A DNA stretch of 39,928 nt, taken from positions 85,886 through 125,813 of the forward strand of contig CAIWGV010000045.1 in the NCBI GenBank assembly GCA_903912365.1, written 5' to 3'. The notes beneath the pieces were generated by a model, which worked only from the letters and a program-made list of their open reading frames with translations, did not search any database and was not told the origin of the DNA. Both the position numbers and the translations under genes were made by a program. Source of the DNA: an uncultured Alphaproteobacteria bacterium (GTDB taxonomy: Bacteria > Pseudomonadota > Alphaproteobacteria > UBA7879 > UBA5542). This document shows, piece after piece, positions 1 through 39,928 of the stretch. Position 1 is the first letter of the stretch; each line of letters opens with the position of its first letter.

Positions 1-3000
1 AAAGTAAGTTTGGAAGAAATTTTTGATCTCTGCCATGGCGTCCAAGAAGTTTTTAACCTGTATCCAACTCTTTTTATATTTTCCAGAGGCCATGATGGAA
101 TTCTGAATTTCTGGTGTCATCACCTCTAATTCTTGGAATAACTCCTCCATAGCAGTACCAGAAACCTCTGCATCCAGCTGGGCTGCTTTGGGAATCTGGA
201 CTGTGAAGGGAAACAAATTGGCCAAATTATTATTAAAAAGAGCTTCAATTTTATTATATTGTTTTGCTGCCCACTCAGCTGTCATCACTTGGCACCGTTG
301 ATTCATGCCCTTAAGCAGCAGGTTTTTACGCCCTAAGAAATAATCACTTGTAGACTCCACGGACGGGGGAACCGTTGTTTGAGCAAGACATGTTTCATAG
401 GTAATATCATTTCCTGTATCCAGCAAAAATTCTTCCAGAACCGCCATGGAACCCGAGGGTTTTGATTGTTTATAATTAATGGATTGCTGTATCAAAGTGT
501 ACCAACGATTGACCAGTTTAATTTGATCCATGGAAAGAGAAAAAATATCTGCCTTCAAAAACTCAATGATAGGAACACTGTATTGGGTAGCGAGGGTTAC
601 AATCTGGGCACTTTGGTTGGCAAAATAACTCTTCATTTCCGCCTTATCCGCCACGTTAAAGCTTCTTAGAACTGCATCTTTTCCTCCCTGCCATTCTCGA
701 AAACGCGGATCGGAGGGTAAATAGTACTCTCCTTGATTAAGGGTGCTGTCCAAGTTTTGCAGTTGTTCATACATCTGATCAAATAAAGCTGTTTTCAAGC
801 GCCCCTGGGTTTTATGAGCCTGATCTTCGTCCAAGTACTTTAGAAGCTTCAGGAAAAGGGGCCCTACTTCTGCAATGTTGTCGATTTGCGACTGCATTGC
901 ATCCTTACTTTGTTGGGTCCATTTTTGAGTCGGCCTCTCATAGAACATTTGTCCTTTTTCTAGAATCACATCGATGTTTCTTTCCAACTGCTCTCGGCCT
1001 GCAACGCGCAATGGATTCTGGATATTGGCAGGATAAGAAGAAAGCTCCTTATCCATAAATGTCTTATAATCTAGAGCGAGAGCAATGGAGTTTCTCACGG
1101 CTTGGGGATCCCAGTGGACAAATTGTCCTTGGGGAATTTTATTGATAAAAGGAGACCCCTCTACCTTTTGCATGAAAGGTTTGGAGAGAAATTCATTTAA
1201 TTTACTTTCTAGATTTAAAAGCCCCGGGGAGGGCTCTAGCCTTTTCGTGAGGGGAGATATGGTTAGGAAGTGCCCTGTCAGAGGAGACCCATAACTTCTC
1301 AAATACGTCGTTGCTTTTTCATATAAAGCTTCCGATGTTTTTGCCAGTTTTTCCTGAATATCATTACTGAAAAGGCTAATGTTTTGGATCTGGCCCATAA
1401 GTTTTTGATATTTAGATCCTGGATCAAAACGAGGATTGGTCATCCAAGAGGCCCCTGACGCTGTAATGAAAGTCATTAAATTCTTGATTTCTGTTAGGCT
1501 ATCTCTCAAATTTTCCAAATCATGAAACCCCTGACCCTCCACCTTACCCAAGGTTTTCTGGAGTTTCTGAGACAAGGAATAATTGTACTTTGGATCCAAG
1601 ATTCTTCTTAAAAAATTATTATAGAGTTGATAAAGCCTTTTTTCTGCAAAGATCCGATAATTCTCTATATAGAAAGGAGGATAATTACCTTCGTTGATAA
1701 GATCTCTTCCTAAGGTCTCATGAGCCCTTAAGAACGAAGGTGCAAACTCGTACCCATAAATATAGTTGATCAACTTAGATAAACCGCCCAAGCTTTTAGT
1801 TTCAGGCAAAGTTTCGTAGATAGAGATTACCGCCTGAAGATCCAGCAGAGCATTTACATATCCCTCCAATAAGAGAAATTCTGACGTTTGAGTCGGATCA
1901 GAAAAGGGAGCATCCAACCTTATGGTGGGCAAAGGATCTTTAATTAAACTGTCCGCTTTTCTTTTTAAAAGATAATGGATGGGCTCTTCTATGCGGGTCT
2001 CGTAAAGAACCAATAATAAATCCTTAAGCCTTTTACTCAATAGACTGATGGAAGAGGGAAGAAGGACCGGCGATGTCAAAGAAGACTCATAAACCCGAAC
2101 AAAAAGAGTCAGAATCGCCTTTGTTCTAAATTCAGCCGCATCCGCCGCCGTAAATTTATTGGGATTTTCTTCCTGTAAATTATTCAGAATATTGATCAAA
2201 GATGGACGAATGTCCTGTACATCTGCGGATAGTCTTCCTTGAATCCAGTAAAGGCCGCAGACCCCCGAAATAACCAACCCCGCAATGCCCAATCGAATCC
2301 AGTTAATGGTCCGGCTGGCCGATACAAGGAATTTATTAAGAGGTATGGCGGCCCCAATTTCCATGAAGATTTTTTGTTTAAAAAGATCTTTCAGAAAAGG
2401 ATGGGTCGTCAAATCTTCTCCCCCATCTCCCGTTAGAAAGATACCCCTAAACATAATATCGTTGTCGTACTGGTCTTTTTGAAAGGTTGAGTCCAAATAA
2501 ATGGATACATTTTCTTTCAAATTAGAAAATGCTTGGGGAAAAATCATCAGATCATCTTGGTATTCTTCCACTGGTTTTTGGGCAAAAATCCTCAACGTAG
2601 ATTCAAATAAAGAGGTGTAAATTTTATCAAACCCTTCTTTTACCCAACTATCTTTATAAGCCAAATCTGTAGCATAGGGATTTGACCATCCCACCATCTC
2701 TGAAAGAGCTTCCTCCGGCAATTCTTTGCAAAATCCAGAAAACCCTGCCACCTGATCACATTTTGTCATAAGGAGATAGAGGGGAAGTTTAAACCCTAAA
2801 AATGACCCAACCTTATTGAGTTGGCTTGACAGAAGGGTTGCCTTTTGAATCATTACATCTTTTGACAGCGCTTCAGAACCTGTGAAATAGGTAGCTGGGG
2901 CTGTTAGAACAATTCCATCTATGGGACGATAGGGCCTATACCGCTTAAGGGCCTTTAAAACAGTGTTCCAACTTTCTTCGACTTTTTGGGTGGTGAAGCA

Positions 3001-3498
3001 TCTCTCAGAGATTTCCAAAACAATCCCTTTATCATAAAACCACCATTGCAGAAGGGGATCTTCTGTGGGAACGGAAAAGGCTGGACTCGAAATGGGATTT
3101 GACAGGCCACTGTTTTGCAAAACAGTCTTTTTTCCAGAGAAATCATCCCCTACAACAATAAACCAGGGCAAGCTATAAATATCTTCTGAAACCAGATTGC
3201 TTTTAAGGGCCCCCATGGCTCCCCTGAAAGATGTGTAAATGGGCCCCAAAGGACGAACCCCAAGAACATCCAAAACTCCATAGATATAGAGTTGAATTTT
3301 TTCTAAAAGAGAAGAAGAGCTCTCAATGTCAGAGGGGAAGGCCGTCTGAAGTCTTGCAAAAAAATCTGGGTTTTTGAAACCGATTTTTTCAAGATGCCCT
3401 CTAAGACTAAGCTTTGTTGAATAAGCCACCAACAGAAAAATGAGGGCGTTCAGCGCCAGGATTATGATAATAAAATAAGGAAGGTAGTGAAACAGCAT
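1..3498 (-). CDS. tssM: Type VI secretion inner-membrane protein TssM (IcmF/VasK), 3' end outside window
   Basis: An open frame of 1166 codons runs without a stop from the ATG at 3498 to the left edge, so the C-terminus is missing. TssM is the large inner-membrane component of the type VI secretion membrane complex and spans the periplasm with TssJ and TssL. Visible features are an N-terminal hydrophobic segment (about residues 4-27), a cytoplasmic P-loop-like domain with PWFIVVGDDFSGKKT at about 111-125, a conserved IcmF motif MTKCDQVAGF, and a later membrane segment around WIRLGIAGLVISGVCGLYWI that precedes the long periplasmic region. The Walker A is atypical: Lys stands where Ser/Thr is expected after GK. 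The start codon overlaps the tssL stop in TAATG, which indicates translational coupling. The family assignment is firm because tssL and tssK are adjacent. Confidence 0.93.
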   Translation of the reverse strand, partial: MLFHYLPYFIIIILALNALIFLLVAYSTKLSLRGHLEKIGFKNPDFFARLQTAFPSDIESSSSLLEKIQLYIYGVLDVLGVRPLGPIYTSFRGAMGALKSNLVSEDIYSLPWFIVVGDDFSGKKTVLQNSGLSNPISSPAFSVPTEDPLLQWWFYDKGIVLEISERCFTTQKVEESWNTVLKALKRYRPYRPIDGIVLTAPATYFTGSEALSKDVMIQKATLLSSQLNKVGSFLGFKLPLYLLMTKCDQVAGFSGFCKELPEEALSEMVGWSNPYATDLAYKDSWVKEGFDKIYTSLFESTLRIFAQKPVEEYQDDLMIFPQAFSNLKENVSIYLDSTFQKDQYDNDIMFRGIFLTGDGGEDLTTHPFLKDLFKQKIFMEIGAAIPLNKFLVSASRTINWIRLGIAGLVISGVCGLYWIQGRLSADVQDIRPSLINILNNLQEENPNKFTAADAAEFRTKAILTLFVRVYESSLTSPVLLPSSISLLSKRLKDLLLVLYETRIEEPIHYLLKRKADSLIKDPLPTIRLDAPFSDPTQTSEFLLLEGYVNALLDLQAVISIYETLPETKSLGGLSKLINYIYGYEFAPSFLRAHETLGRDLINEGNYPPFYIENYRIFAEKRLYQLYNNFLRRILDPKYNYSLSQKLQKTLGKVEGQGFHDLENLRDSLTEIKNLMTFITASGASWMTNPRFDPGSKYQKLMGQIQNISLFSNDIQEKLAKTSEALYEKATTYLRSYGSPLTGHFLTISPLTKRLEPSPGLLNLESKLNEFLSKPFMQKVEGSPFINKIPQGQFVHWDPQAVRNSIALALDYKTFMDKELSSYPANIQNPLRVAGREQLERNIDVILEKGQMFYERPTQKWTQQSKDAMQSQIDNIAEVGPLFLKLLKYLDEDQAHKTQGRLKTALFDQMYEQLQNLDSTLNQGEYYLPSDPRFREWQGGKDAVLRSFNVADKAEMKSYFANQSAQIVTLATQYSVPIIEFLKADIFSLSMDQIKLVNRWYTLIQQSINYKQSKPSGSMAVLEEFLLDTGNDITYETCLAQTTVPPSVESTSDYFLGRKNLLLKGMNQRCQVMTAEWAAKQYNKIEALFNNNLANLFPFTVQIPKAAQLDAEVSGTAMEELFQELEVMTPEIQNSIMASGKYKKSWIQVKNFLDAMAEIKNFFQTYF

Positions 3499-4244
3499 TA
3501 TCCCTCCGCTCGAATGAGTCTGTGTATAGCGTCAATCACCGTGTATAAATCTTTCACTTCCACATACCAAAGAATGTAAAAGGCTATAACAAAACCAACC
3601 GCTGTGGTAGCTAAAATATAGTACCATGCCTGTGTGTTAGGCGCCTCAGAAGGAGACCTGGGATCTAACGTAAATGCATAGGCCTGAGGGAAAAATTTTC
3701 TGTACCCCTCCAGGAATTGAGGGGGTTGGTCTTCAATGACTCCATAAAGATTTTTCTTATATTGAGAGAGAATTTTTTGATCCTCCTCTCCCCTAAACTT
3801 TCCTTGAAATCCAAGACCCAGAGACAGAAGGTAAACCATTGCCACATCGGAACTTGTATGATCTCGGGTCTCTAAAAAGGCATTGAGTTTTTTGAAAAAT
3901 TCATCCCCTGCATCTTGAGTGTTATAAAGACGAGATTCCAAAAGATTATCTTCCCAAACTTTTTTGCCCTTCCATTGTAAATTGATAAAGGTTTCATCTG
4001 TTAAAGCAGCCATAACATATTGAGCTTCTTGGTAATATTGGGCCGCTAGGGCCCCTCCTCGAGTTTCCATCTGAGCATACTGGGATTGAAGCAGGGCTTC
4101 CAATCGATTCAAAATCTGTTGGGGGACCGAAGGCACCTCGTCTCCCTTTTCTGCAAGAGCCATAGCTTTAGATACCAGAAGGGCCTCATAAAAATCTTTG
4201 AAATTTTCCACAATTACAGATTTTATGTATTTTTCGTTGTTCAT
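3498..4244 (-). CDS. tssL: Type VI secretion protein TssL (DotU family)
   Basis: This 248-residue protein matches the DotU/TssL family, the inner-membrane partner of TssM that links the membrane complex to the baseplate. The diagnostic stretch is YVMAALTDETFINLQWKG, followed by a Trp/Leu-Glu region, AGDEFFKKL, and the motif LLSLGLGFQGKFRGEE around residues 140-155. A single C-terminal transmembrane segment (about 207-227, YILATTAVGFVIAFYILWYV) anchors it, as expected for this tail-anchored family. There is no C-terminal OmpA/peptidoglycan-binding domain, so this is the short form. It follows tssK by about 27 nt, with a purine-rich ribosome site (GGAAAGAG) ahead of its ATG, and it overlaps the tssM start by one base. 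Confidence 0.95.
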   Translation of the reverse strand: MNNEKYIKSVIVENFKDFYEALLVSKAMALAEKGDEVPSVPQQILNRLEALLQSQYAQMETRGGALAAQYYQEAQYVMAALTDETFINLQWKGKKVWEDNLLESRLYNTQDAGDEFFKKLNAFLETRDHTSSDVAMVYLLSLGLGFQGKFRGEEDQKILSQYKKNLYGVIEDQPPQFLEGYRKFFPQAYAFTLDPRSPSEAPNTQAWYYILATTAVGFVIAFYILWYVEVKDLYTVIDAIHRLIRAEG

Positions 4245-4271
4245 GCCATTCTCTTTCCGTGCATAATAGCA

Positions 4272-5612
4272 CTAGCCCGCTATATATAGAATAACTTCCT
4301 CAGGCCGTGTCTCATTCGTATCAGAGGGATTGAAGATTTGTAGATCTTCCCCACCTTTTATAAAATTTGGATCAATAGAAACTGTTACCAATATCTGCCG
4401 TGTTGTCTCCAGAAGTCCCATAGAAGCCACCTGAGAGACTATTTGTCTGTCTGCCCCCAAAATACGCTTTTCCTTCACTTGAGGAACAACGGATTGAGAG
4501 GCAATGATGGCCCCCATCAACCAACGGCTTGCAATAGGAGGTGTTATGATGGGGCCCAGTTTAATTCCAATAATCAGCTCTTTGGTTGTTAGCCACTCTT
4601 CATTTATGGGGTAAGAGAAAACCCGATCTACCTTATTGAAAGGAAGGGGAATAGCTGGATTCTTTACTTTTGCGACCATATCTTCAATAAAGGCAATGAT
4701 CGGATCAAAAGTCGCCTTTAGATCATTATGATTATAGGCTCCAAAAATAGGGGGAACTTGGCCTTGAGTCAAAGAACAGTAGCTTCCTGCAGAAATGCAA
4801 AGTTCTCGATAGATCTCAAAGGGATGGGATTTTTCTGATAAATAAAGAGCTTCCAGCACCACAATACGGCTCACGATGATGTTATAAATTCCTAAGTAAT
4901 AATTCAAAACAGGGGCCGTCTCTTCTGTTACAAGAGCACTTAGGCGATCAGATAAATAGGCAATATCTCTTCTCAGGTTTTTAATAAGGGCTCCACAGTA
5001 TTGGCTGATGAATCCCCCCGATTGAATAGAGGTGGATGGTGGAATAAAATCAGTTTTTACGAACATATTGTCTTTAAAGGTTACCTTCAAGAGAGGGAAG
5101 CTGGAGTAACGGGGAGTAACATCCTCCTCCCTCAAAAGAACTATCCTTAAGGAAAGTTTTGGCATAACAATGGGTTCATCACCGGTATTCTCATCCATAA
5201 TGGGGGTTGACTCAACGGAATCATACCGAGGCAAGTCTCCTGCGGTGTTAGCCGCATCTGGTTGTAAAGCCACCACTGCCAGATGAATGGTCATAACAGT
5301 GCCATCCAATTCTTTTTTAAGCCCAGAAATATCCAGCTCAACTTTCTTTGGGGAGTTTACTTTTTTATCCACAATGGAACCGTCTGGAAGAATGGCAAGG
5401 ATCTCATTGATGCGGATGATGCCTACAGCGAGGGAGGTCTCATCTAGATCTAGATAGCGGATACCCCAATACCAGGGGCAAGCGACGGTCAAATAACACA
5501 GGCTCGTTTGCTGCAATTCATTGCGCATTTGCTGGTAATGCTGTGGGTAAAGGAGCTGGCCTTCATACCATTGAACTGGATCCAAAACCGTAAAGTTATA
5601 TCGTGATTCCAT
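4272..5612 (-). CDS. tssK: Type VI secretion baseplate protein TssK
   Basis: This 446-residue protein is of normal TssK (VasE/ImpJ) length. TssK is a cytoplasmic trimeric baseplate adaptor that connects the TssL/TssM membrane complex to the TssFGE wedge. Family-like features are the N-terminal VQWYEGQLLYPQHYQQ stretch (about residues 13-28), the following RYLDLDETSLAVGIIRINEI region, and the C-terminal region ending in EEVILYIAG. TssK is specific to type VI systems, so it rules out a type IVB reading of the neighbouring IcmF/DotU pair. A strong purine-rich ribosome site (GGGGGATT) precedes the ATG. It is the first of three genes seen in this operon, with tssL and tssM downstream. Sheath, tube and ATPase genes are not in the window and may lie beyond the left edge or elsewhere. 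Confidence 0.93.
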   Translation of the reverse strand: MESRYNFTVLDPVQWYEGQLLYPQHYQQMRNELQQTSLCYLTVACPWYWGIRYLDLDETSLAVGIIRINEILAILPDGSIVDKKVNSPKKVELDISGLKKELDGTVMTIHLAVVALQPDAANTAGDLPRYDSVESTPIMDENTGDEPIVMPKLSLRIVLLREEDVTPRYSSFPLLKVTFKDNMFVKTDFIPPSTSIQSGGFISQYCGALIKNLRRDIAYLSDRLSALVTEETAPVLNYYLGIYNIIVSRIVVLEALYLSEKSHPFEIYRELCISAGSYCSLTQGQVPPIFGAYNHNDLKATFDPIIAFIEDMVAKVKNPAIPLPFNKVDRVFSYPINEEWLTTKELIIGIKLGPIITPPIASRWLMGAIIASQSVVPQVKEKRILGADRQIVSQVASMGLLETTRQILVTVSIDPNFIKGGEDLQIFNPSDTNETRPEEVILYIAG

Positions 5613-5691
5613 AATCCCCCAAAAATTAGTTTTTTCTTCGGGACCCGCAAGCCAAATGTCCCTAGGTTTACTTTACAAGGCCCCATTAAAT

Positions 5692-5755
5692 AACTCAAGG
5701 AGAAAGGGGAGTATTGTTTGAGTTCATAAATCCTTGAGTCTTAAGTCAATACCCC
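5692..5755. promoter_or_regulatory. Interleaved inverted repeats in the tkt leader
   Basis: Between the divergent tssK and tkt genes, the 9-base sequence ACTCAAGGA (5693-5701) pairs perfectly with TCCTTGAGT (5731-5739). The same first arm, shifted one base, also pairs with TTGAGTT at 5718-5724. A second arm pair, GGGG-AG-TATTG (5706-5716) and CAATACCCC (5747-5755), is interleaved with the first. The order A-B-A'-B' would allow a pseudoknot or mutually exclusive hairpins in a transcript reading toward tkt. The element may instead be a protein-binding dyad. Function is not known. Confidence 0.4.
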
Positions 5756-5787
5756 TTATGATTGGCGGGATTTAAAAGGATGAGTCT

Positions 5788-7752
5788 ATGACACTGCCCA
5801 CAAATAAAGATTTAGCTAACGCCATTCGGGCGCTTACCATTGACGCCATTGAAAAAAGCGGATCGGGGCATCCCGGCATGCCTTTGGGTATGGCCGATGT
5901 GGCGACGGTCCTCTTTTCAAAGTTTTTGAAGTTTGATCCCAGACATCCAGCATGGCCTGACCGAGACCGTTTTGTTTTATCCGCTGGTCACGGATCCATG
6001 CTTCTCTACAGCCTTCTGTATCTTACAGGCTACAAAGACATGACCTTAGATCAGATCAAGCGCTTTCGCCAATTGGGCAGTATCACCGCGGGACATCCTG
6101 AATATGGAGAAGCGGGTGGTATCGAAACATCCACGGGGCCTCTGGGGCAAGGCCTTGGAAATGCCGTGGGCATGGCCCTGGCAGAATCAGCTCTCCGCGC
6201 TCGATTCGGAAAAGAAATGGTGAATCACAAAACTTACACCATCGCGGGAGATGGATGTTTAATGGAAGGAATTTCATCGGAAGCTATCTCCTTTGCAGGA
6301 CATTTAAAACTTTCTAATCTTGTGGTTTTATTTGACGATAATGGAATTACCATTGATGGATCTACTTCCCTGGCCACCTCGGAAAATCATTTGAAGCGCT
6401 TTGAGGCCTGCAACTGGAATGTGCGCGCCATTGATGGCCATGATCCAACGGCCATTGAGGAGGCTCTTGCCTGGGCACAGACTTCCGACAAACCCGTTCT
6501 CATTGCCTGTAAAACCGTCATTGGATATGGGTCTCCCACAAAAGCAGGAACCGCTGAAGCCCATGGCGCCCCCTTGGGTCCAGAGGAGGCCAAAGAAACA
6601 AAAGAAAGGCTGGGATGGACTGCCCCTCCCTTTGAAATTCCAAACCCTATTCTTGAAAAATGGTGCGCCATAGGACGGCAACACCATGACGCTTACGAGA
6701 CATGGGAAGCCCGCGCAAAGGATAAGGATTTTTGGGAAGGTCAGATGGCTCAGGTGCCCGCCTCCGTACATTCAGTCTTGGCAGATTTCTCCAGGGAAAT
6801 TGCCGAGAAAAAGCCAAAAGTGGCCACACGGAAAAGTTCTGAGATGGTCCTTGAAAAAATATTCCCTTTGTTTCCAGAACTTTTGGGGGGATCCGCGGAC
6901 CTTACGGGGTCTAACAACACCCAAGTTCCTTCCATGAAAGGTATCACCCCTTTGGATATGACGGGAAACTACATCCACTACGGAATTCGGGAACATGCCA
7001 TGGGGGCCATCATGAATGGGATTGCCCTCCATCGAGGGTTTGTTCCTTATGGAGGAACCTTCCTGGTTTTCTCGGATTATTGTAAGCCCGCTATTCGCCT
7101 GTCTGCTTTGATGAAGCAGCGGGTTATTTATGTAATGACCCACGACTCCATTGGACTCGGGGAAGATGGCCCGACGCACCAACCCATTGAGCATTTGGAA
7201 AGCCTGCGGATTATTCCGAATCTGAATGTGTTCCGTCCCGCCGATACAATAGAAACGGCGGAATGTTGGCAGTTGGCTTTGGAGTCTACGGAGACACCGT
7301 CAGTTTTGGCCCTCAGTCGGCAAAATCTTCCCACGATTCGGTCCGCAAGCGCCGAGAATTTTTGTGCGCGGGGAGGGTATGTACTTAGAGAAGAGACAGA
7401 TGCTCAGGTGACCCTTATGGCCACAGGATCAGAAGTTTCTTTGGCCCTTGAGGTGCAGGAACTTTTGGCAACAGAAGGAATTTTGTCCCGGGTGGTTTCC
7501 ATGCCCTGCACCCGATTGTTTGATCTGCAATCGAAGGCCTATCAGGACTCGGTTTTGGGGTCACAGTTGCGGGTGTCCATCGAGGCAGGCGTAACGCCGG
7601 GATGGCATCGATATGTGGGGGATCGGGGCATCAGCATAGGACTCTCCACGTTTGGTGTATCTGCTCCAGGGCCCGATGTTCTGGCTCATTTTGGGTTTAC
7701 GGCAAGTGCCATAGTGGCCAACTTGAAGACAAAAGGGCTTGTGAAAAGATAA
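5788..7752 (+). CDS. tkt: Transketolase
   Basis: The 654-residue protein is full length for transketolase, the thiamine-diphosphate enzyme of the non-oxidative pentose phosphate pathway that moves two-carbon ketol units between sugar phosphates. Motifs in order are SGHPGMPLGMADVATVLF near residue 27, AGHGSMLLYSLLYLTGY, STGPLGQGLGNAVGMA, the cofactor-binding GDGCLMEGISSEA with a following DDNG, then GIREHAMGAIMNGIALHRG containing the catalytic Glu, and THDSIGLGEDGPTHQPIEHL. The C-terminal domain begins around LMATGSEVSLALE. The ATG is preceded by AAAAGGATGAG. The gene is followed 42 nt later by gap, so sugar interconversion and lower glycolysis are linked here. No missing catalytic residue was noticed. 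Confidence 0.97.
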   Translation: MTLPTNKDLANAIRALTIDAIEKSGSGHPGMPLGMADVATVLFSKFLKFDPRHPAWPDRDRFVLSAGHGSMLLYSLLYLTGYKDMTLDQIKRFRQLGSITAGHPEYGEAGGIETSTGPLGQGLGNAVGMALAESALRARFGKEMVNHKTYTIAGDGCLMEGISSEAISFAGHLKLSNLVVLFDDNGITIDGSTSLATSENHLKRFEACNWNVRAIDGHDPTAIEEALAWAQTSDKPVLIACKTVIGYGSPTKAGTAEAHGAPLGPEEAKETKERLGWTAPPFEIPNPILEKWCAIGRQHHDAYETWEARAKDKDFWEGQMAQVPASVHSVLADFSREIAEKKPKVATRKSSEMVLEKIFPLFPELLGGSADLTGSNNTQVPSMKGITPLDMTGNYIHYGIREHAMGAIMNGIALHRGFVPYGGTFLVFSDYCKPAIRLSALMKQRVIYVMTHDSIGLGEDGPTHQPIEHLESLRIIPNLNVFRPADTIETAECWQLALESTETPSVLALSRQNLPTIRSASAENFCARGGYVLREETDAQVTLMATGSEVSLALEVQELLATEGILSRVVSMPCTRLFDLQSKAYQDSVLGSQLRVSIEAGVTPGWHRYVGDRGISIGLSTFGVSAPGPDVLAHFGFTASAIVANLKTKGLVKR

Positions 7753-7794
7753 AAACCTGGTATCTATAATCATTCAAAATTTAAGAGGATCTAA

Positions 7795-8802
7795 ATGAAA
7801 AAAGTAAAAGTTGCTATTAATGGATTTGGGCGCATTGGGCGTCTGGTATTACGGGCTATTTATGAGTCTGGCCGTAAAGACATTGAGGTGGTGGCCATCA
7901 ATGAATTGTCGGATGCGGCAACCAATGCCCATTTGTTGAAATATGACTCTGTCCATGGACAATTCAAAGCAGATATTGAACATACGGATAAAAGCCTTAC
8001 CATCAACGGCCATCCTATAAAAGTTTTTTCCGAAAAAGATCCCTCTAATCTTCCTTGGGGAGACCTTGGTATCGATATTCTTATGGAATGCTCTGGGCAT
8101 TTCACAGAAAGGGATAAGGCACAGCTCCATATAAATGCGGGCGCTAAGAAGGTGCTGATTTCGGCCCCTGCAAAAGGCGAAGATCGGACGGTCGTTTATG
8201 GTGTGAACCATAAGGATTTGAAGGCGACGGATTTGATTGTGTCCAATGCCTCCTGCACCACCAATTGTTTGGCGCCTGTGGCTTTCGTTCTGGATGCGGC
8301 CGTTGGAATTGAGAAAGGCTACATGACCACCATTCACTCTTATACGGGGGACCAAAGACTTGTGGATTCGGGACACCCTGATTTACACCGGGCGCGTGCC
8401 GGGGCTTTGTCTATGATCCCTACCTCTACGGGGGCTGCCAAAGCAGTGGGTCTTGTATTGCCACACTTAAAAGGAAAGCTTGATGGAACAGCCATTCGGG
8501 TTCCCACACCAAATGTATCCTTGGTAGATTTTAAGTTTATTTCAAAGCATGCAACAACTGTGGAGAAAATTAATGAGGCCATCAAGCATGCGGCGGCCGG
8601 TCCTTTGAAGGATATTTTGGCTGTGGTGACGGAACCTTTGGTGTCCGTGGACTTTAATCATAATCCCCACAGCTCTTCCTTTGACCTGAGCCAAACGGCC
8701 GTGGTAGATGGAAATTTCTGTCGGGTATTGTCTTGGTACGATAATGAATGGGGATTTTCCAATCGCATGAGCGATACGGCTGTCCACATGGCCCATCTGT
8801 AA
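7795..8802 (+). CDS. gap: Glyceraldehyde-3-phosphate dehydrogenase, type I
   Basis: This 335-residue protein has the typical length and layout of GAPDH, which oxidises glyceraldehyde-3-phosphate to 1,3-bisphosphoglycerate with NAD+ in the cytoplasm. The Rossmann motif INGFGRIGRLVLRAI lies at residues 8-22. The catalytic cysteine is Cys154 in SNASCTTNCLAPV, followed by the STGAAKAVG phosphate-binding stretch and NEWGFSNRM near the C-terminus. The S-loop reads DLHRARAGALSMIPTSTG, a form common in alphaproteobacteria. A ribosome site AAGAGGATCTAA precedes the ATG. Its stop is followed after one base by the smpB start, so gap and smpB are almost certainly co-transcribed. Confidence 0.97.
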   Translation: MKKVKVAINGFGRIGRLVLRAIYESGRKDIEVVAINELSDAATNAHLLKYDSVHGQFKADIEHTDKSLTINGHPIKVFSEKDPSNLPWGDLGIDILMECSGHFTERDKAQLHINAGAKKVLISAPAKGEDRTVVYGVNHKDLKATDLIVSNASCTTNCLAPVAFVLDAAVGIEKGYMTTIHSYTGDQRLVDSGHPDLHRARAGALSMIPTSTGAAKAVGLVLPHLKGKLDGTAIRVPTPNVSLVDFKFISKHATTVEKINEAIKHAAAGPLKDILAVVTEPLVSVDFNHNPHSSSFDLSQTAVVDGNFCRVLSWYDNEWGFSNRMSDTAVHMAHL

Positions 8803-8803
8803 A

Positions 8804-9268
8804 ATGGCAGAGCCCTCACCTCGGAAAGTCATCGCCCTCAATCGACGGGCCCGACATGACTTTGCCATTGAAGAGGTGGTGGAAGCGGGCATTATTCTAT
8901 TGGGGAGTGAAGTAAAATCCATGCGGCTGGGGCGCGCAGATATTTCCCATGCCTTTGCGGATGAACGGGAGGGAGATATCTATCTTCTTAATGCCCATGT
9001 GGATGAGTATAAGGGGGCCAACCAATTTAATCATGAGCCTAAACGTCCTCGGAAACTTTTGCTGAAAAAGCGCCAAATCAGTAAGCTCATGGGCGCGGTT
9101 CAACGAAAAGGGGTGACGCTAATCCCCCTTGCTCTCTATTTTAATGCCCGGGGCCTTGTGAAAGTGGAGCTGGGCATTGCAAAGGGAAAGAACTTGTACG
9201 ACAAACGGGCCTCTTTGAAAGAAAAAGAATGGTCCCGGCAAAAGAGTCGGGTCCTGAAGGGAGAGTAA
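8804..9268 (+). CDS. smpB: SsrA-binding protein SmpB
   Basis: The 154-residue protein matches SmpB, the small basic RNA-binding protein that delivers tmRNA to stalled ribosomes for trans-translation. Recognisable parts are the N-terminal NRRARHDFAIEEVVEAGIILLGSEVKSMRLGRADI region (given here only as a landmark at about residues 14-48), the stretch RKLLLKKRQI, and the basic C-terminal tail KNLYDKRASLKEKEWSRQ that enters the ribosome. There is no convincing Shine-Dalgarno sequence. The ATG lies one base after the gap stop, so initiation probably depends on translational coupling. No tmRNA gene was seen in the window. Confidence 0.95.
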   Translation: MAEPSPRKVIALNRRARHDFAIEEVVEAGIILLGSEVKSMRLGRADISHAFADEREGDIYLLNAHVDEYKGANQFNHEPKRPRKLLLKKRQISKLMGAVQRKGVTLIPLALYFNARGLVKVELGIAKGKNLYDKRASLKEKEWSRQKSRVLKGE

Positions 9269-9273
9269 ATCTC

Positions 9274-9909
9274 TCAAAGAGCCGTCTTCGGTGTAAACGA
9301 GCATAGCTCTCTTACAGGACAATCGTAACATTCAGGTTTTCGGGCTTTGCAGATGTAGCGACCCAATAAAATAAGCCACAGGTGCGCGTTTAGTTTAAAG
9401 CGATCCGGGACTATATTCATCAAAACTTTTTCAACATCATTGGGTGTTTTTCCTTTGGCCAACCCTGTCCGATTGGACACCCTAAAGATATGGGTATCCA
9501 CCGCGATGGTGGGTTGATGGAAGGCAATGTTCAGGATCACATTGGCCGTCTTTGCCCCCACGCCGGGGAGCTTCTCCAGTTCCTCTTTTGTGTCTGGCAC
9601 TTGTCCTCTGTGATCTCGGATCAACAACTCACTCATCTTCAAAATGTACTTGGCTTTGGAGGGGTAAAGACCGATGGTCTTAATGAGGGGGATCAATCCC
9701 GCCTCTCCCAAGGCTACCATTTTTTCTGGACTGGAGACCCGCTCAAAAAGAATATGGGTTGCCTTATTGACGCCCGCATCCGTTGCTTGAGCGGAAAGAA
9801 TCACCGCTACAAGAAGGGTGTAATGATTGGTATAATAAAGCTCCCCTTGGGGGTGAGGATTTTTTCGGGCAAGAATTTCAAAAAACTTCTGGACTTGTTC
9901 CGGGCGCAT
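9274..9909 (-). CDS. nth: Endonuclease III (DNA glycosylase/AP lyase)
   Basis: This 211-residue protein is a standard-length Nth, the base-excision repair enzyme that removes oxidised pyrimidines and cleaves abasic sites. The helix-hairpin-helix LPGVGAKTANVIL contains the catalytic lysine, and VDTHIFRVSNR contains the catalytic aspartate. The C-terminal iron-sulfur loop CKARKPECYDCPVRELC shows the C-x6-C-x2-C-x5-C spacing of the 4Fe-4S cluster. It begins six bases after the uppP stop, so the two genes form an operon on the minus strand. It converges with smpB, leaving only five bases between their stops. Confidence 0.97.
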   Translation of the reverse strand: MRPEQVQKFFEILARKNPHPQGELYYTNHYTLLVAVILSAQATDAGVNKATHILFERVSSPEKMVALGEAGLIPLIKTIGLYPSKAKYILKMSELLIRDHRGQVPDTKEELEKLPGVGAKTANVILNIAFHQPTIAVDTHIFRVSNRTGLAKGKTPNDVEKVLMNIVPDRFKLNAHLWLILLGRYICKARKPECYDCPVRELCSFTPKTAL

Positions 9910-9915
9910 AGGACT

Positions 9916-10701
9916 CTAGGTAAGGTACCACAAAATAAAAGACCCGAAGAGAACCCTGTAGAGTCCCCACAAAAGAAGGGTTCTTTTTTTAAGCCACCAC
10001 ATGAAAAACCCAAGAGCAAAATATCCCGAAATAAAAGTCACACCTGAGATTAGCACAAGCTCCATTCCCCATACAAATTGGTTGCTTTGGAGAATTTCCT
10101 TAAAAAGAAGAACACCGGCTCCAATACTGACGGGAAGGGACAGCAAAAAAGAAAAGGTGGCGGCATCTTGCCGTTGGTACCCCAGGAGACGTCCCATAAT
10201 GAGGGTGCTGCCCAATCGGCTAGCCCCGGGGATCAAAGAGACCATTTGAAAACACCCAATCAAAATAGCATCCCTATAGGTCATCTTTTTGTAGGTTTTA
10301 TCGAGACGTCCATAGTGGTCTGCCGCCATCAAGAAAATTCCAAAAATAATGGAAGCCCATCCCATGACTTGAAAAAGGGGGCTGCTTGAATGCCAATAAA
10401 TGTGCACCACATAACCCATGATAATGGTGGGTACAGTAGCTACACATATTTTTAAGAATTTCTGAAAATCCGGCGTAATTCGACCCTTGAGAAGCATTAC
10501 TCCCCCCAAAGCCATTTCAATAATGTAGGTGCGGAAATAAACCAACACCACCAAAACGGTAATGAGGTTCAGGGCCACATCAGTGACGCGTCCCAAGGAA
10601 GAAAGATTAAAGATCGTGGAAAAAACTTCCAGATGGGTGGAAGAGCTCACAGGAAAAAATTCCGTGATGCCTTGAATGAATGCTAACCAAAACTTGTCCA
10701 T
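9916..10701 (-). CDS. uppP: Undecaprenyl-diphosphatase UppP (BacA)
   Basis: This integral membrane phosphatase recycles the undecaprenyl carrier lipid needed for peptidoglycan and surface polysaccharide synthesis. The N-terminal active-site motif QGITEFFPVSSSTHLEVF and the second motif LIPGASRLGSTLIMGRLLG are present, with multiple hydrophobic helices through to the C-terminus. I take the ATG at 10701 (261 residues, beginning MDKFWLAFIQG) rather than the frame's first ATG at 10785. The extra 28 residues are coded by a terminator hairpin and do not resemble the family. No Shine-Dalgarno sequence precedes 10701. A TATAGT sequence seven bases upstream could make the transcript leaderless, but that is speculative. 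Confidence 0.92.
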   Translation of the reverse strand: MDKFWLAFIQGITEFFPVSSSTHLEVFSTIFNLSSLGRVTDVALNLITVLVVLVYFRTYIIEMALGGVMLLKGRITPDFQKFLKICVATVPTIIMGYVVHIYWHSSSPLFQVMGWASIIFGIFLMAADHYGRLDKTYKKMTYRDAILIGCFQMVSLIPGASRLGSTLIMGRLLGYQRQDAATFSFLLSLPVSIGAGVLLFKEILQSNQFVWGMELVLISGVTFISGYFALGFFMWWLKKRTLLLWGLYRVLFGSFILWYLT

Positions 10702-10748
10702 GGGAAATACTATAGCACAGAATGGGGGCTTTGGGAGGAGAAGAGGAC

Positions 10749-10788
10749 AAAAAAATGCCCCCCAACACAAAATGTCAGGAGGCATTTT
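10749..10788 (-). terminator. Rho-independent terminator after the exported biotin-ligase gene
   Basis: On the minus strand AAAATGCC pairs with GGCATTTT (8 bp, with two further G-C pairs beyond a mismatch), followed by a T run. It lies 16 bases past the stop of the 10804-11769 gene and ends the biotin pair's operon before uppP. Confidence 0.75.
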
Positions 10789-10803
10789 CCCTAAAATAAA
10801 ATT

Positions 10804-11769
10804 TTAATCCCTGAGCCGAACTCTGCCGCTCAGTTTCGTAACTCGGTTACCCTCTTCGTCCTCAAGAACAGCTTGTCCTTTTCCATCAATTTCTACTAAG
10901 GTATAATTGGTCTGTGTAGATTCTCCTGTATCCATGTACACCACCGGCTTTCCTCGGTAGGCAAGAACCATATTCAAAAATGGGGAGAATGTTTCCTCAA
11001 AGCTCTTTTCTTCATTCAACAACTTTCTATAATTCCTGACAAGGTTTTGCGTCAACCGGCTTAAAACCTCCTCCACACTAAATTCCCGCCCCGTCTCTAT
11101 CCGTAAAGAAGTAAAGGGAATTTTCATAGAATCCTCAAGATAGTCAAATCTTTCCTGGGCCACATCCGCATCCATATTAACGTTTATGCCGATCCCAACA
11201 ACAAGGGCATTATGACGTCTTTCAGATACAGCATCCCCTTCAAAGAAAGGCATAACCCCTTGAGATTTACACAAAACACCGCCGCTCTTTTTGCCGTTTA
11301 ACAAGAAATCATTGATCCATTTTAATTCGACCTTAGCATCTCCCAGATCAAAAGACTGAGCGGTTTGAGCCATAGAAACTGTCGTCACCTGGGGCACAAA
11401 AAAGCCCAGAGGCATTTTATCTTCTGGCCAAGGGAAAAGATAGGTCACATACACATTTCCTGGAGGGGACTGCCATGTCCGTCCATGCTGGCCTACTCCG
11501 GCCGTTTGCTCAGTTGCCGATATCCTAATGATTTCACTCGTATAAAGATTTTCTTGTCCCAGAGTATCCTGCAAGGAAGTCTTATCTCCTTTAGCATATT
11601 TATCAGTCATCTCATAGACAAGGGTCTGAGTAGAGGGGATTTTCCCCAAAGAAACAGATTTCATGGCGATAAGTGGATTTTCTGTCTCGGGAGAATGCCA
11701 AGAGGCAGCATTTACACCAAAACAAAAAAGCGTCAAGGCAAGGGATTGAGTCAAAAAATATTTCTTCAT
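10804..11769 (-). CDS. Exported biotin protein ligase-like protein
   Basis: The frame opens at 11799, but the ATG at 11769 has an ideal ribosome site (GGAGGACTACA) and begins a clear Sec signal peptide, MKKYFLTQSLALTLFCFGVNA, predicted to be cut at about 21/22. The mature part is a biotin protein ligase (BPL/LplA/LipB fold). It has STQ at 46-48, TEQTAGVGQHGRTWQSPPGN at 86-105 (biotin-binding loop), KWIND at 150-154 with the expected ligase lysine, VVGIGINVN at 190-198, and a C-terminal beta domain ending GRVRLRD. There is no N-terminal helix-turn-helix, so it is not a BirA repressor. Compared with E. coli BirA GRGRRGR, the loop reads GVGQHGR, changing the residues equivalent to R116, R118 and R119. 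It lies 78 nt downstream of an exported biotinyl-domain protein, its likely substrate. BPLs use ATP and normally work in the cytoplasm, so an export signal is very unusual. Confidence 0.88.
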   Translation of the reverse strand: MKKYFLTQSLALTLFCFGVNAASWHSPETENPLIAMKSVSLGKIPSTQTLVYEMTDKYAKGDKTSLQDTLGQENLYTSEIIRISATEQTAGVGQHGRTWQSPPGNVYVTYLFPWPEDKMPLGFFVPQVTTVSMAQTAQSFDLGDAKVELKWINDFLLNGKKSGGVLCKSQGVMPFFEGDAVSERRHNALVVGIGINVNMDADVAQERFDYLEDSMKIPFTSLRIETGREFSVEEVLSRLTQNLVRNYRKLLNEEKSFEETFSPFLNMVLAYRGKPVVYMDTGESTQTNYTLVEIDGKGQAVLEDEEGNRVTKLSGRVRLRD

Positions 11770-11847
11770 TGTAGTCCTCCAAATTTTCAACAGGTACATT
11801 TTTATGGGTGCACCCTACTTCTTTTTCTGTCCTCTGTCCATCAGAAT

Positions 11848-12642
11848 TTAGGGGATTATTTTACGTCTGACAGCAAAAAATGCTGACAATAAACCAAGGA
11901 ATAAACCGATCAAAAAGGTGATTAAATAGGGCCCTTTTATAGAGAAGAGATTCGGTATTTCTAAAGAATAAATCTTGGTTTTTATTTGTGATTTTTTCAA
12001 GTCTTCATCGAGATTTTTTTGTTCTTCTAAATCGAAAATATTTAGAACAAATGAATATTTATTTTTTTCATAATTTAGGGATTTTCTTTGAAAATCTTCG
12101 CCAAAATTTCTCGCCGATTCTAAGAGAAAAAATTCCTTTTCTTTTAGAGGATAGAGAGGGGCCTGAACCTCCGGCAATATGCTCTTCACGAAGAAAGAAA
12201 CAGTATCTTCTCGAAAGAGTCTTCGATCAGAAGAAGGGGAAGAAAATGTTGTCCGAACACCCTCCTCTTTCACAGGAAAATCCGTGGAACTCTTTATTTG
12301 AAGCCTCAGGATTTCCGAGGTTATATTTTTTTGAGGGGCAGTTTCTTGAATGTTTTTCTTTAACCACTTTTCTTTTGGAATAATGAGGCCAATAATACCA
12401 TCCAGAATCAGGTCTCCTTCCTGAACATTAGGTTGAAAATATCCATCGGAAGTCGCCCTGACAACCATCTCCATCTTCATAGCTTCAGTAAGGGTCGTAG
12501 GCTCACCTGTTCGAACAAATGTTCCCGGCTTCACAAAAAATTTTACAACTTTTCCTTCCCCTGAAACTGTACTGTCCCCCAAACCGGAATTTCCTGTGGA
12601 AATTAAAAAAAGTAGAAATAGGCTGAAAATTCTATGAATCAT
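11848..12642 (-). CDS. Exported, membrane-anchored biotinyl-domain protein
   Basis: I use the ATG at 12642 (264 residues). It follows AAGGGGACAAC and begins a signal peptide, MIHRIFSLFLLFLISTG, whereas the frame's earlier ATG at 12672 adds a charged leader with no ribosome site. Residues about 28-88 form a biotinyl/lipoyl domain: GEGKVVKFFVKPGTFVRTGE, then LTEAMKMEMVVRATSDGYF, then VQEGDLILDG. Lys56 in EAMKM is the expected biotin attachment site. The middle (about 90-235) is charged and unrecognised. A C-terminal transmembrane helix (GPYLITFLIGLFLGLLSAFF) and a short basic tail RRK would leave the biotinyl domain on the outer face of the inner membrane. No carboxylase or decarboxylase subunit is nearby. 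The C-terminal anchor loosely resembles Wzz- or HlyD-type proteins, but the intact EAMKM and the adjacent ligase favour a real biotin carrier. Confidence 0.85.
   Translation of the reverse strand: MIHRIFSLFLLFLISTGNSGLGDSTVSGEGKVVKFFVKPGTFVRTGEPTTLTEAMKMEMVVRATSDGYFQPNVQEGDLILDGIIGLIIPKEKWLKKNIQETAPQKNITSEILRLQIKSSTDFPVKEEGVRTTFSSPSSDRRLFREDTVSFFVKSILPEVQAPLYPLKEKEFFLLESARNFGEDFQRKSLNYEKNKYSFVLNIFDLEEQKNLDEDLKKSQIKTKIYSLEIPNLFSIKGPYLITFLIGLFLGLLSAFFAVRRKIIP
12472..12486 (-). other. EAMKM biotinylation motif
   Basis: These five codons encode residues 53-57 (EAMKM) of the exported biotinyl-domain protein. The lysine at position 56 is where biotin protein ligases attach biotin in biotin carboxyl carrier domains. 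The flanking pattern (Val-x-x-Gly before, Ala-x-x-x-Gly after) is intact. Confidence 0.85.
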
Positions 12643-12698
12643 GTTGTCCCCTTCTTTGGATTTTGTCCGCAAGATAGCATACTTTTTTTGGAAAGCCA

Positions 12699-12735
12699 GA
12701 AAAAAAGAACCGCTTGCAAAGGATACGCAAACGGT
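12699..12735 (-). terminator. Rho-independent terminator after the DUF465 gene
   Basis: On the minus strand ACCGTTTGC and GCAAGCGGT form a 9-bp stem with one G-T pair, followed by TCTTTTTTTC. It lies about 30 bases past the stop at 12766 and separates the small gene from the biotin pair. Confidence 0.75.
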
Positions 12736-12765
12736 AAGATTCTAAGTTTAGGGAGAGTACAGAAA

Positions 12766-12936
12766 TTACTTAGATAAGAGCTTGAAAATTTCCTCCTTCA
12801 AGCGAAGTTTACTGACCTTGAATTCCCGGAGAAGATCAACATTCGGCAAAGGACGCTTTAATTCACGACAGATTTTTTGATCCAAAAGTTCACGCTTATG
12901 TTCTAAACTTTCAATGCGATCGTGAAGCGACATCAT
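12766..12936 (-). CDS. Small DUF465 (YdcH-like) protein
   Basis: A 56-residue open frame starts at an ATG six bases after a strong AAGGAG site. The sequence has the DUF465/YdcH pattern: RIESLEHKRELLDQKICREL, then KRPLPNVDLL, then a C-terminal KVSKLRLKEEIFKLL helix. In this family two helices form a short antiparallel hairpin. The function is not established, although YdcH-like proteins are widespread in proteobacteria. The gene stands alone between the miaA terminator upstream and its own terminator downstream. An ATG at 12942 is in frame but leaves no space for the ribosome site. Confidence 0.9.
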   Translation of the reverse strand: MMSLHDRIESLEHKRELLDQKICRELKRPLPNVDLLREFKVSKLRLKEEIFKLLSK

Positions 12937-13016
12937 ACCCATCTCCTTATACCCTTAAAGTTAAATAATTAGACTTGTACTTATTTAAGAGTACCATATT
13001 TTTGATGGATTTCAGA

Positions 13017-13046
13017 GGAAAAAGAAACCACTAAAATCAGATGGTT
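13017..13046 (-). terminator. Probable terminator of the btu-miaA operon
   Basis: On the minus strand AACCA-t-CT pairs with AG-TGGTT around a six-base loop, followed by TCTTTTTCC. It lies about 60 bases beyond the miaA stop. The stem is short with one bulge, so the confidence is moderate. Confidence 0.55.
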
Positions 13047-13103
13047 AATTCTCATATCCCCGCGCCCCTAGGGTTTCTGCGCCGTTCTAAGTGAGGGAAT
13101 TTA

Positions 13104-13991
13104 TTACCCTTTGAAATGTATGATTTTTTTCCATAAAGCATCCCCGGATCTATAAATTTTTTCTATCCCCATGTCTGCTTCCATTTGGTGGCGGAACCAG
13201 GTGGTTTGGCGCTTGGCATAGTTGCGCGTTTTTTGCTGCATTTTGTCTGTGGCTTCTTCCAAGGAACCCTCTCCCTCAAGATAGGAGTTGAGCTCCGCAT
13301 ATCCCAAGGTTTTGAGACTATTGAGGTTTTTATCGTGTATGACCCTCACCTCCTCCAAGGCGCCTTCTTGGATCATCCGTCCCACACGCTGATTAATGCT
13401 CTCATAGAGCTCTTCCCGGGGAGGGAGAATTTTAATCATAAAAGGGGTCAAGTTTTTCAAAGGGCTTTCTGTTACCTCTTCCTGCCATTTGGCCAAGGAC
13501 TTTCCCGTATACTGTTTCACTTCCAAGGCTCTGATGATCCGTTGTGTGTCTCCCGGTTTCAATCGTGCCGCCATGAGAGGATCTTGCACTTCTAACTGTG
13601 CGTATAAATCTTTTGTTTCCCGATGCCGCAAAGATTCCCGGAGGGAGGCCGGAATTTCTGGAATGGAAGAAATCCCTTCCAGGAGGGCTTTCAGGTAAAG
13701 TCCTGTTCCGCCCACCACAATGGAGGGACCTTCAAAATTCTGGATTTCAGAGACCGCAAGATCCAGCCATTTTGCCACGGAAAAAGATTGATCCATGTCC
13801 AGGAATCCGTAGAGTTTATGGGGAACCTCTGCTTTTTCTTCTGCCGAAGGCTGGGCTGATAAAATGGGCAATCCCTTATAGACTTGCATGCTGTCAGCAT
13901 TTAAGATCTGTCCCTTAAGGGCTCGTGCCAGATCCAAGGCAAGGGCAGACTTTCCGCTGGCCGTGGGGCCTCCTATCAAAATGAGTTTCAT
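13104..13991 (-). CDS. miaA: tRNA dimethylallyltransferase MiaA
   Basis: The 295-residue protein is MiaA, which transfers a dimethylallyl group to A37 of tRNAs that read codons beginning with U. The P-loop GPTASGKSALALDLA lies at residues 8-22, followed by NADSMQVYKGLPILSAQPS, VVGGTGLYLKALL near 96-108, and the C-terminal NYAKRQTTWFRHQ characteristic of the family. Its start overlaps the btuD stop by four bases, so it is the last gene of the B12-transport operon. It should share riboswitch control unless an internal promoter exists. A terminator-like hairpin follows at 13017-13046. Confidence 0.96.
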   Translation of the reverse strand: MKLILIGGPTASGKSALALDLARALKGQILNADSMQVYKGLPILSAQPSAEEKAEVPHKLYGFLDMDQSFSVAKWLDLAVSEIQNFEGPSIVVGGTGLYLKALLEGISSIPEIPASLRESLRHRETKDLYAQLEVQDPLMAARLKPGDTQRIIRALEVKQYTGKSLAKWQEEVTESPLKNLTPFMIKILPPREELYESINQRVGRMIQEGALEEVRVIHDKNLNSLKTLGYAELNSYLEGEGSLEEATDKMQQKTRNYAKRQTTWFRHQMEADMGIEKIYRSGDALWKKIIHFKG

Positions 13992-14641
13992 GATAAGATT
14001 TGCCCCTTAAGCTGAGGGGGTTTTTTTGACAGGAGATGAAGCTTTTGATCCTCAATCATAAAAACTTGGTCACAAAATTCGTAGGCCAAATCTGGCTGGT
14101 GCAAAACCACCACCCCCACCTTGCCCGTACGGGTATAATCTCTTAAAAGGTCCATGAGTTTATCTTGATAGAGGGCATCCAAGTGGCTGGTGATTTCGTC
14201 GGCCAAAATTACTTTGGGAGATCGCATCAAAGAGTGAGCCAATAGAACTCTGGCCTTTTCCCCGGAAGAAAGAGTATTGAAAGTTTGATCCAAAAGATTT
14301 CCTAAATCCAAGGTTTCAATCCAATTCCTATGATCAGCGCTCCTCCCTATTTCCAACACATGTCGGGTGGCAAGGGGCCATGCACAGGTAAGCTCTGCAG
14401 GAATATAGCTCCGTACGCGGGCCAGATTTTGTTCAGAAAAAGCCTGAAGAGGCATGCCTCCGAGGATAATGCGGCCCTCCGTTGGGGGAGTCAATTTGGC
14501 AATTGTTTTGAGAAGGGTGGTTTTCCCAGACCCATTGGGGCCTAAGATTCCCACAAGTTGTCCCGGCAAAAAATGGGCCGTGAAGTTTTTAATGAAAATC
14601 CTATCTGCATATCCAATGGTGAGGTGCTCAAAATGTAGCAT
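13988..14641 (-). CDS. btuD: Cobalamin ABC transporter ATPase (BtuD-like, FecE family)
   Basis: This 217-residue ABC ATPase powers the BtuC permease. It contains Walker A GPNGSGKTTLLKT (about residues 34-46), signature LSSGEKARVLLAHSLM, Walker B VILADEITSHLD, and the switch histidine in VVVLHQPDLAYEF. Two departures are visible. The Q-loop position, where relatives have LPQ, reads YIPAEL, so the usual Gln is Ala. The DEPT sequence reads DEIT. The protein is shorter than most FecE-type ATPases (about 250). Its start overlaps btuC by 14 bases and its end overlaps miaA by four. The B12 substrate is inferred from the riboswitch and receptor at the head of the operon, because the ATPase sequence alone cannot separate heme, iron-siderophore and B12 systems. 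Confidence 0.85.
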   Translation of the reverse strand: MLHFEHLTIGYADRIFIKNFTAHFLPGQLVGILGPNGSGKTTLLKTIAKLTPPTEGRIILGGMPLQAFSEQNLARVRSYIPAELTCAWPLATRHVLEIGRSADHRNWIETLDLGNLLDQTFNTLSSGEKARVLLAHSLMRSPKVILADEITSHLDALYQDKLMDLLRDYTRTGKVGVVVLHQPDLAYEFCDQVFMIEDQKLHLLSKKPPQLKGQILS

Positions 14642-15587
14642 GGGAACTCCTGGGTTGTTTTAAAAGAAGGTAGAGGAAAAAAGGCGTGCCCATGAGGGAG
14701 GTCAAAACACCCACCTTCAGGTCTATGTGGTTTGAGAGAAGGCGCACCACCATATCAGCCGCAAGAGCCATAATGCCGCCCCCTAAAGCGGAGGGGAGCA
14801 AAAGATCAGCGGGTTTATGGTCTACAAAAGGGCGGAGCATGTGGGGCACTAAAAGGCCAATGAATCCCACAACCCCCACCAAAGAAACCAAAGGACCAAG
14901 ACTCAAGGCCATTCCTAAGATCAAGAAGCCATACATCTTTTTGGGAGAGGCGCCCAAAACAATAGCCATCTCTTCTCCCAAGGACAAAGTTTCTAAGGTA
15001 AATCGGAGGCGCCACAGAATGATCCATCCCGCCACACTGAGGGGAATGACAAAGGCAACTTGCCCTAGGCTATGATGGGCAAAGGATCCCAGCAACCAAA
15101 AGATGATTTCAAGACTGGCGTAAGGGTTGTGAGAAAGAGTCAGGATTAAGGTCATAAGAGCCCCCAGCAAACTATTCAAAGCAAGACCCGTCAAAATAAG
15201 CGTTAAAGGATTGGGATGTTTTTGCATAAGTTTATAAAGGAAAAAGGTAACTCCCACCACGCCCATCATCCCCGCCAAAGGAACCGCGAACAAATGGGAC
15301 CCTCCCAGGCCTAAGGCAATTACCATCACCGCCCCGAGGGCTGCTGCGGAGGAAATACCCATAATGCCCGGTTCTGCGAGGGGGTTCCTGAGAAATCCCT
15401 GGAGAACAGCCCCCGTGAGTCCCAGGGACACCCCCATGGAAACGGCAATAAGCATGCGGGGGAAACGAAGTTCCCACAGGACAGACGCGTTTTGTAAAAG
15501 AAGATCCAAGGGCAAGGTTCCGATAAAAAGGGACCCCCCCATCAATAGGGTTAGGACCAGACCTAGTAGAAGGGAAAGTTTACGCAT
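14628..15587 (-). CDS. btuC: Cobalamin ABC transporter permease (BtuC-like, FecCD family)
   Basis: This 319-residue polytopic membrane protein belongs to the FecCD/BtuC permease family, which forms a dimeric channel for corrinoids, heme or siderophores. Recognisable motifs are LRFPRMLIAVSMGVSLGLTG with the following GAVLQGFLRNPLAEPGIMGIS stretch near residues 60-75, and the C-terminal GFIGLLVPHMLRPFVDHK, the cytoplasmic coupling region contacting the ATPase. About nine to ten hydrophobic segments are apparent. It overlaps btuF by eight bases and btuD by fourteen, so the three are tightly coupled. The B12 assignment rests on the upstream riboswitch. Confidence 0.9.
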   Translation of the reverse strand: MRKLSLLLGLVLTLLMGGSLFIGTLPLDLLLQNASVLWELRFPRMLIAVSMGVSLGLTGAVLQGFLRNPLAEPGIMGISSAAALGAVMVIALGLGGSHLFAVPLAGMMGVVGVTFFLYKLMQKHPNPLTLILTGLALNSLLGALMTLILTLSHNPYASLEIIFWLLGSFAHHSLGQVAFVIPLSVAGWIILWRLRFTLETLSLGEEMAIVLGASPKKMYGFLILGMALSLGPLVSLVGVVGFIGLLVPHMLRPFVDHKPADLLLPSALGGGIMALAADMVVRLLSNHIDLKVGVLTSLMGTPFFLYLLLKQPRSSHATF

Positions 15588-16320
15588 GGTGGGTTTTTTT
15601 CATGGTTTCAATTAACTCATTTACCGTTGAATAACAAGCACAAAGGGTGACCTTTTTTGGAAGTTCCACTTCCCGTCTGTTTTTCATAAATCTTTTCCAA
15701 AAGGGGTGGTGTCTATTTTTTGAGGGACCCTCCAATAGAAAAACAACAGCTGGATCGGCCTCTAAAATTTTCTCCCAATCTATATATTTCCATCCTTTAA
15801 AATTCTTGAACCCATTCTCAAATCCGGCTTTTGTCAGAGCCTGGCCCAAAAGGGTTTTACCTCCAGGACTCAGCCCCGAAGCTCCATAGCAAACGGCACG
15901 CTTTCTAGAAAGAGGAGGGGACGGGAAAGGATTCGAATCTTTTTCCTTCAAACCCAGTTCCTTTATCAAAAATTGTCTTTGCTCGTTCACCTCTTCCAGG
16001 GTCTGAGGAGATTTTAACACAATAATTCTCACGCCTCTTTTTTCTAAAATATTTTTTATAAAAGGATCCAGATTGTCCATGGCAACTGCGCTTTTTATGG
16101 CTGGATCCAAGAGCTCTTCTATCTCTCCTTTATGAACTTTTAAGCCAATGGCCTTCTCTGAAAAAAAAGAGATATCTGGATCTTGGGCCAAATAGGTAAC
16201 GGCAAAAATATCCCGTGGTGGCACCAGCTCCAAAACCCACTGATCCGCACACAGATCCAATGAAATGATGGAGGCCTGTGCCTGCAGAAACAAACTAAAA
16301 ATAAAGACTCGAGCCCACAT
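15580..16320 (-). CDS. btuF: Periplasmic cobalamin-binding protein (BtuF-like)
   Basis: I choose the ATG at 16320 (246 residues), which follows AAAAAGGACATTTT and begins a signal peptide MWARVFIFSLFLQAQA. The frame itself opens at 16395. The mature protein starts SIISLDLCADQWVLELVPP, then IFAVTYLAQDPDISFF, the typical opening of helical-backbone BtuF/FecB-type binding proteins that capture B12 in the periplasm. The C-terminal lobe contains WKYIDWEKILEADPAVVFLL. Its start overlaps the end of btuB by 26 bases and its end overlaps btuC by eight. Substrate assignment comes mainly from the riboswitch-led operon. Confidence 0.87.
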   Translation of the reverse strand: MWARVFIFSLFLQAQASIISLDLCADQWVLELVPPRDIFAVTYLAQDPDISFFSEKAIGLKVHKGEIEELLDPAIKSAVAMDNLDPFIKNILEKRGVRIIVLKSPQTLEEVNEQRQFLIKELGLKEKDSNPFPSPPLSRKRAVCYGASGLSPGGKTLLGQALTKAGFENGFKNFKGWKYIDWEKILEADPAVVFLLEGPSKNRHHPFWKRFMKNRREVELPKKVTLCACYSTVNELIETMKKTHHA

Positions 16321-18067
16321 AAAATGTCCTTTTTGCACTGCGGTATCCATAAGTTTGCACACAATTACTGTTGAATATATTTTCAACACGCCCATAAATT
16401 TTTGAAGTGGGAGAGAGATTATAGTCCAAAGACACCTTCACCGCGTAATAAGAATCGAGGGATTTTTTTGAAAGACGATCTAGTCTTTTTCCTATGTAAA
16501 GAACTTGGTTATTCAAACTCCAGTCTTCTCCAAACCTCCAGGTAATTCCTGCCGCCCCCTTGTGCCGCGGAAATCCAATATTAACGGCGGTCCGGGGAGA
16601 AGGGGTTTGAGTCAGCGTGTAGTTGACGTAAAGATCTAAACCTTCTTTCAGCGTGGCAGAAAGGGCCGTTTCCACCCCTGAGAGGTTCGTGGTCGTGGGT
16701 GAATTTATGCTTGTTTTCCCTGAATACACGATCAGATCTTTTACCTCCGTTTGAAAATAAAGAACCTGAAAATTTGCTTTCTTTTGGAAAAACTCCTGAA
16801 TAACCCCCACATCAAAGGTGCGGGCTTTTTCTGGTTTCAAACTGGGGTTTCCTCGGTAATTTAATGTGCTCATATAGAGTTCACGAAAAGTGGGGGGCGC
16901 GAATCCTGTTTTAAGGGAACTTTTGACGGTTGTTTGATTGTATTTATAAGCTCCAGCTAAACTGTAGGTGGCATAAGTGCCGAATTGGTGGTTCTGCGTA
17001 AGGCGCCCACCCACCTCTCCGCTCCAATGGGAATCAAAGTTATGGGTTTGCTGAAGACCTACCCCATAGTCCGTTCCAGTTTTCCTCAGATTAGTTTCTG
17101 TTTTATAGGTATTCTGTCGCAAATCCGTCAAAAGTTTAAGAACACTTTCTTTGGTCCAAAACAGAGACCCTTCGTAGCGACCTCCCACCAAAGTGGTGTC
17201 CGAAGAAAATTTTCCAAAAATTCCCCCATCTTTAGAATCCGTTTCATTTAAAAAAAGATTAAGTTTATGAGATAAATTTCGAACATCAACCTTTCCTTCC
17301 GCACCCACCAAAATCATCTTGAAATTTTTTGTACCTTGAGGTTTAGAGGAAGGATTGGAAGGATCGTCATCATATTTCCCCGTGGATTCCATAATCCGCG
17401 CTGTCAGTTTTACCTGGCGAGAGGTGGTTCCTTTTTCAAAAATCCCAGCAGACCCCAATCGTCCATATTTATTCTTCTCCCCCAAAGTACGTGTGGGACC
17501 ATATTGAGAGATACCCGAAGATCGAGCCCCTTCCCCATGGATAATAAAGCGGCTATGGGCCCCTTTTTCTTGAACACTTCCATGGCCGTAGGCGGAGTCA
17601 AAAGAACCCACTTCCCCGTGCAAATATTTATCAGATTTTTTGGTGAAGGGTGTTTCCAAAAGAACCACCCCACCAAGAGCTCCTTCCCCATACAAAACAC
17701 CATTGGCTCCTGGAATAATAGATTTTGGGTGCGTGGAGCCTGACAGAAACTGAGAAAAATTCACCTCCCCAAAGGCCAGATCGTTTAAAGGAATCTCGTC
17801 TAAAAAAACTAAGGTATGTCGGCCGGAGAGACCTCGGAAATTTAGGCTTCCTTCCCCAGCACCCGATTCCTTAAAAAATACACTGGGAAGCCTTTCCAAC
17901 TCTTCCGTCAAAAGAGGAGACTCATCTTTCATGGCAACGGGTACAGTGTACTGGGGAGAAAAGGAATCTTCTCGCAGATTATTCCCGCCCACCACCGTAA
18001 GCCGTGTCTCCGCAAAGCCAGAGCCGATGCTGACCAAGATTACAAAAAATGTCCAAAAAAAAGGCAT
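16295..18067 (-). CDS. btuB: TonB-dependent vitamin B12 receptor (BtuB-like)
   Basis: This 590-residue outer-membrane receptor is close to BtuB length. A signal peptide (MPFFWTFFVILVSIGSGFA) is followed by a TonB-box-like stretch TRLTVVGG. The plug domain contains LPSVFFKESGAGEGSLNFRG and HTLVFLDEIPLNDLAFGEV, and GVLYGEGALGGVVLLETP closes it. A beta-barrel with alternating aromatic strands follows, with LYMSTLNYRGNPSLKPEKA in the barrel and a terminal Phe (VGSSLYF) as required for BAM recognition. It is the first gene after the cobalamin riboswitch, which supports B12 as substrate. The ribosome site is weak (GTGTGGATGT), as would suit translational control by the riboswitch. Confidence 0.92.
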   Translation of the reverse strand: MPFFWTFFVILVSIGSGFAETRLTVVGGNNLREDSFSPQYTVPVAMKDESPLLTEELERLPSVFFKESGAGEGSLNFRGLSGRHTLVFLDEIPLNDLAFGEVNFSQFLSGSTHPKSIIPGANGVLYGEGALGGVVLLETPFTKKSDKYLHGEVGSFDSAYGHGSVQEKGAHSRFIIHGEGARSSGISQYGPTRTLGEKNKYGRLGSAGIFEKGTTSRQVKLTARIMESTGKYDDDPSNPSSKPQGTKNFKMILVGAEGKVDVRNLSHKLNLFLNETDSKDGGIFGKFSSDTTLVGGRYEGSLFWTKESVLKLLTDLRQNTYKTETNLRKTGTDYGVGLQQTHNFDSHWSGEVGGRLTQNHQFGTYATYSLAGAYKYNQTTVKSSLKTGFAPPTFRELYMSTLNYRGNPSLKPEKARTFDVGVIQEFFQKKANFQVLYFQTEVKDLIVYSGKTSINSPTTTNLSGVETALSATLKEGLDLYVNYTLTQTPSPRTAVNIGFPRHKGAAGITWRFGEDWSLNNQVLYIGKRLDRLSKKSLDSYYAVKVSLDYNLSPTSKIYGRVENIFNSNCVQTYGYRSAKRTFYVGSSLYF

Positions 18068-18164
18068 ACATCCACACTGTAGGGGGTTCTTGTCACCTAT
18101 ATGAGGAAGCTATTTGAGGATGGCTTTTCATACTGTTAAAATCCCACCGATCTTAACCCATGAC

Positions 18165-18345
18165 ACAAAATGGCAGGTCTCCTGGCTTGCGGATTAAACA
18201 TTTGGAACCAATCTTCCCAGGACATCTATCCCAGTGATTTTAACGGAGAAAATCTCTCCGCGGACACCAAACTCTCCACTTACAGTTGCGGGGGCAGCTG
18301 TGGCTTTTTATCCACATTCCCTAGAACCATTTCGATCGCTGTCAT
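18165..18345 (-). promoter_or_regulatory. Cobalamin (adenosylcobalamin) riboswitch
   Basis: The minus strand between the TPR gene and btuB carries the conserved B12-aptamer core: AATGGTTC then AGGGAAT, GCTGCCCCCGCAACTGTAA (the B12 box, around 18280-18300), CACTGGGA, TGGGAAGATTGG, and the 3' box GCCAGGAGACCTGCC around 18168-18182. The order and spacing match class I cobalamin riboswitches. The usual 5' GGTGCC-like segment is not obvious, so the exact 5' boundary is approximate. It sits about 100 bases upstream of the btuB ATG with no clear terminator between, which suggests control of translation. The 309-base gap between genes here (18068-18376) is explained by this element and the btuB leader. 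Confidence 0.93.
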
Positions 18346-18376
18346 AGTCTCAAATATTTGGATCTTTGGCAAGAGA

Positions 18377-18853
18377 TTAAGAGGCTTTCAGAAACTCTAC
18401 CCTACGCTGAAGGGCTTCTCTGGAAAATCTGAAGGGCAGCGTTGCGCTGAGGGAAAGGGCTTTTTCATAAGCTTCCCGTGCCAATTCCTTCTGCCCTGAC
18501 TGATCATGAACCACCCCTTGATTAAAATAAAAATCAGGGGAGGACATGTTTTCTAAGGGTGTGGGTTTCTGAGACGGCGCCTCAACCACCTCAATAAAAA
18601 TATCAGAAGAAGGATCCTCCCCCAATAGGGGCTCCAGAGGAGTGGAAATTAGAGAGTCCACGAACTCTGGGTCCTTATCGTCTCCCACGGAGGATGGAGG
18701 AACAGAAGTTACAGGGATGCTGGGCTCAAGTGGCATAGAGGGGACCTCTCTCATGTACATCCAAATACCTACACTTAAAAGAGTAAAGGCGCCTAAAAAT
18801 CCGGCTATCAAAAAATACTTTTTCAGATCCATTTTTTGGAATTTTTCTATCAT
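18377..18853 (-). CDS. Membrane-anchored TPR protein of the pilus/secretion cluster
   Basis: This 158-residue protein has one N-terminal membrane helix (about 14-34, FLIAGFLGAFTLLSVGIWMYM), a proline/serine-rich linker, and a C-terminal TPR-like repeat (SSPDFYFNQGVVHDQSGQ followed by KELAREAYEKALSLS). It starts within the last four bases of the preceding prepilin-like gene, so it belongs to the secretin/prepilin operon. A scaffold or assembly role similar to MshN-type TPR proteins is possible, but that is inference from context. The C-terminus ends with a basic helix. Confidence 0.75.
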   Translation of the reverse strand: MIEKFQKMDLKKYFLIAGFLGAFTLLSVGIWMYMREVPSMPLEPSIPVTSVPPSSVGDDKDPEFVDSLISTPLEPLLGEDPSSDIFIEVVEAPSQKPTPLENMSSPDFYFNQGVVHDQSGQKELAREAYEKALSLSATLPFRFSREALQRRVEFLKAS

Positions 18854-19638
18854 AGGAAAGTCGGCACCTCTTGAATTTTTTTCGGCACACAGGGACTGTG
18901 GGCATAAAGAGCCATCAAATTACTCCGGGTTACCCACACCACCATGTCATCGAAATAATCTTGCCTGAGAGAAGAAAAGGCTCTCTGGACAAAGCTCAGT
19001 TTCATGCTCGCATTTTCTCTTTCATCTTTGCCTTTTTGAGAAACTTCCGTAAGCTTACGCAGAGACCCCCCGCCCCCATAATAGGCCCCATATCCATTTT
19101 CTCCATGGCTTAGGAGAGTTACCACAACAGGATCTTCCTCGGATCCTCGCTGAAAAGGTACGTGAGTGGGGGAAAGTTTTTCAAAAATCTGGATGGCGAA
19201 GAAATTTTTTGCCGTACAAAAAGATCCAAGTTCATCCCTAAGGTGCGTTTCCGGCGTTCCCCCCGCATAGGTGAAATACCGTTTAAATCCCTCTTGGGCG
19301 TAGGATTCCGGAAGGCCCAAGGTTTTAAAGGGAAGAATGCCGATCATATCAGGGGGATTTAGGGCTGCCTCCCGCGCCACCCCAAAATCCTCCCCCTGGG
19401 CAAAGGGATCTGCCGGCAAAGGAATGTACCCATTTTGGAGAGCGAAGGCGCCCAAACTTTGAAGAATTTTTTCCTGTTTCTCTTTGGTCTCCAAAGTTCT
19501 TTGATATCTTAGGTATTGCAAGAAGGAGGGAATGCCAACCCCTAGCATCACCCCCATCACCACAAGGCAAATGGCTATCTCTAGGAGAGAGAACCCCTCG
19601 TCGTTTCCATAAAAATGACTCGTGATATTATGCTTCAT
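18850..19638 (-). CDS. Prepilin-like protein (type IV pilin/pseudopilin N-terminus)
   Basis: This 262-residue protein has a prepilin leader ending in DEG followed by FSLLEIAICLVVMGVMLGVG. The prepilin peptidase site is therefore Gly|Phe, with the Glu at +5 and a hydrophobic helix that both anchors and assembles. The rest is long for a major pilin and contains two distant cysteines (SFCTAKNF and HSPCVPKK) that could form a disulfide near the C-terminus. It starts inside the last bases of the upstream prepilin gene and overlaps the TPR gene by four bases. It may be a minor pilin or adhesive tip protein, but no specific family was recognised. Confidence 0.85.
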   Translation of the reverse strand: MKHNITSHFYGNDEGFSLLEIAICLVVMGVMLGVGIPSFLQYLRYQRTLETKEKQEKILQSLGAFALQNGYIPLPADPFAQGEDFGVAREAALNPPDMIGILPFKTLGLPESYAQEGFKRYFTYAGGTPETHLRDELGSFCTAKNFFAIQIFEKLSPTHVPFQRGSEEDPVVVTLLSHGENGYGAYYGGGGSLRKLTEVSQKGKDERENASMKLSFVQRAFSSLRQDYFDDMVVWVTRSNLMALYAHSPCVPKKIQEVPTFL

Positions 19639-20318
19639 ATCTGCACATACACCACGCAGCTGGCCTGGGTGTTTTCTCCATTAAAATCGCCGCCTTTCAG
19701 GCAAGACCCGGGTGCCACGTCAAGGCCATCTCCTGCTTGGACCCGACCAGCCAGAGGATCGGCGCTATCCATTTTCTGACAAATGGTCCGGGCCTGAAGG
19801 GGAGTGAGGAGAGCCCCCTGACCGTTCATGCCGTGAGGTTTGCCGAGAATCATCCAAAGACCGGGACGATCGGGGGTGGGATTAGTTTGCATCGTCACCA
19901 CGCCCCCAATTTTTTCTGCTGGAACCCCATGACCTCCGAAAGCTGGCCCATTACTTGGTAATTTCCCCACATCTTGGATCAAGTTACTGGCGGCTAAATG
20001 AACCCAGAAATTCCCGGCTTCGGCTCCCGGGTCTAACCCCTCCCCATCCAGAAGGCCATTGCCGTTTCCATCGCGGAGATCGCGCCGTATATACTGAGAC
20101 GCCCCGGAAAAATCCCCCGGCAAGGCGCCGTACTTTTCCTGGAACAAATGGGTGGCGACTCGATACCCTTCCATGTTCTGCACCACCGCATTGATTTTCG
20201 CGGAGGAGATCAACTCTTGTCCCTTTAAAACGCCTCCAATGATGAAGCCAATGAGCACCAAGGCGATAGCCACTTCCACCAAGCTAAATCCATCGTCATT
20301 TTTCATATATTTTTTCAT
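19635..20318 (-). CDS. Prepilin-like protein, probable pilin or pseudopilin
   Basis: I use the ATG at 20318, which follows AAGGAG with seven intervening bases. The frame's earlier GTG at 20339 lies in the secretin stop region. The leader MKKYMKNDDG is cut before FSLVEVAIALVLIGFIIGG, a canonical class III signal with Glu at +5. The mature domain includes FQEKYGALPGDF, DGNGNGLLDGEGLDPG (a Ca-binding-like Asp/Gly-rich loop) and two C-terminal cysteines (SCLKGGD and SCVVYVQI). FQEKYGALPGDF resembles type IV pilins of the GspG/pilin-like group in alphaproteobacteria. It follows the secretin gene directly and precedes the second prepilin. Confidence 0.87.
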   Translation of the reverse strand: MKKYMKNDDGFSLVEVAIALVLIGFIIGGVLKGQELISSAKINAVVQNMEGYRVATHLFQEKYGALPGDFSGASQYIRRDLRDGNGNGLLDGEGLDPGAEAGNFWVHLAASNLIQDVGKLPSNGPAFGGHGVPAEKIGGVVTMQTNPTPDRPGLWMILGKPHGMNGQGALLTPLQARTICQKMDSADPLAGRVQAGDGLDVAPGSCLKGGDFNGENTQASCVVYVQI

Positions 20319-20335
20319 GGTTTTTACTCCTTTTA

Positions 20336-22123
20336 TCACCGATGTACCTCCACCGGAAGGGGCCGTGGATCTGTTGTGAATTTTTCATAGAGACGTTTGT
20401 CCCCTGCGTCCGGGGTAGGATCTTCCAGGATGGTGGCCCGCAGAAAAATCACCAACTCCGTCACCACCCGATGCTGATGTTTTGCGGATGTAAAGAAGCT
20501 GAAAAAACTCTCGGACGTACCCGGAAGTCCCGCTGTTCCTGCCTCTGCCCCCTCCACCATAAGTCCCCCTAAAATTGCGATATTTCCGGATTTAATTCTC
20601 AAAATAGAATCGATTTCTCGCACGGCCACCACTGGATAATCGGACCGGATTTTCTTGGAAGGATTGTTCAAGGATTGATTCAAAATCTCCACGGCTGGAT
20701 CTTGCTTCACATCGATGAGTCGGGAGATGGTGGGGCGCAGATTCAGGATAATCTCCTGGGTACTCTCATCGATTGCGGGTTGCACATTCATGACAAACCC
20801 GATGGGAATGCTTTGGGGCGTGCTGGAAGTGGACACTACGGATCCATAATTGGTGGCATCCGCATTCAAAAATTGGCGGTCTCCGGTAACCGTAAAAAAC
20901 ACAAAATTCTCCGCCACTTTCAGCAGGGCCGTTTGATTATTAAGCACCGTGAGACGGGGGCTTGAGAGGGTCCGCACGGTCCCAAAAGCTTCCATAAAAT
21001 TGAGGATCGCGGACAGGGAGCTCCCCTGGACGCCGAGGCTGATAACCTTATTTGTTTCGGGAGTGGTGATGAGGGAAGACGTCCGGGTGGCCAAATCCCC
21101 AAACAAAGCGGAAGCTTCAAAGTCCCCCGTGAATCCGGTTTTCTCTGTACCATAGGCCCCGAGTCCATACCGTCCAATCCGCTGCCAATCAATGCCGCTT
21201 CGGTATTCCTCCTTCAAGGTAACTTCCACAACTTTGGCCTCAATGAGAATTTGGGTGGAGGTTTGTTTTTTCAGACGCTTCAAAAAGAAATCGATATTTT
21301 TGTGTTGTTTTTCGGTGGCATAGACCGATACCAATCCCGCTTGTCGATGGAGGGCAAAGGAGGGTCGCTGTTTTGCCATAACCTTTCGTGTTTCTTCTGT
21401 CTTATGGGGGACCTTTGGATCCTCTGAAGATTCACGACTCAAATGCTTGGACAGAGGAATGGTTTTCTTTTCTTCAATGATCTTTACCTCCCCTTCTTTC
21501 AGGGGTGTATCCCTAGATAAATTCAAAATAGTTTCGATGCTTTTTTCCAGCTCCGCCCAAAAATCAACATCTGTTTCCCCTGAGATACTGCTGGAGGATC
21601 CATTAACATCCGACGATGCCGCTTTTGCAAAAATATTGCTGTTGATAGACACGGAATTTTTTGTTTTGCGAGAGAGATTTAAGAACTGCACATTGTAGGT
21701 TTTTAGATAGGGCAAGTCCCGCTCCACCCGCAACAACCTATTTTCAAAAGTGAACCGGAGATGGGCCATTTCGCAGATGTTTGTAATGACCTCTAAGAAA
21801 GGCCGAGACGTTGCCTGGTAATACAAACTTCCTTCAATATCTTTATCCAGGATCAGATTGATCTTGGCCTGCTTACAAAGCTGAATCAGAACCTCCCGGA
21901 GATCCGCTGAGTCTTCAATATGCAAAGACACCCGCTTTTGCAGCTCTGGCTCGGGCTGTGGATTCTCAAGAATCACCGGCTGGGGAATGGGGGGCTCAGG
22001 GGGAAGCGCGGCCCGTGTTGTGAGAAGGTCGTAAATTTCCTTTTTTGGCAGAGACGTGGGCGCATCCTGCAGGGAGCAATGGCTCACCAGTAAAAACATC
22101 AGACCTGTCACCCATTTCTTCAT
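20336..22123 (-). CDS. Secretin (MshL/PilQ/GspD superfamily), probable lipoprotein
   Basis: This 595-residue outer-membrane secretin begins with a signal sequence MKKWVTGLMFLLVSHCSLQ. The cysteine could be lipidated, although the His before it is atypical. A secretin/TonB short N-terminal domain follows (LREVLIQLCKQAKINLILD). The C-terminal secretin domain shows ILIEAKVVEVTLKEEYRSG, VQPAIDESTQEIILNLRP, and VREIDSILRIKSGNIAILGG then LMVEG, which is closest by eye to MshL-type pilus secretins. It would form the outer-membrane gate for the pilus or pseudopilus made by the following two prepilins. The start has GGAG five bases upstream. No assembly ATPase or platform protein is adjacent, so the rest of the machine must be elsewhere. 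Confidence 0.9.
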   Translation of the reverse strand: MKKWVTGLMFLLVSHCSLQDAPTSLPKKEIYDLLTTRAALPPEPPIPQPVILENPQPEPELQKRVSLHIEDSADLREVLIQLCKQAKINLILDKDIEGSLYYQATSRPFLEVITNICEMAHLRFTFENRLLRVERDLPYLKTYNVQFLNLSRKTKNSVSINSNIFAKAASSDVNGSSSSISGETDVDFWAELEKSIETILNLSRDTPLKEGEVKIIEEKKTIPLSKHLSRESSEDPKVPHKTEETRKVMAKQRPSFALHRQAGLVSVYATEKQHKNIDFFLKRLKKQTSTQILIEAKVVEVTLKEEYRSGIDWQRIGRYGLGAYGTEKTGFTGDFEASALFGDLATRTSSLITTPETNKVISLGVQGSSLSAILNFMEAFGTVRTLSSPRLTVLNNQTALLKVAENFVFFTVTGDRQFLNADATNYGSVVSTSSTPQSIPIGFVMNVQPAIDESTQEIILNLRPTISRLIDVKQDPAVEILNQSLNNPSKKIRSDYPVVAVREIDSILRIKSGNIAILGGLMVEGAEAGTAGLPGTSESFFSFFTSAKHQHRVVTELVIFLRATILEDPTPDAGDKRLYEKFTTDPRPLPVEVHR

Positions 22124-22212
22124 GGAAACTCCAAATTTGAGGGAAGTATACTAACTGCTCATTCTTTTTTGTAGACAGCTTGTGAAAGTTTTTTTCCTTA
22201 TCCTGTTACATC

Positions 22213-22241
22213 TTGACAAAGATCTTGTAGCAGAAGATTAT
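22213..22241 (+). promoter_or_regulatory. Candidate sigma-70 promoter for the coiled-coil gene
   Basis: A perfect TTGACA (22213-22218) is followed after 17 bases by GATTAT (22236-22241), which matches TATAAT at four of six positions. It lies about 60 bases upstream of the coiled-coil gene, in the region divergent from the secretin. Confidence 0.5.
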
Positions 22242-22302
22242 ATAAGGTAGGATTTTAGGTAAGGACTTAAGTCCAGGGAAAGAACTGTTCCCATAAAAAA
22301 GT

Positions 22303-25300
22303 ATGCGGGGGTTTATGCGTCGTTTTCTAATTGTTTTTTTTGCCTCAGGAGGGTTTTCTCTTCTGGTTACACCTGGGCAGAGCACCACAGTTGGATATAA
22401 GGACGCCCCCTCAATTCTTTCTTTAAATCCAAATGTAAACAAGAAAACCCGAGACACTCGAGGGAAGCGACTTCTGACACTCCTTAAGGCAAATCGGATC
22501 TCTTGTGAATCCTTAGATAATAAAGGTCATGAGGTTGGGGAGACACCCGACGCTGAGCTTCCTGAAGTTAGGGAGTTTTGCCTGGTAGACGCGCTGAAGA
22601 CAAAACGAGAAACCTGCGAGAATTTAATAACAAATAGAAACTGGGAATACAAACTTCCTGAGGTTAATAAATATTGCTCTGCGCGACTTCACTGGGAACA
22701 GCAGGACAAATCAGGCCATCAATGGGACAAACGAAACTGGAAACGCACCTTCTCTGATGAGCCTGTCAAAAGTGGTCCTACTCCCCATTCCGTCGAGACG
22801 CTCCCTGCGGCACAATTGCCAATAGCTTCTGGAGAGTCTCACTCCCCAATAACTCTTGCTGTTCCCGTTGACGATAACAGAGGACTTGAATCTGATGCCT
22901 CCAGAACACACGTTACCCGCACCGTAACGCGCCGCGTCCCTAGGGATATCCCGTCCCTAGATGGACCTGAAGCTAGAGGGGGCACTCAGCATCCAGAACT
23001 GGCTCAACAAAAGCTGAACAATGCCTATAACAACGTTTTTGCCCATCTGAAGCAGCTTCATACCGCTTGGGAAACTTTGGAACGGGAACAGAAGACCAGC
23101 AATCCTGAAAAACTCCGGCCTTTCGAAGAGCGCTTCATCCGACAGGTGGGGCAATCTCAAAGCTATATAGGGACCCTAGATCGGCAAAACAGTTTCTTAG
23201 GGGAAGAACTGGGGCGTCTTTTCAACACCCCCTCCCCAAAAGCAGACCGCGTTGCCCTGCAAAAATTCCACAGCATGCTGAATGTTGTAGGGAGGCAGAA
23301 TGGGGATCTCCACGCAAAAATCAAAAAGATGCACCAAACGTATGCGGCCCTCACAGGGGCCCTTAAGGGGAAAATAACGCAAGAAGTTGCAGAAGAGATC
23401 TATCAAGAAACCATCCATCCAAAGCCTAATGGAAATGACGGAAATGACCTCCGGGAATTGGAAATACAGATTGCCCTAACTGAAAAAAAAGGACATGACA
23501 TAGGAACACAGTTTGAGCAAATAATTGGTCATACGTGCCCCGGAGACGTCTGCCCCGCTCCCCAACACATTCTCCACCAGGCAAAAGAACTTGAGCAAAA
23601 AATTCAGGGCCTTCGCGCAGAGCTTGCTACCCTGGAAAACCGTGACACTCGGGGGAACATCCCCAGAGTTCAGGCCCTAGAAGCTAAAATAGCAACACTC
23701 GATACAGGTCTGACCAAAACTATTGAGGGACTCAGGGCAGAATTGGGAACGGCTCAGCAAGCATCAGCAACAGCGGACAAAGTGGCTAATAATCTCCTGG
23801 GAGAACAGGAGGCACTCAGAGCCCGGGTAGCTCAGCTAGCTACTACAGAAGCTGCTGCAAAGGCAAGAGTAGCGGAGGTGGAACGACAGGAACAGACCCA
23901 TCAATTAACGGCACGTCAGGCTGAACAGGCAAAGGCGGCTGTTGAGAAGACTTTGCAGGAACAGCGAGCAGAAGCTGCGAAACTTTTGGCTCAAAATACG
24001 GCGTTGGAAGAGAAAATTAAGAGACAAGCTGGAAGGCGAATTCTGAGTGTATTTCAGGCAAATAGGGCCCGAAGAGAGAATGCAGAGATAGCGGATAATT
24101 TGAGAGGGCTGAATAGAGCCAATGAAGCGACAGTGGCAGCTCTGAAACAACAACTGCAAACGTCTGAGCTAGAGAAGACGGAAGCTTTATCTCAAGTTAG
24201 AAAGAGTTTATTGAGTTCTGGTGAAGCAGAGAGAGGAAGGGTCGAAGCCGAACGAAAAGCTACAGAGTTGGAAAAACAGCAGCAGCGTTTGAATGCAACC
24301 CTAGCTGTTCTTCAGCAGAGGGAGAGAGATCTGGGCACAGAAATAGTTAGAGTCCAAGCGACAGCAGACACCAAAACACAGCTCGCAGAAAAGACAGAAA
24401 GACAAAGAAAAGATTTACAAGAAAACCTTCAGAGGACTCAGAATCAGATCCAAGCACTGAGCTCTAAAAATGATCAACTGGGAATTGAGATGAAGCGTTC
24501 GGTCGCTGCCCATCGAATTGTGGGAGCGCTCCTCCAAAGTGTAGCTACAAAAAAAATAAAGGAAGCCCAGGAAGAAAATCAAAGGGTTCAAGCTGAGCTG
24601 GCAATCCTTCGAGCCGAGAGTGAACGATCACAAGCTGCTTTGAAAACGGACCTCGACGCATCTAAGGCTTCTCTTGTGCAAGCTCAAAAAGAGAGGGAAG
24701 ATCATCAAAGGCAATTGAGCTTTACAAGAAATTCTACTCAGGAAACCGAACAACAAACGGCCCGAGAAAGGCTGCGACTAGACGCCCAAATTAATGGATT
24801 AGCCATCGACCAAAAACAAGCTGAGGCCAGAGCGGCAGCGGCTGAAGCAAGAGCGGCAGCGGCTGAAGCAAGAGCAGCAGCTGCGCCGGCTCATTCGGCA
24901 GAGAAGGCAGCGTTGGAAGCTTCAGCAGCAGCAGCTCTAGCCAAAAAAGATCAAGAAATTCTCGAACTAAAAGGAAGAAAATCCCAGCTCTTGTGGCAAA
25001 AATTTATTAGTGCTGTCATGGAGAAAAACCGGTTAGAAAAAATTGGAAGTGCCGCTGGCACCGTGTCTCTAGGCAACGACTTTGGATTTTCACAAAGCTT
25101 AGCTGACCAAACAAAGGCAATTCTCCAAGCTATCGCGGATCAAAAAGCAGCATTTGAAACACAGGCAGCACAGCTAGGAGAACTACAGGAAGCTTTAACA
25201 GAACAAGATAGCACAATAGAAAAACTCTCGGCAGAGCAAGAGCGTCTTAGAGCTCTCGCAAAACGAGCCGAAACTTTGCAACGAGAAATTACACCACAAC

Positions 25301-25797
25301 AAACCCCTACCCTAACGGATACGAGGAGCATAGAAGAACGGGTAAGGGAATTGCAAAAAACCCTAAAGGAAATTACGAGAGAAAAAGATAATGCACTAAA
25401 AACCGCCACGCAGGCACGCGGACTCATAAAGAGTACGGGCTTACGACTAACATTACAACAAACAGAAATGGAAACTATGGAAGCTAATAGAGAAAAATTA
25501 GAGGCAACCCTTAGAGATCAAGAAAGACAGCTTGAGATTCAATCGACAGAATTGAGAGAATTGGGAGAGGCCGCGAGAAGTGATTGGGACGCCGATGAGG
25601 CTATCCAAGCATTAAGAGACAAGACTAATAGAATTCTCACCCAGTCTAAAGCAGAGGGAAAAACAATTGGGGAACAGAGAAAACAGCTTGCCAAATTACT
25701 TCGGGAAAACGAACAACAAAAACAGATGATTGCAGAAGCTCTTCTGGCAAACCAGCAATTCTCGACCGAAAACGAAGATTTAAAAAGAAAGATATAG
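22303..25797 (+). CDS. Very large exported coiled-coil protein, C-terminus lost by frame change
   Basis: This 1164-residue protein begins with a signal peptide (MRRFLIVFFASGGFSLLVTPG from the in-frame ATG at 22315; neither start has a strong ribosome site). Residues about 60-130 hold two related Cys-containing units, CESLDN...LPEVREFC and CENLIT...LPEVNKYC, which could form disulfides. From about residue 225 to the end it is almost continuous Glu/Gln/Ala/Lys-rich heptad sequence, including three RAAAAEA-type repeats near 845. The stop at 25795 is followed in the +1 frame by 70-odd further residues of the same composition, so the original protein was probably about 1235 residues. I do not recognise a family. 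Exported long coiled coils in intracellular bacteria are often surface or host-interaction proteins, but that is inference. It is monocistronic with its own candidate promoter. Confidence 0.8.
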   Translation: MRGFMRRFLIVFFASGGFSLLVTPGQSTTVGYKDAPSILSLNPNVNKKTRDTRGKRLLTLLKANRISCESLDNKGHEVGETPDAELPEVREFCLVDALKTKRETCENLITNRNWEYKLPEVNKYCSARLHWEQQDKSGHQWDKRNWKRTFSDEPVKSGPTPHSVETLPAAQLPIASGESHSPITLAVPVDDNRGLESDASRTHVTRTVTRRVPRDIPSLDGPEARGGTQHPELAQQKLNNAYNNVFAHLKQLHTAWETLEREQKTSNPEKLRPFEERFIRQVGQSQSYIGTLDRQNSFLGEELGRLFNTPSPKADRVALQKFHSMLNVVGRQNGDLHAKIKKMHQTYAALTGALKGKITQEVAEEIYQETIHPKPNGNDGNDLRELEIQIALTEKKGHDIGTQFEQIIGHTCPGDVCPAPQHILHQAKELEQKIQGLRAELATLENRDTRGNIPRVQALEAKIATLDTGLTKTIEGLRAELGTAQQASATADKVANNLLGEQEALRARVAQLATTEAAAKARVAEVERQEQTHQLTARQAEQAKAAVEKTLQEQRAEAAKLLAQNTALEEKIKRQAGRRILSVFQANRARRENAEIADNLRGLNRANEATVAALKQQLQTSELEKTEALSQVRKSLLSSGEAERGRVEAERKATELEKQQQRLNATLAVLQQRERDLGTEIVRVQATADTKTQLAEKTERQRKDLQENLQRTQNQIQALSSKNDQLGIEMKRSVAAHRIVGALLQSVATKKIKEAQEENQRVQAELAILRAESERSQAALKTDLDASKASLVQAQKEREDHQRQLSFTRNSTQETEQQTARERLRLDAQINGLAIDQKQAEARAAAAEARAAAAEARAAAAPAHSAEKAALEASAAAALAKKDQEILELKGRKSQLLWQKFISAVMEKNRLEKIGSAAGTVSLGNDFGFSQSLADQTKAILQAIADQKAAFETQAAQLGELQEALTEQDSTIEKLSAEQERLRALAKRAETLQREITPQQTPTLTDTRSIEERVRELQKTLKEITREKDNALKTATQARGLIKSTGLRLTLQQTEMETMEANREKLEATLRDQERQLEIQSTELRELGEAARSDWDADEAIQALRDKTNRILTQSKAEGKTIGEQRKQLAKLLRENEQQKQMIAEALLANQQFSTENEDLKRKI
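24829..24891 (+). repeat. 21-base in-frame tandem repeat in the coiled-coil gene
   Basis: Two perfect 21-base copies (24829-24849 and 24850-24870) and a third diverged copy to 24891 encode RAAAAEA units. The perfect DNA identity implies recent duplication and possible copy-number variation. Confidence 0.85.
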
Positions 25798-26014
25798 AGA
25801 GCAAAAAGACCTCTTAAGGAGAATAGATTTAGAAGTAAAAGCGAAACGAGAAGAGGCCAAAAGGCGATCTATACCGTCTGCAGAGACAATTGCTCAAGAG
25901 GAAGAGCTAAGGGAAAGATCTCTCAAAGTAGGAAGAGATCATCAACAATTATTATTAGAAAGGGAGAAGCGCAAAGAACGATCAACAGAACAACCAATAA
26001 ATCCCGCCCCCTAA
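25784..26014 (+). pseudogene. C-terminal continuation of the coiled-coil protein in the +1 frame
   Basis: Starting just before the stop at 25795, the +1 frame is open to a TAA at 26012 and encodes EQKDLLRRIDLEVKAKREEA followed by more Glu/Arg/Lys-rich sequence ending TEQPINPAP. The composition and heptad character match the upstream 1164 residues, and no start codon with a ribosome site precedes it. Removing one A from the AAAAA run at 25782-25786 would join the frames as DLKERYREQKDLL. It is either a real frameshift, a sequencing or assembly indel in a homopolymer, or, less likely, a +1 recoding site. Confidence 0.75.
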
Positions 26015-26119
26015 TAACACTCCCACCAAGATCCACCCTACAATGGCCATGAGGCGCTTTTGGGTGGAAGGGGCATTTTTATTAGCGGGCTTTAAAATTC
26101 TTCTCTCATCAGGTTCCAT
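25982..26119 (-). CDS. Small single-span membrane protein (45 residues)
   Basis: A short frame on the minus strand starts at an ATG preceded by AAAAAGGACCT, a good ribosome site. The N-terminal half is charged (MEPDERRILKPANKNAPSTQ) and the C-terminal half is one transmembrane helix, MAIVGWILVGVLLGGGIYWLF, ending in Cys. No family was recognised. Its last 33 bases overlap, in antisense, the C-terminal extension of the coiled-coil gene. Start signal, charge asymmetry (KR before the helix) and helix length all support a real protein. It and the adjoining upstream sequence to 26320 explain the gap between the coiled-coil and PotF-like genes. Confidence 0.72.
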   Translation of the reverse strand: MEPDERRILKPANKNAPSTQKRLMAIVGWILVGVLLGGGIYWLFC

Positions 26120-26320
26120 AGGTCCTTTTTATCATACTCGGGGGAAATAGGAAAGAGGGGGGTCTGTTTCCTTAGGGTTGACGCCTATACATAATAGGTA
26201 AGGGACTGATCAACGCCTAACCAGCTTATAAGATGTCGGCTATAAAACAAAATTATTGCGCAAGATTTTAGATCCAGGTATGGTGAAATCCATATAAAAA
26301 CCTAGAAACTAGCTGGAAAC

Positions 26321-27436
26321 ATGACAAAATATCTTAAATACTTCCTGTGCCTTTTTTTCCTTGGGGTGGGGTCCGCTGAGGCCGCCTCTCCCAACAAAGA
26401 CAACACCCTCCTTATTTATACCTGGGTAGGGCAAATAGATGGGCGCATCATTCAACTGTTTGAAAAAGAAACAGGCATTAAGGTTAAGCTGGATTACTAC
26501 GATAGCGATGAGGTTTTGGAAGCAAAGCTCCTCACGGGAAATTGTGGGTATGATTTGGTGATGCCGTCGGTGGCCCCCTATTTCGGGCGGCAGGTTCAGA
26601 TGAAAGTCTATGAACCCTTGGACAAAAACCAACTCTCCAACTGGAAGAATTTGGACCAAAACCTGCTGAAGCTTTTAAATCAAGTGGATCCTCAGAACCG
26701 ATACGGCATGCCCTTCATTTGGGGAACCACGGGGTTTGCTTATAATGAAACCACCCTTAAACGGGTTTTTGGGGATGAGAAAATTCCCCTCGATAGTCTG
26801 GCCATGATTTTCGATGAAAAACATATAAGTCGTTTGGCCCCCTATGGGGTTCTTTTGTTAGATTATCCTCAAGATCTTTTTGAAGCGGCCCTTCATTACA
26901 AAGGGATTAAACCGGATTATAAAGATCAAAACCAGATCAAAACATCCCAGGCTATCATTCGGAAAATCCGCCCTTATGTAAAAGCGTTTTCTTCCAACGT
27001 TGGTCGGATGATTGGAGACCTGGTGAATGGGGACGCCGCCTTTGTGCAAACATGGTCGGGAGATGCGCTCAAAGCCCAACAAGCTGCTATTGAGGCACAG
27101 AAGCCCTATAAAATAGGCTATGTGGTGCCCAAAAATTATTCCGGCATTTGGTGTGATCTTTTCGCCATCCCCAAAAATGCCCCCCATCCCCAGAATGCTC
27201 ATAAGTTTTTGAACTTTATGATGCGGGCAGAAGTAGCCGCCCGAAACATTGAGTACACCTTGGTTCCCATGGCCAACACAGCGGCCCTTGCCCTCTTGCC
27301 ACAAAACTTGAGAGATAATCCTTTTATTTATCCCGGGAGTGGTGTATTTAATGACTTCCGTTTACATGAGGTCCTGTCTTCGGAATATGAGCGGGCTTTA
27401 ACTCGGGCATGGACCAGCATTAGAATCGGACGATAA
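26321..27436 (+). CDS. Periplasmic polyamine-binding protein (PotD/PotF family)
   Basis: This 371-residue protein has a signal peptide MTKYLKYFLCLFFLGVGSAEA and the layout of PotF-type putrescine/spermidine binding proteins. Conserved stretches are YTWVGQIDGRIIQLFEKETG with IKVKLDYYDSDEVLEAKLL, CGYDLVMPSVAPYF, GMPFIWGTTGFAYNE, FVQTWSGDALKAQQAA, and the ending RALTRAWTSIRIGR. Resemblance to PotF is closer than to PotD by eye, but the ligand is not certain. No ATPase or permease partners are adjacent, so it either works with a transporter encoded elsewhere or is an orphan. It begins the run potF-like, lipoprotein, pgi, mutL; the first is separated from the lipoprotein gene by 30 bases. Confidence 0.87.
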   Translation: MTKYLKYFLCLFFLGVGSAEAASPNKDNTLLIYTWVGQIDGRIIQLFEKETGIKVKLDYYDSDEVLEAKLLTGNCGYDLVMPSVAPYFGRQVQMKVYEPLDKNQLSNWKNLDQNLLKLLNQVDPQNRYGMPFIWGTTGFAYNETTLKRVFGDEKIPLDSLAMIFDEKHISRLAPYGVLLLDYPQDLFEAALHYKGIKPDYKDQNQIKTSQAIIRKIRPYVKAFSSNVGRMIGDLVNGDAAFVQTWSGDALKAQQAAIEAQKPYKIGYVVPKNYSGIWCDLFAIPKNAPHPQNAHKFLNFMMRAEVAARNIEYTLVPMANTAALALLPQNLRDNPFIYPGSGVFNDFRLHEVLSSEYERALTRAWTSIRIGR

Positions 27437-27466
27437 AAACAGTTTTTGATCAAGTGATCGCTTAAA

Positions 27467-27961
27467 ATGTATTGTATGAGATTATTTGTTATTGTTTTGA
27501 TGGCCGCCCTTTTAGGAGGATGCGAATCCACCCGTCGGTACGTGGGCATTGATAAAGTGGGTCCCAACGAATATGACTCCACCCGCTGTGAACCTTTAGA
27601 AATCCCGGAAGATATGCCCCCCCTAACGGAGCCTAGACTGGGTATAAGACGCCCTCAAGAAAAGCGCATGGAGGATACCGTAAGAGATATTATAATATCT
27701 GAGAGAAGTCCCTCCAAGTCCAGGGAGGAAGATCCCCACCAAGCAGAAGCGTTCCTCCTCAAGAAGGCCGGGACAGGCTCTGAAGACAGGGATATTCGTA
27801 AAACTGTTGATTCGGAATCTCATAAAGAACTCACTTTTGAGGAGAAATTAAAACGCACTGTGACCTTTTGGAAGACCCCAAAAAAGGGGAATGTTATCGA
27901 CTCTGCCCAAGAAAAAGAACGCCTGGAGAAAGAAACCTCTGCGTCCAAAAATAAGGAATAA
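27467..27961 (+). CDS. DUF3035-like lipoprotein
   Basis: The 164-residue frame starts at 27467, with a second in-frame ATG at 27476 giving MRLFVIVLMAALLGGCEST. Neither has a clear ribosome site. LLGGC is a good lipobox. The mature part has VGPNEYDSTRCEPLEIPEDM and PRLGIRRPQE, matching the alphaproteobacterial DUF3035 pattern of a DEF-like motif, then PL-x-x-P and a Pro/Gly-rich PG-x-x-RP end. The C-terminal half is charged. DUF3035 proteins are thought to be envelope-associated, but their function is not settled. The gene ends two bases before the pgi ATG. Confidence 0.75.
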   Translation: MYCMRLFVIVLMAALLGGCESTRRYVGIDKVGPNEYDSTRCEPLEIPEDMPPLTEPRLGIRRPQEKRMEDTVRDIIISERSPSKSREEDPHQAEAFLLKKAGTGSEDRDIRKTVDSESHKELTFEEKLKRTVTFWKTPKKGNVIDSAQEKERLEKETSASKNKE

Positions 27962-27963
27962 TC

Positions 27964-29265
27964 ATGTATTTTCATCAGGACATTTCTGGATGTTTAAACA
28001 AATCTGTTAAAGACCAAGGCATTGGACCCGACTTTCTAAAACCCCTTCAAGGCCAACTTGAAAAAACCCTTCATTCCTTAAAAAAAGCTTATGAGGATGA
28101 AACTCTCCCTTTGCTTAGGCTTCCCTACCTTCGGAAAGATTTTCACGATGTGAAGGACTTGGTTTTGCGCCTACAGGATGATTTTTCAGACATTATTATT
28201 TTGGGAACAGGAGGATCTAGTCTCGGAGGCCAAGCTCTCTGCGCTCTCGTTCCCCATGCGCATCCACGTCTTCATTTTATGGAAAATATTGATCCCCAAA
28301 CCTTCGAGGATCTTTTTAGCATTATCAATCCTCAAACAACGGCTTTTATTGTCATTTCAAAGTCAGGAGAGACTGCGGAAACCCTTCTTCAGTTTATGGT
28401 TTGCGTTAAGAAATGGACGAAGGAGTTGGGCCCCAATGCCCCGCGGGATCACTTTGTCATTATCACAGAACCAAAAGAGTCTTCTCTTAAAAAACTTGGC
28501 GATCAGTTTCACATTCCTCTCATCGATCATGACCCCGAAATTGGGGGGCGTTTTTCGGCGCTCTCTCTTGTGGGTCTTCTGCCTCTTATGGTGGCGGGTA
28601 TTGATCCAGTCCCTGTCAGAGAAGGTGCCGCTCGGGTCTTTGATCGCCTTCTCACAACAGATGACGTCACAAAAATTGATGCGGCCGTGGGAGCTGCTCT
28701 CTCTTTCAGTTTGGATAAACGCGGAAAAAGTTTGTCCGTTCTAATGCCTTACGCAGACCGTCTCCATCCCTTTGTGTTTTGGTATCGCCAATTATGGGCA
28801 GAAAGTCTGGGGAAAAAAGGATGCGGCACAACGCCTCTTCTTTCCTGGGGAACAGTAGATCAGCACAGTCAGCTACAACTCTATCTAGATGGACCTCAAG
28901 ATAAAATGTTCACCATCATCAAATCTAAATTCCAAGGTGGAGGATTGAAGGTCCTACCTGAACTTGTGGCGGACTATCCAGATCTCAGATTCCTAAGCGA
29001 CGCTTCCATGGGAGACCTGATGGAAGCGGAACAAAAAGCCACCATTGATACGCTGATCAAAAACCATCGACCCACCCGGGTTTTGGAAGTTCCGGAACTT
29101 ACTTTTGATTTCATGGGCACCCTTATGATGCACTTCATGTTGGAAACCATTTTCTTGGCGGATCTTTACAAGATTAATGCCTTTGATCAACCGGCCGTTG
29201 AATCTGGAAAGATTTTGGCTAAAAAATATCTTCAGGAAATCTTAGAAGAAAACCGGAGGGGTTAG
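27964..29265 (+). CDS. pgi: Glucose-6-phosphate isomerase
   Basis: This 433-residue protein interconverts glucose-6-phosphate and fructose-6-phosphate. It has the sugar-isomerase pattern IILGTGGSSLGGQALCAL (about residues 75-92), FIVISKSGETAETLLQ (phosphate-binding Ser/Thr loop), the PGI signature DHDPEIGGRFSALSLVGLLP, and QLWAESLGKKGCGTTPLLSW with GTVDQHSQLQLYLDGP. It is the shorter PGI form rather than the roughly 550-residue enterobacterial type. AAGGAATAATC precedes the ATG. Its TAG stop overlaps the GTG start of mutL by one base, indicating coupling. Confidence 0.95.
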   Translation: MYFHQDISGCLNKSVKDQGIGPDFLKPLQGQLEKTLHSLKKAYEDETLPLLRLPYLRKDFHDVKDLVLRLQDDFSDIIILGTGGSSLGGQALCALVPHAHPRLHFMENIDPQTFEDLFSIINPQTTAFIVISKSGETAETLLQFMVCVKKWTKELGPNAPRDHFVIITEPKESSLKKLGDQFHIPLIDHDPEIGGRFSALSLVGLLPLMVAGIDPVPVREGAARVFDRLLTTDDVTKIDAAVGAALSFSLDKRGKSLSVLMPYADRLHPFVFWYRQLWAESLGKKGCGTTPLLSWGTVDQHSQLQLYLDGPQDKMFTIIKSKFQGGGLKVLPELVADYPDLRFLSDASMGDLMEAEQKATIDTLIKNHRPTRVLEVPELTFDFMGTLMMHFMLETIFLADLYKINAFDQPAVESGKILAKKYLQEILEENRRG

Positions 29266-31037
29266 TGGGATCCATCCGGCGCCTTCCGTCAAATCTCATC
29301 AACCAAATTGCCGCGGGAGAAGTGATTGAGCGACCCGCTTCCGCCGTCAAGGAGCTGGTTGAAAATGCCATTGATGCGGGCGCCACCCATATTGATATCC
29401 TCCTTCGAGATGGGGGACGCTCCCTCATCACCGTCATCGATGATGGCCGGGGTATTCCTTCCCAAGAAATCCCTCTGGCTTTGGAGCGACATGCCACCTC
29501 CAAACTGCCCGACGAAGATCTCTTTAATATCACAAGCCTTGGATTCCGGGGGGAGGCCTTGCCCTCCATTGGCGCCGTCAGTCGCTTGACCCTAACAAGT
29601 CGTACAGAAGCTTCCTCGGAAGGATGGAAGGTTTCCGTAGAGGGAGGAATTTTAGGCCCTCTGGAACCCACTCCTTTCCCCCTTGGCACAAAGATAGAGG
29701 TTCGAGATTTATTTTTTGCGGTGCCAGCCCGACTCAAGTTCTTGAAAACACCTCCTACAGAGACAGCCCATGTTACAGAGATTGTGCAGCGCTTGGCCAT
29801 GGCCTATGGACAGATTTCCTTTACGCTCAAGACAGACCAACGAACACTCCTCTCCCTAGATGCCGTATCCGACACGCCCGAAGGCCAACTGAAAAGATTG
29901 TCTGAAATTATGGGAGCAGAATTTTTTGATAATACCCTACCTGTAGATGCAGAACGGGAAGGTTTTAAAATGACCGGCTTCATTAGCCTCCCTACCCTTA
30001 ATCGATCTAACGCTCAAATGCAGTTTCTTTTTGTTAATGGCCGTCCTGTTCGGGATAAAATCCTCGCAGGTGCTGTGCGGGCAGCCTACCAAGATTTTCT
30101 CTCCCACGACCGGCATCCCCTCCTAACTCTCTTTCTGGAAATCCCCTCTCGGTATGTGGATGTAAACGTACATCCTGCCAAAACCGAAGTTCGCTTCCAA
30201 GATTCAGGGTTTGTACGAGGCTTTATTGTGAGTGTTTTAAAATCCACCCTTTCTGGTATGGCCCACCGCACCTCCACCTCCTCATCCCAACAAGCCCTTG
30301 AAGCAATGCGGCCTTCCTTCTCTCCCCAAAGACAAAATACCTTTGGGTACAAACAGCCTTCTTTCTCTCCCACAAGTCTTTTTGTGCAAGAATCAGCCCC
30401 AGCTCTCGCACCCTCTGCCCGGACCCTGGTGGCGGAACAAGAGCCCTCTCCCACCCATTTCCCTTTGGGCGCAGCTTGCGCTCAAATCCATGAAACTTAT
30501 ATCATTGCCCAAACGGAAGATGGCCTGGTCATTGTGGATCAACATGCGGCCCATGAACGACTCGTTTATGAACGGTTAAAAAAAGATATGGAGGCCACCG
30601 GTGTCAAACGACAACTTCTTCTGATCCCAGAGGTTGTTGAAGTAACGGAGGCAGAGTTGACCCTACTAATACAACACCAGCAAGATCTAGAAACCCTTGG
30701 TCTTGTTTTTGAGGAGTTTGGAGACAAGGCCCTTGTCATTCGAGAGATCCCCTCCCTGTTAGGGCATACGGACATTCGTCTTCTGGTGAGGGACCTGGCA
30801 GAAGAGTTGGTAGAACAAGGAGTCTCTTTTAAATTAAAGGAGAAAATTCATGAAGTTTGCTCTCTCATGGCATGCCATGGCAGTGTCCGATCCGGAAAGA
30901 AAATGACCATTCCAGAAATGAATGATCTTTTGCGTCAAATGGAAGCAACGCCCTATTCTGGCCAGTGTAATCACGGCCGCCCCACCCAAGTAGATCTAAA
31001 ACTCAATGATATTGAGAAGCTATTCGGTCGTAAGTAG
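29265..31037 (+). CDS. mutL: DNA mismatch repair protein MutL (endonuclease type)
   Basis: This 590-residue MutL starts at GTG 29265, preceded by GGAGGGG and overlapping the pgi stop. The N-terminal GHKL ATPase shows NAIDAGATHIDI, IDDGRGIP, and GFRGEALPSIGAVSRL, and the middle has FVNGRPVRDK and VDVNVHPAKTEVRF. A Ser/Pro-rich linker leads to a C-terminal domain containing DQHAAHERLVYER, which fits the DQHA-x2-E-x4-E metal-binding endonuclease motif. ACHGSVRSG, QCNHGRP and the terminal FGR motifs are also present. It should therefore nick DNA itself, as expected in bacteria that lack MutH. No mutS is seen here. Confidence 0.96.
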   Translation: MGSIRRLPSNLINQIAAGEVIERPASAVKELVENAIDAGATHIDILLRDGGRSLITVIDDGRGIPSQEIPLALERHATSKLPDEDLFNITSLGFRGEALPSIGAVSRLTLTSRTEASSEGWKVSVEGGILGPLEPTPFPLGTKIEVRDLFFAVPARLKFLKTPPTETAHVTEIVQRLAMAYGQISFTLKTDQRTLLSLDAVSDTPEGQLKRLSEIMGAEFFDNTLPVDAEREGFKMTGFISLPTLNRSNAQMQFLFVNGRPVRDKILAGAVRAAYQDFLSHDRHPLLTLFLEIPSRYVDVNVHPAKTEVRFQDSGFVRGFIVSVLKSTLSGMAHRTSTSSSQQALEAMRPSFSPQRQNTFGYKQPSFSPTSLFVQESAPALAPSARTLVAEQEPSPTHFPLGAACAQIHETYIIAQTEDGLVIVDQHAAHERLVYERLKKDMEATGVKRQLLLIPEVVEVTEAELTLLIQHQQDLETLGLVFEEFGDKALVIREIPSLLGHTDIRLLVRDLAEELVEQGVSFKLKEKIHEVCSLMACHGSVRSGKKMTIPEMNDLLRQMEATPYSGQCNHGRPTQVDLKLNDIEKLFGRK

Positions 31038-31139
31038 TTTTTTCTTTTTTAATCTCTTTATTGTTCTTCAAAATATTTTTATGGTAAAATACGTTGTTAT
31101 TAAGAATAATACTTTATAATTTTTTGGAGAGGCATAGTC

Positions 31140-31751
31140 ATGATAAAAAAACTTACAGGGCTCATTACCCTTATACTTGCAGTCCCTTCTTCTTTTGGTG
31201 CTTCTGGTACTCCAGAAGAATCAAAAAAAGGGCCTTTAAGTGTGCACACACATGTCGACGTGATTAACGAGTTGTCTTTGTCTGTCAACGACCTTGAAAA
31301 TCCCCCTCAGCCTCCCCCACATGGAAGTCCGACACAAAAACTTAGAGGCAGTCTCAAATTAGGAGGTGATGGCTTAACTGTTGAAGGCCTAAAATTTAAA
31401 CTAAGGGGTGGTCGCCCAACTGTTAAAAAAGTAGCAAGGGCCAAGCCAGAGGCGTCCCTCAAAAAAGAAAGATTCGCCATGATTCTGCCGCAGGGGAATT
31501 TGATAATTGAAAGACATTATTTAGATGAAGTAGATGAAGATGGAAAAAAGTTCCTTCTTAAATTATCCGGATTCATTAAAGATACTTTACCAACCTTATC
31601 TGCCTACTCTGAGTCTCCAGAAGACGAAGACCGTGTTGCCCGTGAGATCCTTAGCACCCTTAACATCGACCCCGATCAGGATAAAGAAGGTGTTTTAAAA
31701 GACCTTGGAAGGTATGAAAATAAGGGCATAGTCTATGACATTATCCCATAA
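31140..31751 (+). CDS. Exported protein of unknown function
   Basis: A 203-residue protein with a signal peptide (MIKKLTGLITLILAVPSSFG) and a Pro/Gly-rich segment around residues 55-65 (NPPQPPPHGSP). A basic central region (KLRGGRPTVKKVARAKPEA) and an acidic C-terminal half follow (SESPEDEDRVAREIL, IDPDQDKEG). No cysteine, membrane helix after the signal, or known domain was seen. GGAGAGG precedes the ATG, and a TATAAT (31115-31120) lies about 20 bases upstream with a weak TTGTTA 15 bases before it. The gene follows mutL by about 100 bases and converges with polA, leaving 12 bases between stops. I do not recognise a family. Confidence 0.75.
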   Translation: MIKKLTGLITLILAVPSSFGASGTPEESKKGPLSVHTHVDVINELSLSVNDLENPPQPPPHGSPTQKLRGSLKLGGDGLTVEGLKFKLRGGRPTVKKVARAKPEASLKKERFAMILPQGNLIIERHYLDEVDEDGKKFLLKLSGFIKDTLPTLSAYSESPEDEDRVAREILSTLNIDPDQDKEGVLKDLGRYENKGIVYDIIP

Positions 31752-31763
31752 AAAGGGATCGGC

Positions 31764-34469
31764 TTAGTGAGCATCTTCCCAAGTGGGACCCTTTCCAACA
31801 CCTACTGTGAGGGGGACTTTTAAATGGGCCGCATTTTCCATGAGGGATTTGATATGGGGTGTAATAGAGTCCACCTCATCTAATGGCACCTCAAAAATTA
31901 ATTCGTCATGCACCTGAAGTAACATCTTTGTTTTAAATTTCTTCTGCACTAACATCGTTTCAATCTGAATCATAGCCTTCTTGATGATGTCTGCATTACT
32001 GCCTTGGAGGGGCGCGTTGATGGCCTGACGTTCTCCCCCAGCCCTTAAGATTGGGTTCTTTGACTGAAGATTAGGGATATAACATCGTCGTCCCCACAGT
32101 GTTTCTACATATCCATGGGCTCGTCCGAACTCTTTGGTCTTTTCCATATATTCCGTGAGGCCTGGATAGTGTTTACGGTAAGATTCAATATAATTGGCCG
32201 CCTCTTTACGATCAATTTTAAGCTGACGGGCAAGTCCGAAGGCGCTTATACCATAGATAATTCCAAAGTTAATGGCCTTCGCCTTATTCCGAATTTCTGG
32301 GGTGATTTTGTCTAAAGGAATGCCAAATACCTCGCTGGCCGTTTGCGCATGAATATCCTTATTCTGAATAAAAGCTTCTCGGAGAGAAGGGATGTGCGCC
32401 ATATGGGCAAGCAATCTCAATTCGATTTGAGAATAATCGAAGGAGATCAGAATATGTCCCTTGTCTGCCACGAAGGCCTTGCGAATTTTTCGCCCCTCTT
32501 CCGTTCGAATAGGAATGTTCTGCAAATTTGGGTCAGAAGAAGAGAGCCTTCCCGTAGTAGTTCCTGCCATGGAGTAAGAAGTATGCACGCGGCCTGTTTT
32601 GGGATCAATTTGATCAATCAGGGTCGTGGTATAAGTACTCTTGAGCTTCGCCAGTTGACGCCATTCCAAAATCTTGGCCGGAAGTTCGTGCTGAAGGGCT
32701 AGTTCTTCCAACACATCAGACCCCGTTCCATAGGCGCCTAGCTTTCCTTTTTTCCCGCCCTCTAATTTCAAGTGGTCGAAAAGAATTTCCCCGATCTGTT
32801 TAGGAGATCCTAAATTAAATCGTTGTCCCGCCTGCTCAAAAATTTCTTCCTCTATAGTCTGAAGACGCTTGTCAAAACTTTTCCCCAGTTCGCGCAAAAA
32901 AGCTGCATCCACTTTAATGCCCGTTTGTTCCATATGGAGAAGTACATCCACCAGGGGAAGATCTATATGCGTATAAATCTCCTCAAGCTTAGAGTCTTTT
33001 AGTTTTGGTCGTAGGAACTTGAAAAGCTGGTAGGTATAGTCAGCATCTGAAGCTGCATAGTCTCTTGCCTTATCGAGGGGAACCTGATCAAAAGTCAACG
33101 CCGCTTTCCCAGATCCAGTTACTTCCTTGAAACTTTCCATCTTGTGGTCAAAGTAGATCTCTGTGAGAGCATCAAGACCATGGGGACCAGGATTCAATAG
33201 ATAGGATAGAAGAAGCGTGTCTTCAAAGGGAGTAATCTCAACGCCGTATTTCTTCAGGACCATCTTATCAAACTTCAGATGATGACCCACCTTTAAAATC
33301 TTGGGATCTTTCAAAAGAGGCCTCAAGGTATCCAATATATCTTCTTGAGATAAATCAATCTTATGGGTATCCGGCCCATCCAAGAGATCTCTCACGGGTC
33401 TATAACGAACGGGAATATAACAGGCGTCCCCAGAATCCACTGCCAGAGAAACTCCCACCAGATTTGCGTTCATAGCATCTAGTGAATCCGTCTCCGTATC
33501 CACAGCCACAAAACCTGCGTCCGTTATCTTTTTTACCCAACGATTTAAGTGATCTTTTGTGAGAACAGCTTCGTAAGAGGAAATCTTTTTCTGAGCCTCT
33601 TCGGTCTTTTTAAAGAGACGCCCCTCTAGGGTTTTGAATCCTTGAATTTGAAGAAAGGGCAAAACTTTCTCAGGGGCAGGGAATTGGATCTGTAGCTCAT
33701 CCAGTGGCATTGGGAGAGGGGCCCCCGCGTCCAGTGTTACCAGTTTTTTTGAAATACGCGCTTGATCCGCATAGGTGATGAGGGAATCCCGCCGTTTTTC
33801 TTGTTTGATGGTGGCGGCTTTGGCAAGCAACGTTTCAAGATCCCCAAACTCTTCAATTAAAGCAGCGGCCGTCTTCACCCCAATACCAGGAACGCCAGGA
33901 ATGTTATCAGAGGTATCCCCTGCGAGCGCCTGCACATCGATAACCTGATCGGGACCCACACCAAACTTTTCTTTTACCTTCTCTGCATCAATGAATATAT
34001 TTTTGATGGGATCGTAGAGCTGCACCTGTGGACTCACCAGCTGCATAAGATCTTTGTCCGAAGAAACAATGATCACGTCCATCCCCCGAGCCACGCCCGC
34101 CCGCGCATAGGCGGCAATGAGGTCATCGGCCTCAAACCCTTCTCGTTCCACGGTGGGCACGCTAAAAGATTTGCAGGCTTCCCGGATGAGGGGGAATTGA
34201 GGAATCAAATCTTCTGGTGTTTCTTTGCGGGTACCTTTGTAGTCCGGGTAAATATCATTTCGGAACGTTTTACGGGCCGCATCAAACACCACAGCCAAAT
34301 AGTGCGCCTTCATATCCGTGAGGAGCTTCACCAGCATATTGGTAAATCCAAGCACCGCTCCAATGGGAACTCCATCTTTGCGGGTCAGCGGGGGCAACGC
34401 ATGGTAAGCCCTAAAAATAAACCCGGACCCATCGATGAGATAAAGAATTTCTTTGTCTGTTTGTTTCAA
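31764..34469 (-). CDS. polA: DNA polymerase I
   Basis: The 901-residue protein is full-length PolA, which removes primers and fills gaps in replication and repair. The 5'-nuclease domain (about 1-290) shows YLIDGSGFIFRAYHALPPL, GFEADDLIAAYA, and LAGDTSDNIPGVPGIGVKTA. The 3'-5' proofreading domain keeps its motifs: DTETDSLDA (Exo I), VGHHLKFDK (Exo II) and YAASDADYT (Exo III, Y-x3-D). The polymerase domain has SYSMAGTTTGRLSSSDPNLQ, FDYSQIELRLLAHMA, and VHDELIFEVP with the catalytic Asp. The ribosome site is AAGGAGCAAA. All three activities appear intact. It is transcribed alone on the minus strand. Confidence 0.98.
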   Translation of the reverse strand: MKQTDKEILYLIDGSGFIFRAYHALPPLTRKDGVPIGAVLGFTNMLVKLLTDMKAHYLAVVFDAARKTFRNDIYPDYKGTRKETPEDLIPQFPLIREACKSFSVPTVEREGFEADDLIAAYARAGVARGMDVIIVSSDKDLMQLVSPQVQLYDPIKNIFIDAEKVKEKFGVGPDQVIDVQALAGDTSDNIPGVPGIGVKTAAALIEEFGDLETLLAKAATIKQEKRRDSLITYADQARISKKLVTLDAGAPLPMPLDELQIQFPAPEKVLPFLQIQGFKTLEGRLFKKTEEAQKKISSYEAVLTKDHLNRWVKKITDAGFVAVDTETDSLDAMNANLVGVSLAVDSGDACYIPVRYRPVRDLLDGPDTHKIDLSQEDILDTLRPLLKDPKILKVGHHLKFDKMVLKKYGVEITPFEDTLLLSYLLNPGPHGLDALTEIYFDHKMESFKEVTGSGKAALTFDQVPLDKARDYAASDADYTYQLFKFLRPKLKDSKLEEIYTHIDLPLVDVLLHMEQTGIKVDAAFLRELGKSFDKRLQTIEEEIFEQAGQRFNLGSPKQIGEILFDHLKLEGGKKGKLGAYGTGSDVLEELALQHELPAKILEWRQLAKLKSTYTTTLIDQIDPKTGRVHTSYSMAGTTTGRLSSSDPNLQNIPIRTEEGRKIRKAFVADKGHILISFDYSQIELRLLAHMAHIPSLREAFIQNKDIHAQTASEVFGIPLDKITPEIRNKAKAINFGIIYGISAFGLARQLKIDRKEAANYIESYRKHYPGLTEYMEKTKEFGRAHGYVETLWGRRCYIPNLQSKNPILRAGGERQAINAPLQGSNADIIKKAMIQIETMLVQKKFKTKMLLQVHDELIFEVPLDEVDSITPHIKSLMENAAHLKVPLTVGVGKGPTWEDAH

Positions 34470-34571
34470 TTTTGCTCCTTGGTCTTTATATCATAAGAGC
34501 GATGGAATAAAAATATTTAGGTTTTGTCGCCACCTGGATTAGGAAGATCCTCTGTAATCTCCACTAATACA

Positions 34572-34600
34572 TAGACAAACTAACGCTTTTCCATTAGACT
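34572..34600 (+). promoter_or_regulatory. Candidate promoter for tRNA-Phe and tsaC
   Basis: TAGACA (34572-34577, five of six to TTGACA) and TAGACT (34595-34600, four of six to TATAAT) are separated by 17 bases. They end 16 bases before the tRNA 5' end, a normal distance for a short leader. Confidence 0.4.
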
Positions 34601-34616
34601 CCGGTGAAAAGTTTAG

Positions 34617-34692
<76 letters not shown>

Positions 34693-34708
34693 TTGCTTCG
34701 GGGACTTA

Positions 34709-35650
34709 ATGATTATCACGCCTAATCCAAAGAATATCAAAATGGCGGCCTCCCTTCTAGAAAAAGGAGACCTTGTGGCTTTTCCCACAGAGACGGTTTA
34801 TGGGCTCGGGGGAAATGCTCGATCGGATCGGTCTGTGGCTCGTATTTTTTCCACCAAAAATCGTCCTTCCTTTAATCCTCTTATTGTCCATACACTTAAT
34901 GCGGTGGCGGCTCAAGAGTTTGGATTCTTCAATGAGACGGCCCGTCGGTTGGCAGACCGCTTTTGGCCAGGACCTTTGACCCTGGTGGTCCCCCGTAAAA
35001 AAGAAGCAAATCTTTCTTTATTGGCCCTCTCAGGACTTGATACGGTTGCCCTGAGAGTGCCCTCCCATCTTGTGGCACGAGCACTTTTAAGGGCCTTTAA
35101 AAATCCCATTGTTGCCCCCAGCGCCAATAGGTCCGGCCACCTAAGCCCTACAGAAGCTCATCATGTTGAGACCTCTTTGGGAGAAAAAGCGCCTCTTGTT
35201 CTAGGAGGGGGCCCCACAGACAAAGGACTGGAATCTACCATCATCCAGATCACGGAAGAAGGTCCTGTTCTCCTAAGGCATGGGGCTATTTCACGGGAAG
35301 AAATCGAAGATTTTTTAGGCACCCCCCTCAAGGCCCAAGATGTCCTTGATGCCATCAATGCCCCAGGGCAATTAAAAAGCCATTATTCCCCTCATTTGCC
35401 TCTCCGATTGAATGTTCTCAATCCCCTTCCGGGTGAAGCCTTCCTAGCCTTTGGTCCCACGGTCCACAACGCCACCTTAAATCTGAGTGAAACCAGCGAT
35501 TTAATAGAAGCTGCAGCCCATCTATTTTCATTTCTTCACAGAGTAGATCATGCTCATCTTTTCACGGGTATCGCCATAGCTCCCATCCCTATGACGGGCC
35601 TAGGTTTTGCCATCAACGATCGCCTCGAACGGGCCGCCGCCCCAAAATGA
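34709..35650 (+). CDS. tsaC: L-threonylcarbamoyladenylate synthase (TsaC/Sua5)
   Basis: This 313-residue enzyme makes threonylcarbamoyl-AMP for the t6A37 modification of tRNAs reading ANN codons. I use the ATG at 34709 (MIITPNPKNIKM), preceded by GGGGACTTA. The frame's earlier ATG at 34658 is inside the tRNA and was rejected. The YrdC domain contains KGDLVAFPTETVYGLGGNA (about residues 19-37), STKNRPSFNPLIVH, ALRVPSH, and IVAPSANRSGHLSPT. A C-terminal Sua5-type domain follows with LKSHYSPHLPLRL, so this is the longer Sua5 form. It overlaps trmJ by four bases (ATGA). Confidence 0.95.
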   Translation: MIITPNPKNIKMAASLLEKGDLVAFPTETVYGLGGNARSDRSVARIFSTKNRPSFNPLIVHTLNAVAAQEFGFFNETARRLADRFWPGPLTLVVPRKKEANLSLLALSGLDTVALRVPSHLVARALLRAFKNPIVAPSANRSGHLSPTEAHHVETSLGEKAPLVLGGGPTDKGLESTIIQITEEGPVLLRHGAISREEIEDFLGTPLKAQDVLDAINAPGQLKSHYSPHLPLRLNVLNPLPGEAFLAFGPTVHNATLNLSETSDLIEAAAHLFSFLHRVDHAHLFTGIAIAPIPMTGLGFAINDRLERAAAPK

Positions 35651-36363
35651 AAGCTCCTGTTATTATTCTTGTGGAACCTCAGTTGGGGGAAAACATCGGC
35701 CTTGCGGCCCGCGCTATGGGGAACTTTGGCCTCTCTGAATTGCGCCTGGTAAATCCCCGGGATCCGTGGCCCAATCCCATGGCCACACAAGCCTCTGCGG
35801 GCGCAGATTTTATCATTGATAAAGCAGTCATTTTTTCTTCCACACGGGATGCCATGGCGGATTTAGACTATGTTTTTGCCACAACCCTTCGTCCCCGCCG
35901 CATGGAAAAAAAGGTTTTTTCCGCCGCTCAAATGCCGACCATAATCCAAGAGACTTCTTCTCAAAAAGTAGGGATTCTTTTTGGACCAGAAAAGGCTGGA
36001 CTGTCCAACGAAGATATCTCCCTTTCCAATGGGATTATTCAAATTGCAACGGTGCCCACCTTTAGTTCCCTAAACCTCGCCCATTCCGTGGCTCTCTGTG
36101 CTTATGAATGGTACCGATCTTCTGCTCAAAAAACCCCTCTTAATTTCAAAAATAAGTCCGGGAAAAAGGCCAGCAAAGAAGAAGTGAATTTGTTTTTAGC
36201 CCATTTGGAAGAAGCTCTGGATGAAACAGAATTTCTCCTACCTGCCCATAAAAGAGACCGCATGGTTTGGAACCTGCGAAGTATTTTTGAACGGATAGAA
36301 TTAACAGAACAAGAAGTGCGGACCCTCAGAGGAGTTGTTCGATCTCTGTCTCGCACACCCTAA
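35647..36363 (+). CDS. trmJ: tRNA 2'-O-methyltransferase TrmJ (SpoU/TrmH family)
   Basis: This 238-residue SPOUT methyltransferase matches TrmJ, which methylates the ribose at position 32 of certain tRNAs. Conserved parts are VIILVEPQLGENIGLAARAM at the N-terminus, GLSELRLVNPRDPWPN, VGILFGPEKAGLSNEDI, and IATVPTFSSLNLAHSVALCAYE, the SAM-binding knot. A C-terminal extension (about residues 165-238) with EEALDETEFLLPAHKRDRMVW is typical of TrmJ rather than TrmH. Its start overlaps the tsaC stop. With tRNA-Phe and tsaC it makes a small tRNA-gene and tRNA-modification cluster. Confidence 0.93.
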   Translation: MKAPVIILVEPQLGENIGLAARAMGNFGLSELRLVNPRDPWPNPMATQASAGADFIIDKAVIFSSTRDAMADLDYVFATTLRPRRMEKKVFSAAQMPTIIQETSSQKVGILFGPEKAGLSNEDISLSNGIIQIATVPTFSSLNLAHSVALCAYEWYRSSAQKTPLNFKNKSGKKASKEEVNLFLAHLEEALDETEFLLPAHKRDRMVWNLRSIFERIELTEQEVRTLRGVVRSLSRTP

Positions 36364-36413
36364 ACACCTTGAGATCCTTCAGCTCCTCCGCTACACTCAA
36401 GAGAGGAGGTTGC

Positions 36414-37172
36414 ATGAGGGTTATACTTTTAATTTTAAGTCTGCTTATGGCATCCACCTCCCATGCCTCACCTAAGGGACCTCAGGATCTTTTACCTGAC
36501 GTTCAAAAAAAGTCCGAAGGCCTTTCTGGGGTTACCCCCCCTCCCCCTGAGCGCACTATAATCTCTTCTATTTCAGACAAGGGGCGCAAACTTTTGGAAA
36601 GATTGGAGGGATTTAAAAAATTCCTTTATGAAGATGGGATGACTGCAACGGGAGATCCTTTGTGGTCTATTGGATATGGCCACCAGGTCTCAAAAGATGA
36701 CAAAGTTCTAGCCCTCCTTGGAATTAACCAGTCCCAGCTTCACAAAGGAATTACTCAGGAGCAAGGTGATGCCATTTTGAACGAAGACCTTAAAATATTT
36801 TCCATTCAGGATTTGGTAAAAGTTCCTCTTTTCCAATATGAGTATGATGGACTTTCTTGTTTTTGCTATAACTTAGGCCATGTACAGTTTTCAAAAACCA
36901 TGGCTCTCAAAGAGGTTAATGCCAAAGAATATTTCAAGGTGCCCGATGGCATGGGCCGATTCACAAATTTTTCAGGGAAATTTTTTCTCCCCATGGCAAA
37001 GCGGCGATGCATAGAGATTATGGTTTATCTGGAGCATTCTTTTGATCCAAGAACATTGCCAAGTAAGGCTTTAAATCTCCCCCTTCCCGATGTGGATAAG
37101 GATTGGCAACGACTTAGTTTGGAGCGGCGATTAGATGCTGTCCAAATGTATAGATTTTATAAAGGAAGCTAA
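36414..37172 (+). CDS. Exported GH24-family muramidase (phage-type lysozyme)
   Basis: I choose the ATG at 36414, preceded by GAGAGGAGGTTGC, which begins a signal peptide MRVILLILSLLMASTSHA (252 residues in all). The frame itself opens at 36369. The mature enzyme resembles glycoside hydrolase family 24 endolysins, which cleave peptidoglycan glycan strands. LERLEGFKKFLYEDG places the catalytic Glu at 65 and Asp at 74, PLWSIGYGHQV has Ser85 where the family usually has Thr, and YDGLSCFCYNLGHVQF and GKFFLPMAKRRCIEIMVYL are the FN-x-G and RR-x-E regions. The protein has no linker to a cell-wall binding domain. Phage genes are absent around it. The following gene starts directly at the next base. 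Confidence 0.85.
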   Translation: MRVILLILSLLMASTSHASPKGPQDLLPDVQKKSEGLSGVTPPPPERTIISSISDKGRKLLERLEGFKKFLYEDGMTATGDPLWSIGYGHQVSKDDKVLALLGINQSQLHKGITQEQGDAILNEDLKIFSIQDLVKVPLFQYEYDGLSCFCYNLGHVQFSKTMALKEVNAKEYFKVPDGMGRFTNFSGKFFLPMAKRRCIEIMVYLEHSFDPRTLPSKALNLPLPDVDKDWQRLSLERRLDAVQMYRFYKGS

Positions 37173-38192
37173 ATGCCCAAAATATTTCTACTCCTCATGA
37201 TATGTATCCTCCCCACTGCCTGGGGGATTTGCCTTCCTTTGGATAATCCAAAAATGAACGCTTATAAAGATACAAATACCCATATTGTTTTTAATGATTC
37301 GGACCCCAAAAGTTGCTGGCATATCTCTCGGTCAGAAGAGTTTGGGAACTGCCAAAGATTCAACATAAGCAACTATTCGAAGAGGTCTTTCGTTCTAGCC
37401 TCACAAGATCCCTTACTTAGAGGCCTCTTAAATAAGGAACGTCTCCTATGGGATAGCTACCTGTGTTCCCACGTGAACGAAACTTATGTTTATTTCAAAG
37501 AAAAAATGCCCGAGAGATACACCTCCATTATTTACTACCCTCTTTTCTATGAGAGGTTAAAGACTGTGGATCTTTTATCCCACGCCCTCAAAGATATTTC
37601 TTATTTGAAGACTCTGGCCTTCCAATCCCCAGATATTTATTTGGAATCAAAAAGCATGCGAGAGCGTGAAAAAGAAAATGCTGAGGATTATCCGCGTCGG
37701 GAAAAAACAGGGGTTTTGATTGCTCCTGAAAACCCAAAAGACTATGGAAAAGTTTATCAGAAAGCCAAGGATAATTTTATTCAATCTTCCCCTCAAGAAT
37801 CTGTAGACGGGGGCTACTCAAGCTTTCTGATGCAAACCCAAAAAGATGTTTATGCTTCTTTCCTGGCCCTTGTAGATAGCTTTACAAACAATCCTCAAAT
37901 CGTAGCGGCTTTTACCCGCGGACAAAAGGCGTGGGAAAAATATGTGGCCAATCATTACAGGCTTCTAAAATCCGTGACAAAGGGCGATAAAAAATATGAC
38001 TCTCTCGTAGAGGCTCGTATTTTCCTTCTGATGATGGACCGGAAAAATTTTCTAGATAGCTGGAGGCAATATTACACCACCTACCGAAAAAGATCCGACG
38101 CGGGATGGGGCAGGGGATCCAAGGAAATAGAAGAAATTTGCAAGTCTCCCCGGCCTCGATTCCTTCCAAGGTTTGAGAAGTTGTGTGAGTAA
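37173..38192 (+). CDS. Exported protein with LprI/DUF1311-like stretches
   Basis: This 339-residue protein has a signal peptide MPKIFLLLMICILPTAWG and six or more cysteines. Two regions resemble the DUF1311/LprI pattern (an alpha-helix with L-x-x-x-Q-x-x-W-x-x-Y). The first is LLRGLLNKERLLWDSYLCSH around 81-100. The second is DVYASFLALVDSFTNNPQIV with FTRGQKAWEKYVANHYRLL around 228-268. LprI-family proteins include a lysozyme inhibitor (M. tuberculosis LprI). The ATG follows the muramidase stop with no gap, so translation is coupled. A role as partner or inhibitor of that enzyme is inference, and the resemblance is by eye only. Confidence 0.6.
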   Translation: MPKIFLLLMICILPTAWGICLPLDNPKMNAYKDTNTHIVFNDSDPKSCWHISRSEEFGNCQRFNISNYSKRSFVLASQDPLLRGLLNKERLLWDSYLCSHVNETYVYFKEKMPERYTSIIYYPLFYERLKTVDLLSHALKDISYLKTLAFQSPDIYLESKSMREREKENAEDYPRREKTGVLIAPENPKDYGKVYQKAKDNFIQSSPQESVDGGYSSFLMQTQKDVYASFLALVDSFTNNPQIVAAFTRGQKAWEKYVANHYRLLKSVTKGDKKYDSLVEARIFLLMMDRKNFLDSWRQYYTTYRKRSDAGWGRGSKEIEEICKSPRPRFLPRFEKLCE

Positions 38193-38194
38193 AG

Positions 38195-38491
38195 TTAAAA
38201 CACGTAATCAAACGTAAGGGCCGATTCCAAGGCGTCCCCTAATCTCTTCTCAATCCCTTTGTAGTTAGGATGCTTGAAGTAGTTTTGCCGGGCATCTGCA
38301 GAGTCAAAGTGAAGTACCAGGGCGTGGGTTAGCTCTCGGGCAAGGCCATCTTGGCTGCAATCTTTTCCACAAGAAAAACTCCTGACCTCCGGGATAGACT
38401 CCATAACCTCTGTCAGATCCTGTAGGATAGCGTCTACCTGAGTCTGGGACAAATCCTTCTTGAAAGACATTAAAACGATTCGATTGAGCAT
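38195..38491 (-). CDS. Dabb-family (stress-responsive alpha/beta barrel) protein
   Basis: This 98-residue protein fits the Dabb family, dimeric ferredoxin-like alpha/beta barrels. N-terminal MLNRIVLMSFKKDL, the central LTHALVLHFDSADARQNYF with the conserved aromatic, and HPNYKGIEKRLGDALESAL agree with the pattern in which a beta strand follows V-x-F-K and an HP-x-H or HP-Y region ends the barrel. Function in most members is unknown. AGGAG precedes the ATG. It converges with the 37173-38192 gene (two bases between stops) and diverges from rlmN. Confidence 0.8.
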   Translation of the reverse strand: MLNRIVLMSFKKDLSQTQVDAILQDLTEVMESIPEVRSFSCGKDCSQDGLARELTHALVLHFDSADARQNYFKHPNYKGIEKRLGDALESALTFDYVF

Positions 38492-38542
38492 AATTTCTCC
38501 TAAAGTTTTCCCGAATTCTTTATATCACAAAGGTCTTTTTTC

Positions 38543-39700
38543 ATGAAACAGGTTGTTTATTTCACCAATAACTCTTATATGAGATACATGATGGAAAGCA
38601 CCAACCCAAAACAAAATTTGATTGGCCTTAATGTGCCAGAGCTTCAAGAGGCTCTCTTGTCTCTGAATGTTCCCAAATATCGGGTCCAGCAACTTTATCA
38701 CTGGATCTATTATCATGGCGTTCGTGATTTTGGAGCCATGGCCAATCTCCCAAAGGATCTTCGAGAGGCCCTAACTGCTGGGTTTTCTTTGGATCGACCC
38801 ACCATCAAGATCCCTCAAGTGTCCTTGGATGGCACCCAAAAGTGGCTTCTCTCCCTGTCTGATGGAAACGAAGTGGAAACGGTTCACATCCCTGAAAAAA
38901 CCCGAGGGACTCTGTGCGTGTCGTCTCAAGTTGGGTGTGCCCTCAGCTGTAAATTTTGCCACACGGGCACTCAAACTTTAGTGCGCAACCTAACAGTCGC
39001 AGAAATCGTAGGCCAATTCATGGTGGCCCGGGATGTATTTGGGGAATGGCCTGCACCTGCAGGAAATCGGCATGTCTCCAATGTCGTCATGATGGGTATG
39101 GGGGAACCCCTCTATAATTACGACAATGTCAAAAAAGCCCTTACCCTCATCATGGACCCTCAGGGGTTGGATCTCGCGCCCCGGCGCATCACCTTATCTA
39201 CATCCGGAGTTGTCCCTCACATTGTTCAGTGTGGTAACGATTTAGGTGTCAGTCTGGCCATATCCTTGCATGCGGTGACAAATGAACTGCGCAATGTTCT
39301 TGTGCCCATAAACCGTAAATATCCCATCGACGAACTTCTGACCGCTTGTAAAAACTACCCAGGAACCAATAAATCCAATCGCGTCACCTTTGAGTATGTG
39401 ATGTTAAAAGGGATCAATGACTCCCCGGCAGAGGCCCGCGAACTGATTCGGCTTTTGAAAAACATTCCATCGAAAATAAATTTGATTCCCTTCAACCCTT
39501 GGCCGAACGCTCCCTTTGAGTGTTCTTCTTCGGAAACCATCGGTGTGTTTAGCGCCATTTTGGAAAAAGCGGGCTATGCCTCCCCCGTGCGTCGTCCCCG
39601 GGGCCAAGATATCTTTGCGGCTTGTGGGCAGTTAAAATCCTTGAGCCAAAGGCTTCGAAAAAGTAATGAGAAGTCCGGGACTCTTATACAAAAGAATTGA
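38543..39700 (+). CDS. rlmN: Dual-specificity 23S rRNA/tRNA adenine C2-methyltransferase RlmN
   Basis: This 385-residue radical-SAM enzyme methylates A2503 of 23S rRNA and A37 of some tRNAs. The 4Fe-4S motif CALSCKFC (C-x3-C-x2-C) follows TLCVSSQVG, and [14 protein letters not shown] and [12 protein letters not shown] are the SAM-binding regions. The terminal methyl-carrying cysteine lies in DIFAACGQL. The ATG at 38543 has an AAAGG sequence ten bases upstream. In-frame ATGs at 38579, 38588 and 38591 could instead begin nearer to conserved sequence but have no ribosome site. The gene has the normal length for the family. Confidence 0.96.
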
Positions 39701-39725
39701 CAAAGTTCTTACGGTAAAATAGAAA
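39697..39725 (+). promoter_or_regulatory. Candidate promoter upstream of the frameshifted lipoprotein gene
   Basis: TTGACA (39697-39702), partly inside the end of rlmN, is followed after 17 bases by TAGAAA (39720-39725, four of six). TAAAAT and TATAAA sequences nearby are at poor spacing. Confidence 0.35.
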
Positions 39726-39756
39726 TCGATTATAAATATTGGAGAATAAAAATTTC

Positions 39757-39928
39757 ATGAAAAAATATCTGTTTTTACTTTTTACAATAGACCTCATGCG
39801 TAAGTCATCCTCCAAGGTGTTTTAAAAAGAAAGGAGATTTTCCCTTTCCCATTTTTGGATCAGACGGGAGCGAATCCATTTTTGAGGTTCACAATTCCAG
39901 CGATAATCTTAAATTTGATGCTGTAACG
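39757..39928 (+). pseudogene. Lipoprotein gene start with apparent frameshift in the lipobox, 3' end outside window
   Basis: An ATG at 39757 with TGGAGAA upstream begins MKKYLFLLFTIDLMRKSS and stops at 39823. The +1 frame is open from about 39788 to the window end and encodes SCVSHPPRCFKKKGDFPFPI followed by FGSDGSESIFEVHNSSD. Removing the A from GAC at 39789-39791 would give FTIASCVSHPP, a perfect lipoprotein signal with lipobox IASC. The gene therefore looks like an exported lipoprotein carrying a one-base insertion or a sequence error. The family is not recognisable from the portion visible. Confidence 0.6.

Follow-up and report, generated by a model that had tools for sequence, protein, structure and literature searches.

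Attachment of biotin to proteins is regarded as a reaction that runs inside the cell and depends on ATP; exported forms of BirA are laboratory tools made by engineering. A search confined to the open-access literature returned engineered secreted or exported biotin ligases only and no natural one. Among the described systems, ApbE is an exported enzyme that covalently attaches a cofactor to envelope proteins outside the cytosol (PMC8238504), and LbpA is a stand-alone carrier served by a dedicated lipoate ligase, separate from the housekeeping set (PMC6067878).

The window, i.e., the whole 39,928-nucleotide stretch of DNA that was analysed, belongs to a 1.17-Mb alphaproteobacterial genome in 47 contigs (G000). 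It encodes a candidate exported biotin carrier and a candidate exported biotin protein ligase; both open reading frames were recovered on the minus strand where the preliminary description had placed them. The pair is a functional parallel to ApbE flavinylation in its exported cofactor-attaching enzyme, whereas ApbE takes FMN from FAD without ATP and its enzyme and acceptor families are unrelated to those found here (PMC8238504). The pair contains neither an ApbE enzyme nor an FMN-bind acceptor, and Pfam gives BPL and Biotin_lipoyl only. The combination of a dedicated carrier and its own ligase beside a housekeeping set recalls LbpA, which differs in using lipoate, in being cytoplasmic and in its link to sulfur oxidation (PMC6067878).

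With respect to protein family, the ligase resembles BirA-type biotin protein ligases (TIGR00121 / PF03099, the type without a DNA-binding domain) in its fold, the KWxND and GIGIN motifs, the catalytic lysine and the C-terminal domain. It differs from them in its predicted Sec signal peptide, in reading GVGQHGR instead of GRGRRGR, and in being a second ligase besides a vertically inherited housekeeping one. The carrier shares an EAMKM biotinyl domain with the transcarboxylase 1.3S and acyl-CoA carboxylase biotinyl domains (PF00364). In contrast to these proteins, it carries an export signal, a long charged linker and a membrane anchor, and no biotin carboxylase or carboxyltransferase partner is encoded in the neighbouring open reading frames.

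The operon and its two products

The carrier gene comes first and the ligase gene second, with an intergenic gap of 78 bases. Terminators flank the two genes on both sides, and they therefore form their own two-gene operon (Table 1). The hairpin after the ligase gene agrees with the earlier description of one operon ended by a terminator.

Table 1. Coordinates of the carrier-ligase operon and of its parts (nucleotide positions of the window; aa, residues of the carrier)
Feature	Position	Strand	Remarks
Carrier gene	11848..12642	-	264 aa; predicted exported biotin carrier
Carrier signal or anchor segment	aa 1-20		Hydropathy
Biotinyl (BCCP-type) domain of carrier	12358..12582	-	Approximate limits, about aa 21-95; PF00364
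Charged linker of carrier	aa 96-232		~140 residues
Carrier C-terminal membrane helix and positively charged tail	11848..11946	-	aa 233-264; hydropathy, model helix
Ligase gene	10804..11769	-	321 aa; predicted exported biotin protein ligase
Ligase signal peptide	11707..11769	-	MKKYFLTQSLALTLFCFGVNA, ~21 aa, cleavage site approximate, followed by AS
Intrinsic terminator 3' of ligase gene	10744..10791	-	Strong; hairpin within 10744-10803, -24.7 kcal/mol, z -5.0
Terminator-like site 5' of carrier gene	12709..12735	-	Sets the operon apart from the preceding gene

Pfam, NCBIfam, Foldseek and a sequence search of the PDB all identify the second product as a biotin protein ligase. The match to Pfam BPL_LplA_LipB (PF03099) has an E value of 7e-13, that to TIGR00121 reaches 80.1 bits, slightly below the cut-off of 83.1, and the structure model (mean pLDDT 82) finds biotin protein ligases with Foldseek at E 3e-19. 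Almost all catalytic motifs are kept: the protein has KWIND, GIGIN, the C-terminal domain and lysine 161, at what we take to be the position of BirA K183. The retention of KWxND and GIGIN reported in the preliminary description is thus confirmed by alignment, Pfam and Foldseek. The biotinoyl-AMP loop, whose usual though not strictly defining form is GRGRxGR, reads GVGQHGR, with V and Q at the positions that presumably correspond to R116 and R118 of E. coli BirA. Glutamine at the latter position is common among normal Bacteroidales ligases; the same loop is GIGQRGN in signal-free Bacteroidales ligases and begins with GIGQ, GRGQ or GVGQ in signal-free ligases of other small-genome, intracellular alphaproteobacteria. 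Because GxGQ occurs in these signal-free enzymes, GVGQHGR represents a lineage feature rather than decay or promiscuity, and excludes neither family membership nor activity. A naturally promiscuous ligase is not claimed on the basis of this glutamine, which is normal in many Bacteroidales ligases, and a degenerate ligase was rejected in view of the motifs conserved at 35% identity between the window ligase and its nearest relative (see below). The comparisons support a ligase that is intact in sequence.

The carrier contains an intact biotin site, TEAMKMEM, a motif of the biotin rather than the lipoyl type. Its match to Pfam Biotin_lipoyl (PF00364) lies above the cut-off (E 2e-7, profile positions 11-54 of 73), and among solved structures it comes closest to the transcarboxylase 1.3S biotin carrier. 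Assignment to the efflux membrane-fusion proteins, which are not known to carry EAMKM, was rejected. The first 16 residues are hydrophobic, with a 10-residue Kyte-Doolittle maximum of 3.18 behind MIHR, and could be either a cleaved signal or an uncleaved anchor. A second hydrophobic segment spans approximately residues 239-258 (19-residue mean 2.55) and is followed by RRK; the single-sequence structure model is poor apart from the end helices, with a confident helix at 237-262. With H and R before the first end helix and RRK after the second, the positive-inside rule puts the biotinyl domain and the linker on the outer side of the inner membrane. Hydropathy and Pfam therefore bear out a carrier with a signal, an intact EAMKM and a C-terminal anchor, as previously described.

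The ligase starts at the ATG at 11769, preceded by GGAGG at a spacing of 6, and the carrier at the ATG at 12642, with AAGGGG upstream, in line with the earlier statement that the ribosome sites favour the signal-bearing starts. No ribosome site is present at the internal ATG of the ligase (codon 36), a possible cytoplasmic start. The N-terminus of the nearest relative, L012, is MTSFGKIFIGFLVTLLINTYFANA, then VW, a signal peptide that differs in sequence from that of the window ligase. L012 starts behind an AGGAGG ribosome site, and its codons 2-51 include no alternative ATG, GTG or TTG. The window ligase and L012 take the first two places by N-terminal hydrophobicity, measured as a simple hydropathy maximum and not with a trained predictor, in a sample of 87 ligases (alphaproteobacteria, other Pseudomonadota, Bacteroidales and others). 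The third-ranked ligase is close (2.09 vs 2.15 for the window ligase, upstream ATG used) and lacks a signal-peptide layout. A start-site artefact was rejected on the grounds of the ribosome sites and of L012, which has no other start before codon 52, and the predicted signal peptide of the window ligase is considered real. The cytoplasmic location that is usual for, though not defining of, this family is not what hydropathy and start-site analysis predict for the window ligase or for L012.

Relatives of the ligase and distribution of the pair

The nearest relative of the ligase (L012/L093) is encoded on contig DAIDHR010000003.1 of G325, an alphaproteobacterial metagenome assembly from a different order. 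The window ligase is 35% identical to L012 over the length of the latter, and the ST, QTAG, W, KWIND, KK and GIG.NVN elements are invariant in both. In a maximum-likelihood tree, the two signal-bearing ligases pair together with support 100/92 and nest in a five-member clade (98/90) with the signal-free ligases of G134, G022 and G154, each being the only candidate that a search of this sensitivity detected in the respective genome. The housekeeping ligases of the window genome (L003, predicted cytoplasmic and adjoining a nuoN-like gene) and of G325 (L147) group with their alphaproteobacterial relatives, apart from this clade. The simplest reading is that a transferred or duplicated ligase would have acquired a signal peptide once.

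G325 yielded no small exported biotinyl protein above the cut-off and no detectable exported carrier; its PF00364 matches, listed up to E 10, correspond by size to AccB, E2, acyl-CoA carboxylase subunits and secretion adaptors. Since this genome lacks both such a carrier and BioY, its exported ligase appears to be independent of such a partner and would need another substrate or job.

A second genome with the carrier and ligase side by side was not found among 6 members of the order, 385 genomes of the class, plasmids and viral contigs; the pair is thus not conserved across the 6 order members examined. The 385 class genomes gave no full-length carrier relative, only domain-level matches judged to be carboxylase subunits from long open frames, and plasmids and viral contigs gave no carrier match. 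With the ligase as query, plasmids returned weak ordinary ligases only and viral contigs nothing. A first scan of wider genome contigs for relatives was without a match; a second one recovered G325 alone at full length, the others being ordinary ligases, mostly from Bacteroidales. The phylum sample, where four genomes besides that of the window passed 1e-18, contained no signal-bearing ligase. The pair is unique so far, because these searches gave no full-length relative of the carrier and the exported ligase of G325 stands without an acceptor. Of the homologous pair that the preliminary description proposed to look for in related genomes, only the exported ligase recurs, with a signal peptide that is obligatory in L012. 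The preliminary interpretation is partly sustained: export signals, intact ligase and acceptor, operon and ATP-parasitic lifestyle are supported, and no second pair was found.

Biotin and ATP supply, proposed mechanism and alternatives

In the PF00364 search, the credible biotinyl domains of the window genome number two, AccB and the window carrier; this genome also has two biotin ligases, the housekeeping and the predicted exported one, plus LipB (L005:1309-1938). AccC adjoins AccB on another contig. The earlier remark that no carboxylase is present holds beside the pair, with the qualification that AccB, AccC and the housekeeping ligase lie elsewhere in the genome. This genome yielded no lipoyl E2 domain: besides AccB and the carrier, PF00364 to E 10 gave weak matches in frames of 360-415 aa. 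Its order relatives have E2-sized PF00364 matches, and 2-oxoacid dehydrogenase complexes may have been lost from it. Genes of the TLC (ATP/ADP-translocase) family, whose members can differ in the nucleotide carried, number two in the window genome; at least one occurs in each of the 8 genomes tested and in none of 14 control genomes, which supports the previously assumed intracellular, ATP-parasitic lifestyle. The biotin transporter BioY is encoded on the same contig as the window (G000:C45:20937-21344) and was absent from all 7 other genomes tested. The presence of TLC genes and BioY makes host ATP in the periplasm and biotin import plausible.

In the proposed mechanism, the operon would give rise to the ligase and a membrane-tethered carrier, both leaving via the Sec pathway, and the ligase would fold in the periplasm. 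Biotin and host-derived ATP would cross the outer membrane and reach the ligase, which would form biotinoyl-AMP and transfer biotin to the EAMKM lysine of the carrier, hanging in the periplasm from the inner membrane by its linker. In its most likely role, the carrier would then act as a one-way trap that keeps scarce host biotin close to BioY at the inner membrane. Three points of this account are inferred: the actual export of both proteins, the presence of ATP and biotin in the periplasm, and the role of the carrier as substrate of the ligase. Export of both proteins is likely, and biotinylation of the carrier by the ligase in the periplasm has roughly an even chance. The biotin-trap role is put forward with low confidence; a biotin-release route, needed for covalent trapping, was not found. 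The whole account, with two Sec-exported proteins and a periplasmic ligase that biotinylates the tethered carrier with host ATP, is judged slightly on the favourable side of even. Points that count against it include the ligase of G325 without carrier or BioY, the lack of full-length carrier relatives, and the V and Q at the R116 and R118 positions. The broader proposition that ATP-parasitic bacteria biotinylate proteins outside the cytoplasm, be it a tethered carrier in the periplasm or host proteins after further secretion, could equally well be right or wrong.

Detection of a biotinylated carrier would not by itself prove periplasmic ligase action, because in E. coli engineered fusions of BCCP domains to Sec substrates can receive their biotin in the cytoplasm, ahead of export (PMC3418276). 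The carrier could accordingly be modified by the housekeeping ligase before Sec translocation, with the exported ligase acting as a periplasmic biotin-binder that holds biotin or biotinoyl-AMP tightly and aids BioY. Both L003 and BioY exist in this genome, and the G325 ligase occurs without a carrier, as such a role would allow. However, the catalytic and ATP-site motifs are kept at 35% identity, beyond what biotin binding should need, G325 has no BioY, and carrier and ligase share one operon; this explanation is considered rather unlikely. The possibility that the export signals are unused, so that the ligase starts at the codon 36 ATG or otherwise stays in the cytoplasm and serves AccB and the carrier as a second ligase of the ordinary kind, is improbable to a greater degree. 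The missing ribosome site at codon 36, compared with the GGAGG of the signal-bearing start, the lack of an early alternative start in L012, and the carrier signal and topology, which also place the biotinyl domain outside, outweigh the coincidence of codon 36 with the start of the signal-free relative L013 and the requirement of the ligase for ATP, normally met in the cytoplasm. A similarly small probability is given to a ligase that crosses the outer membrane, e.g., through a type II-like apparatus, and biotinylates host proteins where ATP and biotin are plentiful. Although the secretin and pilin-like genes in the same window (18850-22123) and the carrier-free G325 ligase are compatible with such labelling, the membrane-anchored operon partner would remain in the envelope, no secretion signal besides the Sec peptide is seen, and the secretin cluster may be a pilus.

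If periplasmic biotinylation with host ATP is true, ATP-driven enzymes can work in the periplasm of an energy parasite at the expense of the host cell. A natural exported ligase whose motifs are intact in two distant lineages would make it testable whether such bacteria have relocated further ATP-dependent enzymes out of the cytoplasm. The clade of exported ligases may also supply naturally export-tolerant ligases for surface labelling.

Neighbouring genes in the window

Upstream of miaA and the biotin operon, 13988-18067 (minus strand) encodes a TonB-dependent receptor, a weakly matching periplasmic binding protein, a FecCD permease and an ABC ATPase, a set for uptake of vitamin B12, haem or a siderophore. 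The minus-strand genes at 18377-22123 resemble a type II secretion system or a type IV pilus; they encode a secretin (PF00263), a small membrane protein and two proteins that bear pilin-type N-methylation signals. Type VI secretion genes (DotU and TssK-like) lie at 3498-5612 (minus strand). The product of the plus-strand gene at 22303-25797, 1164 aa long and apparently rich in coiled coils, has an export signal but matches no Pfam family.

Follow-up and report, generated by a model that had tools for sequence, protein, structure and literature searches.

A coding-like tail lies out of frame behind the stop codon of an orphan coiled-coil gene in an uncultured alphaproteobacterium

The window, i.e. 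the whole stretch of 39,928 nucleotides that was analysed, comes from the genome of an uncultured alphaproteobacterium (1.17 Mb in 47 contigs) and contains a long gene for a coiled-coil-like protein, downstream of which potF-like, DUF3035, pgi and mutL genes are found. The features surrounding this gene and its 3' end, in window positions, are the following.

20336-22123, minus strand: secretin gene, upstream of the coiled-coil gene
22303-25797, plus strand: coiled-coil-like ORF of 1164 amino acids, closed by a TAG at 25795-25797
25781-25783, plus strand: TAA closing the +1 frame upstream of the tail, the upstream limit for any frame change
25782-25786, plus strand: run of five A (A5), one of the 24 A-runs of at least five bases in the gene
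25784-26014, plus strand: +1-frame tail of 76 codons and a TAA, coding-like, with two predicted helices
25982-26119, minus strand: convergent ORF of 45 amino acids from the ORF list, with one likely membrane span (judged by eye)

The N-terminus of the 1164-residue protein is hydrophobic (approximately residues 8-23) and, by eye, similar to a signal peptide; the protein is probably exported. The cysteine-containing region (residues 68-125), in which the pattern CE[S/N]L ... LPEV..[F/Y]C is present twice, is followed by a long Glu/Arg/Lys/Gln-rich, coiled-coil-like part, and beyond residue 440 the protein has no cysteines and four prolines. No Pfam family was found above its cut-off and NCBIfam gave no matches. 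Pfam DUF3584 (PF12128) was rejected as a candidate, as it scored 16.6 bits against a gathering cut-off of 31, in a single stretch (residues 234-490). A search of PDB sequences with the first 240 residues returned nothing at E values up to 1, and the AlphaFold2 model of the same residues, made without an alignment, was unusable (mean pLDDT 47.6). The gene also contains the sole tandem repeat of the window (Tandem Repeats Finder, default score), in which a 21-base unit occurs three times at 24820-24881 and is read in frame as repeated Ala, Glu and Arg residues; the length of this unit preserves the frame.

Judging by sequence searches, the coiled-coil gene is an orphan among the genomes of its family and order that were examined, namely one other genome of the family and four more of the order. 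Relatives of the whole protein were found in none of 56 other genomes (where first-look candidates were many, only 12 were scored), and the tail likewise had none in 56 others. The cysteine region, compared with six genomes of the order at E values up to 10, matched its own genome only. The first 233 residues, searched against 385 genomes of the class, matched their own genome and one more, with nothing convincing in the 384 others. The additional match, in genome G064 (E 4.9e-4, 20.3 bits, 74 residues, a stop inside), was rejected and is taken as chance because 385 genomes were searched. Pattern searches, which reach close relatives only, gave 22 matches but no relatives among GTDB contigs and two matches but no relatives among viral contigs, and tblastn against phages and plasmids (E 1e-5) yielded no usable homologue of the coiled-coil protein. 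The long orphan protein itself, with no relative detected in the genomes searched, is the more unusual part of the locus.

G001, the relative from the same family, has its secretin gene beside a DNA polymerase I-like gene and its potF after a TssA-like gene (both judged by eye). Neither of these sites showed a counterpart of the coiled-coil gene, and none was found elsewhere in G001 (84% complete); therefore, the gene sits where gene order differs. The segment 22303-31751, which comprises the coiled-coil gene, potF, DUF3035, pgi, mutL and an ORF of 203 amino acids, lies between the secretin and DNA polymerase I genes, which are neighbours in G001.

A sequence-only reading of this locus had proposed that a frame change next to the A5 run separates the gene, stopped at 25795, from a +1 frame of more than 70 open codons. 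This geometry was borne out. The stop is the TAG at 25795-25797, and the +1 frame is open over 76 codons (25784-26011), followed by TAA TAA at 26012-26017. The main and +1 open stretches share only 14 bases, and therefore any frame change must sit within this short interval, which adjoins the A5 run. The idea that the tail frame is a small gene of its own with a usual start was rejected, since the list of ORFs of at least 25 amino acids with an ATG, GTG or TTG start contains none in this frame. The terminator scan gave one weak match, on the minus strand at 25917-25940, which is no excess over the shuffle mean of 1.3.

The coding character of the tail was evaluated against dinucleotide-preserving shuffles, with codon z scores computed without stop codons. 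A stretch of 65 open codons, as found at 25787-25981, arose by chance in 71 of 5000 and 37 of 3000 shuffles. With a codon model built from the gene itself, this stretch has a z score of 2.43 (a value reached by 20 of 3000 shuffles), and its codon likelihood is reached by one of the 37 shuffles that are open; extended to 26011, the tail has a z score of 2.85 (10 of 3000). It lies inside the range of true-frame windows of the gene (n=21, mean 3.39, minimum 0.38) and above all shifted-frame windows (n=42, maximum 0.73). The coding signal thus continues past the TAG in another frame, yet it is not significant with the codon model from 25 neighbouring genes (z 1.06, 444 of 3000 shuffles), under which the last 65 true codons of the gene have a z score of 3.11. 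Under the neighbours' model the +2 frame even scores above the tail (z 1.69, 124 of 3000), its seven stops being left out of the score. The first half of the tail alone has z scores of 1.12 with the gene's own model and 0.18 with that of the neighbours.

In sliding windows of 22 codons, scored with the gene's own model and with stops included, frame 0 is best at starts 25303-25723, the +2 frame at 25753, the +1 frame in six windows starting at 25783-25933, and frame 0 again at 25963. Against a background of local base composition, the summed log-odds of the tail are approximately +4.4, its first 31 codons being negative, and those of the approximately 100 true codons before it are +29.9. Codon usage of the tail is, therefore, moderate evidence and not decisive.

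The zero frame past the TAG is likewise open, for 84 codons, so openness by itself is weak evidence. For the zero-frame peptide the acidic-minus-basic count is -17, a value that 65-residue windows of the gene itself do not reach (-7 to 8), and the peptide contains two cysteines; its share of helix-forming residues (0.52) is low, yet inside the range of the gene's windows (minimum 0.45), and its codon score is under the shuffle mean in both models (z -0.54 and -1.69). Readthrough of the TAG in this frame was rejected as an explanation, since no window of the gene comes near its product in basic character, two cysteines would be added, and the codon scores are below the shuffle mean. The +1 tail has an acidic-minus-basic count of -4 and a helix-former share of 0.77, and it is by own-model codon usage and charge balance that it is told from the zero frame. 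The Glu/Arg/Lys/Gln-rich composition, originally offered as the sign that the tail matches the gene, is weak when taken alone, because purine-rich DNA yields charged residues in any frame.

The contig's own flanks are a better control than codon usage. Among the 14 three-prime flanks with at least 150 bases free of ORFs of at least 100 amino acids, an open run of at least 60 codons occurs in one, that of the coiled-coil gene, the longest run in the other 13 being 48 codons. This flank also has less T (0.16) and more purine (0.69) than the other 13 (T 0.24-0.38, purine 0.40-0.60).

AlphaFold2, run on the tail alone as a single sequence, predicted helices at residues 2-28 and 33-66 with a mean pLDDT of 83.7. 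The second helix stops at residue 66, which corresponds to 25981, right before the overlap with the convergent ORF begins; this 45-residue ORF (25982-26119, minus strand) runs antisense to the final 33 bases of that frame, stop included. Weak matches to the 45-residue ORF were found in three of the five other genomes of the order (E 4.4e-4, 0.0028 and 0.011), in open frames of 43-50 amino acids, and they sit at other places in both genomes whose surroundings were inspected. A 3.5-residue hydrophobic periodicity is not significant in the tail (2579 of 5000 shuffles reach it), and that of the final 65 main-frame codons is reached by 107 of 5000 shuffles. Of the earlier suggestion that the tail continues the coiled coil, the helical character is thus retained as a prediction and the heptad-like pattern is not.

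With moderate confidence, the tail can be regarded as former C-terminal coding sequence that now lies out of frame. The explanation that we slightly favour, with confidence just past an even balance, is that a recent truncating indel, i.e. a true mutation and a step of decay, displaced it. The coiled-coil gene starting at 22303 would formerly have run to approximately 26014, its product being a coiled-coil-type protein of about 1240 residues. A small indel of recent date, located between 25784 and 25797, would then have shifted approximately 75 final codons into another frame, and the present protein would end at residue 1164, with the helical tail missing. The displacement is most likely recent, because no further stop has arisen in the tail, and the truncated protein may still fold, as over 90% of its length is preserved. 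Frameshifted gene ends, as seen in early pseudogenisation, are common in bacterial genomes. The coiled-coil gene resembles such cases in its single break, in a tail that is otherwise open and in a tail composition that is still coding-like, and it differs from the usual case in that the loss is confined to roughly the final 6% of the protein.

A less likely explanation, doubtful on present evidence and still the strongest competitor of the truncating indel, is an assembly or basecalling error in the consensus, the real gene being continuous and the base count near the A run being wrong. The trace of a true indel is identical to that of an error in the consensus, and the frame geometry and the coding-like tail fit both; an error would also leave the ORF of 1164 codons intact but for one break, and the tail stop-free. 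On the other hand, the 97 ORFs of at least 100 amino acids left by a simple overlap filter total 94% of the 125.8-kb contig (overlaps counted twice), no internal stops interrupt the matches to TssM, secretin and PotF in this genome, and longer runs within the gene, including two of eight A, keep the frame open. As the contig gives no sign of frequent indels, the balance tilts slightly towards a true mutation in the sequenced lineage. In the annotation, the C-terminus of the orphan protein should be held provisional.

It is improbable that the TAG at 25795 is the natural end of the gene and that the +1 frame is open only because the DNA is rich in purines and poor in T. Such an end would agree with the simultaneous openness of two frames, with a significance of the tail that varies with the codon model, with its lack of periodicity and with the adjoining convergent ORF, which marks a close boundary. 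Nevertheless, the purine-rich, T-poor DNA past the stop is peculiar to the coiled-coil gene among the 14 long flanks of the contig, the +1 frame outscores the zero frame in both codon models, and the helices of the tail are predicted with confidence.

An expressed frame change at the A5 run, in which phase variation, or else slippage during transcription or translation, would give short and long forms of the protein, appears very unlikely. Citrobacter rodentium tssM1 has the same arrangement of an A run just before the stop and a coding tail in another frame; there, slippage on a run of 11 A, 28 nt ahead of the stop, brings the reading frame back (PMC4256274). The coiled-coil gene shares with that gene the A run near the stop and the tail in another frame, and it differs in having five A instead of 11 and in belonging to no family for which the long form is known to be required. 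It is also not a tssM gene, the stop-free tssM match being located elsewhere on the contig. In a transcription-error study of E. coli and Buchnera, insertions in runs climb exponentially as the run lengthens in both organisms, and deletions in runs do the same in Buchnera, which speaks against a run as short as A5; the study saw no case of an error restoring a reading frame (PMC5574713). Deletions do not depend on run length alone, however, since the same study places most of them outside homopolymer runs (PMC5574713).

The run itself is ordinary. There are 116 runs of exactly five A in the window, and the one at the stop is among 24 A-runs of at least five bases in the gene, two of which are A8 with the frame open throughout. 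A phase-variable gene would be expected to carry a hypermutable simple repeat at the switch, and programmed transcriptional slippage a long A or T run; the site offers A5 only, against the 11 bases of C. rodentium tssM1. Of the three causes put forward in the sequence-only reading, phase variation is therefore unsupported, and decay and a sequence error both fit. That slippage near the A5 run produces two lengths of a secreted coiled-coil protein, a fraction of it with an extra helical tail of 75 residues, has a very low probability.

Several other gene groups were noted on the contig. Type VI secretion genes occupy positions 1-5612 of the window on the minus strand and include genes for DotU/TssL and VasE/TssK as well as a TssM match. 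This match spans contig positions 85469-89356, entering from before the window start, and a TssM query from G001 matches all six genomes of the order, G001 included. A cobalamin riboswitch (18155-18346, minus strand) is located upstream of a gene for a TonB-dependent receptor, and genes for a BtuC-like permease and an ATPase are found further along the same strand.
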